This document shows positions 1 to 64,000 of a stretch of DNA of 64,000 nucleotides, piece by piece. Position 1 is the first letter of the stretch. Each line of letters begins with the position of its first letter. Under the pieces are notes generated by a model, which was given only the letters and a program-made list of their open reading frames with translations, was not told where the DNA came from and ran no database searches. The DNA comes from Roseovarius indicus (GTDB lineage Bacteria > Pseudomonadota > Alphaproteobacteria > Rhodobacterales > Rhodobacteraceae), in the NCBI RefSeq assembly GCF_008728195.1, contig NZ_CP031598.1:1240001-1304000 (forward strand), in the 5' to 3' direction. The translations under genes were made by a program, and so were the position numbers.

Positions 1-1
1 C

Positions 2-481
2 GGCTCCGTCAATATCGCGGGCGCCCAGATCACTGTTCAGCGGCTGTTCCTCTGCGGCGTCGCCTTCCTGATGGCCGGCATTCTCTATTGGACGCTCGGC
101 CACACCAAGCTCGGCCGGGCCCTGCGGGCTGTGGCCTATGACCACGAGGCGGCCATGATGATGGGCGTGCCCTATGCGCGCATCGCCTTCTTCGGCTTCC
201 TGATCGCCTCGCTTCTGGCCGCCATCGCCGGCGCCCTCATCGCGCCCGTGTCCATCGTCTCTCCGGTGATCGGCACTGATTACCTGATCAAGGGCTTCAT
301 CGCCGTCATCATCGGCGGGCTGGGCAGCGTGCCCGGCGCCATCCTCGGCAGCCTCTTCGTGGCACTCGTGGAAACGCTTGGTGGGTACTATTTCGACTCC
401 TCCTACGCGACGATTGCGATCTTCGCGCTGGTGATCGTGGTCCTGCTGTTCCGTCCGAAGGGGGTGATGGGCCGTGCTTAA
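2..481 (+). CDS. livH: Branched-chain amino acid-type ABC transporter permease LivH (5' truncated)
   Basis: Inner-membrane permease of the LivHMGF (HAAT) family, which imports branched-chain amino acids or related amides with a periplasmic binding protein. The reading frame is open from base 2, so the N-terminus lies outside the window and about 159 C-terminal residues remain. Several hydrophobic segments are visible, along with the LivH-type stretch GRALRAVAYDHEAAMMMG, the coupling region that contacts the ATPases, and a GGLGSVPGAILG loop near the end. The stop overlaps the GTG start of livM by 8 bp, so the genes are translationally coupled. The true substrate cannot be read from the sequence. 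Confidence 0.9.
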   Translation, partial: GSVNIAGAQITVQRLFLCGVAFLMAGILYWTLGHTKLGRALRAVAYDHEAAMMMGVPYARIAFFGFLIASLLAAIAGALIAPVSIVSPVIGTDYLIKGFIAVIIGGLGSVPGAILGSLFVALVETLGGYYFDSSYATIAIFALVIVVLLFRPKGVMGRA

Positions 482-1424
482 GTCGACTTCCACCATTAGC
501 TGGCTCGTCTTCGCCGGCGCGGCGCTTCTGCTCTCGCTTCTGCTGCAGGATCTCTACCTGCGCAGCGTCCTGAACCTCATCGCCATCAGCGCGCTTCTGG
601 CCGTCAGCCTGCGGTTCGTGATGCTGATGGGCGAACTGAACTTCGCCATCGCCGCCTTCGTCGGCATCGGCGCCTACGCGGCGGGCTACATGAGCACGGC
701 GATGGAGGTGCCCTTCTGGCTTGCCATCCTGATTGCCGGCATCGGAACAGGCATCGTCAGCGCCGGCTTCGGGGCGGTCACGCTTCGCGCCAAGGGGCCG
801 TACTTCCTGCTGATCGGCTTCGCCTTCACCGAGGCCATCCGCGTCGCCTATTCCAAGGTTCCGGCACTTGGCGGCACCTCGGGCATGATCGGGATCTTCC
901 CTCCGATCGCGATGGACCCGTGGATGCCGTTCTTCGTCATGGCGACGGTGATCGTGCTGCTGCTCGTCTTCTTCATCCTCGAACATTCCGATTTCGGCCG
1001 GGTGCTCTTCGCCATCCGCGAAAAGGAAGAGGTCGCGCGCAGCGTCGGTATCAACACCTTCGTCTACAAGATCGTCACCATCGCCTTCGCCTGCTTCGCG
1101 GCCGGCATCGCGGGCGGCCTGCACGCCTTCGTCAACAACGTCATCAGCCCCGGCGATTTCAGCTACCTGATGGCGGCCTTCGCGCTGGCCTACGTGAAAG
1201 TCGGTGGCGAAGATCACTTCGTCGGCCCGATCCTCGGCGCGATTTTCCTGGTCTCGCTCTCGGCCTATGCCCTGGGCTTCGGCGGAGACGAGCATTTCAT
1301 CTACGGCGGTGCCATCGTGCTGGTCGTCCTGCTGCTGCCGAAAGGTGCGGTGGGCGCGGTCGCCAACATGCGGCCGAAGAAATCCGACGTGAAAGGAGGC
1401 GCCAATGCAGCCCTCGAGCAATGA
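474..1424 (+). CDS. livM: Branched-chain amino acid-type ABC transporter permease LivM
   Basis: Second inner-membrane permease of the LivHMGF importer, 316 aa, a normal length for a LivM without an N-terminal extension. It begins at a GTG inside the end of livH. There are about eight to ten hydrophobic segments, with the LivM-type coupling loop FGRVLFAIREKEEVARSVGI near residues 170-190 and the motif AFALAYVKVGGEDHFVGPIL near residue 240. It overlaps livG by 20 bp. Together with livH it should form the membrane channel; the binding protein is not in this window. Confidence 0.9.
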   Translation: MLKSTSTISWLVFAGAALLLSLLLQDLYLRSVLNLIAISALLAVSLRFVMLMGELNFAIAAFVGIGAYAAGYMSTAMEVPFWLAILIAGIGTGIVSAGFGAVTLRAKGPYFLLIGFAFTEAIRVAYSKVPALGGTSGMIGIFPPIAMDPWMPFFVMATVIVLLLVFFILEHSDFGRVLFAIREKEEVARSVGINTFVYKIVTIAFACFAAGIAGGLHAFVNNVISPGDFSYLMAAFALAYVKVGGEDHFVGPILGAIFLVSLSAYALGFGGDEHFIYGGAIVLVVLLLPKGAVGAVANMRPKKSDVKGGANAALEQ

Positions 1425-2145
1425 CGCCCTGCTTCGGGTCAGCGAGCTCAGCAAGCGCTTTGATGGGCTGCTGGCCGTCGACAACCTCGAGTTCGAAGTC
1501 CGCCCCGGCGAGATATTCGGCCTGATCGGCCCCAACGGCGCGGGCAAGAGCACCACCTTCAACCTGATCAGCGGGTTCATCCCCTGGACCACGGGCAAGG
1601 TTCAGGTCTGCGGCAAGGAAATGCGCCGTGGCAAGCCGCTGGTGGCCAGCGAGGCCGGCCTCGTTCGCACCTTCCAACACGGCAGTTATGTCGGCGGCAT
1701 GAGCGTGCGCGACAACCTCCGCCTCGGCACTATCGTCCGCAACAAGAAGGCGGATCGCGATGCCGGCGTGCTCGAGGCCGCCCGCCGGCTGGGCCTGTCG
1801 GACTATCTTGACGAAACCACCAGCAACCTGCCGCACGGGCTTCAGCGCCTTGTCAGCATGGCCATCGCCATCGCCGCACAGCCGCGCCTGCTCTGCCTCG
1901 ACGAGCCGCTCACCGGCCTCAACGAGACCGAGGTCACCACCGTGCTCAATGTGCTCGACGACTACCGCAAGACGGAAGGCCGGGCGATCCTGCTGGTGGA
2001 ACACAACATGAAAGCCGTTATGCGCATCTGCGACCGCATCCTCGTGCTGCACCACGGCGCGCACCTCGCCACGGGCAGCCCGGAAGACATCCGCGGCAAC
2101 AAGGCCGTGATCGAAGCCTACCTGGGAGAGAGCCATGCAGCCTGA
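1405..2145 (+). CDS. livG: Branched-chain amino acid-type ABC transporter ATP-binding protein LivG
   Basis: Cytoplasmic ATPase of the LivHMGF importer, 246 aa. The Walker A motif GPNGAGKST is at about residues 42-50 and the Walker B LLCLDEPLTGL lies in the second half, followed by a switch histidine in LVEHNMKAV. The signature segment reads NLPHGLQRL, as in LivG proteins that deviate from the LSGGQ consensus. The start is an ATG preceded by AAAGGAGG inside livM, and the stop overlaps livF by 11 bp. Confidence 0.92.
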   Translation: MQPSSNDALLRVSELSKRFDGLLAVDNLEFEVRPGEIFGLIGPNGAGKSTTFNLISGFIPWTTGKVQVCGKEMRRGKPLVASEAGLVRTFQHGSYVGGMSVRDNLRLGTIVRNKKADRDAGVLEAARRLGLSDYLDETTSNLPHGLQRLVSMAIAIAAQPRLLCLDEPLTGLNETEVTTVLNVLDDYRKTEGRAILLVEHNMKAVMRICDRILVLHHGAHLATGSPEDIRGNKAVIEAYLGESHAA

Positions 2146-2857
2146 CGCGCCGACCCTCGATCTGTCCGGGGTGTCATCCGGCTATGGCAGCTTCCCGGTT
2201 TTGCACAATATCGACCTCAAAGTCGAAAAGGGCACCATCGTCGCGCTGATCGGTGCCAACGGCGCCGGCAAGTCGACCCTCATCAAGACCGTCAGCGGCC
2301 TCGTCCGTACCAAGGGCGGCAAGATCGTCTTCAACGGTCAGGACTGCACCAGCCACAGCCCCGACAAGATGATCCGCGCAGGCCTTGGCCTCGTCCCGGA
2401 AGGGCGCCGTCTCTTCGGCGACATGACCCTGCGCGAGAATCTCGAAATGGGCGCCTATGCCCGGTCCGACAAACACGCCATCGCCAAGGATTTCGAGCGT
2501 GTGCTGGCGCTTTTCCCAGAGCTGAGAGATCGGCTTTCAACCGTGGCGTCCTCGTTCAGCGGCGGGCAGCAACAGATGGTTGCCATCGCGCGGGCCCTCA
2601 TGGGCGCACCAAAGCTCTTGCTGCTCGACGAACCGACGATCGGTCTCGCCCCCGTGGTCGTGGAGCGCGTGGCCAACCTGATCCGGGAAATCTCCGAGAT
2701 GGGCGTCGACATCCTTCTGATCGAACAGAACGCCGAGGTCGCGCTGACCATCGCGGATTACGGCTATGTTCTGGAGAACGGCAAGGTGGTGATGGAAAAC
2801 AAGGCCGACGTGCTCCTCGACGACCCGCAGGTTCAGACGGCCTATCTGGGCATCTGA
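2135..2857 (+). CDS. livF: Branched-chain amino acid-type ABC transporter ATP-binding protein LivF
   Basis: Second cytoplasmic ATPase of the importer, 240 aa. Walker A GANGAGKST lies near residues 40-48, the signature is SFSGGQQQM and Walker B is LLLLDEPTIGLAP. The C-terminal part with GYVLENGKVVMENKA is typical of LivF. Its start overlaps livG, preceded by GGGAGAG. It is the last gene of the operon; a GC-rich 46-bp gap separates it from the convergent regulator gene. Confidence 0.92.
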   Translation: MQPDAPTLDLSGVSSGYGSFPVLHNIDLKVEKGTIVALIGANGAGKSTLIKTVSGLVRTKGGKIVFNGQDCTSHSPDKMIRAGLGLVPEGRRLFGDMTLRENLEMGAYARSDKHAIAKDFERVLALFPELRDRLSTVASSFSGGQQQMVAIARALMGAPKLLLLDEPTIGLAPVVVERVANLIREISEMGVDILLIEQNAEVALTIADYGYVLENGKVVMENKADVLLDDPQVQTAYLGI

Positions 2858-2903
2858 CATCGCGGTGGCGCGGGCGCGGTCTGTGCCGGGCCCGGCCACC
2901 ACT

Positions 2904-3563
2904 TCAGGTGCTGGCCCTGGTCAGGTGGTCGATGGTCGTGCGAATATGCCGTCGCGCGATGGCCTCGGCCCTGTCACCGTCGCCGCTGCGGATCGCCTCG
3001 ACAATCTCCACATGCTCTTCGATGGCCCGGGTCGCGCGGTCGCGGTTAAGCATCGAAGACGGCGTGAATACCTGCGACGTCATCCTCACGAGCGGCAATT
3101 CTCGCGACAGGAACTTGTTGCCCGCGAGGTCCAGAATGGTGGCGTGAAACTGTACGTTCAGGTTCGTGTAGTCCTGGGGCACCCAGGGGTCGACTGACCG
3201 GCGCTGCTGTTTGACAAGGTCCAGCAGTATCTCGAGCGCGGCATCATCGGCATGTTTCGACGCCTCTCTGGCGGCAAGCCCGTCGATGACTTCGCGCATC
3301 GCGTAGGCATCGAGCAATTCATCGGGGCACACGCTGACAACCCGCACGGCGCCGCCGCTGCTCTGCGTCACGAGCCCTTCCTGCTCCAGCACGCGAAAAG
3401 CTTCGCGCACGGGGGTCCGGCTTACCTTCAGCGTGGTGGATATCTGAACCTGGCGAAGGTGATCACCGGGCGAGAGCTGCCCGGAATAGATGCGCTCGCG
3501 AAGCAGATTCGCAACTTCGTGAACCAGTCGGGTTCTGCTTTCCCATTCGAACGTTCTTTCCAT
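2904..3563 (-). CDS. GntR family transcriptional regulator with FCD ligand domain
   Basis: DNA-binding regulator, 219 aa from the ATG chosen here. The N-terminal winged helix-turn-helix (about residues 10-75) contains SPGDHLRQVQIS, SRTPVREAFRVLEQEGLV and a GGAVRVVS wing, as in GntR proteins. The C-terminal alpha-helical part, with metal-binding-type histidines such as FHATILDLAGN and IEEHVEIVEAI, is an FCD effector domain, usually for a carboxylate or amino-acid-like ligand. ATG 3563 is preceded by AAGTAAGG; an upstream TTG at 3593 is possible but poorly placed. The gene is divergent from the peptide ABC operon and probably controls it, by inference from position and from the tandem repeats in the gap. 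Confidence 0.88.
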   Translation of the reverse strand: MERTFEWESRTRLVHEVANLLRERIYSGQLSPGDHLRQVQISTTLKVSRTPVREAFRVLEQEGLVTQSSGGAVRVVSVCPDELLDAYAMREVIDGLAAREASKHADDAALEILLDLVKQQRRSVDPWVPQDYTNLNVQFHATILDLAGNKFLSRELPLVRMTSQVFTPSSMLNRDRATRAIEEHVEIVEAIRSGDGDRAEAIARRHIRTTIDHLTRAST

Positions 3564-3613
3564 GCACCTTACTTTAACAGGTTTTTCGCTCAAAAAAACG
3601 GCGACCTTGACGG

Positions 3614-3640
3614 CGTTAATCGTTAATGTATCCTGTATCC
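3614..3640. promoter_or_regulatory. Tandem heptamer repeats, candidate GntR operator
   Basis: The gap between the GntR gene and the dppB-like gene holds two adjacent direct repeats. CGTTAAT occurs at 3614-3620 and 3621-3627, and TGTATCC at 3627-3633 and 3634-3640. FCD-type GntR proteins commonly bind short AT-rich sites beside their own genes, so this is a likely operator for the divergent pair. The function is inferred; the repeats are read directly. Confidence 0.45.
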
Positions 3641-3672
3641 AAAGTCAACCATCGGTGGATCAGGGAGGCGAA

Positions 3673-4623
3673 GTGCTCGTACAGTTTGGTGCCAAAATGA
3701 TCGGGTTCATTGGCACCGTTCTGGCGTCGATGGTCTTGATCTTCATCATGCTGGAGGTCCTGCCCGGGGATCCTGCACTGGTCATGCTCGGCCCCGATGC
3801 CACGCCGGACACGCTGGCCGCCCTGCGCACGGAAATGGGGCTGGACCGGCCAGTGCTCACACGGTTCTTCGAGTGGATCCTCGACATGCTTCGCGGCGAT
3901 TTCGGCATCAGCTATGCTTATGGCGTGCCGGTTTCCGAGCTGATCCTGGACCGGCTTGCCGTGACCCTTCCGCTGGCAATGATCGCGATCGTGATAACGG
4001 TCGTGCTGGCGATCGGCCTTGGCGTATTCACGGCAATCAACAACCACAGGCTGCGCGGCCAGATCATCATGGCGCTGACCCAATTCGGAATTGCCATTCC
4101 CAGCTTTTGGTTCGGCCTGCTGCTGATCCTCCTTTTCTCGATCCACTTGGCTTGGGTCCCGTCCGGCGGTTTCCCCGGGTGGGACGAGGGGGTGGGCACG
4201 GCCCTCGAATCGCTGATCCTGCCAGCCTGCGCGCTCGCGCTCGTCCAGGCGGCGATCCTGACGCGTGTCACCCGTTCGGCTCTCCTCGAGGTGCTTCACG
4301 AAGATTACATCCGCACCGCCCGCGCCAAGGGGCTGGCAAGGCAGGGCGTGCTATGGCGCCATGCCTTGCAAAATGCGCTCGTCCCCGTGGCGACGGTCAT
4401 GGGCCTGCAATTCGCATCCCTCGTCGCAGGCACGATCGTCATCGAGAACGTGTTCGCCTTGCCCGGCCTCGGGCGTCTGATCTTCCTGGCAGTCGAGCAG
4501 CGGGATCTGGTCGTCATCCGTGTCATCGTCGTTCTGCTGGTCGGCATGGTCATCCTGATGAACTACCTGGTCGATATCGCCTACCTCTTCATTGACCCGC
4601 GCCTCCGGAGGCGACCCGCATGA
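3673..4623 (+). CDS. Peptide-type ABC transporter permease (DppB-like)
   Basis: Inner-membrane permease of the oligopeptide/dipeptide/nickel importer family, 316 aa. The GTG at 3673 is chosen because a strong AGGGAGG lies just upstream and because it gives a normal DppB N-terminus; the open frame extends further upstream but overlaps the regulator gene. Seen in the sequence: the N-terminal FIMLEVLPGDPALVMLG segment, typical of DppB, the coupling-loop region ARAKGLARQGVLWRHALQNALVP, given here only as a landmark near residue 225, and a C-terminal YLVDIAYLFIDPRLR. It overlaps the next permease gene by 4 bp. Confidence 0.9.
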   Translation: MLVQFGAKMIGFIGTVLASMVLIFIMLEVLPGDPALVMLGPDATPDTLAALRTEMGLDRPVLTRFFEWILDMLRGDFGISYAYGVPVSELILDRLAVTLPLAMIAIVITVVLAIGLGVFTAINNHRLRGQIIMALTQFGIAIPSFWFGLLLILLFSIHLAWVPSGGFPGWDEGVGTALESLILPACALALVQAAILTRVTRSALLEVLHEDYIRTARAKGLARQGVLWRHALQNALVPVATVMGLQFASLVAGTIVIENVFALPGLGRLIFLAVEQRDLVVIRVIVVLLVGMVILMNYLVDIAYLFIDPRLRRRPA

Positions 4624-5483
4624 CGGTTGCGACCGGCAGACGAGCCTCGGCATTCCGCAGGCGCCTGGGGTCGGCAGGGCTCAGCCTGTGGTGCGGCGGG
4701 GCCATCACGGTGTCCCTGATCGCCGTCACGATCCTGTCGTTCGTCTGGACGCCATACTCCCCCCTGAAAATGAACATGCGCGAACGGCTGCAGGCCCCGT
4801 CGATAGAGCATCTTCTGGGAACCGATCACTTCGGCCGGGATGTCCTGTCGATGCTCATGGTCGGCGGGCAAAGCGCCCTCAAGGTCGGGATCGTCGCCGT
4901 GCTTATCGGCGTCATCCTGGGGGTCGCCCTCGGTCTGGCCGCCGCCGCAAGGGGCGGGTGGTTCGAGGCTCTGGCGATGCGGACCTCCGATCTTCTCTTC
5001 GCCTTTCCCGTCGTCCTTCTCGCCATCATGCTTGCGGCGGGGTTCGGGCCCGGCAGCGTGACCAGCATGGTCGCCATCGGTATTCACAACGTGCCGATAT
5101 TTGCACGCCTGACGCGGGCAGGGGCCAAGACGATCTGGGCGCGCGAGTTCGTGATGGCTGCCAAGGTCAACGGACGTGGAAATTTCTACATTTCGATGGT
5201 TCACGTGCTTCCCAACGTGGTGAACATCCTTGTCGTGCAGGCGACGATTTCATTCGCGATTGCCATTCTGGCAGATGCGGCGCTCGGGTATCTTGGCTTG
5301 GGCACACAGCCTCCGGTTCCGACCTGGGGGCGAATGCTGAGCGATGCGCAATCCTACATGGCGCAAGGCCCCTACCTTGCCATCTTTCCCGGCCTGACCA
5401 TCGCGCTGGCGGTGCTGGGGCTCAATCTGCTGGGGGATGCGCTGCGCGATCTCATCGACCCAAGATCGTCGAAGGGGCACTGA
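4620..5483 (+). CDS. Peptide-type ABC transporter permease (DppC-like)
   Basis: Second permease of the same importer, 287 aa. A single N-terminal membrane segment is followed by HLLGTDHFGRDVLSML (about residues 62-77), a hallmark of DppC/OppC proteins, then five more hydrophobic segments. The coupling loop contains the AREFVMAAKVNGRG region, and the C-terminus GLNLLGDALRDLIDPR is characteristic. The ATG lies in an ATGA overlap with the upstream permease. The downstream ATPase starts 1 bp after its stop. Confidence 0.92.
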   Translation: MTVATGRRASAFRRRLGSAGLSLWCGGAITVSLIAVTILSFVWTPYSPLKMNMRERLQAPSIEHLLGTDHFGRDVLSMLMVGGQSALKVGIVAVLIGVILGVALGLAAAARGGWFEALAMRTSDLLFAFPVVLLAIMLAAGFGPGSVTSMVAIGIHNVPIFARLTRAGAKTIWAREFVMAAKVNGRGNFYISMVHVLPNVVNILVVQATISFAIAILADAALGYLGLGTQPPVPTWGRMLSDAQSYMAQGPYLAIFPGLTIALAVLGLNLLGDALRDLIDPRSSKGH

Positions 5484-5484
5484 G

Positions 5485-6453
5485 ATGGCGTTGCTCGAAG
5501 TCGATGCACTCACGGTTGCGATCCCGTCCTTCGACGGTTGGATCAGGCCGGTTGACGACATCTCGTTCGAGATCAGCCGCGGCGAGATCGTCGGCATCGT
5601 CGGCGAATCCGGCTGCGGAAAGTCGACGACGGCCCTGGCCATCATGCGGTTGCTGTCGGAAAGCGTGAAGACGACCGGCAGCATACGATTTGCGGGCGAG
5701 GACCTTCTGGCCCGGTCCGAGGCCGAGATGTGCACCCTGCGCGGCAACCGCATCGCGATGGTCTTCCAGGAACCGATGACAGCCCTGAACCCGGTGAAAT
5801 CCATCGGCTACCAGGTCATGGAACCGTTGCTTCTGCATACGAAAATCTCGCCGTCCGAGGCCCGGGCCGAAGCCGCAAGGCTGCTCCATCGGGTCGGCAT
5901 CGATGATCCGGAACGGCGGCTGCGGGCCTATCCGCATCAGCTTTCGGGCGGGCAAAGACAGCGCGTGGTCATTGCCATGGCGCTGGCGTGCAAGCCCGAC
6001 CTGATCGTGGCGGACGAGCCGACGACCGCGCTCGATACCACCGTCCAGCGGCAAATCCTCGATCTGCTCGTCGAACTGGTCGACGAAACGGACGTGGCCT
6101 TGCTGCTCATCACCCACAATCTCGCGATCGTCTCCGAGATCGCCGATCGTGTGCTGGTCATGTATGGCGGCCGGATCGCAGAGGCCGGGCAGGCCGACAA
6201 GGTCTTCGCCAACCCGTTGCACCCCTACGCCAAGGGTCTCATGCGGGCGCTGCCGCAACCCGGCGCCGCCCAAGGCGAACGCCTGAAGCCGATCGGCGGT
6301 GTGGTGCCCCGCCTGGCCGACATGCCGCCGGGCTGCCCCTTGGCCGACCGCTGCCCCGATGTCATTCCCGAGTGCCGGAGCGCGCGTCCCGACGTCCGGA
6401 CGGTTGCCGATGACCACCAGGTCGCCTGCATACGTGTGGGAGGTACGCCATGA
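5485..6453 (+). CDS. Peptide-type ABC transporter ATP-binding protein (DppD-like)
   Basis: ATPase of the peptide importer, 322 aa. Walker A GESGCGKSTT, signature LSGGQRQRV and Walker B LIVADEPTTALD are all intact. The C-terminal oligopeptide/dipeptide domain carries the cysteine cluster CPLADRCPDVIPEC, typical of DppD/OppD. ATG 5485 was chosen over an in-frame upstream ATG because it follows GAAGGGG and directly succeeds the permease stop. It overlaps the second ATPase by 4 bp. Confidence 0.92.
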   Translation: MALLEVDALTVAIPSFDGWIRPVDDISFEISRGEIVGIVGESGCGKSTTALAIMRLLSESVKTTGSIRFAGEDLLARSEAEMCTLRGNRIAMVFQEPMTALNPVKSIGYQVMEPLLLHTKISPSEARAEAARLLHRVGIDDPERRLRAYPHQLSGGQRQRVVIAMALACKPDLIVADEPTTALDTTVQRQILDLLVELVDETDVALLLITHNLAIVSEIADRVLVMYGGRIAEAGQADKVFANPLHPYAKGLMRALPQPGAAQGERLKPIGGVVPRLADMPPGCPLADRCPDVIPECRSARPDVRTVADDHQVACIRVGGTP

Positions 6454-7421
6454 CGACGACGACCGGCAATGTTCTCTCGGTCGACAGCCTGAACGTCGAC
6501 TACGCGCTGCCCCGGCGCAGTCTTTTCACCGCACCGGGGCATTTCCGGGCGGTCAGCAATGCCACGTTCTCGATCAAAAGCGGCGCCTCGCTTGCCCTGG
6601 TAGGGGAATCCGGTTCCGGAAAATCCTCTCTGGCCAAGGCGGTGATGGGCCTCGAACCGGCAAGCAGCGGCACCGTGACGCTCTTCGACCAGGACGTGGC
6701 AAGCCTGTCGTCGGAAGCCTTCCGGAAACTCCGCCAGCGCTTCCAGATGATCTTTCAGGATCCTTACGGCTCCCTTGATCCCCTGCACTCGATCGAGCGC
6801 ATCATCGTCGAGCCGCTTTTGGGCGTCGACAGGAAAACCGCCCGCGACCGCGCGGCAAAGGTCCTGTCCGACGTGGGCCTGTCGGCGGACGACCTGAAGA
6901 AATACCCGCACCAGTTCTCCGGCGGACAACGCCAGCGCATCGCAATCGCCCGCTCGCTGGTCACGCGCCCCGAACTGATCGTCGCCGACGAGCCGGTTTC
7001 GGCCCTCGATGTCTCCGTGCAGGCGCAGGTTCTGAACCTGATGCAGGATCTCAGGGCCGAGTACGGCATGGCCTACCTGTTCATCAGCCATGACCTCGCC
7101 GTGGTCGAATATCTCTGCGAGGATATCGTCGTCCTGTTCCGCGGCACCATCGTCGAGTCCGGCAATACACGCGACGTGATGCGCAATCCGATGCATCCCT
7201 ACACGCAAGAGCTTGTCGCGGCGATGCCCCGGATCGGGCGGCGCAAACGCGGTGTCGACGCCGAACCCACCGCACCGGTCGATCGGGGTCCCAAGGACGT
7301 CTCGGAGAGCGGCGGCTGCCCCTACAAGGCCCGCTGCCCGCTGGCGGCGCCGGTCTGCGATGGCACGCCGAAACTTCGCCCCATCGAAGGGGGCCGCCAT
7401 GTCGCCTGCCATTTCGCATGA
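6450..7421 (+). CDS. Peptide-type ABC transporter ATP-binding protein (DppF-like)
   Basis: Second ATPase of the importer, 323 aa. Walker A GESGSGKSS, signature FSGGQRQRI and Walker B LIVADEPVSALD are present, and the C-terminal domain ends with the cysteine cluster CPYKARCPLAAPVC. Pairing with the DppD-like ATPase is the usual arrangement for Dpp/Opp/Gsi importers. The ATG lies in a 4-bp overlap with the preceding gene, followed 72 bp later by the hydrolase gene of the same operon. Confidence 0.92.
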   Translation: MTTTTGNVLSVDSLNVDYALPRRSLFTAPGHFRAVSNATFSIKSGASLALVGESGSGKSSLAKAVMGLEPASSGTVTLFDQDVASLSSEAFRKLRQRFQMIFQDPYGSLDPLHSIERIIVEPLLGVDRKTARDRAAKVLSDVGLSADDLKKYPHQFSGGQRQRIAIARSLVTRPELIVADEPVSALDVSVQAQVLNLMQDLRAEYGMAYLFISHDLAVVEYLCEDIVVLFRGTIVESGNTRDVMRNPMHPYTQELVAAMPRIGRRKRGVDAEPTAPVDRGPKDVSESGGCPYKARCPLAAPVCDGTPKLRPIEGGRHVACHFA

Positions 7422-7493
7422 CCTGCCGATCCCCGCACCACGATCCACGACAGCATGTCGCGGCGGAAGCCATTCGAACAGAAGGAACAATTG

Positions 7494-9335
7494 ATGCCAG
7501 GTTTTGAGGGCTCCTTTCAACAGTACGACTGCGTTGCCGACACGCATCATGGCGTTTCGATGCGCGACGGGGCCGTGCTCTATGCCGATGTCTACCGTCC
7601 GGCCCTGTCCGGGCAGGCCGTCGAAGGCAAATGGCCCGTCCTGCTCGAACGCACCCCCTACAACAAGGACCGTCTCTCGTATTCGGTATCGGGCCGGTAC
7701 TTCGCCAAGCGTGGGTATGTCTACGTGGTGCAGGATGTCCGTGGCCGCTGGTCTTCCGAGGGTAATTTCGCGTTCCTGCGCAACGAGGCCGACGACGGTG
7801 AAGACACGATGACCTGGCTGGCAAGCCAGCCCTGGTGCGGCGACCGGATCGGAACGGTGGGCATTTCCTACACCACCGCCACGCAGCAGGCCCTTGCGAT
7901 ACGCCACCCCGAGAAGCTTGCCACGCAGGTGCTCTTCGACGGCGCCTACAACTACTTCCGCCAGACGATGCGCCACGGCGGCGCCTGCGAATACGCCATC
8001 GCCTTTCAGTATTCCGTCTCCATGGCCCGCACCGGCAAACAGGCTGTCGCCAACCCCCGGATCCGCGCCCAGCTCGACGAGATGTGGAAGGACCTGCCGA
8101 AATGGCTGCGTCACCAGCCGTTGCGCCAGGGCGCCTCGCCACTCCGGCTGACACCCGACTACGAACAATGGTTCTTCGACATGCTCACCAAGTCGGATTA
8201 CGAGGACTGGTGGAAAACGCCCGACCTCGCGATCGAGGAGTATATCGACGACTACCCGGACATTCCCTTGCTCTTCGAAACCTCGTGGTACGGCCACCAT
8301 ATCACCGCCACCCTGTGGAAATACGAACAACTCAAGAACCGCCACAAGACGCCCAAGAAGCTGATCATCGGCACATGGCTGCACGGCGGCGACATGTTCG
8401 TCCAGACCTGGGCGGGCGATGTCGATTTCGGCTCGGCAGCGGCGCTGGAAGACAACAATTCCCTGCGCCTCCGTTGGCTCGACCACCAGATGAAGGGCAT
8501 GACCACCGGGCTCGATGAAGAGGCCCCGGTGCAGCTCTTCGTGATGGGCGGCGGCAGCGGCCGCAAGGATGCGATGGGCCGTCTCTCGCACGGTGGGCGC
8601 TGGCGGGACGAGCAGGAATGGCCGCTCGCCCGCACCCGGATGACGACCTTCCACCTCAATCCGGACGGCCGGCTTGCGGAACAGGCACCGCCGGAAGATG
8701 CCGCGCCCATCACCTACGACTTCGATCCCGCCAACCCGGTCCCGACCGTTGGTGGAAACTTCACCAATTACGGCACGACCGGCTTCCTCGAAGGCGGTGG
8801 GTACAACCAGAACAGCGGCACGATGTCCGGCGACCACAGCCCCGACCTGCCGCTTGCCGTCCGCCCCGACGTGATCGTCTTCCGCACCGACCCTCTCGAA
8901 GATGGCGTCGAGGTCACCGGTGTCGTGACCTGCACGCTTTTCGTCAGCTCCTCGGCGCCCGACACGGATTTCACGGTCAAGCTCATCGACGAGTACCCCC
9001 CGAACGAGGATTACCCCAACGGCTATGCCCTGAACCTCGGAGATTCCATCCTTCGGATGCGGTATCGCGACGGATACGACCGCGCCGAGCTGATGACCCC
9101 CGGCGAAGTCTACGAAGTTCAGCTGCGGCTTCAGGCCACCAGCAACTTCTTCGCCCCCGGGCACCGCATCCGGATCGATATCTCCAGCTCCAACAGCCCG
9201 CATTACGACGTGAACCCCAACACCGGCGAACCCCTCGGGCTCAACCGGTGCCAGCAGGTCGCGCGCCAGTCCCTGTACGTCGATCGGGTCAGGTCATCGC
9301 ATGTCGACCTCCCGATCATTCCACCTGAAGCTTAA
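7494..9335 (+). CDS. CocE/NonD family hydrolase with an altered catalytic acid
   Basis: Alpha/beta hydrolase of the X-Pro dipeptidyl-peptidase/cocaine-esterase family, 613 aa, with no signal peptide and so probably cytoplasmic. The N-terminal hydrolase domain is followed by a jelly-roll X-Pro C-terminal domain from about residue 330 (GGNFTNYG, VVTCTLFVSSSAPDTDFTVKL). The nucleophile serine lies in GISYTTAT (about Ser125; the family has GxSYxG) and the histidine in IIGTWLHGG (about His297). The catalytic aspartate expected in GWYD is glycine here (SWYGHH, about residue 267). ATG 7494 follows AGAAGGA. Its place between transporter genes suggests it cleaves an imported amide or ester, but the triad change makes the activity uncertain. 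Confidence 0.82.
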   Translation: MPGFEGSFQQYDCVADTHHGVSMRDGAVLYADVYRPALSGQAVEGKWPVLLERTPYNKDRLSYSVSGRYFAKRGYVYVVQDVRGRWSSEGNFAFLRNEADDGEDTMTWLASQPWCGDRIGTVGISYTTATQQALAIRHPEKLATQVLFDGAYNYFRQTMRHGGACEYAIAFQYSVSMARTGKQAVANPRIRAQLDEMWKDLPKWLRHQPLRQGASPLRLTPDYEQWFFDMLTKSDYEDWWKTPDLAIEEYIDDYPDIPLLFETSWYGHHITATLWKYEQLKNRHKTPKKLIIGTWLHGGDMFVQTWAGDVDFGSAAALEDNNSLRLRWLDHQMKGMTTGLDEEAPVQLFVMGGGSGRKDAMGRLSHGGRWRDEQEWPLARTRMTTFHLNPDGRLAEQAPPEDAAPITYDFDPANPVPTVGGNFTNYGTTGFLEGGGYNQNSGTMSGDHSPDLPLAVRPDVIVFRTDPLEDGVEVTGVVTCTLFVSSSAPDTDFTVKLIDEYPPNEDYPNGYALNLGDSILRMRYRDGYDRAELMTPGEVYEVQLRLQATSNFFAPGHRIRIDISSSNSPHYDVNPNTGEPLGLNRCQQVARQSLYVDRVRSSHVDLPIIPPEA

Positions 9336-9353
9336 CCAAAGGAGAAGATAGAA

Positions 9354-10871
9354 ATGCCAAATCGGTTTCTGAAAGGCCTGATGGCCAAGCGGCGAAGCGT
9401 GCTGATCGCATGTCTTGCCGTCATGATATCTCCGTGGCAAGCGGCTCACGCTCAATCGTCGGACAGTGAAATCGTCGTTGCGCTCGCGACAGAGCCGCCG
9501 GGCCTCGACCCGACGATGCAGGCCTCTGCCTCGGTCAGCGACGTCGTCTGGTACAACATCTACGAGGGCCTCACGCGCTACGGTCCCGACGGCAGCCTCG
9601 AACCGGGCCTGGCGGAATCCTGGTCGCGCGAAGGCGAGAACGTCTACGTCTTCAAGCTGCGCCCCGATGTCGTCTTCCACGACGGCACGCCTTTCACGTC
9701 CGAAGACGTCAAGTTCAGCTTCGAACGGAACGTGGCGGAAGAGAGCACCAACAAGCGCAAGCGCGTCTTCGAGAACTTTTCGAAAATCGAAACCCCCGAC
9801 CCGCTGACCGTTCGCATCACACTGGCTGAGCCGTCTTCCCTTCTGCCCTTCGCGCTTGCAGAGGCAACCGCGGCCATCTCCTCGCCGGCGACGGCGGACG
9901 ACAACCGGACATCCCCGGTCGGCACGGGCCCCTACAAGTTCGTCGAATGGGTGCGCGGCGACTCGATCGAGATGGAGCGGTTCGAAGACTACAACGGCCC
10001 TATCCAGCCGACGATCGACGACGTCACATTCCGCTTCCTGTCGGATGAAAACTCGCAGATCCTCGCGGTCCGCTCCGGCCAGGTCGACTACCTTCCGAGC
10101 ATCGCGGCGGTGGAAGCCGTGGAAACCATCGAAAACCAGGGCGGCTATCAGATCACCCAGGGGCAAACCCAGGGCGTGCTGTTCCTCGGCATGAACAACA
10201 AGCAGGAACCGTTCGACGACGTGAACGTGCGCCGTGCGATGTACTATGCCGTCGACCCCGAAGTGGTGAATATCGGCACCCATGCCGGCCTCGGCAAGCT
10301 GGGCGGCGCCCAGACGAACGAACTCAACCCCTACTTCGTCGATGTTCTGGGCGAACGGCAGCCCGACCCCGAGAAGGCCAGGGAACTGCTGGCCGAAGCG
10401 GGCTATCCTGACGGTTTCACCGTCAATCTCCGGGTCCTGTCGAGCCCGTCCACCCGCCGCACGGCCGAGATCCTCGTCGGTGTTCTGGCCGAATCCGGGA
10501 TCACGGTGGAGCTCGAAATCCTCGAGACAGGCCAGTGGATCGACACTGTCTTCCGTCAGAAGAACTACGACATGACGATCATTTCACACCCGGAACCCTG
10601 GGCGATCCTGAACTACACCGACCCGAACTATTTCTACCAGTATGACGGGCCGGAGTTCCGCGCCCTCATGCAGGAAGCGCAGGCCGCCACCGACGAGGAG
10701 GTCATTCGCGAGAAACTCGCCGCCGCGCAGGAACAGCTCTACGAAGATGCGCCGGTGGTCTGGATGTATGCGATGCCCCAGGTCGGTGTCGTGCGTGAAG
10801 GTCTGAAGGGCACGCGGGTCGATCTGCCCGTCTCGGCCTACCCGATCGCCGAGATGTCCTGGGAAGAGTAA
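9354..10871 (+). CDS. Peptide-type ABC transporter periplasmic binding protein (SBP_bac_5)
   Basis: Family 5 extracellular solute-binding protein, 505 aa, the usual length for DppA/OppA-type proteins. A Sec signal peptide covers about residues 1-34, ending near AAHAQ. Family hallmarks are VVWYNIYEGLTRYGPDGSL, PGLAESW, VVFHDGTPFTSEDVKFSFER and DVNVRRAMYYAVD. It follows the hydrolase by 18 bp with AAAGGAGAAG before its ATG and should supply ligand to the DppBCDF-like complex. The ligand is unknown: the fold binds peptides, opines, nickel chelates and other compounds. Confidence 0.92.
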   Translation: MPNRFLKGLMAKRRSVLIACLAVMISPWQAAHAQSSDSEIVVALATEPPGLDPTMQASASVSDVVWYNIYEGLTRYGPDGSLEPGLAESWSREGENVYVFKLRPDVVFHDGTPFTSEDVKFSFERNVAEESTNKRKRVFENFSKIETPDPLTVRITLAEPSSLLPFALAEATAAISSPATADDNRTSPVGTGPYKFVEWVRGDSIEMERFEDYNGPIQPTIDDVTFRFLSDENSQILAVRSGQVDYLPSIAAVEAVETIENQGGYQITQGQTQGVLFLGMNNKQEPFDDVNVRRAMYYAVDPEVVNIGTHAGLGKLGGAQTNELNPYFVDVLGERQPDPEKARELLAEAGYPDGFTVNLRVLSSPSTRRTAEILVGVLAESGITVELEILETGQWIDTVFRQKNYDMTIISHPEPWAILNYTDPNYFYQYDGPEFRALMQEAQAATDEEVIREKLAAAQEQLYEDAPVVWMYAMPQVGVVREGLKGTRVDLPVSAYPIAEMSWEE

Positions 10872-10883
10872 CCGTTGACCAAA

Positions 10884-10912
10884 AGGTTCGGGCTGTCCTT
10901 CAGCCCGAACCT
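10884..10912 (+). terminator. Hairpin terminator after the peptide ABC operon
   Basis: Perfect 12-bp stem (AGGTTCGGGCTG / CAGCCCGAACCT) with a 5-nt loop, starting 13 bp after the binding-protein stop codon. There is no long T-run after it, so it may act as a 3'-end stabiliser or a weak intrinsic terminator. Confidence 0.6.
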
Positions 10913-11023
10913 GCCACGAGCCGCGATAGCACGTTACGCGAACTCTCTCTTTACCAGGCTCGGACCATTCGAAAACGCGACCCCCGAGCAAGCCGCCTTG
11001 CCACCGCCAGAAGCGCGCGGTGG

Positions 11024-11062
11024 AAAGGAAAAGGGGGAACCGAACGCTGCCGATCCCCCCTT
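11024..11062 (-). terminator. Probable terminator after the molybdenum hydroxylase operon
   Basis: Read on the minus strand, downstream of the large-subunit stop codon, there is a 7-bp stem (AAGGGGG at 11031-11037 paired with CCCCCTT at 11056-11062) followed by a T-rich tail. The loop is long (18 nt), so confidence is moderate. Confidence 0.4.
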
Positions 11063-11085
11063 CACACAAGTCTCAAATCGCGACG

Positions 11086-13272
11086 TCAGCCGAAATCATG
11101 CTTTGACAGGGGCAGGCTTCGAATGCGCCGCCCGGTCAGTGCGGACACCGCGTTCACGATGGCGGGCGGCACGGCAGGCAGGCCAGGCTCGCCCACACCC
11201 CCCATCTCGGCGCCGCTTTCCACGATCTCGACATGCACGTTCGGCATCTGGTCCGGCCGCAGGAACGGGTACATGTCGAAGTTCCGTGCCGTCGGCTCGC
11301 CGTTTTCATATACGAGCTCTTCAACCAGCGCCTCGGACGTGCCCAGCGCAGCCGCGGATTGCACCTGCGCTTCGATCACGGCCGGGTTGACGATCTGCCC
11401 TGGGTCCAGTGCGATCCAGAGATCGTGAACCCGAACCTCGCCACCGTCGATCGAGACCTCGGCAATCGCGGCCGCTTCCGACCCGAACGGAGAGGCCATC
11501 GCCACGCCACGCGCGCGGCGGCTGCCATCCTCTGCCTCGAACGGTCCGCGTTTCCAGCCGCCCGAGCTTTCGACGACCCGCTCCAGCAGCGTGCGCAGGC
11601 GATCGGACCCCGTCAGCAACCTGCGCCGCATCTCGACCGGATCCTGCCCACCGGCATCGGCCAGCTCATCAAGGAAGCACTCGTACATGTAATCATGCAT
11701 CGAGTGGCCGACCGCGCGCCAATAGCCGATGACAGCCGGGTTCGGCTGGAACAACTGCCCGACACGGCTGTTCGGGATCGCATAGGATTTCCCCGAAATG
11801 CCTTCCGTCGCAGAGGCGTCGCTGCCGGGTTTGGCGTTGTACCACCGTCCAGTCGGGCCTTCGCCGACAACCTCGGCCACAAGGGCCGTCGGCCCGTCCG
11901 GCTCCACTGCGCCGCGGAAACGGGCCAGTCCGAGCGGGCGCACGGCGTCGCGCAGGAAATCCTCCTCGCGGCTCCAGATCAGCTTGACCGGCCGGCCGAC
12001 CGCCTTGGCAAGCTGGATCGCTTGGGGAAAGGGGTTTGATGTCTCGTAAAGGAAATGCCGCCCGAAGAACCCCCCGAGAAGCTGAGAGTTGATCCGCACA
12101 TTCGCGGGCTCGATTCCGGCAGCGGTGGCCGCCGCTTCGCGGAACATCTCGGGCGCCTGGTTGGGCAGCCACAGATCCAGCGAACCATCATCGTTGAACC
12201 GGGCCGTGGCCGATGGCGGCTCAAGCTGGCCGTGGACAAGGAACGGCGCGTCGTAGACAGCCTCGATCACCGTGTCGGTATTGGCAAGCGTCGCCTCCGC
12301 ATCGCCCCGCGCCTCGACCTCGACGACCTCACCCTGCGCCGCCTCGAGCATGTCGCGGAACCCGGCGGAAGAGAAGCTTTCCGGCATCGGCCATTTCGCG
12401 TCTCCCTCGGTCCATTCGACCTCCATCGCGTCGATCGCGCGGCGGGCCTGCCAGAACCGGTCGGCGACCACGGCAACCGCGCCGTTCAGCACATGCACCG
12501 AGTGCACACCGCGCATCGCCTCGATGTCCTCGCGATTGACCACCGCACCGGCGGAAAGGCCAAGCCGCGGCGCATGTTTGACCGCCGCCAGCAGCATGCC
12601 CTCGACCTCGACATCGATGCCGTATTTCGCCTGACCGGTCGATTTCTCATGAATGTCGAGCCGCGGTTCCGGGCTGCGGATCCAGCGGAACTCGGACGGA
12701 TCGCGCAAGGTCACATCCGCGGGCACCGGCATGTCCATCGCGGCCGTCGCCAGCTCGCCATATCCGGCGCGGCGACCGCTCGCATTATGCAGAACAGCAC
12801 CCGGCTCCGTCGTCAGCTCGGACGCGTCGACGCCCCATTCCTGCGCGGCCGCCTCGATCAGCATGGCCCGGGCCGAAGCGCCCAGTTGACGCATGATCGG
12901 ATAGGACGTGCGGGTCGAGGCGCTGCCGCCGGTCAGGCGGAAGCCCCCCATGAGGCCATAGGGGTTCCCCGCCGGCGCGCTTTCCACGGTAAACTGTGAT
13001 GGCGCAAGGTCGAGCTCTTCGCCCACGATCTGCGCAAGCGCGGTAAAGATGCCCTGACCGCCCTCGATGAACGGGCTGAGCAGGCGGGCCGTGCCGTCCT
13101 GTCGAAGTTCGAGAAAGGCCTGAACGTCCGGGGGCTGTGCCCCCGCCGCCTCTTGTGCCCGACCCTGGCGGGCGGGCAGCGTCGTCGTCAGGACAAGGGA
13201 GCCCGTTCCGGCAAGGAAGGCGCGGCGGGAGACGTTGAGCGGGCGGCGCGGCTGTCTTTGCATGGCTGTCAT
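11086..13272 (-). CDS. Xanthine dehydrogenase family molybdopterin-binding subunit (IorB-like), Tat-exported
   Basis: Large catalytic subunit of a two-component molybdenum hydroxylase of the isoquinoline 1-oxidoreductase/aldehyde oxidase type, 728 aa. The N-terminus has a twin-arginine signal (SRRAFLAGTG at about residues 15-24), so the folded enzyme should be exported. An ALDH_C-like domain (RSPEPRLDIHEKSTGQAKYG) is followed by molybdopterin-binding segments including GGFFGRHF and EPGLPAVPPAIVNAV near the C-terminus, the latter carrying the family's catalytic glutamate region. The gene starts 3 bp after the iron-sulfur subunit gene. No cytochrome or FAD subunit is adjacent. The substrate (an N-heterocycle or aldehyde) is not evident. 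Confidence 0.88.
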   Translation of the reverse strand: MTAMQRQPRRPLNVSRRAFLAGTGSLVLTTTLPARQGRAQEAAGAQPPDVQAFLELRQDGTARLLSPFIEGGQGIFTALAQIVGEELDLAPSQFTVESAPAGNPYGLMGGFRLTGGSASTRTSYPIMRQLGASARAMLIEAAAQEWGVDASELTTEPGAVLHNASGRRAGYGELATAAMDMPVPADVTLRDPSEFRWIRSPEPRLDIHEKSTGQAKYGIDVEVEGMLLAAVKHAPRLGLSAGAVVNREDIEAMRGVHSVHVLNGAVAVVADRFWQARRAIDAMEVEWTEGDAKWPMPESFSSAGFRDMLEAAQGEVVEVEARGDAEATLANTDTVIEAVYDAPFLVHGQLEPPSATARFNDDGSLDLWLPNQAPEMFREAAATAAGIEPANVRINSQLLGGFFGRHFLYETSNPFPQAIQLAKAVGRPVKLIWSREEDFLRDAVRPLGLARFRGAVEPDGPTALVAEVVGEGPTGRWYNAKPGSDASATEGISGKSYAIPNSRVGQLFQPNPAVIGYWRAVGHSMHDYMYECFLDELADAGGQDPVEMRRRLLTGSDRLRTLLERVVESSGGWKRGPFEAEDGSRRARGVAMASPFGSEAAAIAEVSIDGGEVRVHDLWIALDPGQIVNPAVIEAQVQSAAALGTSEALVEELVYENGEPTARNFDMYPFLRPDQMPNVHVEIVESGAEMGGVGEPGLPAVPPAIVNAVSALTGRRIRSLPLSKHDFG

Positions 13273-13275
13273 TGC

Positions 13276-13722
13276 TCAGGCCTCCGACGCGCTGCGCACC
13301 GCGTCGCGGATCTTGTTGTACGTCCCGCACCGGCACAGGTTCACCATGGCGCCCGCGATGTCGTCATCGCTCGGGTTCGGCGTGTCATTCAGCAGCGACG
13401 TCGCCGTCAACACCTGGCCCGACTGGCAATAGCCGCATTGCGGCACCTGGTTTTCCACCCAGGCCGCCACGACCTTCCGGCCCGTCTCGGTCTCTTCCAC
13501 AGTTTCGATCGTCGTGATCTCGGCATCCAGAACGCTGTCCGCAGGGGTCACGCAGGACCGCGTGGGATAGCCGTCGACAAGCACGGTACAGGCGCCGCAC
13601 TGGGCGATGCCGCACCCGTATTTCGTGCCGGTAAGGCCAAGCTCTTCGCGTATCACCCAGAGAAGGGGGGTATCGGGCTCGACGTCGACATCGTGAGTCG
13701 TACCGTTGATGTTCAGCTGCAT
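13276..13722 (-). CDS. (2Fe-2S)-binding subunit of molybdenum hydroxylase (IorA-like)
   Basis: Small iron-sulfur subunit, 148 aa, near the usual length for IorA/CoxS proteins. A plant-type ferredoxin [2Fe-2S] site lies in the N-terminal half (YGCGIAQCGACTVLVDG plus a later Cys in RSCVTP) and a second helical [2Fe-2S] site in the C-terminal half (PQCGYCQSGQV and NLCRCGTY). It passes electrons from the molybdenum centre of the adjacent large subunit. ATG 13722 is chosen because it follows ACAGGAG and matches the family N-terminus MQLNINGTTHDVDV. It has no signal peptide and is probably co-exported with the Tat-tagged partner. Confidence 0.9.
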   Translation of the reverse strand: MQLNINGTTHDVDVEPDTPLLWVIREELGLTGTKYGCGIAQCGACTVLVDGYPTRSCVTPADSVLDAEITTIETVEETETGRKVVAAWVENQVPQCGYCQSGQVLTATSLLNDTPNPSDDDIAGAMVNLCRCGTYNKIRDAVRSASEA

Positions 13723-14172
13723 GTGGTCTCCTGTCATCCAAGATCGTGTGGCTGGCGAGTACCGGGCGCGCGACGGCCATGCTGACAAATCGGCGCGCAT
13801 TACGGTGATCGCGGACAATATCGGACCGTATGTAGACGCTGCTGACCGGCTGTCTAAGGGCCCCTGCCTTATAGCGTTGATGAAGCTGAATCATGAATGG
13901 CGGCTGCGCTTCGGGACGGCCGCGCTCCGGGCGGGCCCTTGGCGCTTGCGCTGTCGGATTTCGTCGGTTGCGACGATCCCGGGAAAGATGTCCGGCCTTA
14001 TGTAGCCGGGTAACGACCGCCGCGTCGGCGCGGCCATCGGGCCAGACCGCCGAGCGGCTGGATAAATGCGCCCGTGCGGTTGCTTGTTTCCGGCGAGCAG
14101 GGCTACATGGCGGGCGCCGGGCCCGGCCCTGATGCCGGCCCCACGTTCTTAGCCTGTGAAGGATAGTAGACC
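13723..14172. other. 450-bp divergent intergenic region
   Basis: Lies between the iorA-like gene (leftward) and the acyl-CoA dehydrogenase gene (rightward). It must hold promoters for both. The only clear element is the TCGTCG-N4-CGACGA palindrome at 13961-13977. Short open frames here have no family resemblance and no good ribosome-binding site. Confidence 0.6.
13961..13977. promoter_or_regulatory. TCGTCG-N4-CGACGA palindrome, site A
   Basis: TCGTCGGTTGCGACGAT, with 6-bp inverted arms and a 4-bp spacer, 196 bp upstream of the acyl-CoA dehydrogenase start. It shares a 20-bp identical core with site B. Inferred operator for the MalT-like activator encoded at 22613-25315. Confidence 0.6.
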
Positions 14173-15378
14173 ATGGATTTCAGAATTTCCGCCGACCTCG
14201 AAAACACCCGCCGCCGGATCGCGGCATTCGTCGAGGAAAGGCTTCTCCCGCTGGAGGCGGACAAGGCGAGTTATGACGACCATGAGAACATTGCCCTCGA
14301 CGTGCTGGAGCGCGAACGCGCCGCGGCCCGCGAGGCGGGGCTGTGGTGCCTGCAGATGCCGCGTGAACTTGGCGGCGGCGGGCTGGGCAAGGCCGGGATG
14401 GCCGTCTGCTACGAAGAGATGAACCGCTCGATCTTCGGGCCGGTCGTGTTCAACTCGGCCGCGCCGGACGATGGCAACATGATGGTTCTGGGCGCGCTGG
14501 GCACCGAGGCGCAGCAGGAGCGCTGGCTGCAGCCGATCATGCGGGGCGAGGTGCGCTCGGCCTTTGCCATGACCGAACCGCACCCCGGCGGCGGCTCCGA
14601 CCCGGGGATGATGCAGACCCGCGCCGAGAAGCGCGGCGACCGCTACGTCGTTCACGGCCGCAAGTGGTTCATCACCGGCGCCGACGAGGCCGCCCATTTC
14701 ATCCTGCTCGCCCGCACGTCGGATGACGCGCGCCGCGGACACACCGCGTTCCTCTTCCACCGCGACGATCCGGGTTGGCGCATCGAACGCCGTATCCCGA
14801 TCATGGGCCCGGAAGAGCATGGCGGCCATTGCGAGATCGTCTTCGACGGGCTCGAGATACCGGAAGAGAACGTCATTCTCGAAGAGGGGCGCGGCATGAA
14901 GGTCACCCAGACCCGCCTCGGCCCGGCACGCCTGACCCACTGCATGCGCTGGCTGGGTCTGGCCAAGCGCTGCATGGAGATAGCCACCGAATACGCCGAG
15001 GTGCGCGAAGGCTTCGGCCAGCGCCTGATCGAGCGCGAAAGCGTGGCGCAGATGCTGGGCGACGTCGCCATGCGCATCGAGGTCGGCCGCATGCTGGTGA
15101 TGAAGGCCGCGCAGGAGATCGATCGCGGCGGCTTCGCCAAGAAAGAGATCTCGATGGCCAAGATCCAGGTGGCCAACGTGCTGCACGACGCCGCCGACGT
15201 GGCGATTCAGATCAACGGCGCCCGCGGCTATTCGAAGGATACCGTCGTGGAGTGGATCTACCGCTATGCCCGCCAGGCCCGCCTCGTCGACGGCGCCGAC
15301 GAGGTGCACCGCATGATCCTCAGCCGCGAACTGCGCTCGGAAGGCCGCGACTTCTGGCGCTGGGGCGTGGCGGAGTAA
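14173..15378 (+). CDS. Acyl-CoA dehydrogenase, ACAD10/11-like
   Basis: FAD-dependent acyl-CoA dehydrogenase fold protein, 401 aa. FAD- and substrate-binding segments seen include FAMTEPHPGGGSDP (about residues 134-147), KWFITGADEAAHFI and the C-terminal INGARGYSKD. At the position of the catalytic glutamate of medium-chain enzymes (YEGTxQ) it reads VDGADEVH, so the residue is aspartate, as in ACAD10/11-type proteins. It sits 5 bp upstream of an APH-fold kinase gene, the pairing found in 4-hydroxyacyl-CoA catabolism (LvaC with LvaA in Pseudomonas putida; ACAD10/11 carry the kinase fused). Inferred role: elimination from a 4-phosphoacyl-CoA rather than plain dehydrogenation. Confidence 0.85.
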   Translation: MDFRISADLENTRRRIAAFVEERLLPLEADKASYDDHENIALDVLERERAAAREAGLWCLQMPRELGGGGLGKAGMAVCYEEMNRSIFGPVVFNSAAPDDGNMMVLGALGTEAQQERWLQPIMRGEVRSAFAMTEPHPGGGSDPGMMQTRAEKRGDRYVVHGRKWFITGADEAAHFILLARTSDDARRGHTAFLFHRDDPGWRIERRIPIMGPEEHGGHCEIVFDGLEIPEENVILEEGRGMKVTQTRLGPARLTHCMRWLGLAKRCMEIATEYAEVREGFGQRLIERESVAQMLGDVAMRIEVGRMLVMKAAQEIDRGGFAKKEISMAKIQVANVLHDAADVAIQINGARGYSKDTVVEWIYRYARQARLVDGADEVHRMILSRELRSEGRDFWRWGVAE

Positions 15379-15383
15379 TCGGG

Positions 15384-16391
15384 ATGAGCGAAACGGATTT
15401 CGACCCGGCCCGCCTTCAGGCCGTGCTCGACGCTGAACTCGGCGCCGCCCCGGTGTCCGAACTGACGCGCATTTCGGGCGGCCAGTCGAACCCCACCTAT
15501 TTCGTCACCCACGGTGATCGCCGGATGGTGCTGCGCAAGCAGCCGAACGGCGAGATCCTGAAAGGGGCCCATGCCATCGACCGCGAACACCGCGTGATGA
15601 AGGCGTTGGGCCCCACCGATGTGCCCGTCCCCGACGCGGTGCTCTTTCACGACGACCCGGACGCGCTCGGCACGCCCTTCTACCTGATGGAGCGGCTCGA
15701 CGGCCGCGTGTTCGACGATTGCTCGCTTCCCGGCATGGCGCCTGACGAGCGCCACGCCATCTATCTCGGCATGGCCGACGCCATGGCCAAGATGCACGCC
15801 GTTGACCCGGCCCAGATCGGCCTTGGCGACTACGGCAAGCCCGGCAATTACTTCGCCCGGCAGGTCGGGCGATGGACGAAACAGCTTCACGGCTCCACGG
15901 GCGAGCCCATCCCTGAACTGCATCGCCTCTCGGAATGGCTCGAGGCGAACCTCCCCGAGGATGACGGCAAGAGCGTCATCGCCCATGGCGATTTCCGCCT
16001 CGGCAACCTGATGTTCCACCCCACCGAACCCCGGGTGATCGCCATCCTCGATTGGGAACTGTCAACCCTGGGCCACCCGCTGGCCGACCTGGGCTATTGC
16101 TGCATGACCTGGCACACCACGCCCGAGGAATACGGCGGCATCCGGGGACTCGACCTCGAAAATCTTGGCATCCCCGCGAAAGACACGTTCGTCGCGCATT
16201 ACGAGAAACAGGCCGCCTCCGGCCGTCTGAGCGATTTCCACGTCATCTTCTCGCTCTTCCGCTTCGGCGTGATCTTCGTCGGCATCGCCGACCGCGCCCG
16301 GGCTGGCACGGCCGCCGGCTCCGATGCCGCGCGTCTGGCGCCGCTGGCCCAGGCCTTCGGCCGGCGCGGGCTCGAACTGATCGACGGCTGA
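15384..16391 (+). CDS. Phosphotransferase (APH fold), LvaA/ACAD10-kinase-like
   Basis: Aminoglycoside-phosphotransferase-fold kinase, 335 aa. An N-terminal lobe with RISGGQSNPTYFV and RMVLRKQPNGEIL (the nucleotide-anchoring lysine region) is followed by the catalytic loop HGDFRLGNLMF at about residues 201-211 and the metal-binding AILDWELSTLGHPLADLGY. The set of motifs is complete, so it should be an active kinase. ATG 15384 lies 5 bp after the dehydrogenase stop with GGG ahead. Context suggests it phosphorylates the hydroxyl of a 4-hydroxyacyl-CoA so that the neighbouring dehydrogenase can eliminate phosphate. That role is inferred from the LvaA family. Confidence 0.85.
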   Translation: MSETDFDPARLQAVLDAELGAAPVSELTRISGGQSNPTYFVTHGDRRMVLRKQPNGEILKGAHAIDREHRVMKALGPTDVPVPDAVLFHDDPDALGTPFYLMERLDGRVFDDCSLPGMAPDERHAIYLGMADAMAKMHAVDPAQIGLGDYGKPGNYFARQVGRWTKQLHGSTGEPIPELHRLSEWLEANLPEDDGKSVIAHGDFRLGNLMFHPTEPRVIAILDWELSTLGHPLADLGYCCMTWHTTPEEYGGIRGLDLENLGIPAKDTFVAHYEKQAASGRLSDFHVIFSLFRFGVIFVGIADRARAGTAAGSDAARLAPLAQAFGRRGLELIDG

Positions 16392-16400
16392 GGCGCGAAT

Positions 16401-16417
16401 TCGTCGGTTGCGACGAT
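16401..16417. promoter_or_regulatory. TCGTCG-N4-CGACGA palindrome, site B
   Basis: TCGTCGGTTGCGACGAT begins 10 bp after the kinase stop and ends 65 bp before the thiolase ATG. It is identical to site A over 20 bp. Position suggests an activator site for an internal promoter driving the thiolase-to-TRAP segment. Confidence 0.6.
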
Positions 16418-16482
16418 CCGGGCAGGCCGCCCACATGACAGTGTGGCCAAGCAATATCTGAAGACCAGAAGGGAGGGGGCGG

Positions 16483-17658
16483 ATGCCAGACGCCTATATC
16501 GTAGCCGCGAAACGCACGGCCGGCGGCCGCCGGAAGGGCGCGCTTTCGGGGTGGCACCCGGCAGACCTCGCGGCACAGGTCGTCGACCATCTCGTCGACC
16601 TCACCGGCGCCGACCCGGAAACCATCGACGACGTCATCGTCGGCTGCGTCGGGCAGGCGGGCGAGCAGAGCTTCAACATCGGCCGCAACGTGGTGCTGGC
16701 CTCCTCGCTGCCCGAAACCGTGCCGGGCACCTCGGTCGACCGGCAATGCGGCTCCTCCCAGCAGGCCCTGCACTTCGCGGCCCAGGCCGTCATGTCGGGC
16801 ACGCAGGATATCGTGATCGCCGCCGGCGTCGAAAGCATGACCCGCGTGCCCATGGGCTTGCCATATACCCTGCCCAAGAAGAACGGGCTCGGCACCTACA
16901 TCTCCCCCAACATGCAGGCGCGCTACCCCGGCATCGAGTTCAGCCAGTTTGACGGCGCCGAAACCATCGCCCGCAAATACGGCTTTTCCCGCGAACGGCT
17001 TGACGCCTTCGCCCGGCAAAGCCACGAGCGCGCGGCCCAGGCCACCGACCGTGGCCAATTCGAGGACGAGATCCTGCCGGTCGAAATTCGCCCCTTCGAA
17101 GGCGAGTCGGAGGGCATGCACGTCCGCGACGAGGGCATTCGCGCCGACACCACGCTGGAGGGGCTCGCAGGGCTCGACCCTATCGTCGAGGGCGGGCTTC
17201 TGACCGCCGGCAATGCCAGCCAGATGTGCGACGGCGCATCGGCGGTCATGGTGGTGAACGAGGCCGGGCTCAAGGCCCTGGGCGTCGAGCCGTTGGCACG
17301 CATCCACCACATGAGCGTCCATGGCGGCGACCCGGTCGTCATGCTGGAAACCCCGATCGAGGCCACCCGCCGGGCGCTGGCCAAGGCGGGCATGACACTG
17401 GACCAGATCGACCTCTTCGAGGTGAACGAGGCCTTCGCACCCATCCCGCTCGCCTTCATCGAGGCGCTGGGCGCCGATCCCTCCAAGGTCAACGTGCGCG
17501 GCGGGGCCATCGCCCTCGGCCACCCGCTCGGCGCCACCGGCACCAAGCTGATGGCGACGCTCGTGCACGCGCTTCGGAAACGCGACGCACGCTTCGGCCT
17601 GCAAACCATGTGCGAAGGCGGCGGCCTCGCCAACGTCACCGTGGTGGAGCGCCTGTAA
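16483..17658 (+). CDS. Acetyl-CoA C-acyltransferase (thiolase)
   Basis: Thiolase, 391 aa, full length. It cleaves a 3-ketoacyl-CoA with CoA to acetyl-CoA and a shortened acyl-CoA. The complete catalytic set is visible: nucleophile Cys89 in SVDRQCGSSQQAL, the GGAIALGHPLGATG histidine segment, and the second cysteine in TMCEGGGLANVTVVE. ATG 16483 follows GGGAGGGGG. The stop overlaps the next ATG by 1 bp, so it is co-transcribed with the enoyl-CoA hydratase, flavoprotein and TRAP genes. Confidence 0.92.
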   Translation: MPDAYIVAAKRTAGGRRKGALSGWHPADLAAQVVDHLVDLTGADPETIDDVIVGCVGQAGEQSFNIGRNVVLASSLPETVPGTSVDRQCGSSQQALHFAAQAVMSGTQDIVIAAGVESMTRVPMGLPYTLPKKNGLGTYISPNMQARYPGIEFSQFDGAETIARKYGFSRERLDAFARQSHERAAQATDRGQFEDEILPVEIRPFEGESEGMHVRDEGIRADTTLEGLAGLDPIVEGGLLTAGNASQMCDGASAVMVVNEAGLKALGVEPLARIHHMSVHGGDPVVMLETPIEATRRALAKAGMTLDQIDLFEVNEAFAPIPLAFIEALGADPSKVNVRGGAIALGHPLGATGTKLMATLVHALRKRDARFGLQTMCEGGGLANVTVVERL

Positions 17659-18464
17659 TGGCGGCCCCAACCCTGATCGAGCTCTCGACCGAGGGCAACG
17701 TGGCCGTCCTCACGCTCGCCAACGAGGCGACGCGCAACGCCCTCACCGTGGCGATGCAGCGCGAACTGCTCGACGCGCTCGACCGGATCGCGGCGGATGA
17801 CGCGATCCACGCCGTGGTGCTCACGGGGCAGGGCAGGGGCTTCTGCTCGGGCGCCGAGCTTGGCGGCTTGAAACCCGAGGGCGACGAGACCCTGGGCCAA
17901 ACCGTGGCCCGCCAGATGGACGAGACGACCCACCCCCTGATGGAACGCCTGCGCAACTTCGACAAGCCGGTGATCGCGGCGGTAAACGGCGCGGCGGCGG
18001 GCATGGGCGCCAGCCTCGCGCTCGCCTGCGACATGGTCGTGGCCGCCGAAACCGCCTTCTTCGTCTTCCCCTTCGCGCCCAATCTCGGGCTGGTTCCCGA
18101 TTGCGGCGCGACATGGCACCTGGCCCGCCGCCTTGGTCCGGCGCGGGCGATGACCCTCGCGCTGACAGGCGAACGCCTGCCGGCTGCCACCGCGGCCTCC
18201 ATCGGCCTCATCGCCGAGTCCGTCGACCCGGCCAGGCTCCACACCCGCGCCGTCGAACTCGCCACCGCCGCCGGCGCCGCGCCGCCGCACATGGTGGCCG
18301 AGCTTCGCGCCGCCTTCGATGCCGCACTCGCTTCCGATTTCTCTACCCAGCTGGAATATGAACGCCAGCGGCAGAAGGAACTGCTCGACGGCGCCGCTTT
18401 CGCCGAAGGCACCGCCGCCTTCCTCGAAAAACGCAAACCCGATTTCCGAAAGGCCGGCACATGA
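17658..18464 (+). CDS. Enoyl-CoA hydratase/isomerase family protein, PaaG-like
   Basis: Crotonase-fold protein, 268 aa. The first oxyanion-hole segment is GQGRGFCSGAELGG (about residues 56-69) and the second NGAAAGMGASLALACD. The two glutamates that catalyse water addition in classical hydratases are not at their usual places. Instead it reads FAPNLGLVPDCGATWHL, the GLVPD pattern seen in PaaG-type isomerases. An isomerase moving a 3,4-double bond to the 2,3-position is therefore at least as likely as a hydratase, which would fit the proposed 4-hydroxy acid route. The ATG at 17658 overlaps the thiolase stop. Confidence 0.85.
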   Translation: MAAPTLIELSTEGNVAVLTLANEATRNALTVAMQRELLDALDRIAADDAIHAVVLTGQGRGFCSGAELGGLKPEGDETLGQTVARQMDETTHPLMERLRNFDKPVIAAVNGAAAGMGASLALACDMVVAAETAFFVFPFAPNLGLVPDCGATWHLARRLGPARAMTLALTGERLPAATAASIGLIAESVDPARLHTRAVELATAAGAAPPHMVAELRAAFDAALASDFSTQLEYERQRQKELLDGAAFAEGTAAFLEKRKPDFRKAGT

Positions 18465-19432
18465 CCAACCGCCTGACCGACATGCTGGGCATTCGCTACC
18501 CGATCGTACAGGGCGGCATGCAATGGGTGGGTTACGCCGAGATGGCCGCCGCCGTGTCGAACGCGGGCGGCCTCGGCACCCTCACAGCCCTGTCGCAACC
18601 CGACCCCGACGCACTCTCAAAGGAAATCGCCCGCACGCGCGAGATGACCGATGCGCCCTTCGCGGTGAACCTCACGGTGCTGCCTTCCATTAACCCGCCG
18701 CCCTATGCCGAGTATGTCGACGCCATCGTCGAAAGCGGCGTGAAGATCGTCGAGACCGCCGGCCAGTCGCCGCGCGAATTCGTCGAGACCTTCAAGGCCA
18801 ACGATATCCGCATCCTGCACAAATGCACCCAGGTCCGCCACGCCCTCTCGGCCCAGAAATCCGGCGTCGACGTGATCTCGATAGACGGTTTCGAATGCGC
18901 CGGCCACCCGGGCGAAAAGGACATTCCCAACCTGCTGCTGGTGCCGCTCGCAGTGCGGGCGCTCGACATCCCCGTAATCGCCTCGGGCGGCATCGGCGAG
19001 GGCCGGGGCCTTGCCGCCGCGATGGCCATGGGCGCCGACGGCATCAACATGGGCACCCGCTTCTGCGCCACGAAAGAGGCGCCGATCCACGACAACATCA
19101 AGCGCGCGCTGGTCGAGGCCACCGAGCATGACACCCGCCTGATCTTCCGCACCATGAACAACACCGCACGGGTTCTCGCCAACGCCATCTCCGACGAGGT
19201 GGTCGCCACCGAACGGCGCGAGGGCGGCTGCGAGTTCAAGGATATCCGCCACCTCGTCGCCGGCCAGCGCGGCAAGGCGGCGCTGGAGGCGGGCGAGGTC
19301 GACAACGGTGTCATCACCGCCGGGCCGGTGATCGGCCTGATCGACGACATCCCAAGCTGCGCCGAACTGATCGAGCGCATGATGGAGGAGGCCCGCCGCC
19401 ACCTGCGCGACGGGCTCGCGGCGCTCGTGTAA
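18461..19432 (+). CDS. Nitronate monooxygenase / 2-nitropropane dioxygenase family flavoprotein
   Basis: FMN-binding TIM-barrel protein, 323 aa. N-terminal RYPIVQGGMQWVGYAEMAAAVSNAGGLG is the family signature; a landmark inside it is VQGGMQWVG at about residues 11-19. The conserved histidine region is GFECAGHPGEKD, and the FMN phosphate site is SGGIGEGRGLAAAMAMGADG-like. Members include nitronate monooxygenases and FabK-type enoyl reductases, so inside a beta-oxidation operon an enoyl-CoA-related reductase role cannot be excluded. The ATG overlaps the upstream stop by 4 bp. Confidence 0.85.
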   Translation: MTNRLTDMLGIRYPIVQGGMQWVGYAEMAAAVSNAGGLGTLTALSQPDPDALSKEIARTREMTDAPFAVNLTVLPSINPPPYAEYVDAIVESGVKIVETAGQSPREFVETFKANDIRILHKCTQVRHALSAQKSGVDVISIDGFECAGHPGEKDIPNLLLVPLAVRALDIPVIASGGIGEGRGLAAAMAMGADGINMGTRFCATKEAPIHDNIKRALVEATEHDTRLIFRTMNNTARVLANAISDEVVATERREGGCEFKDIRHLVAGQRGKAALEAGEVDNGVITAGPVIGLIDDIPSCAELIERMMEEARRHLRDGLAALV

Positions 19433-19454
19433 AGCGCGCCGGAAGGGAGGAGAC

Positions 19455-19997
19455 ATGAAGAGTTTCGGACGCGGGATCGACCGGCTCACCCGGGCGCTCG
19501 TCTTGCTGGGCGGGGTCTGCGTGGCGCTGATGATGCTGCACGTCACCGCCGAGATCGTGCTGCGCGCCACGCTGAACATGCCGCTGCCGGGCACCATCAC
19601 CATCGTCGCCAACTACTACATGATCGTCGCGGCCTTCGCACCGCTGGCGCTTCTCGAACAGCGCAACGAACATATCTCGGTCGACATCTTCACCGCCGCC
19701 ATGCCCGCGTTTATGCAGCGTATCATCGAGATCGCCGTGCGCGCCCTGACGGCGGCAGTCCTGTCGCTGCTGGCGGCCCGTACCTGGACCGAAGCCCTCT
19801 CCAAGGCCGATATCGGCGCCTCGGTCACGCAAGGCTCCTCCTCGATCCCGGTCTGGCCCGCCTATTTCGTGCTGCCCGTCGGAGCGGCGGCCATGGCGCT
19901 GGTCGCGGCGATCCGCATGGTCGAGGCGGCGACGCGCACTGATCTCGGCCTCCCCGACAGCCACGAGGCCCTGATGGCACAGGAGCGGGCGGAATGA
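19455..19997 (+). CDS. TRAP transporter small permease (DctQ-like)
   Basis: Four-helix inner-membrane subunit of a tripartite ATP-independent periplasmic transporter, 180 aa. Hydrophobic segments lie at about 15-38, 52-72, 92-112 and 135-155, and the conserved LEQRNEHISVDIFT motif follows helix 2. The start ATG is preceded by GGGAGGAG. It overlaps the large permease by 4 bp. This first TRAP set is inside the acyl-CoA degradation block, so it likely imports the carboxylate that is degraded there. Confidence 0.9.
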   Translation: MKSFGRGIDRLTRALVLLGGVCVALMMLHVTAEIVLRATLNMPLPGTITIVANYYMIVAAFAPLALLEQRNEHISVDIFTAAMPAFMQRIIEIAVRALTAAVLSLLAARTWTEALSKADIGASVTQGSSSIPVWPAYFVLPVGAAAMALVAAIRMVEAATRTDLGLPDSHEALMAQERAE

Positions 19998-21298
19998 GCG
20001 ACGTAGGCATCGGTTTCACGGGGCTCGGCATCCTGCTTCTCCTCCTCGCCCTGCGCACGCCGATCGGCGTGGCGCTCATGTCGGTCTCCTTCACCGGGCT
20101 CTGGGTGCTGATGGGCTGGCGCGTGGCCTGGGGCTCGCTCGGCACGCTGCCCTACCAGTTCGCGGCCAACTGGGTGCTATCCTCCGTGCCGATGTTCCTC
20201 CTGCTGGGCTTCATCTGCTACCACACCCGGCTGACCGAGGGGCTTTTCGCGGCGGCGCGGCTCTGGCTCGGGCGCTTGCCCGGGGGCCTGGGCGTCGCGG
20301 CCATCGCGGGCTCGGCCGGCTTTGCCGCCGTCTCCGGCTCCTCGATTGCCTGCTCGGCCACAATGGGCCGGATCGCGGTGCCGGAAATGGTCAAGGGCCG
20401 CTACGACCCGGGCTTCGCCACCGGCATCGTCGCCGTGGCGGGCACCATCGGGGCGCTGATCCCGCCCTCGATCATCATGATCCTCTTCGGCATCGTCGCC
20501 CAGGAAAGCATCGCGGCGCTCTTCCTCGCGGGCATCGCGGCAGGGCTCATCACCACGCTCGCCTATGTCATCCTCGTTATCGTGCGCGTCCGCCTGAACC
20601 CCTCGCTCGCCCCGCCGGCCGAGGTCACCGCCACAAGGCGCGAGAAGATCGCCGCGCTGCGCGACACCTGGCCCATCGTCGCCACCATGATCGGCATCTT
20701 CGCCGGCCTCTTCGGCGGCATCTTCACCCCGACCGAAGCCGGCGCCGTGGGCGCGGCGCTGGCCACACTGGTGGCGGTCCTCAAGCGCAGCTTCACCTGG
20801 GCCCGCTTCCGGGCGGCCGTGTCCGAAACGCTGATGGCCACCGGCATGCTGCTCTTCGTCGCCATCGGCGCCAGCCTGCTGACCCGCTTCCTCGCCCTTT
20901 CAGGCGCCTCCGACGCGCTCTCCTCCGTCCTGATCGGCACCGACGTGCCCTTCGCCGTGATGATGCTCGGGCTGGTGCTGGTCTATCTGCTGCTGGGCAT
21001 GTTCCTCGAACCCATCGGCGCCATGCTCCTGACGCTGCCCATCGTGCTGCCGGTGATCGACGCCTACGGCATGTCGGTGATCCTTTTCGGCGTGATCCTG
21101 ACCAAGCTGCTGGAAATCGGCATGCTCACGCCCCCCGTCGGCATGAACGTCTTCGTCATCAAGAGCGTGGTCGGCAACCTTGTCCCGATCCAGACGATCT
21201 TCCGCAACGTGGCGATCTTCATCGCGGTCGACCTGGTTATCGTGGCCCTGCTCCTGGCGGTCCCGGCGCTCGCACTCTGGCTTCCCGGCCTGCTCTGA
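19994..21298 (+). CDS. TRAP transporter large permease (DctM-like)
   Basis: Large ion-coupled permease subunit of the TRAP transporter, 434 aa, normal length, with about twelve hydrophobic segments. DctM signatures are VPMFLLLGFI, GSAGFAAVSGSSIACSATMGRIAVPEM (landmark SGSSIACSAT near residue 115), GTIGALIPPSIIMILFGI and FTPTEAGAVGA, plus LTPPVGMNVFV near the end. Its final base of stop codon is also the first base of palindrome site C. Confidence 0.92.
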   Translation: MSDVGIGFTGLGILLLLLALRTPIGVALMSVSFTGLWVLMGWRVAWGSLGTLPYQFAANWVLSSVPMFLLLGFICYHTRLTEGLFAAARLWLGRLPGGLGVAAIAGSAGFAAVSGSSIACSATMGRIAVPEMVKGRYDPGFATGIVAVAGTIGALIPPSIIMILFGIVAQESIAALFLAGIAAGLITTLAYVILVIVRVRLNPSLAPPAEVTATRREKIAALRDTWPIVATMIGIFAGLFGGIFTPTEAGAVGAALATLVAVLKRSFTWARFRAAVSETLMATGMLLFVAIGASLLTRFLALSGASDALSSVLIGTDVPFAVMMLGLVLVYLLLGMFLEPIGAMLLTLPIVLPVIDAYGMSVILFGVILTKLLEIGMLTPPVGMNVFVIKSVVGNLVPIQTIFRNVAIFIAVDLVIVALLLAVPALALWLPGLL

Positions 21299-21314
21299 TC
21301 GTCGCAACCGACGA
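21298..21314. promoter_or_regulatory. TCGTCG-N4-CGACGA palindrome, site C (reverse orientation)
   Basis: ATCGTCGCAACCGACGA, the exact reverse complement of sites A and B. It overlaps the DctM stop codon and ends 75 bp before the DctP start. Probably an extra activator site boosting expression of the binding protein. Confidence 0.6.
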
Positions 21315-21389
21315 CGCGGCGCGCGCCCCGGCCCGCCAGACTGACCCTGACGATGCGAATCAGGCGTCGCTAAACCTCGGGAGGAAGAG

Positions 21390-22523
21390 ATGATCACCAG
21401 ACACACACTCGCGGCCAGCGTGCTGGCCCTGACGGCCGGCGCGGCCAGCGCCGACACCCTGACCTATGCCACCGGCTTTCCGCCGGGTTCAGACGCGGTG
21501 AAAGCCGCCGAAACCTATGCCGCGGCGATGGAGGAACATTCCGGCGGCGAGCTCGGCGTCAAGGTCTTCCCGATGTCGCTGCTCAGCTTCGCCGAAACCT
21601 CCTCGGGCCTGCGCGACGGGCTGGCCGATATCGGTTGGGTCGCCACCGCATACTTTCCCGCCGAATACCCGCATATCAACCTGATCGCCGAACTGTCGCT
21701 GCTGACCGCGGCGGATGACGTCGAGGGCGGCGAGGGGCTCGCCTATGCCGGCGCCATGGCCGAGTACATCTTCGGCGCCTGCGAAAGCTGCCGGGCAGAT
21801 TTCGCCGCGCAGAACCAGGTCTTCACCGGCGCCGCCTCGTCGACGCCCTATGGCCTGCAATGTACCGAAGCCGTGACCAGCCTCGACGACCTTCAGGGCA
21901 AGCGCCTCCGCGTCGCCGGTTCGCAATGGTCGCGCTGGGCCGGGTCGGTCGGGGCGACGGCGGTGTCACTGCCGCTCAACGAGGTCTACGAGGGCCTCAG
22001 CCAGGGTGTGATCGACTGCGTCATCACCTCCGCGCCCGAGATCACCAACATGGGCCTCATCGACGTGATCAAGGCGGTCGACATGTCGACGCCGGGCGGC
22101 GTTTACGCCGCGAACGGTCCGATCAACATGAACAGCGCCCGCTGGGCCGGTCTCAGCGACGCGGGCCGCGAGGCCGCCCTGCGCGCCGGCGCCGCCTTCG
22201 CCGCTGACGTCTCCTGGCGCTACGAGGAAGGCTCGGCGCGCTCGCTCGACGCGGCCAGGGAGAAGGGCGTCGAACTGACCGAGCCGGATGAGGGCCTGAC
22301 CAAGGCGACGGAAGATTTCATTGCGGCCGACGTGGACGCCATCGCCGAATATTATGCCAGCGAGCACGGCATCGAGAACGCCGCCGACATCGTCGCGGAA
22401 TTCCGACCGATCCTCGAGAAATGGATCGACCTGACCAAGGATGTGGGCTCCGCCGAAGAGCTGGAACAGCTCTACTGGGACGAGGTCTATTCCACCGTGG
22501 ACGCGTCGTCCTACGGGCAGTAA
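21390..22523 (+). CDS. TRAP transporter substrate-binding protein (DctP family)
   Basis: Periplasmic receptor of the first TRAP transporter, 377 aa. A Sec signal peptide spans about residues 1-21 (LAASVLALTAGAASA). DctP features are LRDGLADIGWV, the domain-linking LQGKRLRVAG with the ligand carboxylate-binding arginine region, and LPLNEVYEGLSQGVID. It contains two close cysteines (FGACESCRADF), unusual for DctP and possibly a disulfide. ATG 21390 follows GGGAGGAAGAG. The gene comes after the permeases rather than before them and has its own upstream palindrome. Confidence 0.9.
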   Translation: MITRHTLAASVLALTAGAASADTLTYATGFPPGSDAVKAAETYAAAMEEHSGGELGVKVFPMSLLSFAETSSGLRDGLADIGWVATAYFPAEYPHINLIAELSLLTAADDVEGGEGLAYAGAMAEYIFGACESCRADFAAQNQVFTGAASSTPYGLQCTEAVTSLDDLQGKRLRVAGSQWSRWAGSVGATAVSLPLNEVYEGLSQGVIDCVITSAPEITNMGLIDVIKAVDMSTPGGVYAANGPINMNSARWAGLSDAGREAALRAGAAFAADVSWRYEEGSARSLDAAREKGVELTEPDEGLTKATEDFIAADVDAIAEYYASEHGIENAADIVAEFRPILEKWIDLTKDVGSAEELEQLYWDEVYSTVDASSYGQ

Positions 22524-22544
22524 CCTCAACGCTGCAACACCGGC

Positions 22545-22575
22545 GGACCCGGCGGCCAGGAATGGCGCCGGGTCC
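22545..22575 (+). terminator. Hairpin terminator between dctP-like and regulator genes
   Basis: Ten-bp perfect stem (GGACCCGGCG / CGCCGGGTCC) with an 11-nt loop followed by GTCTT, 21 bp after the binding-protein stop. Likely separates the TRAP operon from the activator gene. Confidence 0.55.
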
Positions 22576-22612
22576 GTCTTGATGCGCAGGGGAGTGCGCA
22601 AGGGGGAACACG

Positions 22613-25315
22613 GTGTCGGATGGAAGTTACGCCCCGGCCAGGGGGCTGGGCCACAAGCTTGAAGCGCCCAAGGTCGGCGACGACGTGGTCGGGCGTGACG
22701 AGCATGTCCGCCGTCTCTGCGACGCCGAGGGCGCCAGGCTCATCCTCCTGCACGCGCCCTCGGGTTTCGGCAAGACCGTCGTCATGGCGCAGATCCTCGA
22801 CGAGATGCGCCGCCGCGGCTGCGCCTGCGGCTGGCTGACCCTCGACCGTGCCGACAACGACGCCTCGCGCCTCGTGACCGGCCTTCAGGCGGCCATCGAC
22901 CGGCTGGGCGCTACGCCCGGCACCCCGGCCGAAAGCGAAACCGGAAACGACGGCACCGCCATGGTCGAGCTTCTGGGCCGCGTCGCCGACCTCACCGAGC
23001 CCTTCGCGCTATTCCTCGACGATTTCGAAACCCTGCACGAGGATTCCGTGCTGACCCTGATCGCGCGGCTGATCCAGACCCTGCCGGCCCATGGCCGCCT
23101 GATCGTCGGCAGCCGCAAGATCCCCGACCTCCCCATGGCCCGCCTGCGCGCCACCGGCGAGATGCTCGAACTCGACATGCGCGCCCTCAGCTTCACGCGC
23201 GAGGAGACTGGCGCCTTCCTCGCCTCCGCCCGCGGCGTCGACCTGAACGAGGCCGACCAGACCCGCCTGCACAGCAAGACCGAAGGCTGGCCCGTGGCTC
23301 TCCGCCTGGCCTCGATCGTCCTCTCCGAAGCCCGCGATCAAAGCGGCTTCGTCCGCGATTTCTCCGGCTCCGACCGGCTGGTCTCTGACTTTCTCGCCGA
23401 GAACATCCTCGACACCCAGGACGCCGAAGTGCGCGAGTTCCTCCTGCGCACCAGCATCCTGCGCGCCCTCGAACCCCAGCTTTGCGAGGCGCTCGTGCCC
23501 GGCTGCGACGGTGCCGCGCTGCTGGAACGGCTCGCCGCCGCCAACGTGCTCCTCAACCGCATCGACGGCACCGCGCCGGTCTACCGCTTCCACTCGCTCT
23601 TCGCAGCTTACCTGCGCGCGCGGCTCGCCTCGCAGCACCCCGAAGAGCTGCCCCGCCTCCATACCGCCGCCATGGAATGGTACCTCGCCAACGACCGCCC
23701 CGTGCCCGCCATCGACCACGGGATCGAGGCACAGGCCATCGACCGCGTTCTCGCACTGGTGGGCGAGGTTGGCCAGGCCTGCCTCGAACAGGGCCGCATC
23801 CGCCTGCTGACCCGCTGGTTCGACATGCTGCCGGATGACCGCGTGGCCGACGAACCCCGCCTCTGCCTGATGAAGGCCTGGGCCTATTGCTTCACCCGCG
23901 GCCCGCGAGAAGCCGCTGCCGTGCTCGACGCCAACCGGCTCGAGGCCGAGGCCGGAGAGGTCGGGGCAGAAGCGCTCTCCATCCGCACCATGATCCGCGC
24001 CATGAGCGACGATTTCCGCGGCGCCGCCGAGATCGGCCGCGAGGCGCTCGACCGCGCGGCCTGCTCCTCACGCTACAGCCGCACGGTGCTGGCCAACTGC
24101 ATGGCCAACGCCTTCTCGGTGCTCGGCGCCCCCGACGCCGCGCTCGAAAACCTTGACGAGGCCCGCGCCGAGCTCGGCGGACCCGAGGACGCCTTCAACA
24201 CCATGTACTCCGAATCCGTCCAGGGTCTCATCGACCTTCAGGAAAACCGCTTCCGCGAGGCCAAGGCCCGCTTCCGCCTGGCCGCCTCCGCCCGCCGCTC
24301 CGACGACCGCCGCCGCTTCAACGGCAATGCCTGGGCCGGGGTGCCGCTGGCCTGCGTCCGCTACGAGGAAGACGCCCAGGACGAGGCGGAGCACCTGTTG
24401 CAGGTCTTCCTGCCCATCGTCCGCGATGTCAGCCTCCCCGATCACCTGATCCTCAGCCACGTCACCCTGTCGCGCATCGCCTTCTGGCACGGGCAGGTCG
24501 ACCACGCCTTCCGCTACCTGGCCGAGTTGGAACAGGTCGGCCAGCGCCGCCGCCTTGACCGCGTGGTCGCCGGCGCCCGGCTGGAACGCACCCGGCTCTA
24601 CCTGCGGCAGGGCAACCTTTCGGCGGCCCGCCACCAGATCGACCGCGCCCGCAACAATGCCCTGTGGGAGGAGGTCCGCGACCTGCGCCTGCCGGCCAAT
24701 GACCTCGACACCCGCGACATCACCGAGGCGCGCGTGCTGCTCGCAGAGGGGCGCGCCTCCGAAGCGCTCGACATCCTCGACGCCGAAAGCGCTGCCGCCG
24801 AACCGCGCCACCGCCGTCGCCGCCTTCTGGTCCTGGACTTCCTGCGCGCCGCCGCGCTCCTGCGCCTCGGCGAAACCGGCCGCGCCCGCGAAACCGCGGG
24901 CAACGCCCTGCGCATCGCGGCGCGCGAAGGCTACCGCCGGCTGATCCTCGACGAGGGCGAGCCCGTCGCCGACGCCATCCGCGCCTGGGCCGGCCCCGCG
25001 CTTTCCGGCGACCTGCCGCGCCGCGACCCGGTCTTCGCCGAATGGCTTCAGGCGCTCTCCGACGCGCTCGGCCCCGGCCACGCCGCCGGCAGCACCGAGG
25101 TCTCCCGCCACGCCCCCCTCGACCCGCTCACCAAGAAGGAACTGCAGATCCTGCGGCTTCTTTCCGAGGGCTATTCCAACGCCGCCATGGCCGAGAAACT
25201 CTTCGTCTCCGACAGCACCGTGCGCACCCACCTGCGCAACATCAACTCCAAGCTCGACACCGCCAGCCGCACCCAGGCCGTCGCCGCCGCCCGCCAGCTC
25301 GGCATCCTCGGCTGA
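22613..25315 (+). CDS. LuxR family ATP-dependent transcriptional activator (MalT/LAL type)
   Basis: Large STAND-class regulator, 900 aa, the usual MalT size. The N-terminal NTPase carries Walker A HAPSGFGKT (about residues 47-55) and a Walker B-like FALFLDDFE near 125-133. A long helical TPR-like middle (about 350-780) is the ligand-sensing region, and the C-terminal LuxR helix-turn-helix lies at about 838-895 (LTKKELQILRLLSEGYSN, VSDSTVRTHLRNINSKL). The GTG start at 22613 follows AAGGGGGAA. It sits in the middle of the acyl-CoA block, and the four TCGTCG palindromes surround it, so it is the likely activator of that regulon, probably responding to an acyl-CoA or the transported acid. Confidence 0.9.
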   Translation: MSDGSYAPARGLGHKLEAPKVGDDVVGRDEHVRRLCDAEGARLILLHAPSGFGKTVVMAQILDEMRRRGCACGWLTLDRADNDASRLVTGLQAAIDRLGATPGTPAESETGNDGTAMVELLGRVADLTEPFALFLDDFETLHEDSVLTLIARLIQTLPAHGRLIVGSRKIPDLPMARLRATGEMLELDMRALSFTREETGAFLASARGVDLNEADQTRLHSKTEGWPVALRLASIVLSEARDQSGFVRDFSGSDRLVSDFLAENILDTQDAEVREFLLRTSILRALEPQLCEALVPGCDGAALLERLAAANVLLNRIDGTAPVYRFHSLFAAYLRARLASQHPEELPRLHTAAMEWYLANDRPVPAIDHGIEAQAIDRVLALVGEVGQACLEQGRIRLLTRWFDMLPDDRVADEPRLCLMKAWAYCFTRGPREAAAVLDANRLEAEAGEVGAEALSIRTMIRAMSDDFRGAAEIGREALDRAACSSRYSRTVLANCMANAFSVLGAPDAALENLDEARAELGGPEDAFNTMYSESVQGLIDLQENRFREAKARFRLAASARRSDDRRRFNGNAWAGVPLACVRYEEDAQDEAEHLLQVFLPIVRDVSLPDHLILSHVTLSRIAFWHGQVDHAFRYLAELEQVGQRRRLDRVVAGARLERTRLYLRQGNLSAARHQIDRARNNALWEEVRDLRLPANDLDTRDITEARVLLAEGRASEALDILDAESAAAEPRHRRRRLLVLDFLRAAALLRLGETGRARETAGNALRIAAREGYRRLILDEGEPVADAIRAWAGPALSGDLPRRDPVFAEWLQALSDALGPGHAAGSTEVSRHAPLDPLTKKELQILRLLSEGYSNAAMAEKLFVSDSTVRTHLRNINSKLDTASRTQAVAAARQLGILG

Positions 25316-25317
25316 GA

Positions 25318-25335
25318 ATCGTCGGTAGCGACGAT
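25318..25335. promoter_or_regulatory. ATCGTCG-N4-CGACGAT palindrome, site D
   Basis: ATCGTCGGTAGCGACGAT, a perfect 7-bp inverted repeat around GTAG, 2 bp after the activator stop and 80 bp before the acyl-CoA ligase ATG. It differs from sites A-C by one base in the spacer. Spacing to the start codon resembles sites B and C. Confidence 0.62.
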
Positions 25336-25415
25336 GTTGCGCCGCCCCGCCCGGGGGTAGGTGTTGGGCCAAGGCCGGAGGAGACGTATCACGTGGGCCC
25401 TGAAGGGAGGATGCC

Positions 25416-26969
<1,554 letters not shown>

Positions 26970-26978
26970 GGAGACCCC

Positions 26979-28136
26979 ATGAGACCCCGACTGCATTTCG
27001 AACAGGAACACGACATGTTCCGCGACAGCGTGCAGAAGTTCCTGACGGCCGAGATGGCGCCCCAGGTCGACCGCTGGCGCGAGCAGGGCCATGTCGACCG
27101 CGCCGCCTTCCGCCGCATGGGCGAGGAGGGCTACCTCTGCATGTGGGCGGACGAGGCCTATGGCGGGCTCGGCATCACCGACCTGCGCTTTGAACAGGTG
27201 CTGCAGGAAGAAACCGTGCGCCTTGTCGATCCGGGTTTCTTCCACAACGCCCATTCCAAGCTGGTGGGCCCCTACCTCGAACGCCTCGCCACCGACGAGC
27301 AGAAGGCCCGCTTCCTGCCCGGCGCCGTCTCGGGCGAAACCATCCTCGGCATCGCTCTCACCGAACCCGACGCCGGCAGCGACCTCGCCGCGATCCGTAC
27401 CCGCGCGGTCGAGCACGAGGATCACTGGGTCCTGAACGGCGCCAAGACATATATCTCCAACGGCGTCATCGGCGACCTCTTCGTCACCGCCGCCCGCACC
27501 GGCGACAAGCGCGGCCAGATCGGCCTCTTCGTCGTGACCTCCGACATGGAAGGCTTCTCGCGCGGCCGCCACCTCAAGAAGATCGGCCTGCACGCCCAGG
27601 ACACCGCCGAGCTGCGCTTCGACAATATCCGGATTCCGAAAGAGAACGTGCTCGCCGACCCGGGCCGGGGCTTCACCTACATGGCCGAATGCCTCGCGGT
27701 CGAACGGCTGATGAGCGCGATCACCTCGATCGCCCACGCCCAGGCCGCCTTCGAGGTGACCACCGACTTCATCCTCGAACGCCGCGCCTTCGGCAAACCC
27801 ATCGCCGCCTTCCAGAACACCCGCTTCCGCATGGCCGAGATGCGGGCCGAGCTGGACGCCGTGCAATCCTATGTCGACCGCTGCGTGACGCTCGCCAATA
27901 ACGACCGCCTCTCGCCCGAGGCCGCCGCCGCCGCCAAGCTCGCCACCTCCGAAACCGAGGGCAGCGTGATCGACCAATGCGCCCAGTTCCACGGCGGCGC
28001 CGGCTACATGGACGAATACCGCATCGCCCGGATGTACGCCGATGCCCGCATCAGCCGGGTCTACGCGGGCGCCAGCGAAATCATGCTCGAGATCGTCGGC
28101 CGGGGTCTCGGCCTCGGCGAACGCGACCTGACCTGA
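26979..28136 (+). CDS. Acyl-CoA dehydrogenase, long-chain/isovaleryl type
   Basis: FAD enzyme introducing the alpha-beta double bond in an acyl-CoA, 385 aa. FAD and substrate segments: ALTEPDAGSDLA (about residues 126-137), NGAKTYISNG, RRAFGKPIAAFQ and FHGGAGYMDEYRIAR. The usual C-terminal catalytic-glutamate position reads YAGASEIM, so that residue is alanine. As in long-chain and isovaleryl enzymes, the base is probably the glutamate in the VERLMSAITS helix. It is close in sequence to the dehydrogenase at 31462, a paralogue in the same operon. Confidence 0.9.
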   Translation: MRPRLHFEQEHDMFRDSVQKFLTAEMAPQVDRWREQGHVDRAAFRRMGEEGYLCMWADEAYGGLGITDLRFEQVLQEETVRLVDPGFFHNAHSKLVGPYLERLATDEQKARFLPGAVSGETILGIALTEPDAGSDLAAIRTRAVEHEDHWVLNGAKTYISNGVIGDLFVTAARTGDKRGQIGLFVVTSDMEGFSRGRHLKKIGLHAQDTAELRFDNIRIPKENVLADPGRGFTYMAECLAVERLMSAITSIAHAQAAFEVTTDFILERRAFGKPIAAFQNTRFRMAEMRAELDAVQSYVDRCVTLANNDRLSPEAAAAAKLATSETEGSVIDQCAQFHGGAGYMDEYRIARMYADARISRVYAGASEIMLEIVGRGLGLGERDLT

Positions 28137-28148
28137 GGATCTCCCCCA

Positions 28149-29354
28149 ATGCCAGACGCCATCATCTTCGACCACGTCCGCACGCCGCGCGGCAAGGGCC
28201 GCCCCGACGGCGCACTGCACGGCGTGACCCCCATCCAGCTCGCCGCGCAAACCCTGCGCGAACTGCGCCGCCGCACCGAATTCGACCCCGCCGACCTCGC
28301 CGATACCGGGTTGGGCATCGTCATGCCGGTGGGCGAGCAGGGCTGCGACATGACCCGCTTCGCCCTGCTGGAAGCGGGTTATGGCGACGGGGCAGGGGGC
28401 TATCAGCTCAACCGCTTCTGCACCTCCGGCCTCGACACGGTGAAGATGGCGGGTGCCCTCGTCGCCTCCGGCCAGGCCGACGCGGCCGTCGGCGGCGGCG
28501 TCGAAAGCATGAGCCGCGTGCCCATCGGCTCCGATGGCGGTGCGGCCTATTCCGACCCGGCGGTCCTCGCCCGCTTTCCCTACGTCCCCAACGGCATCGC
28601 CGCCGACCTCATGGCCTCGCTCGACGGCACCACCCGCGAAGAGGCCGATACCTACGCCGCCGAAAGCCAGTCCCGCGCCGCCGAGGCCCGGCAGGACGGG
28701 CGCTTCGCTCGCTCCCTCTTCCCCGTGCGCGGCCCCGATGGCGAGGTGGTGCTGGAAGAGGACGAGGCAATCCGCCCCGGCACCTCGGCCGCCAAGCTGG
28801 GCGAGCTGCCGCTGGCCTTCGAAAGCCTCGGCGGGCTCGGCTACGACGACCTCGTGCGTGATCGCTACCCCTCGCTCGAACGGGTCTCCCACGTCCACAC
28901 CGGCGGCAATTCCAGTGGCATCGTCGATGGCGCCTGCGCCGTCCTGGTAGGCTCCGAAGAGTGGGGCCGGGCCAACGGCCTCGCCCCCCGCGTCCGCATC
29001 CGCTCTGCCGCCTCGCTGGCCTCCGAGCCGCATATCTCGCTCGCCGGCGTCGTCCCGGCCACCGACGCGGCCCTCAGGAAGGCAGGCATGGAAATCGACG
29101 ACATCGACCTCTTCGAGGTGAACGAGGCCTTCGCCGTCGTCCCCCTGCGCTATGCCCGCCACTACGGCATCGACCGCGACCTGATCAACGCCAACGGCGG
29201 CGCCATCGCGCTGGGCCATCCGCTCGGCGCGACCGGCGCCATGCTGCTCGGCACCCTGATCGACGAGCTGGAACGCCGCAACCTGTCGACCGGTCTGGTG
29301 ACGCTCTGCGCCGCCGCCGGCCAATCGACCGCGATGATCGTGGAGCGTATCTGA
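28149..29354 (+). CDS. Acetyl-CoA C-acetyltransferase/acyltransferase (thiolase)
   Basis: Full-length thiolase, 401 aa. Nucleophile Cys91 lies in NRFCTSGLDTV, the histidine segment is GGAIALGHPLGATG and the second cysteine is in VTLCAAAGQST. It is the second thiolase of the block and distinct from the one at 16483, suggesting two different chain lengths or a parallel branch. The stop overlaps the next ATG by 1 bp, implying translational coupling with the FadB-like protein, as in fadA/fadB pairs. Confidence 0.92.
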   Translation: MPDAIIFDHVRTPRGKGRPDGALHGVTPIQLAAQTLRELRRRTEFDPADLADTGLGIVMPVGEQGCDMTRFALLEAGYGDGAGGYQLNRFCTSGLDTVKMAGALVASGQADAAVGGGVESMSRVPIGSDGGAAYSDPAVLARFPYVPNGIAADLMASLDGTTREEADTYAAESQSRAAEARQDGRFARSLFPVRGPDGEVVLEEDEAIRPGTSAAKLGELPLAFESLGGLGYDDLVRDRYPSLERVSHVHTGGNSSGIVDGACAVLVGSEEWGRANGLAPRVRIRSAASLASEPHISLAGVVPATDAALRKAGMEIDDIDLFEVNEAFAVVPLRYARHYGIDRDLINANGGAIALGHPLGATGAMLLGTLIDELERRNLSTGLVTLCAAAGQSTAMIVERI

Positions 29355-31465
29355 TGACCCAATCCACAGCCGCAGCCACCACGCCCGCCACCGGCACCGT
29401 CACGATCCGGCTGGCCGACCATGACTTCGACAGCCTCGCTACGGCGCTCCGCGACGCCATCGCGCAGCTGCCCGAAGGCATCCTGCTCGACGGGCGCGGT
29501 GGCGCACCGGTCGTCAACGATCCGCACGAAATCCTGCGCCTCTTCGGCACCGGCGCCGGGCGCGAGGCCGTGCGCGACTGGGCCACCCGCCGCGGCGCCG
29601 TGCTGCGCGCGCTCGAAACCTGCGGCGTGCCGGTGGCCTGTATCTGGTCCGGCCCGGCCTTCGGCCCCGGCTGGGAGATCATGCTCGCCGCCCACACCCG
29701 CTTCCTCGACGGCGAGGCGAAATCCTCGGCCCCCCGCGACCTCACGCTCGGCCTGCTGCCAGGCGCTGGCGCGGTGCAGCGGCTGGCGCGCATCCTCGGC
29801 GTCGAAACCGCCTCTTCCCTGCTGATGGGCAAACCGATGGACGGCGCGGCGCTGGAAACCGCGGGCCTCTGGACCCGCTGCGAGACCGGCACCGCCGAAA
29901 CCGCCGCGAAGGACTGGCTCGCCGCCGCCGGCGAGTCGGCCCAACCGTGGGACGCCCGCCGCTACCGCATCGCCGGTGGCACCGGCGCCACCGCACCCCA
30001 TGCCGCCAAGAGCTTCGCGCTTCCGGCCATCGCCGCCCGGGGCAGGGGTCATGACTGCGACCCCGCCCCGCTGGCCACCCTCCGCGCCCTCTACGAGGGC
30101 TCGCAACTCCCGATGGACGCGGCCCTGGCCCGCGAGGCCCAGATCACGGCCGAGGTCCTGACCGCGGGCGTCGCCACCAGCCGCATCCGCACCTTCGTCG
30201 TCAACAAGGCCCGCGCCGAGGAGGGCGCTGCCCGCCCCGACGCTCCCCGCCGCGAGGTGCGCAAGCTTGGCGTGCTCGGCGCCGGCATGATGGGCGCCGG
30301 CATCGCCCGCGCCGCCGCCGAACAGGGCATCGACGTCATCCTGCTCGACCGCGACCGCGACAGCGCCGACCGGGGCCGCTCCGGCGTGGCCAAGGCGCTG
30401 GAAAAGGCCGTCGCCAAGGGCCGCGAGACGGACGAAAAGGCAAACGCCACCCTGTCCCGTATCCACCCCACCGCCGATCAATCCGACCTCGCCGGCGCCG
30501 AGCTCGTGATCGAGGCGGTCTTCGAACAGACCGACCTCAAGCGCGAGGTCACGCAATCCGTACTCCCGCATCTGGCCGACGATGCCATCATAGCCTCCAA
30601 CACCTCCACCATCTCCATCGACACACTGGCCGGCGTTCTCCCCGATCCCGCCCGCTTCATCGGGCTGCATTTCTTCTCGCCCGTTGACCGCATGCCGCTG
30701 GTCGAGATCATCAAGGGCCGCGACACCAGCGACGAAACCCTCGCCGCCGCGCTCGATTTCACCATGCAACTCGGCAAGACGCCCATCGTGGTGAATACCT
30801 CCCCCGGCTTCTTCACCAGCCGCATCTTCTGCACCTATATCGACGAGGCGATGGCGATGCTGGCCGAGGGCGTGGCCCCCGCCCTGATCGAGAACGCCGC
30901 CCGCATGATCGGCGCCCCGGTCGGCCCGCTGGCGGTCACCGACGAGGTCTCGCTCGACCTGCAGAAAAAGGTGATCGACCAGGCCGAGGCCGACGGGCTC
31001 GACCCACGCTTCCTGCGTGCCCGTGCCAAGCCGGTGGTCGAACGCATGGTCGCCCTCGGCCGGCTCGGCCGCAAATCCGGCGGCGGCTTCCACGACTTCC
31101 CCGAGGACGGCCCGAAACGCCTCTGGCCCGGCCTGGCGGAAGAGTTCCCGCCCGCCGCCACCCAGCCCGACGTGGAAGAAGTGAAGGCCCGGCTCCTCAC
31201 CATCCAGGCCCTCGAATCCGCCCGCTGCATCGAGGAAGGCGTCGTCGAACGCCCCGCCGATGCCGATCTGGGCTCGGTGCTGGGCGTCGGCTTCCCGCCA
31301 TGGACAGGCGGCGTGCTCAGCCATATCGACACCGTCGGCGCCACCGTCTTCGTCGCCGCCTGCGACGCGCTGGCCGATGCCCATGGCGATCGGTTCCGCC
31401 CCTCCGCCTGGCTCCGCGACCGCGCCGCCACCGGCACGCGGTTCCACGAAGGAGAGACCCCATGA
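29354..31465 (+). CDS. FadB-like 3-hydroxyacyl-CoA dehydrogenase with degenerate enoyl-CoA hydratase domain
   Basis: Multifunctional fatty-oxidation-type protein, 703 aa. The N-terminal crotonase domain (about 1-190) is poorly conserved: the first oxyanion-hole segment is missing its GAD pattern, one catalytic glutamate is kept (GPGWEIM, about Glu108) and the other is aspartate (PRDLTLG, about Asp129). The NAD-binding domain is intact from about 295 (LGVLGAGMMGAGIARAAAEQ), followed by SNTSTISID, IGLHFFSPVDRMPLVEII and C-terminal dehydrogenase domains. It should oxidise 3-hydroxyacyl-CoA; hydratase activity is doubtful. It overlaps both neighbours (1 bp and 4 bp). Confidence 0.88.
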   Translation: MTQSTAAATTPATGTVTIRLADHDFDSLATALRDAIAQLPEGILLDGRGGAPVVNDPHEILRLFGTGAGREAVRDWATRRGAVLRALETCGVPVACIWSGPAFGPGWEIMLAAHTRFLDGEAKSSAPRDLTLGLLPGAGAVQRLARILGVETASSLLMGKPMDGAALETAGLWTRCETGTAETAAKDWLAAAGESAQPWDARRYRIAGGTGATAPHAAKSFALPAIAARGRGHDCDPAPLATLRALYEGSQLPMDAALAREAQITAEVLTAGVATSRIRTFVVNKARAEEGAARPDAPRREVRKLGVLGAGMMGAGIARAAAEQGIDVILLDRDRDSADRGRSGVAKALEKAVAKGRETDEKANATLSRIHPTADQSDLAGAELVIEAVFEQTDLKREVTQSVLPHLADDAIIASNTSTISIDTLAGVLPDPARFIGLHFFSPVDRMPLVEIIKGRDTSDETLAAALDFTMQLGKTPIVVNTSPGFFTSRIFCTYIDEAMAMLAEGVAPALIENAARMIGAPVGPLAVTDEVSLDLQKKVIDQAEADGLDPRFLRARAKPVVERMVALGRLGRKSGGGFHDFPEDGPKRLWPGLAEEFPPAATQPDVEEVKARLLTIQALESARCIEEGVVERPADADLGSVLGVGFPPWTGGVLSHIDTVGATVFVAACDALADAHGDRFRPSAWLRDRAATGTRFHEGETP

Positions 31466-32628
31466 CCCTCATCCCCCGCACCATCTTCGAAGAAGAGCAC
31501 GAACAGTTCCGCGATACCGCCAGGCGCTGGGTCGCCGACGTGCTTGCGCCCAAGGTCGAAAGCTGGCGCGCCAACGGCGAGGTCGACCGCGAAAGCTTCC
31601 TCAGTGCCGGCGAAAACGGCTTCCTCTGCCTCTGGGCCGACGAGGCCTATGGCGGCGCCGGCATACGCGATTACCGCTTCGACCAGGTCCTGCAGGAAGA
31701 GGTCGTGCGCGGCGCCGACCCGGGCTTCTACCAGAACCTCCACTCCCAGATCGTCGCCCCCTATATCGACCGCTTCGGCTCTCAGGCCTTGAAAGACCGC
31801 CTCATGCCCGGCGCCGTCTCGGGCGAAACCATCCTCGCCATCGCCATGACCGACCCCTCGGCGGGCAGCGACCTCTCCGGCATGAAGACCAAAGCCCGTC
31901 AGGACGGCGACGACTGGGTCCTTTCCGGCGCCAAGACTTACATCTCCAACGGTATCATCGCCGACGCTGTCGTCGTCGCCGCCCGCACCAACCCGGAGAA
32001 ATCCCACGCCATTGGCCTCTTCGTCGTGGAAACCGGGATGCAGGGCTTCGCCCGCGGCCAGCGTCTCAAGAAAACCGGGCTCGACGCCCAGGACACAGCC
32101 GAGCTCTTCTTCGACGAGGTGCGCGTGCCCGCCGAAAACGTGCTGGGCGACCCCGAAAAGGGCTTTGCCTACATGAGCGAACTGCTCGCCACCGAGCGGC
32201 TCATGGTCGCCATCGGCTCGATGGCCCACGCCCAGGCCGCCTTCGACGAGACCATGGCCTACATCACCGAGCGCCGCGCCTTCGGCCGGCCCGTCGGCGC
32301 CTTCCAGGAAAGCCGTTTCGCCATGGCCCGCATGCGCACCGAGATCGACATCGCCCAGTGCTTCACCGACGACTGCGTGATGCTGGCCAATGACGGCCGC
32401 CTCTCGCCCGAGGTGGCCGCCGAGGTCAAGCAAGTCACCACCGATCTCGAAAACCGGGTGATCGACCGCTGCGTTCAACTGCATGGCGGCGCCGGCTTCA
32501 TGGACGAATACCGCGTCTCGCGCATGTATCGCGACGCCCGGGTGAGCCGCATCTTCGCCGGCTCGAACGAGATCATGAAGGAAATCGTCGCGCGGGGCCT
32601 TGGCTTCGACGCGCGCAAGATGAGCTGA
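31462..32628 (+). CDS. Acyl-CoA dehydrogenase, long-chain/isovaleryl type
   Basis: Second dehydrogenase of this operon, 388 aa, paralogous to that at 26979. Segments AMTDPSAGSDLSG, SGAKTYISNG, RRAFGRPVGAFQ and LHGGAGFMDEYRVSR match the family. The C-terminal catalytic position reads FAGSNEIMKE, again without glutamate, while the helix ATERLMVAIGS supplies the probable base. ATG 31462 overlaps the preceding stop by 4 bp with AAGGAGAG upstream. Two closely related dehydrogenases in one operon suggest substrates differing in length or branching. Confidence 0.9.
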   Translation: MTLIPRTIFEEEHEQFRDTARRWVADVLAPKVESWRANGEVDRESFLSAGENGFLCLWADEAYGGAGIRDYRFDQVLQEEVVRGADPGFYQNLHSQIVAPYIDRFGSQALKDRLMPGAVSGETILAIAMTDPSAGSDLSGMKTKARQDGDDWVLSGAKTYISNGIIADAVVVAARTNPEKSHAIGLFVVETGMQGFARGQRLKKTGLDAQDTAELFFDEVRVPAENVLGDPEKGFAYMSELLATERLMVAIGSMAHAQAAFDETMAYITERRAFGRPVGAFQESRFAMARMRTEIDIAQCFTDDCVMLANDGRLSPEVAAEVKQVTTDLENRVIDRCVQLHGGAGFMDEYRVSRMYRDARVSRIFAGSNEIMKEIVARGLGFDARKMS

Positions 32629-32637
32629 GGGAGAGAG

Positions 32638-34782
<2,145 letters not shown>

Positions 34783-34802
34783 GACGGCAGCGCTCGCGCC
34801 CC

Positions 34803-35372
34803 TCAGATGGCCACGACGATCTGCGAGACAAGTTCGGCGGTGTTGTTCACCCCGAATTTCTTCATCAGCCGCGCGCGATGCGTCTCGACCGTGCGGGTCG
34901 AAATGCCAAGCCGCTCACCGATCATGCGCGAGGTCATGCCCTGGCCGATAAGCGGCGCGATCTCGCGTTCCCGAGGGGTCAGGCGGACCGATTGGTATTG
35001 CCGCCCCTCGACGCGGTCGAAGGTCCAGATCATCAGGGCGAACGGGTCTTCCGGTGACAGGGTGCTGCCACGGGCGCGGGCCCAGAACACCTCCTGGTCG
35101 CTGGTCTGCATGAAGCGCTCGTCTTCCCAATAGGTCGCGCCCGTCTTGCGCATCTCCGTCTCGCAGACCTCGCCCAGCCGCTTGAAATCGGTGATCGAAG
35201 GATAGAGCCGCTGGGCCGAGCGGCCGATCAGATCGCTGCGGCGGTAGCCGAACATGCGTTCGAGCGCCCCGTTCAACTCGATAATGCGGCGATAGCGGAC
35301 CATCACATGCGCCACGGGTGATTCTCGGAACGCCAGAAGCCCGGCCTTCTCGGGGGTGGACGTGTCGATCAT
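34803..35372 (-). CDS. PAS domain LuxR family transcriptional regulator
   Basis: Regulator of 189 aa with an N-terminal PAS fold (about residues 12-115; LNGALERMFGYRRSDLIGRS) and a C-terminal LuxR helix-turn-helix (about 122-185; LTPREREIAPLIGQGMTSRM, ISTRTVETHRARLMKKFGV). There is no receiver domain, so it probably senses a ligand directly or a redox signal. ATG 35372 gives a compact PAS start; an in-frame upstream ATG at about 35432 would run through two palindromes. It is divergent from the thiolase gene and is the obvious candidate regulator of the thiolase-ligase-TRAP operon and of itself. Confidence 0.87.
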   Translation of the reverse strand: MIDTSTPEKAGLLAFRESPVAHVMVRYRRIIELNGALERMFGYRRSDLIGRSAQRLYPSITDFKRLGEVCETEMRKTGATYWEDERFMQTSDQEVFWARARGSTLSPEDPFALMIWTFDRVEGRQYQSVRLTPREREIAPLIGQGMTSRMIGERLGISTRTVETHRARLMKKFGVNNTAELVSQIVVAI

Positions 35373-35373
35373 G

Positions 35374-35389
35374 TACGTAGACCTACGTA
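35374..35389. promoter_or_regulatory. Palindrome TACGTAG-AC-CTACGTA, candidate LuxR operator 1
   Basis: Perfect 7-bp inverted repeat with a 2-bp spacer directly before the PAS-LuxR start codon. Binding here would cover the regulator's own ribosome-binding site region, consistent with autoregulation. Function inferred. Confidence 0.5.
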
Positions 35390-35395
35390 GATAAG

Positions 35396-35411
35396 TGCGT
35401 ATATCTACGCA
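35396..35411. promoter_or_regulatory. Palindrome TGCGTA-N4-TACGCA, candidate LuxR operator 2
   Basis: Perfect 6-bp inverted repeat around TATC, 52 bp before the thiolase ATG. An overlapping wider repeat, CGTAGAT at 35386-35392 and ATCTACG at 35403-35409, links it to operator 1. Function inferred. Confidence 0.5.
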
Positions 35412-35463
35412 TATCCGGCGTTTCTTGTACATGTCATTCTTTCCGCAGTTGAGGGAGGACGAC

Positions 35464-36636
35464 ATGACCGGCAGGATTTCCATCGTTGGCAGCGGCCACA
35501 CGAGTTTCGGCAAACGCGAGGACCGTCTCGAGGACATGATCGTCGAGGTCGTCCGCGAGGCCGTCGAGGATAGCGGCGTCGACCCCGCCGAGATCGATGC
35601 GCTGTTCCTGGGCCATTTCAATTCGGGCCTTGTGGCCGACGGGTTCGCCTCGTCGCTCATTCACCAGGCCTATCCTGAACTGCGCTTTACCCCGGCCGCC
35701 CGGGCCGAGAACGCCTGCGCTTCCGGTTCGGCGGCGATCCATGCCGGCATGAACGCGATCCGCGCGGGCCAGGCCCGCACCGTGCTGGTGGTGGGCGCCG
35801 AGAAGATGACCCACCGCTCGACCGAGGATGTCACCCACGCGCTGGCCGGCGCCGGCTACCAGAATGACGAGGAGGAGCGGAAACTCAGCTTCCCCCAGCT
35901 CTTCGGCGTCGCGGTGAAGGAGTACACCGGCCGCTATGGCAGCCCGCTCGACGCGATGGCACGGATCTCGGTCAAGAACCACGCCAACGCGATGAAGAAC
36001 CCGCTGGCCCAGATGCGCAAGGAATTCACCTTCGAAGAGGTCTCGCAGGTCACCAACAAGAACCCCGAGATCGCCCCGCCGCTGCGCCTGAGCGACTGCT
36101 CGCTGGTAACCGACGGTGCGGCCGCCGTCGTGCTCACCACCGAGGAAGACGCCGCCCGCTTCGACCGGGCCGTGCGGATTCGGGCCGCCTCTCATGTCAG
36201 TGACCGTTTGCCGCTGCAGGGCCGCGACTTCCTGGCCTTCGAGGGGCCCGAACGGGCCTTTGCCATGGCCTTCGAAGAAGCGGGTGTGGCGCTGGACGAC
36301 ATGGATTTCGCCGAAGTCCACGACTGTTTCACCATCGCCGAGCTGCTGATCTACGAGGCCCTGGGCCTTGCGCCCAAGGGGCAGGGCGCCCGCGCGCTGG
36401 AAGAGGGCACCGTCTATCGCGACGGCGCCCTGCCGGTGAACCTGTCGGGCGGGCTCAAGGCCAAGGGCCACCCGGTCGGGGCTACCGGGGTGTCGATGCA
36501 CGCGCTCGCCTACCGTCAACTGACCGGCCAGGCCGGCGAGATGCAGAAGGACGGCGCGTCTCTCGGGCTCGTCTTCAACATGGGCGGCTCGGCGGTGGCC
36601 AACTACGCCTCCGTGCTCGAAACCCAGAAAACCTGA
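35464..36636 (+). CDS. Thiolase family protein (SCP2/SCP-x type)
   Basis: Non-canonical thiolase, 390 aa. The nucleophile cysteine is about Cys85 in AENACASGSAAIH, and the C-terminal part has the SCP2-type GGLKAKGHPVGATGVSMHA and FNMGGSAVANYASVLE segments, without the usual second cysteine motif. Members cleave branched or sterol-side-chain 3-ketoacyl-CoAs or act as acetyltransferases. ATG 35464 follows GAGGGAGGAC. It starts the second regulatory block with an acyl-CoA ligase and a TRAP transporter. Confidence 0.88.
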   Translation: MTGRISIVGSGHTSFGKREDRLEDMIVEVVREAVEDSGVDPAEIDALFLGHFNSGLVADGFASSLIHQAYPELRFTPAARAENACASGSAAIHAGMNAIRAGQARTVLVVGAEKMTHRSTEDVTHALAGAGYQNDEEERKLSFPQLFGVAVKEYTGRYGSPLDAMARISVKNHANAMKNPLAQMRKEFTFEEVSQVTNKNPEIAPPLRLSDCSLVTDGAAAVVLTTEEDAARFDRAVRIRAASHVSDRLPLQGRDFLAFEGPERAFAMAFEEAGVALDDMDFAEVHDCFTIAELLIYEALGLAPKGQGARALEEGTVYRDGALPVNLSGGLKAKGHPVGATGVSMHALAYRQLTGQAGEMQKDGASLGLVFNMGGSAVANYASVLETQKT

Positions 36637-36643
36637 GCCGACC

Positions 36644-38188
36644 ATGAACATCGCAAGCTGGCTTCACCACACCGGCCTCGTGCGGCCGGACGCTCCCGCG
36701 ATCCGCGCCGGGGCCGCGCTTCACGCAACGTATCGAGAGTTTGCCTTTCGCGCCTGGGCGGTGGGCGAGCACCTGAAAGCCGCCTACGGGGTCGGCCATG
36801 GCGACCACGTCGCGCTCTTCGCCAGGAACTGCCCCGAGTATCTCGAAATGCTCTACGGCGTGCTCTGGACCGGCGCGACGGTCGTGCCGATCAACAACAA
36901 GCTGCACCCGCGCGAGGCGGCGTGGATCATCGAGAACGCCGAGGCAAAGCTGGCAATCACCGAGACGGGCGACGTTTATGGCCCCCCCGACGAGCTTGGC
37001 GGGCATTGCGCCGAGGTGGGTATCCGGGCCGAGGAATTCGCCACTGCCGTCGCGTCTGCCCCTGCCGGGGCGTACAAACCGCCCGTCGCGACGGCGGAAG
37101 ACGACACCGCCTGGCTCTTCTACACCTCCGGCACCACGGGCCGGCCCAAGGGCGTGATGGTCACCCATCGGAACCTGCGGATGATGGCCACGACCTACGC
37201 GCTCGATGTCGATACGGTCTCGGCCAGCGATCACTCGCTTTACGCCGCCCCGATGTCCCACGGGGCAGGTCTCTACAATTTCCAGTTCGTGCGCGCCGGC
37301 GCCTGCCATGTCATCCCCGCCTCGCAGGGCTTCGACCCCGCCGAAATCCGGCAACTGGCCGAGAGCCTCGGCAACCTCGTCTTCTTCGCCGCCCCCACGA
37401 TGATCACGCGGCTTGTCCGCTATGCCGAGGCGAACGCCTATGACGGCGCGGGCATCCGCACGATCACCTTCGGCGGCGGGCCGATGTACCTGGCCGACAT
37501 CACCCGGGCGCTCGACGTGTTCGGGCCCAAATTCGTGCATGTCTACGGGCAGGGCGAGTCGCCGATGACCATCACCTCGATGGCGCGCGACCTCGTGGCC
37601 GACCGGACCCACCCGAACGCCGACGCGCGCCGCGCCTCGGTCGGCACGGCGCAAGCCTGCGTCGAGCTGCGCGTGGTCGATGACGCCATGCACGACCGGC
37701 CCGTGGGCGAGACGGGCGAGGTCGTCGTGCGCGGCGACACCGTGATGAAGGGCTACTGGAAGAACGATAAGGCGACAGCCGAGACGGTGGTCGACGGCTG
37801 GCTGAAAACCGGCGATCTGGGCCGGCTCGATGCCGATGGCTTCCTGACGCTCACCGACCGGTCGAAAGACGTGATCATCTCCGGCGGCACCAACATCTAC
37901 CCGCGCGAGGTCGAGGAAGCGCTGCTCACCCATGACGGCGTGCTCGAGGCCTCGGTCATCGGCTGCCCGCATCCCGACTGGGGCGAGGAGGTCGTGGCCT
38001 TCGTCGTGCTGACCAAGGGCAGCACCTGCGACGCCGGCACGCTGGAGGAGTGGTGCCGCTCGCAGATCGCCTCGTTCAAGAAGCCGAAACGATACATCTT
38101 CGTGCCCGAGCTGCCCAAGAACAGCTACGGGAAAATACTCAAGACCAGCCTGCGCGAACGCACCGCACCTCTGATCGAAGACGTGTGA
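36644..38188 (+). CDS. AMP-dependent acyl-CoA synthetase/ligase
   Basis: ANL-superfamily ligase, 514 aa. Motifs seen: YTSGTTGRPKGVM (about residues 162-174), YGQGESPMTI, GWLKTGDLG, RSKDVIISGGTNIYPREVEE and the C-terminal lysine region NSYGKILKTSLRER. It activates a carboxylic acid, presumably the one imported by the TRAP genes that follow. It lies 7 bp after the thiolase gene. Confidence 0.92.
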   Translation: MNIASWLHHTGLVRPDAPAIRAGAALHATYREFAFRAWAVGEHLKAAYGVGHGDHVALFARNCPEYLEMLYGVLWTGATVVPINNKLHPREAAWIIENAEAKLAITETGDVYGPPDELGGHCAEVGIRAEEFATAVASAPAGAYKPPVATAEDDTAWLFYTSGTTGRPKGVMVTHRNLRMMATTYALDVDTVSASDHSLYAAPMSHGAGLYNFQFVRAGACHVIPASQGFDPAEIRQLAESLGNLVFFAAPTMITRLVRYAEANAYDGAGIRTITFGGGPMYLADITRALDVFGPKFVHVYGQGESPMTITSMARDLVADRTHPNADARRASVGTAQACVELRVVDDAMHDRPVGETGEVVVRGDTVMKGYWKNDKATAETVVDGWLKTGDLGRLDADGFLTLTDRSKDVIISGGTNIYPREVEEALLTHDGVLEASVIGCPHPDWGEEVVAFVVLTKGSTCDAGTLEEWCRSQIASFKKPKRYIFVPELPKNSYGKILKTSLRERTAPLIEDV

Positions 38189-38227
38189 GGCAGCCGCCAG
38201 GCATCAACGCTGACCAGGGAGGATATC

Positions 38228-39313
38228 ATGCAGCGTAGAGAATTCCTGAAAAACAGTGCGGCCGTGGCCGGCGGTGCCTTCACATTGGGGGCCCCGTCGA
38301 TCGTCTCGGCGGCGACGTCGCTGAAATTCGACAGCTACGTGTCCGACAGCGCCGGCCCCTCGTGGACCGACCGCTGGTATCTCGACGAGCTCGAGAAACG
38401 CACCAATGGCGAGGTCGAGGTCCGGCGCTACTGGTCCGGCTCGCTCAACAAGGTGGGCGAGCACCTCGCCGCAGCCCGTGACGGCACCTCCGAGATGACC
38501 CTGATCGCGCCGGGCTATTACCAGGCCGAGCTGCCGGTCACCCGTGGGCTCGACTGGTACTTCCGCATGAACCGCGCCGACGCGCTTCAGCGCGTCTGCC
38601 GCGAGACCTATGAAAAGTTCGACCCCCTCCGCGCCGAATGGGAAGAGCGTCACCGCTCCAAGGTGCTCTACTGGACCACGTGGAACTACGCCCCGCTGAT
38701 CCTGCGCGAACCCATCGACTCGCTCGAAGGCCTCAAGGGCAAGCGCATCCGCGGCTACGGCGTCGCCACCGACGTGATCGAGGCGCTGGGCGGCACCGCC
38801 ATCCCGATGGCCGCCCCCGAGGTCTACCCGGCGCTGGAACGCGGCATCCTCGACGGCGTCTACGGCTTCGATTTCGTCACCGCCGTGGCCTACAAGCTGC
38901 ACGAGATCGCGCCGAACTTCTACGATATCGGCGACGGCCCGCACGGCACCTCGGCGGTCATCATGAACAAGGCCGTCTACGATGGCTTGCCCGATGACAT
39001 CCGGCAGGTCTCCGACCAGATCGTCGACGAGATCTACGACCACAAGTTCGCCGAGATCTACGGCGAGGTGCTCGAGCGCTACGTCGACACCGCCAAGGCC
39101 GAAGGCGTGCAGATGAACACCATCTCCGACGCGGAGAAAGAACGCGCCCGCGGCCTCGTTCAGCCCGCCCAGGTCAACAAGTGGATCGAGAACGTCGCCC
39201 CCAAGGCCGGCGTCGACGGCGAGGAAATGCAATCGATCATCTCCGACGCCATCGCCAAGTACGACCCCGAAGGCGTGCTGCGCCGGCCCTACGAGATTGC
39301 CACCGGATCGTAA
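38228..39313 (+). CDS. TRAP transporter substrate-binding protein (DctP family), Tat-type signal
   Basis: Periplasmic receptor of the second TRAP transporter, 361 aa. The N-terminus MQRREFLKNSAAVAGGAF is a twin-arginine-like signal, cleaved near VSAAT at residue 28. DctP-type features include LAAARDGTSEMTL, LKGKRIRGYGV with the ligand-contact arginine region, and PEVYPALERGILDGVYGFDF. ATG 38228 follows AGGGAGG. Gene order is receptor, small permease, large permease, unlike the first set. Confidence 0.9.
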   Translation: MQRREFLKNSAAVAGGAFTLGAPSIVSAATSLKFDSYVSDSAGPSWTDRWYLDELEKRTNGEVEVRRYWSGSLNKVGEHLAAARDGTSEMTLIAPGYYQAELPVTRGLDWYFRMNRADALQRVCRETYEKFDPLRAEWEERHRSKVLYWTTWNYAPLILREPIDSLEGLKGKRIRGYGVATDVIEALGGTAIPMAAPEVYPALERGILDGVYGFDFVTAVAYKLHEIAPNFYDIGDGPHGTSAVIMNKAVYDGLPDDIRQVSDQIVDEIYDHKFAEIYGEVLERYVDTAKAEGVQMNTISDAEKERARGLVQPAQVNKWIENVAPKAGVDGEEMQSIISDAIAKYDPEGVLRRPYEIATGS

Positions 39314-39355
39314 GCCCCGCACCATGTCCCTGCGACCACCCCGAAGGAGGACCCG

Positions 39356-39871
39356 ATGAACATTGTCAGTCTCGCGCTGAAACGCGTCTCGGGTGCCTTC
39401 GGGGTGGTCGCGATGATCTTCCTGGCCTTCCTGATGTTCGGCACCACGGCCGACGTCATCACCCGGGCCGTTACGGGCGAGCCGATCTCCGGCGTCTTCG
39501 AGATGTCCGAGCTCAGCCTCGTCATGGTCGTCTTCCTCGGCGCCATGTGGGCGCAGGAGGATCGCGCCCATATCCGCGTCAACATGCTGTCGACGCGGCT
39601 TTCCGGCCTGCCGCACCGGGTGGCGATGGCCTTCGCGTGGGGCTGCGGGGCGCTGGCGCTCTTCATGTTCGCATGGCCCGCCACGCAAGAGGCGATCTAT
39701 TCGGTGTCCATATGGGAATTCCGCTGGGGCTACATCCAGGTGCCGATCTGGTGGGCCAAGGTGGGGCTGGCGCTGGGGCTGTGGCTGGCGGCGCTGCAGA
39801 TGGCGCTGCACGCGGTGCTCGCCGCGCTCCGGGACGAGCCGGAAGACACCACCACCGGCCCCGAGACGTAA
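39356..39871 (+). CDS. TRAP transporter small permease (DctQ-like)
   Basis: Four-helix membrane subunit, 171 aa, with hydrophobic segments at about 15-35, 50-68, 88-108 and 130-152 and the characteristic WAQEDRAHIRVNML motif after helix 2. The start follows AAGGAGGACC. It works with the flanking receptor and large permease. Confidence 0.9.
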   Translation: MNIVSLALKRVSGAFGVVAMIFLAFLMFGTTADVITRAVTGEPISGVFEMSELSLVMVVFLGAMWAQEDRAHIRVNMLSTRLSGLPHRVAMAFAWGCGALALFMFAWPATQEAIYSVSIWEFRWGYIQVPIWWAKVGLALGLWLAALQMALHAVLAALRDEPEDTTTGPET

Positions 39872-39909
39872 GCCATGGCGCCGTGCTTCGCTGTTGAAAG
39901 GTAACCTGA

Positions 39910-41229
39910 ATGGACCCGCTTCTCGCCACCTATATCGCGGTCGCGCTGATCTTCTTCCTGATGGCCACGGGCGTGCCGGTCTTCGCGGCGCTGGCGCTGT
40001 CAGGCGCGGCGGGGCTGATCATGGTCGAGGATCTCGCCTTCCTGATGACCCGGCTGAAGTCGCTGACCTACTCCACCACGGCCGTCTACACCCTCGTCAT
40101 CATCCCGCTCTTCATCCTGATGGGGGCCTTCGCGCATCACGCCAAGATCGGCGAAAAGCTCTTCCACGTGGCCGCGAAATGGGTTGGCCATCTGCCCGGC
40201 GGGTTGGCCATGGCATCGATCCTGACAAGCGCGGGTTTCGCCGCCACCTCCGGCTCCTCGGTCGCCACCGCGGCCACCGTGGGCAGCGTCGCCCTGCCCG
40301 AGATGAAGAAAGCCGGATATGATCCATCGCTGTCGGCCGGGGCCGTCGCGGCGGGGGGTGTTCTCGGCGTGCTGATCCCGCCCAGCGTCCTCCTGATCTT
40401 CTACGCCGCCCTGACGGAAAGCTCGGCCGGCAAGATGCTCATCGCCGGGATCGTGCCGGGCCTGCTGACCACCTTCATCTTCATGATGGGCATCTGGCTC
40501 ATCGCCCGCAAGGGCGCCTCTCGAACCGCCGTGACCCAACGCGCGGGCTGGGGTGAGGCGGTGGCCGGCACGGGGCAGGCCTGGCAGGTGCTGGTCCTCT
40601 TCATCGTGGTGATGGGCGGGATCTACATGGGCCTGATGACGCCCACCGAAGCGGGCGCGCTGGGCGCCTTCGCGGCCTTCCTGATGCTGCTCGCCCACCG
40701 CGCGTCGTGGCGCGAGGGGATGCTCGGAAAGATCACGGAAAGCTTCAAATCGACCATCGACACCACGGTGATGATCCTCTTCACCGTCATCGGCGCGGGC
40801 GTGTTCTCCTACTTCCTCACCCTCATTCAGGTGCCCAACCAGGTCGCCTCGGCGGTGGTCGACTCCGGCCTGCCGCCCTATCTGGTCATTGCCTGCCTGC
40901 TGCTGGTCTTCGTGCCGCTCGGCATGTTCCTCGATGCCTTCTCGATGATGGTGATCGCCATCCCGATCATGTTCCCCACCGTGCGCTCGCTCGGCTTCGA
41001 TCCGATCTGGTTCGGCATCCTGACGGTGAAGATGTGCGAAATCGGCCTGATCACGCCGCCGGTCGGGCTCAACTGCTACGTCATCGCCGGGATCGACCGC
41101 GAAACCCCGCTGCCCACGGTGTTCCGGGGGGCATCGTGGTTCGTGGCGATGGAATTCGTCACAATCACGCTGTTGTTCTTCATCCCCTCGATCGTGACCT
41201 GGCTACCGGGGCTCATGACGGTGAACTAG
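39910..41229 (+). CDS. TRAP transporter large permease (DctM-like)
   Basis: Large ion-coupled permease, 439 aa, about twelve hydrophobic segments. Signatures: IPLFILMGAFAHHAKIGEKL, TSGSSVATAATVGSVALPEM, GVLIPPSVLLIFYA, LMTPTEAGALGAFAAF and LITPPVGLNCYV. It ends the operon and converges with the third TRAP operon, leaving a 38-bp GC-rich gap that contains a short possible hairpin at 41234-41247. Confidence 0.92.
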   Translation: MDPLLATYIAVALIFFLMATGVPVFAALALSGAAGLIMVEDLAFLMTRLKSLTYSTTAVYTLVIIPLFILMGAFAHHAKIGEKLFHVAAKWVGHLPGGLAMASILTSAGFAATSGSSVATAATVGSVALPEMKKAGYDPSLSAGAVAAGGVLGVLIPPSVLLIFYAALTESSAGKMLIAGIVPGLLTTFIFMMGIWLIARKGASRTAVTQRAGWGEAVAGTGQAWQVLVLFIVVMGGIYMGLMTPTEAGALGAFAAFLMLLAHRASWREGMLGKITESFKSTIDTTVMILFTVIGAGVFSYFLTLIQVPNQVASAVVDSGLPPYLVIACLLLVFVPLGMFLDAFSMMVIAIPIMFPTVRSLGFDPIWFGILTVKMCEIGLITPPVGLNCYVIAGIDRETPLPTVFRGASWFVAMEFVTITLLFFIPSIVTWLPGLMTVN

Positions 41230-41267
41230 GGCAGGGCGGCCCCGCCCCGACCCGCACCCGAGCCCGC

Positions 41268-42818
41268 CTAGAACAGCGCCCCCGGCAGCCACGTCGCCAG
41301 ATCCGGCAGCAGCCACACCAGCAGCACGCCCACCGCCTGCAATCCGATGAACGGCAGCACACCGGCATAGATATGCCCCGTCGTCACTTCCGGCGGGGCC
41401 GCCCCGCGCAGGTAGAACAGCGAGAACCCGAAAGGCGGGGTCAGGAAGCTGGTCTGAAGGTTGATGGCGATCAGGATGCCCAGCCACACCGGGTCATGCC
41501 CCATCAGGATCAGCGTCGGCATCACCAAAGGCAGCACGATCACCGAGATTTCCACGAAATCCAGGAAGAAGCCCAGCACGAACACGAACAGCATGGTGAA
41601 AAGCAGCGCCCCGGTCGGCCCGCCGGGCAGGTTCTCCAGCAGATGCGCCACCCGCTCCTCGCCCCCAAGCCCGATGAACACGAGAGAGAACATGCCTGCC
41701 GCTAGAATGGTCGCAAAGATCATCGCGGTCATCGTCAGGGTCGAATACGCCGCATCGTGCATGACCCGCTCTCGCAGCGTGCCGCGCAGGGCCAGCAGCA
41801 CCGCCACCACCCCGGCAACCGCCAGCCCCGCGTAGAGCGCGCCAAGCGCGTAATCGCCCGGCGACAGGTCACTCCGTTGCAGCCGCACCGGAAACGCCCC
41901 CGACAGAACCCCCAGCAGAATCAGCGCCCCGGCGCCGACCATGATCAGCCGCGGCGTATATCCCAGCCGGTGCCCCGCCATCAGCACCGCACCCACCGCC
42001 CCGACCGAGGCCGCCTCGGTCGGCGTGGCAACACCCCCGAGGATGGCGCCCAGCACGGCAAAGATCAGCAGAACGGGCGGCACCACGGCCCCCAGCACGT
42101 CAGCCCGGTCCGGCCGGGCCGCGCCGGCCTCGGCCGGCGGCATGTCCTGCGGGCGGATCATGCCGCGCAACAGGATGTACGCCAGGTAAAGCCCCACCAG
42201 CATCAGGCCCGGGATCAGGGCCGCGGCAAAGAACTGCCCGACCGACAGCGCCTCGACCGAGAATTTCCCCTGCTCGTACTGCGCCTGCTGATAGGCGTTC
42301 GACATCACGTCGGCCAGGATGATGAGCAGCGTCGAGGGCGGAATGATCTGCCCCAGCGTCCCGGCGGTACAGACGATCCCCGCCGCCACCCGCGGGTCAT
42401 ACCCGGTCCGAAGCATCGTCGGCAGCGCGATCATCCCCATCGCCACCACGGTCGCCCCCACGATCCCGGTCGAGGCCGCCAAAAGCGCGCCCACCAGCAC
42501 CACGGAAATGCCCAGCCCCCCGCGCAACTGCCCGAAGATCCGCCCCATCGTATCGAGCAGCACCTCGGCGATGCGGCTTTTCTCCAGTATCGCACCCATC
42601 AGCACGAAAAGCGGTATCGCGATCAGCACATCGTTCGACAGAAGCCCGAACACTCGCTGTCCCATGGCCCCCAGAAGCGAGATATCCATCGCCCCCACCA
42701 GCCAGCCAAGATAGGCGAAACAAATCGCCACGCCGGCAATGCTGAAGGCAACCGGAAAGCCGCACAGGATCACCACGACCAGCGCCGCGAACATCAGAAG
42801 GTCGAGATAGGCTGTCAC
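41268..42818 (-). CDS. TRAP transporter large permease, extended (TakM/DctM-like)
   Basis: Large permease of the third TRAP transporter, 516 aa, about 80 residues longer than the other two in this window. The extra length lies between GAVLMAGHRLGYTP and MHDAAYSTLTMTA and appears to add two hydrophobic segments. DctM signatures are IPLFVLMGAILEKS, ASTGIVGATVVAMGMIALP, GTLGQIIPPSTLLII, GVATPTEAASVGA and FLTPPFGFSLFY. It starts at a GTG in a GTGA overlap with the small permease gene. It should work with the TakP-like receptor encoded upstream. Confidence 0.9.
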   Translation of the reverse strand: MTAYLDLLMFAALVVVILCGFPVAFSIAGVAICFAYLGWLVGAMDISLLGAMGQRVFGLLSNDVLIAIPLFVLMGAILEKSRIAEVLLDTMGRIFGQLRGGLGISVVLVGALLAASTGIVGATVVAMGMIALPTMLRTGYDPRVAAGIVCTAGTLGQIIPPSTLLIILADVMSNAYQQAQYEQGKFSVEALSVGQFFAAALIPGLMLVGLYLAYILLRGMIRPQDMPPAEAGAARPDRADVLGAVVPPVLLIFAVLGAILGGVATPTEAASVGAVGAVLMAGHRLGYTPRLIMVGAGALILLGVLSGAFPVRLQRSDLSPGDYALGALYAGLAVAGVVAVLLALRGTLRERVMHDAAYSTLTMTAMIFATILAAGMFSLVFIGLGGEERVAHLLENLPGGPTGALLFTMLFVFVLGFFLDFVEISVIVLPLVMPTLILMGHDPVWLGILIAINLQTSFLTPPFGFSLFYLRGAAPPEVTTGHIYAGVLPFIGLQAVGVLLVWLLPDLATWLPGALF

Positions 42819-43309
42819 TTGGGTCCACGCACGATCAGCTTGATGATCTCCGACAGCGATTGCAGCATCACCAGGATGCAGAAGGCCGGGATCAGGGATT
42901 TCAACAGGAAGACCGCCTCGATCCCGCCGACGGAAATCGGCCCCTCGAGGATCTTCCAGGAATTGCGCACCGAGGGCCACGACCAGTAGAGCAGCGCCGC
43001 CATCGACGGCATCAGCAGGAAGACATGCCCGAACAGGTCGATGGCGCGGCGCGAGCGCGGGGCGGCCTTGGCATAGAAGATGTCGACCCGCACATGCTTG
43101 TCGACCAGCAGCGTATAGCCCGCGCCCAGCATGAACAGCGTGGCATGCATGTAGAGCACGCTTTCCTGCACGGCGATGGAATTGACGCCAAAGACATAGC
43201 GGCCCAGCACGATACCGAACTGCACCAGCACCATCAGCAGCGCCAGCCATTTCGTGACGGTCGCCACGATGGTGTTCATCCCGTCGAGCGTTGCGGCGAT
43301 ACGGTTCAT
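42815..43309 (-). CDS. TRAP transporter small permease (TakQ/DctQ-like)
   Basis: Small membrane subunit, 164 aa, with hydrophobic segments at about 18-38, 52-70, 92-112 and 128-150 and the conserved LLVDKHVRVDIFY motif. ATG 43309 is preceded by CCGGGGGAC; an upstream in-frame start would overlap the intercistronic hairpin. Its stop overlaps the large permease GTG. Confidence 0.9.
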   Translation of the reverse strand: MNRIAATLDGMNTIVATVTKWLALLMVLVQFGIVLGRYVFGVNSIAVQESVLYMHATLFMLGAGYTLLVDKHVRVDIFYAKAAPRSRRAIDLFGHVFLLMPSMAALLYWSWPSVRNSWKILEGPISVGGIEAVFLLKSLIPAFCILVMLQSLSEIIKLIVRGPK

Positions 43310-43327
43310 CTGTCCCCCGGAAAGGCA

Positions 43328-43352
43328 GGTGTGGCGCGCCAGGCGCCACACC
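43328..43352 (-). terminator. Intercistronic hairpin between receptor and permease genes
   Basis: Perfect 10-bp stem (GGTGTGGCGC / GCGCCACACC) with a 5-nt loop GCCAG, 12 bp after the receptor stop and 18 bp before the permease start. No T-run follows. In binding-protein transporter operons such structures commonly stabilise the receptor message or reduce read-through so that receptor exceeds permease; that role is inferred here. Confidence 0.5.
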
Positions 43353-43364
43353 CTGGTCTTGCGA

Positions 43365-44450
43365 TCAGTAGCCCATCACGCCCGCGCGGGCGTTCATCTG
43401 GCCGTTGTCGGCATAGGTCATGTAGCCGCCAACAAGGTCGCGATAGGCGATGAAGCTCTCGGTGATGCGTTTCACCAGCTCGTCCTCGTCCTGGCGCAGC
43501 TCGTCGATGACCTCCTCGGCCGCCGAGCCCATCGCCGCGATCACGTCGTCGGGCAGCTTGCGCACCTGCACGTCATGCTCTTCCACAAGGGTCTTGAGCG
43601 CCTGCGCGTGCTTGGTGGTGTACTCGGTCCAGACCGGGTTGTAGAGGCTTTCGCAGGCAAAGCTGACGACCTGTTGCAGGTCTTCGGGCAGCTCGCTGAA
43701 CACCTCGGCATTGACGCCGCATTCCTCGGCCGAGGACGGCTCGCCCACACCGGGCCAATAGTAGTTCTTGGCGATCTGGTAATAGCCCAGCGCGCTGTCG
43801 GTCCACGGCCCGATGAATTCGCCCGCGTCCAGCGCCCCGGTCTGCAGCGCCTGGAACATCGCCGGCCCGCTCATCGCCTGCGCGGCCATGCCCAGCTTGC
43901 TGGCCATCTCCGAGGCAAGGCCCGTGGTGCGGAACTTCAGGCCCTTCAGGTCCTCGACCGAGTTGATCTCCTCGCGGAACCAGCCGGCCCATTGCGGCCC
44001 GGAATTGCCGCACAGGAACGGCTTGACCCCGAACCGGCCATACATCTCGTCATAAAGCTCTTGGCCACCGCCGTGGTAAAGCCAGCCCACCTGCTCGTCG
44101 GCGCGCAGGCCGAAGGGTTGCGACCCGAACAGCAGGATACCCTTCGATTTCGACCCCCAATAGGCCGGAACCGCGTGGTAAAGCTCCGCCGTGCCCTCGC
44201 TCACGGCGTCGAACACGCCGGGCCCGGGCACCAGTTCGCCCGCGGCAAAGAGCTTCACCTCGATCCGACCGCCCGAAAGCGTGGTGATCCGGTCGGCCAG
44301 CATCTGCGCGGCCACGCCCGGCCCGGGCAGGTTCTTGGGCCACGCGGTGACCATCTTCCACTGGCGCACATCCTGCGCGATCGCCGGGGCCGCCAGCCCC
44401 GAGGCAGCCGTCGCCGCGACGCCCGTTGCTAGAAATCTGCGTCGGTCCAT
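43365..44450 (-). CDS. TRAP transporter substrate-binding protein, TakP-like (2-oxo acid receptor)
   Basis: Periplasmic receptor, 361 aa. A twin-arginine signal (MDRRRFLATG, cleavage near AIAQD at residue 25) is followed by a mature part strongly resembling TakP of Rhodobacter sphaeroides, which binds 2-oxo monocarboxylates. Shared landmarks are PFGLRADEQVGWLYHGGGQELYDE (landmark YHGGGQELYDE), GNSGPQWAGWF, LKGLKFRTTG and GALDAGEFIGPWTDSALG. ATG 44450 follows AAGGAGA. The likely ligand is pyruvate or another 2-oxo acid, possibly as a sodium complex, by family inference. Confidence 0.88.
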   Translation of the reverse strand: MDRRRFLATGVAATAASGLAAPAIAQDVRQWKMVTAWPKNLPGPGVAAQMLADRITTLSGGRIEVKLFAAGELVPGPGVFDAVSEGTAELYHAVPAYWGSKSKGILLFGSQPFGLRADEQVGWLYHGGGQELYDEMYGRFGVKPFLCGNSGPQWAGWFREEINSVEDLKGLKFRTTGLASEMASKLGMAAQAMSGPAMFQALQTGALDAGEFIGPWTDSALGYYQIAKNYYWPGVGEPSSAEECGVNAEVFSELPEDLQQVVSFACESLYNPVWTEYTTKHAQALKTLVEEHDVQVRKLPDDVIAAMGSAAEEVIDELRQDEDELVKRITESFIAYRDLVGGYMTYADNGQMNARAGVMGY

Positions 44451-44822
44451 TTTCTTATCTCCTTGTTGGCAATGTTGAAGCAAAGGGCGGGTGTGCGGTC
44501 AGAGACCGGCATGATCCGCCTTCCTGCACAAGCTGACCAGCCAATCCCACCCGGCGCAAGCCTGTTTTTCGCCCAACACCCGGCCCGCAGGCGATTTTCC
44601 CTGAAGTACCTAACCGCGCCCATGTCGCCGGGGCCACGGCCGGATCCGACCTGTGTGACACGGCCGCAACACCCCATACTTAACCATACCACTGTCCAAA
44701 AAAGGCCACATAAGACCGGTCATTTCCCGGGGCATCGGCGCGTCGTGACCTTCGGCGCAGACCCGGTGCCGCTAGGCAAGACGTGGCAGTGAACAGTTGA
44801 TTGGGCCGGGGGCAGTCTCCGT
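44451..44822. other. 372-bp divergent intergenic region
   Basis: Lies between the leftward takP-like gene and the rightward histidine kinase gene and must contain both promoters. It is less GC-rich around 44680-44720 (ACTTAACCATACC). I see no convincing operator repeat and no gene with coding character. Confidence 0.5.
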
Positions 44823-46919
44823 ATGAAGAACGTGAATCACCGGAATAAGACATCCCGGCTCGCCCGGGTGCTGATCGGCGTGTCCATCGTGCTCACGACG
44901 GCGCTTTTCTTCGTCGCCGTCGAGATCGATGATCTCCTGCGCGAAAACCATCTCAACGAAGTCCGCGCCGACAGTACGGTGAACCTCATCGAGGTCCGCG
45001 AGCATATCGAAGAGAGCATCTTCGGCCACTTCCTTCTGCTCCAGAAGGTCACCACCTATGTCGAGGAAAACCCCGACGCCACGCAAGAGGAATTCTCCGC
45101 CTATATCAGCACGCTCGATTACCTGCCCGAAGAGGTCATCAACTTCGCCACGGCGCGCGACCTCGTCGTGGACATGGTCTATCCGGTGGAGGGCAACGAA
45201 AGCGTCCTCGGCTTCGACTACCGCAGCAACCCCGACCAGCGCCCCGGCATCGAACGCTCGATCGAGAACCGCAGGGCAACCGTCGTCGGCCCGATCGATC
45301 TCGTCCAGGGCGGGAAGGGCTTCATCTTCCGGCAGCCGGTCTATGTGAACGATCCGTCCTCGGAAACCGGCAAGCGGCTGTGGGGCATCGTGTCGATCGT
45401 GGCCGAACACGATGCCTTCCTCGATGTCACCGGCCTGAACGATATGAGAGACGAGTTCGATATCCTGATCACTTCGGACCCTCTATACGCCGGGCGCGAG
45501 CGCGTGGTGCTCGGGAGCCCGGAAATCGCCAATCAGAATCCCATCAATCTCGAGCTCGAGTTTCCCACCGGTCATTGGGAGGTCGCAGCCATTCCGGCCG
45601 GCGGCTGGCCGACCAACTCGCCCACTTACGTGAAAGACCGCATCCTTCTGGGCTTCGGATCGGCGGTGATCATTGGCCTCGTGCTGCTGGTCGCGACCCT
45701 CGCCGTGCTCCAGCGCCGCGCCCAGGTCCGCCTGACCGAGGCGATCGAGGCGATGGATGGCGGCTTCGCCATGTTCGACCACAAGGGCCGCCTCGTCGCG
45801 TTCAACGCCAAGTACATGGAAATGTACGCGGTTTCCTCGGAACGCATCCGCGAAGGCGCGCGCTTCGAAGACATCATCCGGCTCGGCGTCCAGAACGGCC
45901 AGCATCCCGACGCGATCGGCCGCGAAGAGAAATGGATCCACAAACGGCTCGAGAGCTTCTTCGGCCCCGACACGGAATTCGAACAGGAGCTGTCGAACGG
46001 CCGCTACCTGCTCGCCTCCGACCGCGCCCTCAGCGATGGCGGCCGCCTCTGTGTCCGCACCGACGTCACCCAGCTCAAGCAGGCGGTCGACCAGGCCGAG
46101 GCCGCCAGCCGCGCCAAGTCCGAGTTCATCGACACGCTCTCGCACGAGCTCCGCACGCCGATCACCGTCATTCTCGGGCTGTCCTCGCTGGGCAAGAATT
46201 TCGAAACGCTGGGCATGACGAAAACCCTGCGCGAGAAGCTCGATGATCCCGAGGTCGAGATCGACGAGATCAAGGATGCCGTCTCGGTGCTGGTCAAGCA
46301 TTTCACCGACACGATGGAAAAACAGGAACGGTCGGCCAAGCACCTGCACGGGCTGGTCGAGGACATGATCGATTTCGCGAAGATCGAGTCCCGCAAGCTG
46401 GCCGTGCGGCCCGAAACGGTCGATATCGTCGATCTCGTATCGTCGGTCACCGATCAGATCCGCATTAAGGCCGAGGAAAAGGGCCTCGCGTTCAAGGTCG
46501 AGGCCGAGAAGGGCGAGGTCTTCTGCGACCAGCTGCGCACGACGCAGATCCTCCTGAACCTGGTGGGCAACGCCATCAAGTTCACCGAGACCGGCGGCAT
46601 CGAAATGAAGGCATGGCGCGAAGGCGACTCGGCGATCTTCGAGGTCTCCGACTCCGGTCCGGGCATTCCGACCGCCGATCAGAAGCGCATCTTCAACGCC
46701 TTCGAACAGCTGGAATCCTCCAACGTGCGCCGGCACAGCGGCATCGGCCTCGGCCTTGCCATTTCCCGCACGCTTGCCGACGCCCAGAACGGCTCGTTGC
46801 ATGTCGACAGCGAACCCGGCAAGGGGTCGACCTTCACGCTCCGGCTGCCCTCCAACGAACGGCACGGCTCCGCACGCGATTACGGCGCGCATGCCAACAG
46901 GCTCGACTCGGCCGCCTGA
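44823..46919 (+). CDS. CHASE-PAS sensor histidine kinase (orphan)
   Basis: Membrane sensor kinase, 698 aa. One N-terminal membrane helix (about 13-35) and a second (about 273-297) enclose a periplasmic CHASE-type domain with LPEEVINFATAR and LGFDYRSNPDQRPGIERS. A cytoplasmic PAS domain follows (about 305-420; EAMDGGFAMFDHKGRLVAFN), then the dimerisation/phosphoacceptor helix with His441 in LSHELRTPI. An ATPase domain has N box LNLVGNAIKFTE, G1 DSGPGIP and G2 GIGLGLAIS. No response regulator or receiver domain is adjacent. It is divergent from the TakP-like receptor gene, so it might sense the same carboxylate, but nothing proves this. Confidence 0.88.
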   Translation: MKNVNHRNKTSRLARVLIGVSIVLTTALFFVAVEIDDLLRENHLNEVRADSTVNLIEVREHIEESIFGHFLLLQKVTTYVEENPDATQEEFSAYISTLDYLPEEVINFATARDLVVDMVYPVEGNESVLGFDYRSNPDQRPGIERSIENRRATVVGPIDLVQGGKGFIFRQPVYVNDPSSETGKRLWGIVSIVAEHDAFLDVTGLNDMRDEFDILITSDPLYAGRERVVLGSPEIANQNPINLELEFPTGHWEVAAIPAGGWPTNSPTYVKDRILLGFGSAVIIGLVLLVATLAVLQRRAQVRLTEAIEAMDGGFAMFDHKGRLVAFNAKYMEMYAVSSERIREGARFEDIIRLGVQNGQHPDAIGREEKWIHKRLESFFGPDTEFEQELSNGRYLLASDRALSDGGRLCVRTDVTQLKQAVDQAEAASRAKSEFIDTLSHELRTPITVILGLSSLGKNFETLGMTKTLREKLDDPEVEIDEIKDAVSVLVKHFTDTMEKQERSAKHLHGLVEDMIDFAKIESRKLAVRPETVDIVDLVSSVTDQIRIKAEEKGLAFKVEAEKGEVFCDQLRTTQILLNLVGNAIKFTETGGIEMKAWREGDSAIFEVSDSGPGIPTADQKRIFNAFEQLESSNVRRHSGIGLGLAISRTLADAQNGSLHVDSEPGKGSTFTLRLPSNERHGSARDYGAHANRLDSAA

Positions 46920-46933
46920 GGCCCGCGCCCGCC

Positions 46934-48088
46934 TCACCGCACCGTCGCACGGATCACCACCTCGCCCGTCGCCCCGGCAGGCAGGGCCGCGTCGGCCAGG
47001 CTGACCCTACAGCCGCCGCCCGCGCAATCCTGCCCCGATACCGGCGTCGTCAGTCCGAAACCCGGCCCGTCCGCCTCGAACCCCAGTATCCGCGCGGCCC
47101 GGAACACGAGGCTGCCGTCAAGCTCGTCGGCAAGGCTCACGTCATCGGCCGGGCGCGTGCCGGTATTCGTCACCCGGATACGGTACTCGATGCAGGCGCC
47201 CGGAATGGTCAGCTCGGCCCCGCCCGGGGCGGGCGCGTCGAAATCGCCACAGGCCTGCGGGGTTTCCGAGATCACCGCCTGGGTTTTCGTGGCCTCGAGA
47301 TTGGCGGGACGCACCGCGCAAAACTCGATATCCGACAGCGCGATCGCCTGCCGCTGCGGGTTGGGCGACGGGGCATAGAGCCCGTTGGTGTACTCGATCC
47401 GCACCGATGTCACCGGCTGCCCGAACCGCACGGTAACGTTGCCCTCGTCCGTGCCGGGCGCGGCATCGCCGCCGTAACCGACCACCTGGTTCGCGGCGAG
47501 CGGCGCGCCGAAATAAACCGTCGCCCTGTCGGACGTGGTCTGCCCCGCGGGGAAATACGGCGACCGCAGCGCGGGCAGGGCGGTGCCGCCGTCCTCCGTC
47601 ACGCCGGTGACGGTCACGCCGTCGCGAAATCCCCGCTGAACCCGCTGATAGGGCAGGTAGTCCACATCGAGGATCTCGAAGCTCAGCCCGTCGACCGGCG
47701 ACGCAAAATCGAGCCGAACAGTGACCGATTGCTGGTTGCTGCCGAAATCCACCTGCAAGGCCAGCGACTCATGCCCCGAACCCCGCCCGCCGGTGAACTC
47801 CGAACTCACGGCCGGGTATCCCTTTTCGAAGCGGTTGGTCGCGCCGGACAACGTGACCGTGACCGCCTCGCCCGTCCCGTCGCCCGAGGCACCCGTGCGC
47901 CCCGCGGTATACGTCCCGCCCTTGCTTCCAGCCGTCCAGCCGGTCTCCGACCAGTCGAGCCGAAGCGCATCGCCGGCCGCCGCACAGGCCTGCGCCCGCG
48001 CGGCCAGCGGCAGGGCAAGCCCCAGCAGCAGGGCGATGACCCCGGCCGCCATCGCCGGGCCCGCGGCGCGCCGCTCAGAAGATCTCAT
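46934..48088 (-). CDS. Secreted DUF11-like repeat protein with lectin/cohesin-like N-terminal domain
   Basis: Exported protein of 384 aa, last gene of the five-gene surface cluster. A signal peptide covers about residues 1-34 (VIALLLGLALPLAARAQ). The central part (about 40-250) is a beta-rich domain of unassigned type (VDFGSNQQSVTVRLDFASPVDGLSFEILDVDY, landmark SFEILDVDY). The C-terminal part is a DUF11-like domain with ATKTQAVISETPQACGDF and PGACIEYRIRVTNTGTR. It shares the cysteine pattern ending in PGAC with two upstream genes. ATG 48088 follows AGGAG and overlaps the barrel gene's end by 14 bp. Function unknown. Confidence 0.75.
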   Translation of the reverse strand: MRSSERRAAGPAMAAGVIALLLGLALPLAARAQACAAAGDALRLDWSETGWTAGSKGGTYTAGRTGASGDGTGEAVTVTLSGATNRFEKGYPAVSSEFTGGRGSGHESLALQVDFGSNQQSVTVRLDFASPVDGLSFEILDVDYLPYQRVQRGFRDGVTVTGVTEDGGTALPALRSPYFPAGQTTSDRATVYFGAPLAANQVVGYGGDAAPGTDEGNVTVRFGQPVTSVRIEYTNGLYAPSPNPQRQAIALSDIEFCAVRPANLEATKTQAVISETPQACGDFDAPAPGGAELTIPGACIEYRIRVTNTGTRPADDVSLADELDGSLVFRAARILGFEADGPGFGLTTPVSGQDCAGGGCRVSLADAALPAGATGEVVIRATVR

Positions 48089-51000
48089 TGAAATTCTCCT
48101 GGTCGATCTTGAACCGGAACTGCACGAAGGCCCCCTCGTTCGTATAGCCGTTCTCGCTGAAATCCTCGTCGCGGAACCCGGTGACATTATAGCCCACCGA
48201 CAGCCAGCCATTCTTGAACGGCGTCAGGCCCACCGACACCCCGGCCGAGAAATCGCTTGTCCTGCCCTCGGCCGACCACAGCGCCGCGCCATGCACGCCA
48301 ATGTCGAACTTCTCGCTCAGGTCGTGGCGGTACTCGCCGCCCACCAGCATCAGGAAATCCGTCACCGTCTCGCCGTCGAAGGATTGCTCGATATATTTCA
48401 TCCCGTGCCGCGCGGTCACCTCGTTCCGGTCGTCCAGCTGCTCGGTATAGATCAGCGAATTGATCACCCGGGTTTCGTCGACGACCTCGTCGCGTTCCCG
48501 GATCACCTCGAACTGTTCCAGCACGATGATCGGCCGCTCCTCCGGCCGCCAGGCCGAGCTGAACCGGACCTCGTGGTCAAGCTCCCGCGTGCCGTCCTTG
48601 CGCACCGCGCTGAAGAAATTCGCATAGGCCCCGACCGACAGGTTCGCGGTCAGCGGCGTCGTGGCCCGCGCCTGAAGGCGGACATGGTCGTTCTCGTCGG
48701 TATAGCCCAGCTCGGTATCGACCGAGGCCTTCCACCCCTCCGTCACCCGCTCGAACCCCGCGCGGTAAACGACGAACCCTTCCGACAGGCGCGGGTTGGT
48801 CAGCCCCGCCCGCTGCAACGGCCCGCTGTCCTCCAGGTTCCCGGCCAGCGAATCCTGCGCCTCGACACCCAGGTAACCGGTCGCATACTCGCTCATCTCC
48901 AGCTCCTGCCTGAGACCCAGGTGCCCCACCGTCTGCGCGTTCCTCCGTGTCATGGCATTCACCAGCCCGCCCGTCAGCACCGCGCCGGGCCAGACCGCGT
49001 AATCGGCCCCGGCGGCAAGGATATCGACCCGGAAATCCCGCCCCAGCGCCACCTCGTTCGTGCCCCACACCGACAGCCTCTCCGTAACGTCGTAGCGCAG
49101 CGTCAGCGTGCCCCGGTCGGCCTCGGCCAGCCCGCCGTCCTCCCATAGGCTCACCTCCTGTCCCATGGCCATCTGGAACCGCCCGTCCTCGCTTTCATAG
49201 GTCGCCCGGCCAATCGCCTTCAGCACCCGCCCGTCCGGCCCCTCCGGCGCGTTCCGCCGCTCGGCAAAGCGCAGCCCGATGCCCCGCGTTCGCCGGTTCT
49301 CCTCGCGCAGCACCAGCCCCTCGGCCAGCGTCAGCGTCTCGCGCGTGTCGACATTGTGCTCGCTCCGCGCGCTCGCCTCGAAGCGCAGGATATCGGTCTG
49401 GGTCTCGCCATCCTCGTCCACCTCGCTCCGGTCGGCCAGAACCACGCTCGCGGTCAGCCCGGCGCTGTTGATCGTCTGCGGACCCTCGACGATATTCTCG
49501 ATCCCGAAGCCGGTGCTTTCCGTGCGGACATAGGCATCGACCACGCTCGCCCCGTCGTCATAGCGCAGCGTCACCTCGGCCGCATGCGCCTCCCGCCCGG
49601 CCTCCAGCACGTTCGACGCCTCCTGCTGCGACATCGCCACCTCGGCGCCGAAGGTCAGCGTGTCGCTCACCCGGTACTCCGCATCGACCCCCAGCAGACG
49701 GCCCGCGCCATCGGTATCGGCAATGTCGTCCTCGTGCACCAGCGTCAGCCCCGCCCGCAGCCGGTCATTCACCCGCACATCGTACCGCCCGCCAAGGATG
49801 AACCCGCTGCGCCGGTCGGTCTCGGTCTCGTAGGTCACCACGATGGTGTTGGGGTCCAGCTCCGGTGTGCGCGACAGGATCGGCGCCGAAAAGAAGATCC
49901 GCCCGTCGACGTAGTCGATCGTGTAATCCGACCCCCGGCGCAGCTCGACCCGGTTGATCACCCGCGCCGGGTCGCTGCGGTCCGTGGTCTCGATCACGAT
50001 GGTTTCCGAGTTCGGCAGGATATCCGCCCGGCGCAGGTCGAACGGCCCCGACGTACCGTCGGCGGCAAAGCGATCCTCGGCAAAACCGAGGCTGGTCTCG
50101 GCCGCAAACAGCGTCAGCCGCTGCCGCTCGTCCTCGAAGATCGCTCGCCCGCCGGTCAGGCGGCGGGTATACTCGGCCAGCCTGTCACGCCCGACCCCGG
50201 TGTCGAAATCCCCGTATAGCAGGTCGACCCCCTCGCGCTCGAGGTGAAAGTAAAGCGGGCTCCGGCTGCTCGCGGCATCGCCCTCGCGGCTTTCGTCGCC
50301 ATAGACGATGTAGTCGCGGTCGGGATCCTCGGCGAAGAAATCCCGCTCGTCGGGGTCGATGGCACTGTCATAGCGCAGGGTCAGAAGCCAGTCGTCGCGC
50401 ACCACCCCCTCGGCATAGATCGCCGCCCGCCCGTCGATGGCCACGTCACCGAAGGACAGGATGCGCCGGTCGCCGGGGTCGGCCATGGCATCGGCCACCC
50501 GGTCCCCCGCCAGCGTCCCCTCGGCCAGCCCCACCACCGTCCAGGGCCGCTCGGCCGCCGAGATGCGCGCCGTCGCCACCGGCCGCTCATCCGCCCCCTC
50601 GATGGCAAACCTCGCCAGCCCCGACCGCCGGCTCGGCGCCAGCCGCATCCGGAAATACCCGTCGGCATCCACCGTCGCGGTGGTCCGCTGCATCGGCTCC
50701 GCCCCCTCGCGCGCGTCATGCATCCTTGCGTCGGCGGCGAACGCAAAGGGCCTTTCCACCGACACCGTGACAATCGCCCCCGGATGCAACGGCGTGCCCT
50801 CCGCATCCGTCGCTCGGAACACCACCCTCGGCCGGCTGCGCCCGTCCGTCCTCAGGTCCGACATCTCCTCCACCACCTCCAGACCGGCGGGCGTGTCGGC
50901 GAAACGGATGCTCCGCGTCTGCTCCCGCACGACGGCGCCATCCGCATCCCGCAACACCAGCCGCAGCCGGTTCACCCCGCCCTCCAGCTCGGCCCCGCGC

Positions 51001-53054
51001 CAGATCTCCAGGAACCGCTCGCCGCCATCCCCGGCAATCGCCGGCCGTCGATACAATTCCGGCACCGGCTCACCGTTCAGGTAAAGCTCCGTCCGTTGCC
51101 CCTTGCCCCGCACGATCGCCGCCGACAGGCTGCGCGTCGGCGGCAGGTGATTGTCCGGCGGAAAGGCGATCCCCACCCGCCGCGGTGCCGCATCCAGCCA
51201 ATCCGCGTCATAGGCCTCGATCCCCGGCGGCATGGCGATCTCCGGCTCCGGCGCCTCGTCGATCCCGGTCTCGCGGATATGAAACCGCACGTTCCGCACG
51301 AATCCTTCCCGCGTCTCGACGAAGATCGATTGCGCCGACCCCGCCCGCCGCGTGTTGTTACCACACAGCACCGGCACATACCCGCGCGGCAGGGTCAGCG
51401 GATCGACCGCCAGCACATGCGTCCCCTGCACGATGCCGCGGAAGGTGAACCGCCCGCGCGCATCCGTCTCGGCAAACCGCCCGTTGGCCAGCATCACCCT
51501 GATGCCCGACAGGTCCCGTGCCGCCCGGCGCGGCGGGCCGCATCCCACCCGCACCTGGCCCAGCACCGCGCTCTCGTCCCGCTCGAAGGCCGGCACCACC
51601 TCCAGCCGGTGCGCGGCCGACAGCGTGGCGAACTCCTCGCCCGACGCGGTGCTGCGCGAGGTCAGGATCCCGCGATCGGGCGCCGCGGGCGTGACGCGCG
51701 CCAGGTAGCTCACCTGCCGCCGCGCCCCGGCACGCAGCTTCAGCCCCGCCAGCTCCAGCCTCCTCCCGTCCGCCGACACCTCCAGCCGGCCGCCAACCCT
51801 TTGCCCGTCAATCCGCAACGACCCGCGCACCAGGTTCAGCCCCTGCGGCAGCCGGTCTTCGAGATCGACCTCCGTGTCGCCGGGCACCGAGGCACCGACC
51901 GTGACGGTGAACCGAAGGGCCTCTCCCACCGCAAGCCGGTCGGACGAGGCCGACCGGCTGAGGTCAAGCATCGCCGCGCCATCGAGGGGGATATCGTAAA
52001 GCAGCGTCTGCCCGGGCGCGATCTCGAATGGTTCGAGATAGGAGGCGCCGGTCACCCGGGTTTCGGGGCTGACCGCCGCCCGTATCTGCTCGGGTGAAAT
52101 GCGGCTCGGCGCGACATAGCCGTCGGGCGGCTCGAGGATGAACAGGTAGCGGCCCGGCTCGACATAGGGAAACCTGTAGCTGCCCGGCGCGAAGTCATAG
52201 CTTTGCCCCGAGGCATCGCTGGGCCGCCCGCCGCTGACCACGGTCGACGGGAAGGGCGAGACCAGATCCTCGCCATACACATCCGCCACCGCGCCGGTCT
52301 CGGCGTTCACGATGGTGATCCGCGCCCCGTCCAGCGGCGTGCCGCTGCGGCTGTCGAACACCCGCCCGGTGGGCGAAACCGGCCCGACCGTGACACTGTT
52401 CTCGAACTGCCGCTTGGGAAAACGCCGGTTGCTGCTCCGCGCGATCAGCCGCGAGTTCTCCCGCGTGGCCAGCCGCCCGTCGGCCTCGCGCCCCGACCCG
52501 TCGCAGGCGCATATGCCCCCGGCGAACAGCCCGGTATCCGCCCCGGTCTCGTGGATGCGCAGAAGCTCCGTATCGCCGCTCACCGAATCCTGCACCTCCA
52601 GCAGCGCGTTGTCCCGCCGCCCCGGATCGGTATTCGCCAGCGGGTCGTCGAGCACGAAGACAACCTGCTCGCCCGTCCGTACCCGGCCGGTTCTCGCAAG
52701 CCGGCTGATCACCGACGCCCCGGCGCCCGGCGCCGCCTCGGGAACCGGCCGGAAGGGGCCGCCGGCCCGCGCGGTGGTGCTGTAATCCGGCGGCGGAACC
52801 TCCAGCTCGATGGCATCCGCCTCTGCGCCCGACACACGATAGGCCGACAGCTCGCCGGGCAGGTCGGGGGCGACCACCTCGATCGTGCTTTCCGCCTCGA
52901 TCGTGGGGATGCCGCCCGTGCCGAACTCGATCACGGCGCGGTTGGTGATCTCTCCGCCAGCCGCGCCCGGCTCAGGCGTCTGGGCCTGCGTCGTGCCCGC
53001 AATCAGCAGAAGGGCCGTTGCCGCTATCCGGAACGGTGCGCGCCATCTCGGCAT
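48075..53054 (-). CDS. Large outer-membrane beta-barrel protein with DUF11 and carboxypeptidase-regulatory-like domains
   Basis: Predicted surface or outer-membrane protein, 1659 aa. After a signal peptide (about 1-25, ending TTQAQ) come two beta-sandwich domains of carboxypeptidase-regulatory type (about 220-340, VFDSRSGTPLDGARITI; about 500-590, IRVMLANGRFAETDARGRFTF) flanking a DUF11 domain (about 365-485, LEDRLPQGLNLVRGSLRIDG). An Ig-like region follows, then from about residue 880 many alternating beta-strands ending in FRFKIDQENFNEIF, the terminal Phe being typical of BAM substrates. A DYTIDYVDGRIFF segment resembles strands of SprA-like barrels. ATG 53054 gives a normal signal peptide but has a weak ribosome site. 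Function unknown; possibly a secretion or anchoring pore for its neighbours. Confidence 0.75.
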   Translation of the reverse strand: MPRWRAPFRIAATALLLIAGTTQAQTPEPGAAGGEITNRAVIEFGTGGIPTIEAESTIEVVAPDLPGELSAYRVSGAEADAIELEVPPPDYSTTARAGGPFRPVPEAAPGAGASVISRLARTGRVRTGEQVVFVLDDPLANTDPGRRDNALLEVQDSVSGDTELLRIHETGADTGLFAGGICACDGSGREADGRLATRENSRLIARSSNRRFPKRQFENSVTVGPVSPTGRVFDSRSGTPLDGARITIVNAETGAVADVYGEDLVSPFPSTVVSGGRPSDASGQSYDFAPGSYRFPYVEPGRYLFILEPPDGYVAPSRISPEQIRAAVSPETRVTGASYLEPFEIAPGQTLLYDIPLDGAAMLDLSRSASSDRLAVGEALRFTVTVGASVPGDTEVDLEDRLPQGLNLVRGSLRIDGQRVGGRLEVSADGRRLELAGLKLRAGARRQVSYLARVTPAAPDRGILTSRSTASGEEFATLSAAHRLEVVPAFERDESAVLGQVRVGCGPPRRAARDLSGIRVMLANGRFAETDARGRFTFRGIVQGTHVLAVDPLTLPRGYVPVLCGNNTRRAGSAQSIFVETREGFVRNVRFHIRETGIDEAPEPEIAMPPGIEAYDADWLDAAPRRVGIAFPPDNHLPPTRSLSAAIVRGKGQRTELYLNGEPVPELYRRPAIAGDGGERFLEIWRGAELEGGVNRLRLVLRDADGAVVREQTRSIRFADTPAGLEVVEEMSDLRTDGRSRPRVVFRATDAEGTPLHPGAIVTVSVERPFAFAADARMHDAREGAEPMQRTTATVDADGYFRMRLAPSRRSGLARFAIEGADERPVATARISAAERPWTVVGLAEGTLAGDRVADAMADPGDRRILSFGDVAIDGRAAIYAEGVVRDDWLLTLRYDSAIDPDERDFFAEDPDRDYIVYGDESREGDAASSRSPLYFHLEREGVDLLYGDFDTGVGRDRLAEYTRRLTGGRAIFEDERQRLTLFAAETSLGFAEDRFAADGTSGPFDLRRADILPNSETIVIETTDRSDPARVINRVELRRGSDYTIDYVDGRIFFSAPILSRTPELDPNTIVVTYETETDRRSGFILGGRYDVRVNDRLRAGLTLVHEDDIADTDGAGRLLGVDAEYRVSDTLTFGAEVAMSQQEASNVLEAGREAHAAEVTLRYDDGASVVDAYVRTESTGFGIENIVEGPQTINSAGLTASVVLADRSEVDEDGETQTDILRFEASARSEHNVDTRETLTLAEGLVLREENRRTRGIGLRFAERRNAPEGPDGRVLKAIGRATYESEDGRFQMAMGQEVSLWEDGGLAEADRGTLTLRYDVTERLSVWGTNEVALGRDFRVDILAAGADYAVWPGAVLTGGLVNAMTRRNAQTVGHLGLRQELEMSEYATGYLGVEAQDSLAGNLEDSGPLQRAGLTNPRLSEGFVVYRAGFERVTEGWKASVDTELGYTDENDHVRLQARATTPLTANLSVGAYANFFSAVRKDGTRELDHEVRFSSAWRPEERPIIVLEQFEVIRERDEVVDETRVINSLIYTEQLDDRNEVTARHGMKYIEQSFDGETVTDFLMLVGGEYRHDLSEKFDIGVHGAALWSAEGRTSDFSAGVSVGLTPFKNGWLSVGYNVTGFRDEDFSENGYTNEGAFVQFRFKIDQENFNEIF

Positions 53055-53055
53055 G

Positions 53056-54081
53056 TCAATCCACTGTGGCGCGTATCCGGACAAAGGCCGAGCTGCCCGG
53101 CGCAAGCGTGGCCACCGCGCCGCTGATCATCGCCCCCTCGACATCCAACTCGTCGAACCCGTTATTGACCGCGACACTGTCGAAGGTCACCCCCTCGGGC
53201 AGGGTGTCGTTGAACTGCAGGAAGGTCGCCGGGCTGCCGGCCTCGGGCGCATTGCTCAGCGTGATCGTGTACTCGATGCAGGCGCCGGGGATGAACGCCT
53301 CGGCGTCCGGCTCGGGCGCGCCGCCGGAACAGGAAAACTCGCCCGAACGGTTTTCCGACACCACGACCACGTCCTTGGCCGCCGTCAGCTGCGGCGCCAG
53401 CACCTGGTAGCTCGTCTCGCTCAGCACGGTGCCGTCCTCGCCCTCGTCGGCATAGACGATATCGACCGCGCCAAGGCCCTGGCCGCGCACGGCACCCTGC
53501 GTGCCGCCGCCACCCGGCGTCAGCGGCGCGGCACTGACCTCGAAAGACGTCAGCGCACCATCGCCCGCGCTGCGCGGGATCGTCGCCCGGATCACCACGA
53601 TCCGCGAGCCATCCGCCGGGATCGGGCCGGTCGAGACCACGCCGCTGGGGTCATAGGCCACGGCCGTGCCGCCGGGCTCGTCCAGAAGGAAGACCGAATA
53701 GGTGCCTTCCTCGCCGCCGCCGCCCGGGTCAAGCGTCAGGCCAAGCTGATCCGCCACCGCCGCGACATCGATGTCGAAGGGCACCGCCGCGTTGCCCGTG
53801 TTGGTCAGGATCAGCCGGATCTCCTGCGCCGCCGCGCCCGGTTCGACATTCACCGTCCCGCCGTCCTCCAGCGAGGCGAAGGTGAACGACAACCGTTGAT
53901 CGACCGTAAAGCTCGCCTCGGCGGCCTCTTCCTGCGTGATCGTGTCGCCGCCGGTCTCGTAGCTCAGCGTCATGCTGTTCGAGACGATCTCGCCCGGCGG
54001 CGCGCCGGCAGCCGACGCGCCTTGCGCGAATGCGCCCATCAGCAGGGCCGCCGAAAACAGGGTGCGGGTGTCGCGTGGCAT
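53056..54081 (-). CDS. Secreted DUF11-like repeat protein
   Basis: Exported protein, 341 aa, signal peptide about 1-24 (LLMGAFAQGASAAG). Two tandem beta-sandwich modules follow: about 28-185 (IVSNSMTLSYETGGDTITQ) and 215-341 (QLTAAKDVVVVSENRSGEFSCSGG then PGACIEYTITLSNAPEAG). Its layout closely parallels the gene just upstream, so the two are tandem paralogues. ATG 54081 is supported by CGGAGGACCCC. It ends 1 bp before the barrel gene. No enzymatic motif; it is probably a structural or adhesive envelope component. Confidence 0.75.
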   Translation of the reverse strand: MPRDTRTLFSAALLMGAFAQGASAAGAPPGEIVSNSMTLSYETGGDTITQEEAAEASFTVDQRLSFTFASLEDGGTVNVEPGAAAQEIRLILTNTGNAAVPFDIDVAAVADQLGLTLDPGGGGEEGTYSVFLLDEPGGTAVAYDPSGVVSTGPIPADGSRIVVIRATIPRSAGDGALTSFEVSAAPLTPGGGGTQGAVRGQGLGAVDIVYADEGEDGTVLSETSYQVLAPQLTAAKDVVVVSENRSGEFSCSGGAPEPDAEAFIPGACIEYTITLSNAPEAGSPATFLQFNDTLPEGVTFDSVAVNNGFDELDVEGAMISGAVATLAPGSSAFVRIRATVD

Positions 54082-54129
54082 GGGGTCCTCCGGCAAGTCG
54101 TTGATCGGGTCGGCGGGCAGGTCGATGGG

Positions 54130-55161
54130 TCAGTCCACCGTGGCGCGGATACTTACGCTGGCGGTCGCGCCGGGGGGCAGGGCGGCCAGCTCGGCCGTGA
54201 CCGTGCCGCTGGCTTCGTTCACCGCATCGAACCCGGTATTCGCGGCGATCCCGGCAAAGGTGATGCCCTCGGGCAATGCGTCTGTGAGGGTCACATTGAC
54301 GGCGTCGGTGCTGGCCTCGTCGGCATTGCTGACGCTGATCACGTATTCCACGCAGGCCCCCGGCACGGCGGCCTCGGCCCCGGCTTCGGCGGCGCCCCCG
54401 CCACAGTCGAACTCGCCCGACAGGTTCTCCGACACGATCGCAGCCGTCTTCTCCGCGCTCAGCTGCGGCGCCTGGATCACGTAGCGTTCCGTCGCCTGCT
54501 CGGTGCCGTCCTCGCCGGGATCGGTGAAAATCGTGTCGACGCCCTGCAGGCCCTGGCCTGTCACTTCCGTCGTCACCGTGCTCGTCCCGGCATCGAGCGC
54601 CGTGGCGGTGACGTCGAACGTATCCTCCGCCGCATCGCCCACGTCGCCCGGCACATGCGCCACGATCTTCACGAAGCGTACCGCGTCGGCCGGAAGGTCA
54701 CCGATCGTCGCGGTGCCGTCATGGTCATAGACGGCGTCCTCGGGCGCAACATCGGCCTCCGTGCCGACATAAACCGAATAGGTCCCCGGCTCGCCAGCCC
54801 CGGCCGGGTCATGGCTCAGCCCGATATCCCCGGCGCTCGCCACGTCGATATCATAGCCCGAACTGTCATTGCCCTCGTTCTCCAGCCGGAAGACCATCAC
54901 CTGCCCGTCGGCGCCCTGGTCGGCCAGCACGGTGCCGCCGGCATCCTGCCCCTGGAAGCTGAAATCGACCTTGCGGTCGACCACGAATTCGACGCTCGCG
55001 GCATCGTCCTGCGTGATCGTCGTGCCGCCGCTCGAATACGAGATGCTGACCGTGCTCGACACGCTCGTGCCGGGTTCGGTCCCGGCGGCAAGGGCCGCGG
55101 CGCCGGGCAGGGACAGGATCGCGGCAGCCGCGACGGCTCGGAAGGTGGGGAAGAGTGGCAT
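54130..55161 (-). CDS. Secreted DUF11-like repeat protein
   Basis: Exported protein, 343 aa, signal peptide about 1-26 (AAAAILSLPGAAALAAG). It has the same two-module layout as its downstream paralogue: module 1 starts TSVSSTVSISYSSGGTTITQ, module 2 contains QLSAEKTAAIVSENLSGEF, DCGGGAAEAGAE and PGACVEYVISVSNADEAS. Acidic residues dominate the surface-like repeats, as in many secreted marine proteins. The start follows AGGA. Function unknown; co-transcription with the barrel gene suggests one apparatus. Confidence 0.75.
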   Translation of the reverse strand: MPLFPTFRAVAAAAILSLPGAAALAAGTEPGTSVSSTVSISYSSGGTTITQDDAASVEFVVDRKVDFSFQGQDAGGTVLADQGADGQVMVFRLENEGNDSSGYDIDVASAGDIGLSHDPAGAGEPGTYSVYVGTEADVAPEDAVYDHDGTATIGDLPADAVRFVKIVAHVPGDVGDAAEDTFDVTATALDAGTSTVTTEVTGQGLQGVDTIFTDPGEDGTEQATERYVIQAPQLSAEKTAAIVSENLSGEFDCGGGAAEAGAEAAVPGACVEYVISVSNADEASTDAVNVTLTDALPEGITFAGIAANTGFDAVNEASGTVTAELAALPPGATASVSIRATVD

Positions 55162-55208
55162 GGTCGGGTCCTGGGCTCGTGAACGGGCGGGCGCGGGGCC
55201 CGGGAAAA

Positions 55209-55682
55209 TCAGCGGACGACGGCGTCGTAACTCACGGCGATCGTGCTTTCGGCACCGACTTCCGCGATCTCGATCCGCATATGGGTGAGGTCGGTCGCCT
55301 GCGCCTGGCGCGTCGTGCCGCCGTCCTCCACCGACAGCGTTTCGAAGGCCTCAAAGCTCTCGCCGCCATCGACCGAGAACGTGACGCCGATATCCGTCTC
55401 GGCCGACACCGATTGCGGGTCGATGGCAAGGCTGTCGTCAAGCGGCAGCGACAAGCCCACCGACGTCGCGGGAACGGGGTCGGTGTTTTCCAGCCGGATG
55501 CGGTAGATCAGCGGCTCACCGGGAACGGCGGTCTCGACCGGCTGAAGCTCGCTGTCGCCCTCGGCGCTGTCCACCTCCCGCACGACGTCGATCGAAACCG
55601 TGGTTTCGGCCTGGGCGGGCTGGATGGGCAGGAAGAATGCTGCGGCAAGCAGGCAAACCGGGATGCGGCTGTACTTATACAC
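55209..55682 (-). CDS. Small secreted DUF11-like protein, first gene of surface cluster
   Basis: Exported protein of about 157 aa. From the GTG at 55682 (preceded by GGAGGT) it starts MYKYSRIPVCLLAAAFFLPI, a compact signal peptide cut near QAQAE or PAQAE at residue 25. An ATG at 55727 is an alternative giving 172 aa. The rest is one beta-sandwich (ETAVPGEPLIYRIRLENTD, SLPLDDSLAIDPQSVSAETD) like the C-terminal modules of its neighbours but without their cysteine pattern. It probably heads the operon, with a promoter in the 150 bp before it. Function unknown. Confidence 0.7.
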   Translation of the reverse strand: MYKYSRIPVCLLAAAFFLPIQPAQAETTVSIDVVREVDSAEGDSELQPVETAVPGEPLIYRIRLENTDPVPATSVGLSLPLDDSLAIDPQSVSAETDIGVTFSVDGGESFEAFETLSVEDGGTTRQAQATDLTHMRIEIAEVGAESTIAVSYDAVVR

Positions 55683-55837
55683 GTGACCTCCATTGCTGTC
55701 GGGCACCGTCGAAACACGACGATTCATCGTTACACCCCCACGCCTCTCATCCAAATGTGAAAGGAGTGTGGCATCAACCCGGACCAGCAAGAATTCGCAG
55801 GCCGGGGGCGCCGGCCCCGCGCTGCGGCCCCTAAGTA

Positions 55838-56491
55838 TCAGAAATCTTTTGGAAAATGCAGGCGCAAAAAGGCCAGGCACGCCTCCCGGGCGCGGCTCTG
55901 CCCCTCGGATACCGGCCCGCCCGACACGATGCTCTCGATCCACAGGCCCGAGATCATCGCGTTGAGCGACACCGCCACCTGGTCTGCGTCGATCTCGACG
56001 CCGCGCATGCGGGCCAGCTCCTTCAGGTCGTCCGCCACCATGCTGTTGAAGTGGGCACGCATCTCGCCGCATCTCTCGCGATAACTGCCGACCCGCACCG
56101 ACTCGGCCCAGAACGCCACCCACATCGCAACCGAGGCCCGCCCGCTGGCCCGCTTGCTGAAATCCGCCTGGATCATGCTGCGCACCCGGTCGGCCGGGCC
56201 GCTCGACGTTTCCCGCAATTCGGAGAGATAGGCTTCATACTCCTCGGCCGCATGGTCGAGCGCGGCGAAGATGATGCCCTCCTTCGACTGAAAGTGAAAC
56301 GCGGCCACCCCGAACGAGCACTTGGCCTCGGTGGCGATGGAATTCATCGTCACCCCGGTCAGGCCCTTTTTCGCAATCACCTTGATCGCGGCCCGGATCA
56401 GGCTGCGCCGCCGTTCCTCTACCTTTTCCTCGCGGCGCGAGGCCCGCTTTCCGGCAGGCGCGTCCTTGCGGTTTTTCTCGCGGGTGGAAAT
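55838..56491 (-). CDS. TetR family transcriptional regulator (BetI-like), start codon unclear
   Basis: Helix-turn-helix regulator. The recognisable HTH reads GLTGVTMNSIATEAKCSFGVAAFHF followed by QSKEGII (landmark SIATEAKCSFGVAAFHF), and the C-terminal ligand domain resembles the BetI type. The first normal start in frame is GTG 56380 (180 aa), but it would delete HTH helix 1, which is encoded just upstream in the same frame (RRRSLIRAAIKVIAKKG). The frame is open back to a stop near 56548 with no ATG, GTG or TTG. An ATT at 56491, 7 nt after GAGGAAGG, would give a normal 217-aa protein and is used here; a start lost by frameshift from ATG 56511 is the alternative. It is divergent from the aminotransferase gene and likely represses it. 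Confidence 0.7.
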   Translation of the reverse strand: MSTREKNRKDAPAGKRASRREEKVEERRRSLIRAAIKVIAKKGLTGVTMNSIATEAKCSFGVAAFHFQSKEGIIFAALDHAAEEYEAYLSELRETSSGPADRVRSMIQADFSKRASGRASVAMWVAFWAESVRVGSYRERCGEMRAHFNSMVADDLKELARMRGVEIDADQVAVSLNAMISGLWIESIVSGGPVSEGQSRAREACLAFLRLHFPKDF

Positions 56492-56631
56492 CGGATCACC
56501 TTCCTCTGCATGGGGCCATATGCCTGATTTTTCGGCGTCCGGCGCGTTTTCCTACATGGGCGGGACAGCCCGATAATGTCAACGTTCTATCGGCTTTCGT
56601 GCAGCCGTTCCACCGGATGATTGCAAAAAAA

Positions 56632-56649
56632 TGATTGATTAAGCAATCA
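56632..56649. promoter_or_regulatory. Palindrome TGATTG-N6-CAATCA, candidate TetR operator
   Basis: Six-bp perfect inverted arms around ATTAAG in the divergent gap between the TetR gene and the aminotransferase gene. A TTGACA-like -35 element follows at 56657-56662, so binding here would block rightward transcription. Function inferred from position and symmetry. Confidence 0.5.
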
Positions 56650-56756
56650 AAAAAAGTTGACAGCAAAGATCCCCCGATGCACACAGTGCCGCCACGCGAA
56701 CACCGCAGGATCATCCGCGCGAATCCCCTTGCGCGACGAAAAACGGAGGTAAGATC

Positions 56757-58151
56757 ATGGCTGAAATTCAGGAAACGAGCGTCACCTCGGCGCGGCAGAA
56801 GCACATCGTGCGCCCCTCCCAGGAAATGGCGTCGCTCGGCAAGGACGACATGCCGGTCCTCACGAAGGCGGAAGGCATCTATGTCTATGCCGAAGACGGC
56901 CGCAGGCTGATCGACGGCCCGGCTGGGATGTGGTGCACCCAGATCGGCTATGGCCGCAAGGAAGCCGTCGACGCCATCGCGCACCAGGCCTCGACCATCT
57001 CCTTCGCCTCGCCCTGGTACATGAGCACCAGCCCCTCGGCGCGGCTGGCCGAAAAGATCGCCAGCCTCACGCCGGGCGATCTCAACCGCATCTTCTTCAC
57101 CACGGGCGGCTCCACCGCCGTCGACAGCGCGCTGCGCTTCACCGAGTTCTACAACAACGTCCTCGGCCGCCCCGCGAAAAAGCGCATCATCTCGCGCATC
57201 GACGGCTACCACGGTTCGACCGGGCTTGCGGCCTCGGTCACCGGGCGCAAGGGCAGTTGGGCCAATTTCGACATCGAGACCGACCGCGTCTCGTTCCTGT
57301 CCTCGCCCAACCCGCGCCACGCCGGCAGCCGCACCGAGGCGGAATTCCTCGACGATCTCGTCAAGGAATTCGAAGACCGGATCGAAGCGCTCGGCGCCGA
57401 CACGGTCGCCGCCTTCATTGCCGAGCCGCTTCTGGCCAACGCCGGCGTCATCATCCCGCCCAAGGGCTACCACGCCCGGTTCAAGGCGGTCTGCGAAAAG
57501 CACGACATCCTCTATATCTCCGACGAGGTGGTCACCGCCTTCGGCCGCTGCGGGGAATGGTTCGCCTCGGAAAAGGTGTTCGACGTCACCCCCGACATCA
57601 TCACCTTTGCCAAGGGCGTCACCTCGGGCTACGTGCCGCTGGGCGGCTTCGCCATCTCCGACGCGGTCATCGCCCGCATCTCGGGCGAAAACGCCAACGG
57701 CAGCTGGTTCAACAACGGCTTCACCTATTCCAACCAGCCGGTTTCCTGCGCCGCCGCCATCGCCAATATCGACCTGATGGAGCGCGAGGGCATCGTCGAT
57801 CACGCCCGCGCCACGGCGGGGTATTTCCGTAAGGCGCTGGAATCGCTGCTCGATCTGCCGGGGGCAGGGGCCGTTCACTCTGCCGGTCTGGTCGGTTGCG
57901 TCCAATGCCTGCTCGACCCCAGCCAGCCCGATGGCACGGAAGAGGACCGCGCCTTCGCCGCCCGCGTCGATGAGATCTGCTTCGATCTCGGCCTCATCGT
58001 CCGCCCGATCGCCGAACGCTGCGTGATCTCTCCGCCGCTGGTCATCACCCGCGCGCAGATCGACGACGTCGTCGGCATCCTGCGCAAGGCGATCACGCAG
58101 GCCGGGGAAGAGGCCGGGCTGAACGCCCCCGCCGGCGCGGCCGCCGGCTAA
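56757..58151 (+). CDS. Class III omega-aminotransferase (aspartate aminotransferase family)
   Basis: PLP-dependent fold-type I transaminase of 464 aa, the size of omega-amino acid:pyruvate and diamine:pyruvate transaminases. Seen: GPAGMWCTQIGYGR near residues 55-68, the phosphate-binding FFTTGGSTAVDSAL, YHGSTG, the PLP aspartate in ISDEVVTAFGR, and the Schiff-base lysine Lys286 in FAKGVTSGYVPLGG. ATG 56757 follows ACGGAGG. Context with a polyamine-type importer suggests transfer of a terminal amino group from a diamine, polyamine or beta-amino acid to pyruvate; the substrate itself is inferred. Confidence 0.9.
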   Translation: MAEIQETSVTSARQKHIVRPSQEMASLGKDDMPVLTKAEGIYVYAEDGRRLIDGPAGMWCTQIGYGRKEAVDAIAHQASTISFASPWYMSTSPSARLAEKIASLTPGDLNRIFFTTGGSTAVDSALRFTEFYNNVLGRPAKKRIISRIDGYHGSTGLAASVTGRKGSWANFDIETDRVSFLSSPNPRHAGSRTEAEFLDDLVKEFEDRIEALGADTVAAFIAEPLLANAGVIIPPKGYHARFKAVCEKHDILYISDEVVTAFGRCGEWFASEKVFDVTPDIITFAKGVTSGYVPLGGFAISDAVIARISGENANGSWFNNGFTYSNQPVSCAAAIANIDLMEREGIVDHARATAGYFRKALESLLDLPGAGAVHSAGLVGCVQCLLDPSQPDGTEEDRAFAARVDEICFDLGLIVRPIAERCVISPPLVITRAQIDDVVGILRKAITQAGEEAGLNAPAGAAAG

Positions 58152-58171
58152 GCCGCCAGCCCCAAACAGCC

Positions 58172-58188
58172 GGGCGCCCCGCGCCCGC
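58172..58188 (+). terminator. Short GC hairpin after the aminotransferase gene
   Basis: CGGGCGC / GCGCCCG 7-bp stem with a 3-nt loop, 20 bp after the stop codon, with no T-run. Possible factor-independent terminator or 3'-end structure. Confidence 0.35.
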
Positions 58189-58534
58189 TGATCCTACCTC
58201 GCCCGTGGCGTCCTTCCCGGCGATGTCACGGGCGCTTCCGTTGCCGGGCCAGCCGGTCCGGCAAGGCCGCCGGACCTCGCCCGACCCGGGGCGCCGATAC
58301 CCGCGCGATCGCGCCCGGGTATAAACTCAGCCACATCTCAAGCCCTGCCAAATACCCCGAAAACCTGCCGCCTCGCACGCGCGCAGGTGCCATTGTCCTG
58401 CGCGGCGTCGCAATGGTGCGGCCATGAAAAATCAATATTTAACAAGATATTAATCGCATACCGCTGACCCGGAGACACGATCCCCTGCATCGCCCCGACC
58501 CCCTGTTCCAACCCCCACACAGGGCCTCTCTAAA

Positions 58535-58551
58535 CATTACTTCAGGTAATG
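58535..58551. promoter_or_regulatory. Palindrome CATTAC-N5-GTAATG
   Basis: Six-bp inverted repeat around TTCAG in the promoter region of the polyamine-type ABC operon, 211 bp before its first start codon. It fits the T-N11-A layout of LysR-type sites, but no LysR gene is nearby. Function inferred. Confidence 0.35.
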
Positions 58552-58762
58552 CCCTTCTTACTATTTGTGACTTCGTCGAAGCCCCCTCCATCGCTACTCT
58601 TTTTTCAGTCGCGAAGGCCGCGCATGGGCAAGACACCACCCCCTGAACAGGCCTCCGAACCACGGCGCGCGAACCGGGGCGGGCCGGCCGAATGACACGG
58701 ACGAAAACGAAAAGACCAAGAACCGAAACCGGAAACACGATCACACCGACAGGGAGAAGAAA

Positions 58763-59788
58763 ATGAAACGCATTCTAGCAACCATGATTGCCGCGTCGGC
58801 GGGCCTGTCCGCCGCGCCGCTTCATGCCGAAGACTCGCTGACCTACGTCTCGTGGGGCGGCAACTACCAGCAGGCCGAGCGCGACGCCTTCCTCGACCCC
58901 ATCGAGGACGAACTCGGCATCACCATCCGCGAGGAAACCTACACCGGCGTCCACGAAGTCCGCGCCCAGGTGCTCTCCGGCGCCGTGACATGGGACATCG
59001 TCGATCTCGGCGGCTTCGAATGCGCCCAGGGCCAGGCCGAAGGCCTCTTCGAAGACCTCGACTGGAACGTCGTCTCCACCGAAGGGCTCGACGAGAACGC
59101 CTGGTCCGACACCTGGGTCTCGATCCTCTATTATTCCACCGTCCTCGCCTATAACCCCGAGGCGCTGGAAAAGGCCCCGACCAACTTCACCGACTTCTGG
59201 GATGTCGAGAACTTCCCCGGCCGCCGCGCCCTCTACAACGAGGCGCCCACCATGCTCGAGGCGGCGCTGCTCGCCGACGGCGTGCCGAAGGATGAGCTCT
59301 ACCCGCTCGACATCGACCGCGCCTTCGCCAAGCTGGAAGAGATCAAGCCGCATATCGACGCCTGGTGGGATTCCGGCGCCCAGTCGATCCAGCTTCTCGC
59401 CGATGGCGAGGTCGACATGCTGCCGATCTGGAACGGCCGTATCGAAGTCCTGAAGGAAGAGGGCTTCCCGGTCGAGATTGCCTGGGATCAGGGCACCCTC
59501 TCGGTCAGCTGCGTCGCCATTCCCAAGGGCGCACCCAACAAGGATCTCGCGATGAAGGCGATCAACCTGATGATCTCGCCCGAGATCCAGGCCAACCTGC
59601 CGCAATACATCAACTACGGCCCGGCCAACGCCCTTGCCTTCGACACCGGAAAGATCGCCGAGGACAAGGTCGCCACCAGCCCCTCCGCGCCCGAACACCT
59701 CAAGGTGCTGGCCGTCATCAGCCCCAGCTACTGGGGCGAGCGCCTGACCGAGCTCGACGAGCGCTGGGACGCCTTCATGCTCAAGTAA
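58763..59788 (+). CDS. Polyamine-type ABC transporter substrate-binding protein (PotD-like)
   Basis: Periplasmic binding protein, 341 aa, signal peptide about 1-22 (IAASAGLSAAPLHAE). PotD/PotF-type features are LTYVSWGGNYQQAERDAF, VTWDIVDLGGFE, NTDFWDVENFPGRRAL-like FTDFWDVENFPGRRALY, and CVAIPKGAPNKDLAMKAINLM near the C-terminus. The start follows AGGGAGAAGA. It begins an operon of receptor, ATPase, two permeases and an amidohydrolase. Family members bind putrescine, spermidine or related compounds; this member could bind another cation. Confidence 0.9.
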   Translation: MKRILATMIAASAGLSAAPLHAEDSLTYVSWGGNYQQAERDAFLDPIEDELGITIREETYTGVHEVRAQVLSGAVTWDIVDLGGFECAQGQAEGLFEDLDWNVVSTEGLDENAWSDTWVSILYYSTVLAYNPEALEKAPTNFTDFWDVENFPGRRALYNEAPTMLEAALLADGVPKDELYPLDIDRAFAKLEEIKPHIDAWWDSGAQSIQLLADGEVDMLPIWNGRIEVLKEEGFPVEIAWDQGTLSVSCVAIPKGAPNKDLAMKAINLMISPEIQANLPQYINYGPANALAFDTGKIAEDKVATSPSAPEHLKVLAVISPSYWGERLTELDERWDAFMLK

Positions 59789-59846
59789 GCGACGCGTCCG
59801 CCGCCCGGGTTCACCGGGCGGCATCCCCCAATGACAGGAGGCGGAA

Positions 59847-60917
59847 TTGAACGGCTCAACCGGAATGTCCATCAGCGGATTGTCGAAGCTCTACGGAGAT
59901 TTCCGCGCCCTGGACTCTATCGACCTGACGATCGGGGCAGGGGAGTTCATGACCCTGCTCGGACCGTCCGGATCAGGCAAGACGACACTGCTCATGACCC
60001 TGGCGGGCTTCACCCGGCCGACAAGGGGCCACATCCAGATCGCCGGGCGCGATCTTGCGGCGGTTCCGCCGCACAAGCGCAATTTCGGCATGGTCTTCCA
60101 GCACTATTCGCTGTTCCCGCATCTGAACGTCGCCGAGAACGTGGCCTATCCCCTCCGGATGCGGCGCATGTCACGCGCCGATACCGAAGAGCGGGTCGCC
60201 CACGCGCTCGACCTCGTGCAGCTGCGCCACCTCTCCGACCAGCGTATCGGCAACCTGTCCGGCGGTCAGAAACAGCGCATCGCGCTGGCCCGCGCCATCG
60301 TCTTCGAACCCGACGTGCTGCTGATGGACGAACCGCTTTCGGCGCTCGACAAGAACCTGCGCGAGCAGATGCAGTTCGAAATCCGCAGCTTGCACGACAG
60401 GCTGGGCATCACCACCGTCTACGTCACCCATGACCAGCGCGAGGCGCTCACCATGTCCGACAGGATCGCGGTCATCAACCGCGGCCGGATCGCCCAGCTC
60501 GGCACGCCCACCGATCTCTACAACCGCCCGGCCGACAGCTTCGTGGCCGAATTCCTGGGCGAGTCGACCCTCCTTCCGGTCGATCGCACGGGCGAGGGCT
60601 ATTCCCTCTCCGGTCAGCCGCTGCGCCATGACCACGCGGCGCCCGATGCAAGCTACCTGATGGTCCGCCCCGAAAAGCTCGAATTCTGGGAGCCCGAGCT
60701 CGAACCCACCCACAACCGCTTCACCGGCACGGTCGAGCAGAAGGTCTTTCAGGGCGACAGCCTGCAGATCCGCATCCGCCTGGCCAGCGGCCAACAGATC
60801 GTGATGCGCCGCTCCGCAAGGCGCACCGTGCTCGACCGGATCGGCGAGGGTGGCGCCGACATCGCGCTGGCCCTGCACGCCGAGGACACGGTCCTGGTTC
60901 CGGACGGTGCCGCATGA
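59847..60917 (+). CDS. Polyamine-type ABC transporter ATP-binding protein (PotA-like)
   Basis: Importer ATPase, 356 aa. Walker A GPSGSGKTT (about residues 42-50), signature LSGGQKQRI, Walker B VLLMDEPLSALD and switch histidine VYVTHDQREA are followed by a C-terminal TOBE domain (MVRPEKLEFW, GDSLQIRIRLASGQ). The TTG at 59847 is favoured because a strong AGGAGG lies 5 nt upstream; ATG 59865 is the alternative. It overlaps the first permease by 4 bp. Confidence 0.92.
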   Translation: MNGSTGMSISGLSKLYGDFRALDSIDLTIGAGEFMTLLGPSGSGKTTLLMTLAGFTRPTRGHIQIAGRDLAAVPPHKRNFGMVFQHYSLFPHLNVAENVAYPLRMRRMSRADTEERVAHALDLVQLRHLSDQRIGNLSGGQKQRIALARAIVFEPDVLLMDEPLSALDKNLREQMQFEIRSLHDRLGITTVYVTHDQREALTMSDRIAVINRGRIAQLGTPTDLYNRPADSFVAEFLGESTLLPVDRTGEGYSLSGQPLRHDHAAPDASYLMVRPEKLEFWEPELEPTHNRFTGTVEQKVFQGDSLQIRIRLASGQQIVMRRSARRTVLDRIGEGGADIALALHAEDTVLVPDGAA

Positions 60918-61822
60918 CCGCACAAACCGACACGGCCCCGGCTGCCTCCCCCGACACCGAGGACAACACGCGCAAGCTTGCCGCCGCCGGCCGCGGCGAA
61001 ACCTTCCGCCATTTCGCGCTGACCTTCCCGGCGCTCTTCCTGATCGTCGTGCTGGTCTTCGGCCCGGTCGGCTGGCTCTTCTGGCTCTCGCTGATCGAGG
61101 ACGGCCAATTCTCGCTGGCCCATTACCGACGCATGTGGACACCCACCTATGTCGAGATCTTCAGCCAGACCTTCCGCATCAGCCTGCTCGTCACCGGCCT
61201 CGCCATCCTCGTTGGCTACCCGCTGGCCTACCTGATGAGCCAGCTGCCCAGGCGCATCGCCGGGCTGATGATGATCTGCGTGCTGCTGCCCTTCTGGACA
61301 TCGCTTCTGGTGCGCACCTACGCCTGGATGGTGCTGCTGCAACGGCGCGGCCTGATCAACGACGCGCTGATCGGCACCGGCATCATCGAGCGGCCCCTGG
61401 CCCTCGTCAACAACCTCACCGGCACGGTGCTGGGCATGCTGCACATCATGCTGCCCTTCATGATCCTGCCGCTCTTCGCCAGCCTGCGCACCATCGACAT
61501 GACCTACATGCGCTCGGCCTCGAACCTCGGCGCCTCGCCGATCCGCGCCTACTGGACGGTCTTCTTCCCGCTCTCCCTGCCGGGGGTCTTCGCCGGGGCA
61601 ATCCTCGTCTTCGTCCTCTGCCTCGGCGTCTACGTGACCCCGGCGCTACTGGGCGGCGGCAAGGTGATGATGGTGTCGATGAAGATCCAGCAGAACGCCG
61701 CCCTCTATTTCGACTGGGGCGCCGCCTCGTCGCTCGGCGTGGTCCTTCTGGCCATGACGGTGGTGCTGTTCTGGGGCCTCAGTCGGCTGACCCGCATCGA
61801 AACCATGTTCGGAGGTGGATGA
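60914..61822 (+). CDS. Polyamine-type ABC transporter permease (PotB-like)
   Basis: Inner-membrane permease, 302 aa, with six hydrophobic segments after a hydrophilic N-terminal 35 residues. PotB landmarks are GYPLAYLMSQLPRR, LLPFWTSLLVRTYAW, and the ATPase-coupling loop ASNLGASPIRAYWTVFFPLS. The gene overlaps its neighbours by 4 bp on each side and pairs with the downstream PotC-like permease. Confidence 0.92.
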   Translation: MTAQTDTAPAASPDTEDNTRKLAAAGRGETFRHFALTFPALFLIVVLVFGPVGWLFWLSLIEDGQFSLAHYRRMWTPTYVEIFSQTFRISLLVTGLAILVGYPLAYLMSQLPRRIAGLMMICVLLPFWTSLLVRTYAWMVLLQRRGLINDALIGTGIIERPLALVNNLTGTVLGMLHIMLPFMILPLFASLRTIDMTYMRSASNLGASPIRAYWTVFFPLSLPGVFAGAILVFVLCLGVYVTPALLGGGKVMMVSMKIQQNAALYFDWGAASSLGVVLLAMTVVLFWGLSRLTRIETMFGGG

Positions 61823-62637
61823 TGCTGCAAGGCAATGCAACCGACACCCAGATCACCCACCTGCAACGGCTGTGGCTCTACGTCCTGTGCGGGCTGATCC
61901 TGATCTACCTGGTCTTCCCGATCTTCATCGTGGTGCCGCTCTCCTTCTCCGACAGCCGCTTCCTGCGCTTTCCCCCGAAAGAGCTGTCGCTGCGGTGGTA
62001 CACCAACTTCATCACCTCGCCGGAATGGCGCGAGGCGATATGGGTCTCGATGCGGGCGGCCGTCTATACCACGCTGCTCGCCACGCCTGTGGGCGTGGCG
62101 GCGGCCTGGGGGCTGGCCCGCTCGCGCCTGCCGGCGGCCCGGCTGCTCGTGCTGGCGGTGATCAGCCCGCTGATCGTGCCGGTCATCATCACGGCGATCG
62201 GCCTCTTCTACCTCTATGCCCGGCTCAACCTTGTCCACACCATGACCGGCATCGTGCTGGCCCATACCTGCCTGGCCATCCCCTTCGTCTTCGTCACCGT
62301 CTCGTCGGCGCTCAGCAATTTCGACATCGGCTACGAACGCGCCGCGCGCAGCCTCGGCGCCTCTCAGCTGCGTGCCTTCATGACGGTCACGCTGCCTCAA
62401 ATTGCACCGGCGGTGATGTCCGGCGGGCTCTTTGCCTTCTTCACCTCACTGGACGAAGTCGTGATTTCGTCGATTATCTCGGGCGGAGAGAACACGACTC
62501 TCACCAAGAAGATGTTCAGCGGCCTCCGAGACGAGCTCGACCCGACCATCGCCGCGGTCTCGTCGTTCCTGATCGGGGTCTCCCTCGTAATCCTGCTGCT
62601 TGCAGTAATGATGTCGAAAGGACGCAATGATGACTAA
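61819..62637 (+). CDS. Polyamine-type ABC transporter permease (PotC-like)
   Basis: Second permease, 272 aa from ATG 61819; an ATG at 61822 is better spaced from GGAGG and may be the real start. Six hydrophobic segments are seen, with PotC landmarks FSDSRFLRFPPKELSLRWY and the coupling loop AARSLGASQLRAFMTVTLP. SLDEVVISSII near residue 215 is also typical. It overlaps the amidohydrolase gene by 11 bp, tying that enzyme to the transporter operon. Confidence 0.92.
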   Translation: MMLQGNATDTQITHLQRLWLYVLCGLILIYLVFPIFIVVPLSFSDSRFLRFPPKELSLRWYTNFITSPEWREAIWVSMRAAVYTTLLATPVGVAAAWGLARSRLPAARLLVLAVISPLIVPVIITAIGLFYLYARLNLVHTMTGIVLAHTCLAIPFVFVTVSSALSNFDIGYERAARSLGASQLRAFMTVTLPQIAPAVMSGGLFAFFTSLDEVVISSIISGGENTTLTKKMFSGLRDELDPTIAAVSSFLIGVSLVILLLAVMMSKGRNDD

Positions 62638-64000
62638 GGCAATGGCCGACACGATCCTCGTGAACGGCGACATCGTCACGATGGATCCGCTCTTGCCGCG
62701 CGCCACGGCGCTCGCGGTCCGCGACGGAAAGATCCTCGCCATCGGCGGGGATGACGACATCACCGACCTCAAGGGCCCCCTGACGCAGGTGATCAACGCC
62801 GGCGGGCGCATGGTTCTGCCGGGCATGCAGGACACCCATATCCACCTGCAGGACAGCGGCTACCAATACAGCGCCATGGCCGACCTGACCGGCGCGGTGA
62901 CCCATGACGCCCTGCTCGACAGGCTGTCGGACTTCGCCGCCGGGCATGACGGCGAATGGGTGCTCGGCGTGGCCTACGACACCGGCGCCTTTTCCGAGGC
63001 CAACCTCAGCCGCGCCGACCTCGACCGCGCCGTGCCCGACCGGCCCTGCCATATCCTGTCGGCCGATCTCCATTCCTCCTGCCTCAACACCGCCGGCTGC
63101 ACCGCCCTCGGCCTCACCCGCGACACGCCCGACCCCGACAACGGCCTCTTCGCCCGCGACGCCACGGGCGAACCCACCGGCATGCTGCACGAAAGCGCGA
63201 TGGATTGGGCCCACAACCGCATGCCCCCGGTCACCGACGACGACTACGTCAACGGCATCGCCGAGGCCCAGGCGCTGTGCCACCGCAACGGCCTCACCGG
63301 CGTGATCGACCCCCGCGTCACCGAACGCCACGCCCGCGTCTACCAGCGCATGGCCGCCGACGGCAGCCTCCGGCTCCGGGTCGGCGGGGCCGGCCTCGTC
63401 CTCCCCGAGCTCAGCGTCGAGGACAACGTCGCCGGTCTCGTCTCCATGCGCGAAACCTATTCCGGCGGCCTCTTCCACCTCCATTCCGCCAAGTTCTTCC
63501 TCGACGGCGTGTTCGAGAACCGCACCGCCGCCATGATCGACGGCTACCAGGACGCCGCCGGCGGCAACTACCCCCTGATGTTCGACCCCGATCACCTCAA
63601 CGCACTCTGCGTCGCCTTCGACGCGCTGCGCTTCCAGATCCACATGCACGTGATCGGCGATTACGCGGCCCGCGCCGGGCTCGACGGGGTCGAGGCGGCG
63701 CTCCGGGCCAACGGCGCATGGCCCTCGCTGCATCAGCTCACCCATGTCGAATGCGTCCACCCCGCCGATATCGGGCGCTTCGCCGAGCTGGGCGCCGTCG
63801 CCAACATGCAATGCCTCTGGGCCCGCAACGCTCCCACCGTCACCAAGGTCGCGGTGCCGATGACCGGCGCCGACCGCTCGGCCGACATCTACCCGTTCGG
63901 CGCCCTGATCGACGCCGGCGCCACCACCACGCTCAGCAGCGATTGGGGCGTCTCCAGCCTCAACCCGTTCGAAATCATGGAAGTGGCGATGACCCGCCAG
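62627..64000 (+). CDS. Amidohydrolase family protein, YtcJ-like (3' truncated)
   Basis: Metal-dependent amidohydrolase (family 3), 458 codons present and still open at the window edge; full members are about 540 aa. The N-terminal beta-sandwich (NGDIVTMDPLLPRATALAV) leads to metal ligands in PGMQDTHIHLQDSG (about residues 65-78). Later come a lysine in SAKFFLDGVFENRT, histidines in IHMHVIGDYA and LTHVECVHP, and the metal aspartate in SSDWGVSSLNP. It starts within the PotC-like gene after AAAGGAC. No signal peptide, so cytoplasmic. It may cleave an N-acyl group or a ring amide from the imported compound; the substrate is not known. Confidence 0.88.
   Translation, partial: MMTKAMADTILVNGDIVTMDPLLPRATALAVRDGKILAIGGDDDITDLKGPLTQVINAGGRMVLPGMQDTHIHLQDSGYQYSAMADLTGAVTHDALLDRLSDFAAGHDGEWVLGVAYDTGAFSEANLSRADLDRAVPDRPCHILSADLHSSCLNTAGCTALGLTRDTPDPDNGLFARDATGEPTGMLHESAMDWAHNRMPPVTDDDYVNGIAEAQALCHRNGLTGVIDPRVTERHARVYQRMAADGSLRLRVGGAGLVLPELSVEDNVAGLVSMRETYSGGLFHLHSAKFFLDGVFENRTAAMIDGYQDAAGGNYPLMFDPDHLNALCVAFDALRFQIHMHVIGDYAARAGLDGVEAALRANGAWPSLHQLTHVECVHPADIGRFAELGAVANMQCLWARNAPTVTKVAVPMTGADRSADIYPFGALIDAGATTTLSSDWGVSSLNPFEIMEVAMTRQ

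What the first reader, a model, noticed from the sequence alone, without database searches (positions are those of the whole stretch)
13961..25335. Four copies of a TCGTCG-N4-CGACGA palindrome mark a private regulon around a MalT-like activator
The sites at 13961-13977, 16401-16417, 21298-21314 and 25318-25335 are all in gaps between genes, in front of the acyl-CoA dehydrogenase, thiolase, TRAP receptor and acyl-CoA ligase genes. Three are identical (one inverted) and the fourth differs by one spacer base. Sites B, C and D end 65-80 bp before the start codon. The 900-aa MalT-like LuxR gene sits among them, and I saw no copy in the other gaps of the window. This defines a candidate operator and regulon of about 20 kb for a regulator type whose targets are rarely known.
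Basis: partly seen in the sequence, partly recalled or inferred. Interest (0 to 1): 0.75.

Follow-up and report, generated by a model that had tools for sequence, protein, structure and literature searches.

The report
Activator binding sites for acid-degradation genes
Four copies of a short mirror-image DNA sequence look like the docking sites of a large activator protein that switches on neighbouring genes for taking up and breaking down an organic acid, and the same site, spacing and regulator type recur in many other bacteria, so the targets of a little-studied regulator group can be read from DNA.

Summary
In detail: exactly four TCGTCG-N4-CGACGA sites, all between genes; a matrix trained without this species or Oceanicella ranks them 1-4 in the window. 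Around relatives of the 900-aa MalT-like (LAL) regulator the palindrome, with at most one mismatch, lies in gaps in 38 of 45 loci (89 permuted half-sites: mean 1.1, most 8). A -10-like hexamer (NANNNT) starts 23 or 24 bases after it in 74 of 108 flanks, placing it near -42.5/-43.5, as in lux boxes. Exact sites occur in 15 of 33 genomes with the regulator (E 1e-100) and 13 of 316 without; the geometry holds in 14 of 15 and 2 of 13. Loci with sites have the recognition helix T[VI]RTHLR; 6 of 7 without read K-S or K-W there. Best reading: a MalT-architecture activator with a lux-box-like operator, driving carboxylate uptake and acyl-CoA breakdown genes. Exceptions: G939 (orphan site), L060 (no site), G817 (variant sites, no such regulator). 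Binding, inducer and transcript starts are untested.

The parts
13961..13976 (+). Operator site A, before acyl-CoA dehydrogenase and APH-family kinase genes
   Evidence: Exact palindrome; PWM 26.2 bits; no counterpart seen in the Oceanicella locus, so possibly lineage-specific
13999..14004 (+). Possible -10 element of site A (TATGTA, offset 23; last base departs from NANNNT)
   Evidence: Sequence; inferred
14173..15378 (+). Acyl-CoA dehydrogenase
   Evidence: Pfam
15408..16391 (+). APH-family phosphotransferase
   Evidence: PF01636
16401..16416 (+). Operator site B, before the thiolase-ECH-NMO-DctQM genes
   Evidence: Exact palindrome; also before the thiolase gene in L018 and L059
16439..16444 (+). 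-10-like element of site B (CAGTGT, offset 23)
16483..17658 (+). Thiolase
17655..18464 (+). Enoyl-CoA hydratase/isomerase
18461..19432 (+). Nitronate monooxygenase / FabK-like flavoprotein
19455..19997 (+). TRAP small permease DctQ
19994..21298 (+). TRAP large permease DctM
21299..21314 (+). Operator site C, before DctP and probably the regulator
   Evidence: Exact palindrome; in the DctM-DctP gap also in L018 (exact) and L059 (one mismatch)
21337..21342 (+). -10-like element of site C (CAGACT, offset 23; identical in L018)
21390..22523 (+). TRAP solute receptor DctP
22613..25315 (+). MalT-like LAL activator, 900 aa: NTPase, MalT TPR region, C-terminal GerE HTH (helix DSTVRTHLRNIN)
25319..25334 (+). 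Operator site D, before the acyl-CoA ligase genes
   Evidence: Exact palindrome; in the regulator-ligase gap also in L018 (same spacer) and L059
25358..25363 (+). Possible -10 element of site D (TAGGTG, offset 24; last base departs)
   Evidence: inferred
25416..26969 (+). Acyl-CoA ligase (AMP-binding)
26979..28136 (+). Acyl-CoA dehydrogenase
28149..29354 (+). Thiolase
29354..31465 (+). FadB-like multifunctional enzyme (rough start)
   Evidence: homology-based gene map
31462..32628 (+). Acyl-CoA dehydrogenase (rough start)
32638..34782 (+). FadB-like ECH / 3-hydroxyacyl-CoA dehydrogenase

Best explanation
The four palindromes are operators of the 900-aa MalT-like (LAL) activator at 22613-25315. 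Shown by sequence: the site (core TCGTC-N6-GACGA, usually TCGTCG-SWWS-CGACGA) is conserved with this regulator clade in alpha- and betaproteobacteria, lies in gaps before acyl-CoA and transport genes, and sits at a fixed distance (22-23 bases) before a -10-like hexamer, that is, centred near -42.5/-43.5. Inferred: two C-terminal GerE domains of the activated regulator bind the two half-sites and contact RNA polymerase, as LuxR does from a lux box (class II activation), since the palindrome occupies the -35 region. By analogy with MalT (recalled), the NTPase/TPR body would be switched on by ATP plus a small inducer, probably the transported carboxylate or its CoA ester. It would then turn on the acyl-CoA dehydrogenase/APH genes (A), the thiolase-to-DctM genes (B), DctP and probably the regulator itself (C), and the acyl-CoA ligase/beta-oxidation genes (D).
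For: (1) L018 (82% regulator) and L059 (44%) have sites before the same three genes as B, C and D: thiolase, DctP, acyl-CoA ligase. (2) Cupriavidus metallidurans CH34 (44% regulator) has three exact sites around the gene. (3) TCGTCG ranks first of 4096 half-sites at gap 4 (41, next 14), and 39 of 41 exact sites are noncoding where 19% is expected; with one mismatch 38 of 45 loci have a noncoding site, against a mean of 1.1 and a maximum of 8 loci for 89 permuted half-sites. (4) NANNNT at offset 23 or 24 in 74 of 108 flanks; each of the other 53 offsets scanned has 0-9. (5) 15/33 against 13/316 genomes; in the 15, 20 of 24 sites lie within 20 kb of the regulator. (6) Geometry in 14/15 regulator-positive against 2/13 regulator-negative genomes, random rate 9.7%. 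(7) Operator-plus-minus-10 pattern over whole genomes: 282 against 119 control in 37 regulator-positive, 127 against 122 in 41 regulator-negative genomes. (8) The helix T[VI]RTHLR is present in all loci with sites; 6 of 7 without have K-S or K-W. (9) Among gene clusters shared by four or more loci, none besides the LAL looked like a regulator on reading.
Against: No binding, footprint or expression data. The loci were chosen by the regulator, so its presence in all of them is by design; the genome-level tests (5-7) are the less biased ones. Only 15 of 33 regulator genomes have a site exact enough for the strict pattern. 'Regulator-negative' means no match at E 1e-100; 4 of those 13 genomes have weaker LAL matches. 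G939 has a perfect site plus TAGACT before an NMO relative (67% identical) but no regulator hit at E 1e-20. G817 has five distinct TCGTCY-N4-GGACGA palindromes with the same geometry among beta-oxidation genes and no hit to this regulator. L060 has the helix (VRTHVR) but no convincing site. One of three sites in genomes of the window's own family without a regulator hit also shows the geometry (GACTTT in G404). Window sites A and D match the -10 consensus only loosely. Site A is 196 bases from its gene and has no counterpart in L018. No wider regulon is visible in this genome (8 pattern hits, control 6).
Confidence: 0.85

Rival explanations
1. The palindrome is the operator of a different regulator (another LuxR/GerE protein such as the PAS-LuxR at 34803-35660, or a TetR-type repressor as in the La 6 locus).
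For: G939 and G817 have sites with the promoter geometry but no detectable orthologue; La 6 has a KstR-like TetR gene nearby; the PAS-LuxR has a GerE domain.
Against: Among clusters shared by four or more loci none but the LAL looked like a regulator (rough gene calls, read by eye). Site and helix T[VI]RTHLR go together. A fixed distance to -10 is expected of an activator rather than of a repressor.
Confidence: 0.1
2. The sites are RNA hairpins (terminator or attenuator), since B, C and D start within 10 bases of the preceding stop codon and can fold into a 6-bp stem.
For: Sites B-D follow stop codons closely in this window; site D's flank folds better than shuffles (z -2.8).
Against: No U-run follows; the flanks of A-C fold no better than shuffles. 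Sites lie between divergent genes in many loci. Stem-preserving double changes in noncoding DNA: 0 at half-site positions 1, 2, 3 and 5, 3 at position 4, 11 at position 6, so most of the stem is held by sequence, not by pairing. Downstream -10 phasing is unexplained.
Confidence: 0.03
3. Chance: TCGTC/GACGA are common codon-driven words in GC-rich DNA, or a mobile repeat was copied.
For: 20 exact copies in the genome and a 3-mismatch excess in the window.
Against: Noncoding enrichment, permuted half-sites, conservation before the same genes with diverged flanks, and -10 phasing.
Confidence: 0.02

Closest known systems
MalT of Escherichia coli (LAL/STAND activator)
   Same: Architecture: N-terminal NTPase (matches solved MalT 8bob_C, E 2.3e-40), MalT TPR region, C-terminal GerE domain, about 900 aa
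   Different: Below the curated MalT cut-off (356.5 against 537 bits); MalT recognises short MalT boxes 5'-GGA[TG]GA-3' (passage in PMC9628970), here a symmetric 16-bp palindrome; the longer recalled form GGGGAKGAGG occurs once in the window, at 31467 on the other strand, inside a gene start
AlkS (alkane-responsive LAL activator)
   Same: Reported to bind an inverted repeat upstream of the -35 element of PalkB (passage in PMC12740625)
   Different: Controls alkane degradation (recalled); its repeat was not compared here; in the promoters here the palindrome itself covers the -35 region
LuxR / lux box
   Same: GerE domain; palindrome centred at -42.5 (passage in PMC4471428), the position deduced here
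   Different: LuxR is a smaller AHL-binding protein (recalled) with a 20-bp box; this is a 900-aa NTPase regulator with a different sequence
SCO6993 (Streptomyces LAL repressor)
   Same: LAL protein binding palindromes at its targets and its own promoter (passages in PMC9628970)
   Different: Repressor of antibiotic genes, 606 aa; the authors could not predict a consensus site
TesR/TeiR of Comamonas (LuxR-type steroid-degradation regulator)
   Same: LuxR-type control of a catabolic pathway; might relate to the G817 variant sites (speculation)
   Different: Operator not known to me; only passages of a review seen (PMC6678751)

Membership tests
LAL (large ATP-binding LuxR / MalT-like) regulators | N-terminal NTPase with Walker motifs | tested here: met
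   PF13191 4.5e-9; MalT structure match; APSGFGKT and FLDDFE read in the translation
LAL (large ATP-binding LuxR / MalT-like) regulators | Central MalT-type TPR region | tested here: met
   PF17874 2e-28
LAL (large ATP-binding LuxR / MalT-like) regulators | C-terminal GerE/LuxR helix-turn-helix | tested here: met
   PF00196 1.1e-16, residues 837-891
MalT (the maltose regulator itself) | Passes the MalT equivalog cut-off | tested here: not met
   NF003420 356.5 bits, cut-off 537
MalT (the maltose regulator itself) | Maltose genes and MalT boxes at targets | tested here: not met
   Neighbours are acyl-CoA and TRAP genes; one GGGGAKGAGG-type word in the window, at 31467 (this form of the box is recalled)
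lux-box-type class II operators | Palindrome centred near -42.5 of the transcript start | tested here: inconclusive
   Deduced from fixed spacing to a -10-like hexamer; transcript starts not mapped
lux-box-type class II operators | Bound by a GerE-domain dimer | not testable with these tools
   Needs EMSA or footprint

The most novel reading that the evidence does not exclude
The LAL regulators with helix T[VI]RTHLR form one transferable activator module across Alpha- and Betaproteobacteria: one operator code (TCGTC-N6-GACGA, 22-23 bases before -10) is kept while the sensed acid, uptake system (TRAP, Bug/TctC-like, ABC) and acyl-CoA genes change, so regulons and probable substrates of many uncharacterised MalT-like regulators can be read from sequence. 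Inner base changes (as in G817) would mark sister activators with shifted specificity.
Probability: 0.6. Interest if true: 0.68.

Novelty: new variant of a known kind. Interest (0 to 1): 0.62.

Why it matters
MalT-like LAL regulators are numerous (1603 relatives at E 1e-20 among the 7994 candidates scored in one capped search) but were called poorly studied (start of the abstract of PMC3282765 in the listing). Here an operator, its promoter spacing and the matching recognition helix emerge together from comparison alone. That makes the regulons of a whole clade predictable, points to what each member may sense, and offers ready-made acid-inducible promoter and activator pairs for testing in harmless soil and marine bacteria.

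Tried and rejected
Open reading frames across a site as a sign of 'coding': rejected, because in GC-rich DNA at least three of the four intergenic window sites (B, C, D) are also spanned by long open frames; the -10 geometry replaced it. Broad pattern search in the order: 127 of 390 genomes had TCGTCGGNNGCGACGA; in the part of the list shown most spacers are GC-rich and scattered, so not informative by itself. Five of those genomes with A/T spacers, picked from that cut list, gave no regulator hit at 1e-15. Relatives search at 1e-30: one 26% relative in 59 other genomes. Direct-repeat search: no other family of interest. TGCGCA-N6-TGCGCA, another repeat signal, lies in the regulator gene in 27 of 30 cases. 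RNA hairpin reading rejected. Near-invariance of the 86 sites is partly built in, because sites were chosen with at most one mismatch; the fair statements are: of 47 one-mismatch sites 42 differ at half-site position 6. Literature: ten searches answered; six 16-base forms of the operator gave 0 papers. Only open-licence PMC papers are held, so absence from print is not shown.

Weak points of my scripts: the gene caller missed ECH and APH in the window and ran L103's regulator frame over its site; I count L103 as having a site and L060's one-mismatch hit as none. print 38 of 45 with L060 in and L103 out; my count is also 38. L139 is La 6 again (as L059) and was left out from then on; it is still among the 45 loci, which lacked the window. 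The partial G923 regulator was not fetched. The 108 flanks count a site between divergent genes twice. The tree used 44 of 45 rows (length filter): 2 changes of the site label, 0 of 500 shuffles as low; long branches are flagged there. The 41 regulator-negative genomes were picked by me from the head of the family list, plus G939, not at random. The regular expression was wrong and was redone. Close relatives in Roseivivax marinus (82%) and a metagenome (77%) seen were not examined.

Full report
WHAT IS THERE. The window carries exactly four TCGTCG-N4-CGACGA palindromes, at 13961, 16401, 21299 and 25319, each in a gap. Order of genes: [A] acyl-CoA dehydrogenase, APH-family kinase; [B] thiolase, enoyl-CoA hydratase, NMO-type flavoprotein, DctQ, DctM; [C] DctP, MalT-like regulator; [D] acyl-CoA ligase, acyl-CoA dehydrogenase, thiolase, FadB-like, acyl-CoA dehydrogenase, FadB-like. 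The genome has 16 further exact copies, but only these four carry the spacers GTTG or GTAG. None of the 11 further copies I looked at has a -10-like element at the right distance.

CONSERVATION. One genome with a close regulator came from the genome collection: Oceanicella sp. SM1341, 82% identical. Three of its nine palindromes lie in its locus, before the same genes as B, C and D; D even keeps its own spacer. The plasmid of Paracoccaceae bacterium La 6 has the same core gene order with a 44% regulator, and sites before the same three genes, one of them with one mismatch; there the thiolase site lies between divergent genes. Cupriavidus metallidurans CH34, a betaproteobacterium, has three exact sites around a 44% regulator. 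Two more close relatives in the protein search (Roseivivax marinus, and a 77% metagenome protein) were not examined at the DNA level.

FAMILY-WIDE TEST. Before that drop and without the window, one search found 39 exact palindromes in 45 loci, against 1 for the pattern read backwards. In the final 45 there are 41 exact sites in 21 loci; 39 are noncoding where the noncoding fraction is 0.19; at gap 4 TCGTCG leads all 4096 hexamer half-sites (41, next 14). With one mismatch allowed, 38 of 45 loci have a noncoding site, against a mean of 1.1 and a maximum of 8 for 89 permuted half-sites (L060 and L103 as told in Tried and rejected). Genes next to sites are often acyl-CoA ligases, acyl-CoA dehydrogenases, thiolases, enoyl-CoA hydratases, SDRs and the regulator; a good part are unlabelled in my rough map. 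Elsewhere in the loci CoA-transferase-like, Bug/TctC-like and ABC transporter genes recur (named by reading the sequences, not scanned).

OPERATOR. Consensus of 86 noncoding sites: TCGTC and GACGA outside, then mostly G/C, centre A/T, with a weak outer A/T. Part of this is selection, since at most one mismatch was allowed; but of 47 one-mismatch sites 42 differ at half-site position 6, and stem-preserving double changes occur 0 times at positions 1, 2, 3 and 5, 3 times at position 4 and 11 times at position 6. That fits protein contact with TCGTC rather than an RNA stem. A matrix trained on 79 sites, without window and Oceanicella, ranks the four window sites first to fourth.

PROMOTER GEOMETRY. 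Flanks turned toward a gene start within 260 bases gave 108 sequences after removing near-copies and one coding match (a site between divergent genes counts in both directions). NANNNT starts at offset 23 in 38 and at 24 in 38, 74 flanks in all; each other offset from 1 to 55 has 0-9. With a standard -10 hexamer starting at -12, the palindrome covers about -50 to -35 and is centred at -42.5 (offset 23) or -43.5 (offset 24). A LuxR lux box is centred at -42.5 (passage of PMC4471428). In the window, B (CAGTGT) and C (CAGACT) fit; A (TATGTA) and D (TAGGTG) have the A in place but miss the final T.

CO-OCCURRENCE. In one family, 33 of 349 genomes have the regulator at E 1e-100 and 28 of 349 have an exact TCGTCGSWWSCGACGA: 15 of the 33 and 13 of the other 316 (Fisher p 2.5e-10, not corrected for relatedness; 4 of the 13 have weaker LAL matches). 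Comparing by eye, 20 of 24 sites in the 15 positive genomes are within 20 kb of the regulator; the other four are on other contigs of one fragmented genome (G923). One site per genome tested for geometry: 14 of 15 positive genomes, 2 of 13 negative ones, 1 of 3 further regulator-free genomes of the window's own family, 0 of 11 other copies of this genome, 0 of 6 of Oceanicella, random positions 9.7%. The combined pattern over 80 genomes: 282 hits against 119 control in 37 positives, 127 against 122 in 41 negatives, 10 against 7 in two genomes with the K-S type helix. In the window's own genome it finds B and C plus six places outside the window, with a control of six, so no wider regulon is visible there.

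REGULATOR. 900 aa; NTPase, MalT TPR, GerE; the solved MalT N-terminal part is the best structure match; it is not MalT by the curated cut-off. The recognition helix reads T[VI]RTHLR in all loci with sites; of seven loci without, six read TVKSHL or T[VI]KWHL and one (L060) VRTHVR. On a tree, sites follow the clade (2 changes; 0 of 500 shuffles as low; long branches flagged).

AGAINST AND OPEN. G939 has a perfect site and TAGACT before an NMO relative yet no regulator hit. G817 has five distinct palindromes TCGTCY-N4-GGACGA with the same geometry (seven oriented hits) over 70 kb among beta-oxidation genes, with no hit to this regulator and no GerE gene within those 80 kb. So a second factor may read a near-identical operator. 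The regulator-to-site link is therefore strong but correlational; binding, inducer and transcript starts are untested.

KNOWN OR NEW. LAL proteins that bind inverted repeats are known (AlkS, passage in PMC12740625; SCO6993, passages in PMC9628970), and a -42.5 palindrome is the LuxR arrangement. MalT itself uses short MalT boxes (PMC9628970). New here, as far as ten searches of an open-licence library show, is the operator of this clade, its fixed promoter spacing and its matching helix.

Noticed in passing
L203-L206 (G817 C1:2018000-2097999): Five TCGTCY-N4-GGACGA palindromes with a -10-like hexamer 22-23 bases on, spread over 70 kb of thiolase/FadB/ligase/SDR genes, with no relative of this LAL and no GerE gene in that stretch: a possible sister regulon with shifted specificity.
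   Followed up: partly
L161 and L209 (G939 C6:1235): Orphan perfect operator with TAGACT 22 bases on, about 35 bases before an NMO gene 67% identical to the window's, in a genome with no detectable regulator.
   Followed up: partly
L210-L212 (G923): Further sites, some followed by -10-like hexamers, on a second contig beside ligase and FadB-like matches, suggesting a larger regulon in this genome.
   Followed up: partly
window 34803-35660 (-): A PAS plus GerE (LuxR-type) regulator closes the cluster on the other strand; its targets are unknown and no exact palindrome lies beside it.
   Followed up: no
window 14173-16391: Acyl-CoA dehydrogenase paired with an APH-family kinase under site A; recalled as the pairing of 4-hydroxyacid catabolism (Lva/ACAD10-11 type), which would hint at the substrate.
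   Followed up: no
L107 and L130 (G798): One genome has two members of the regulator clade, each with its own sites: L130 exact, L107 one-mismatch types.
   Followed up: no
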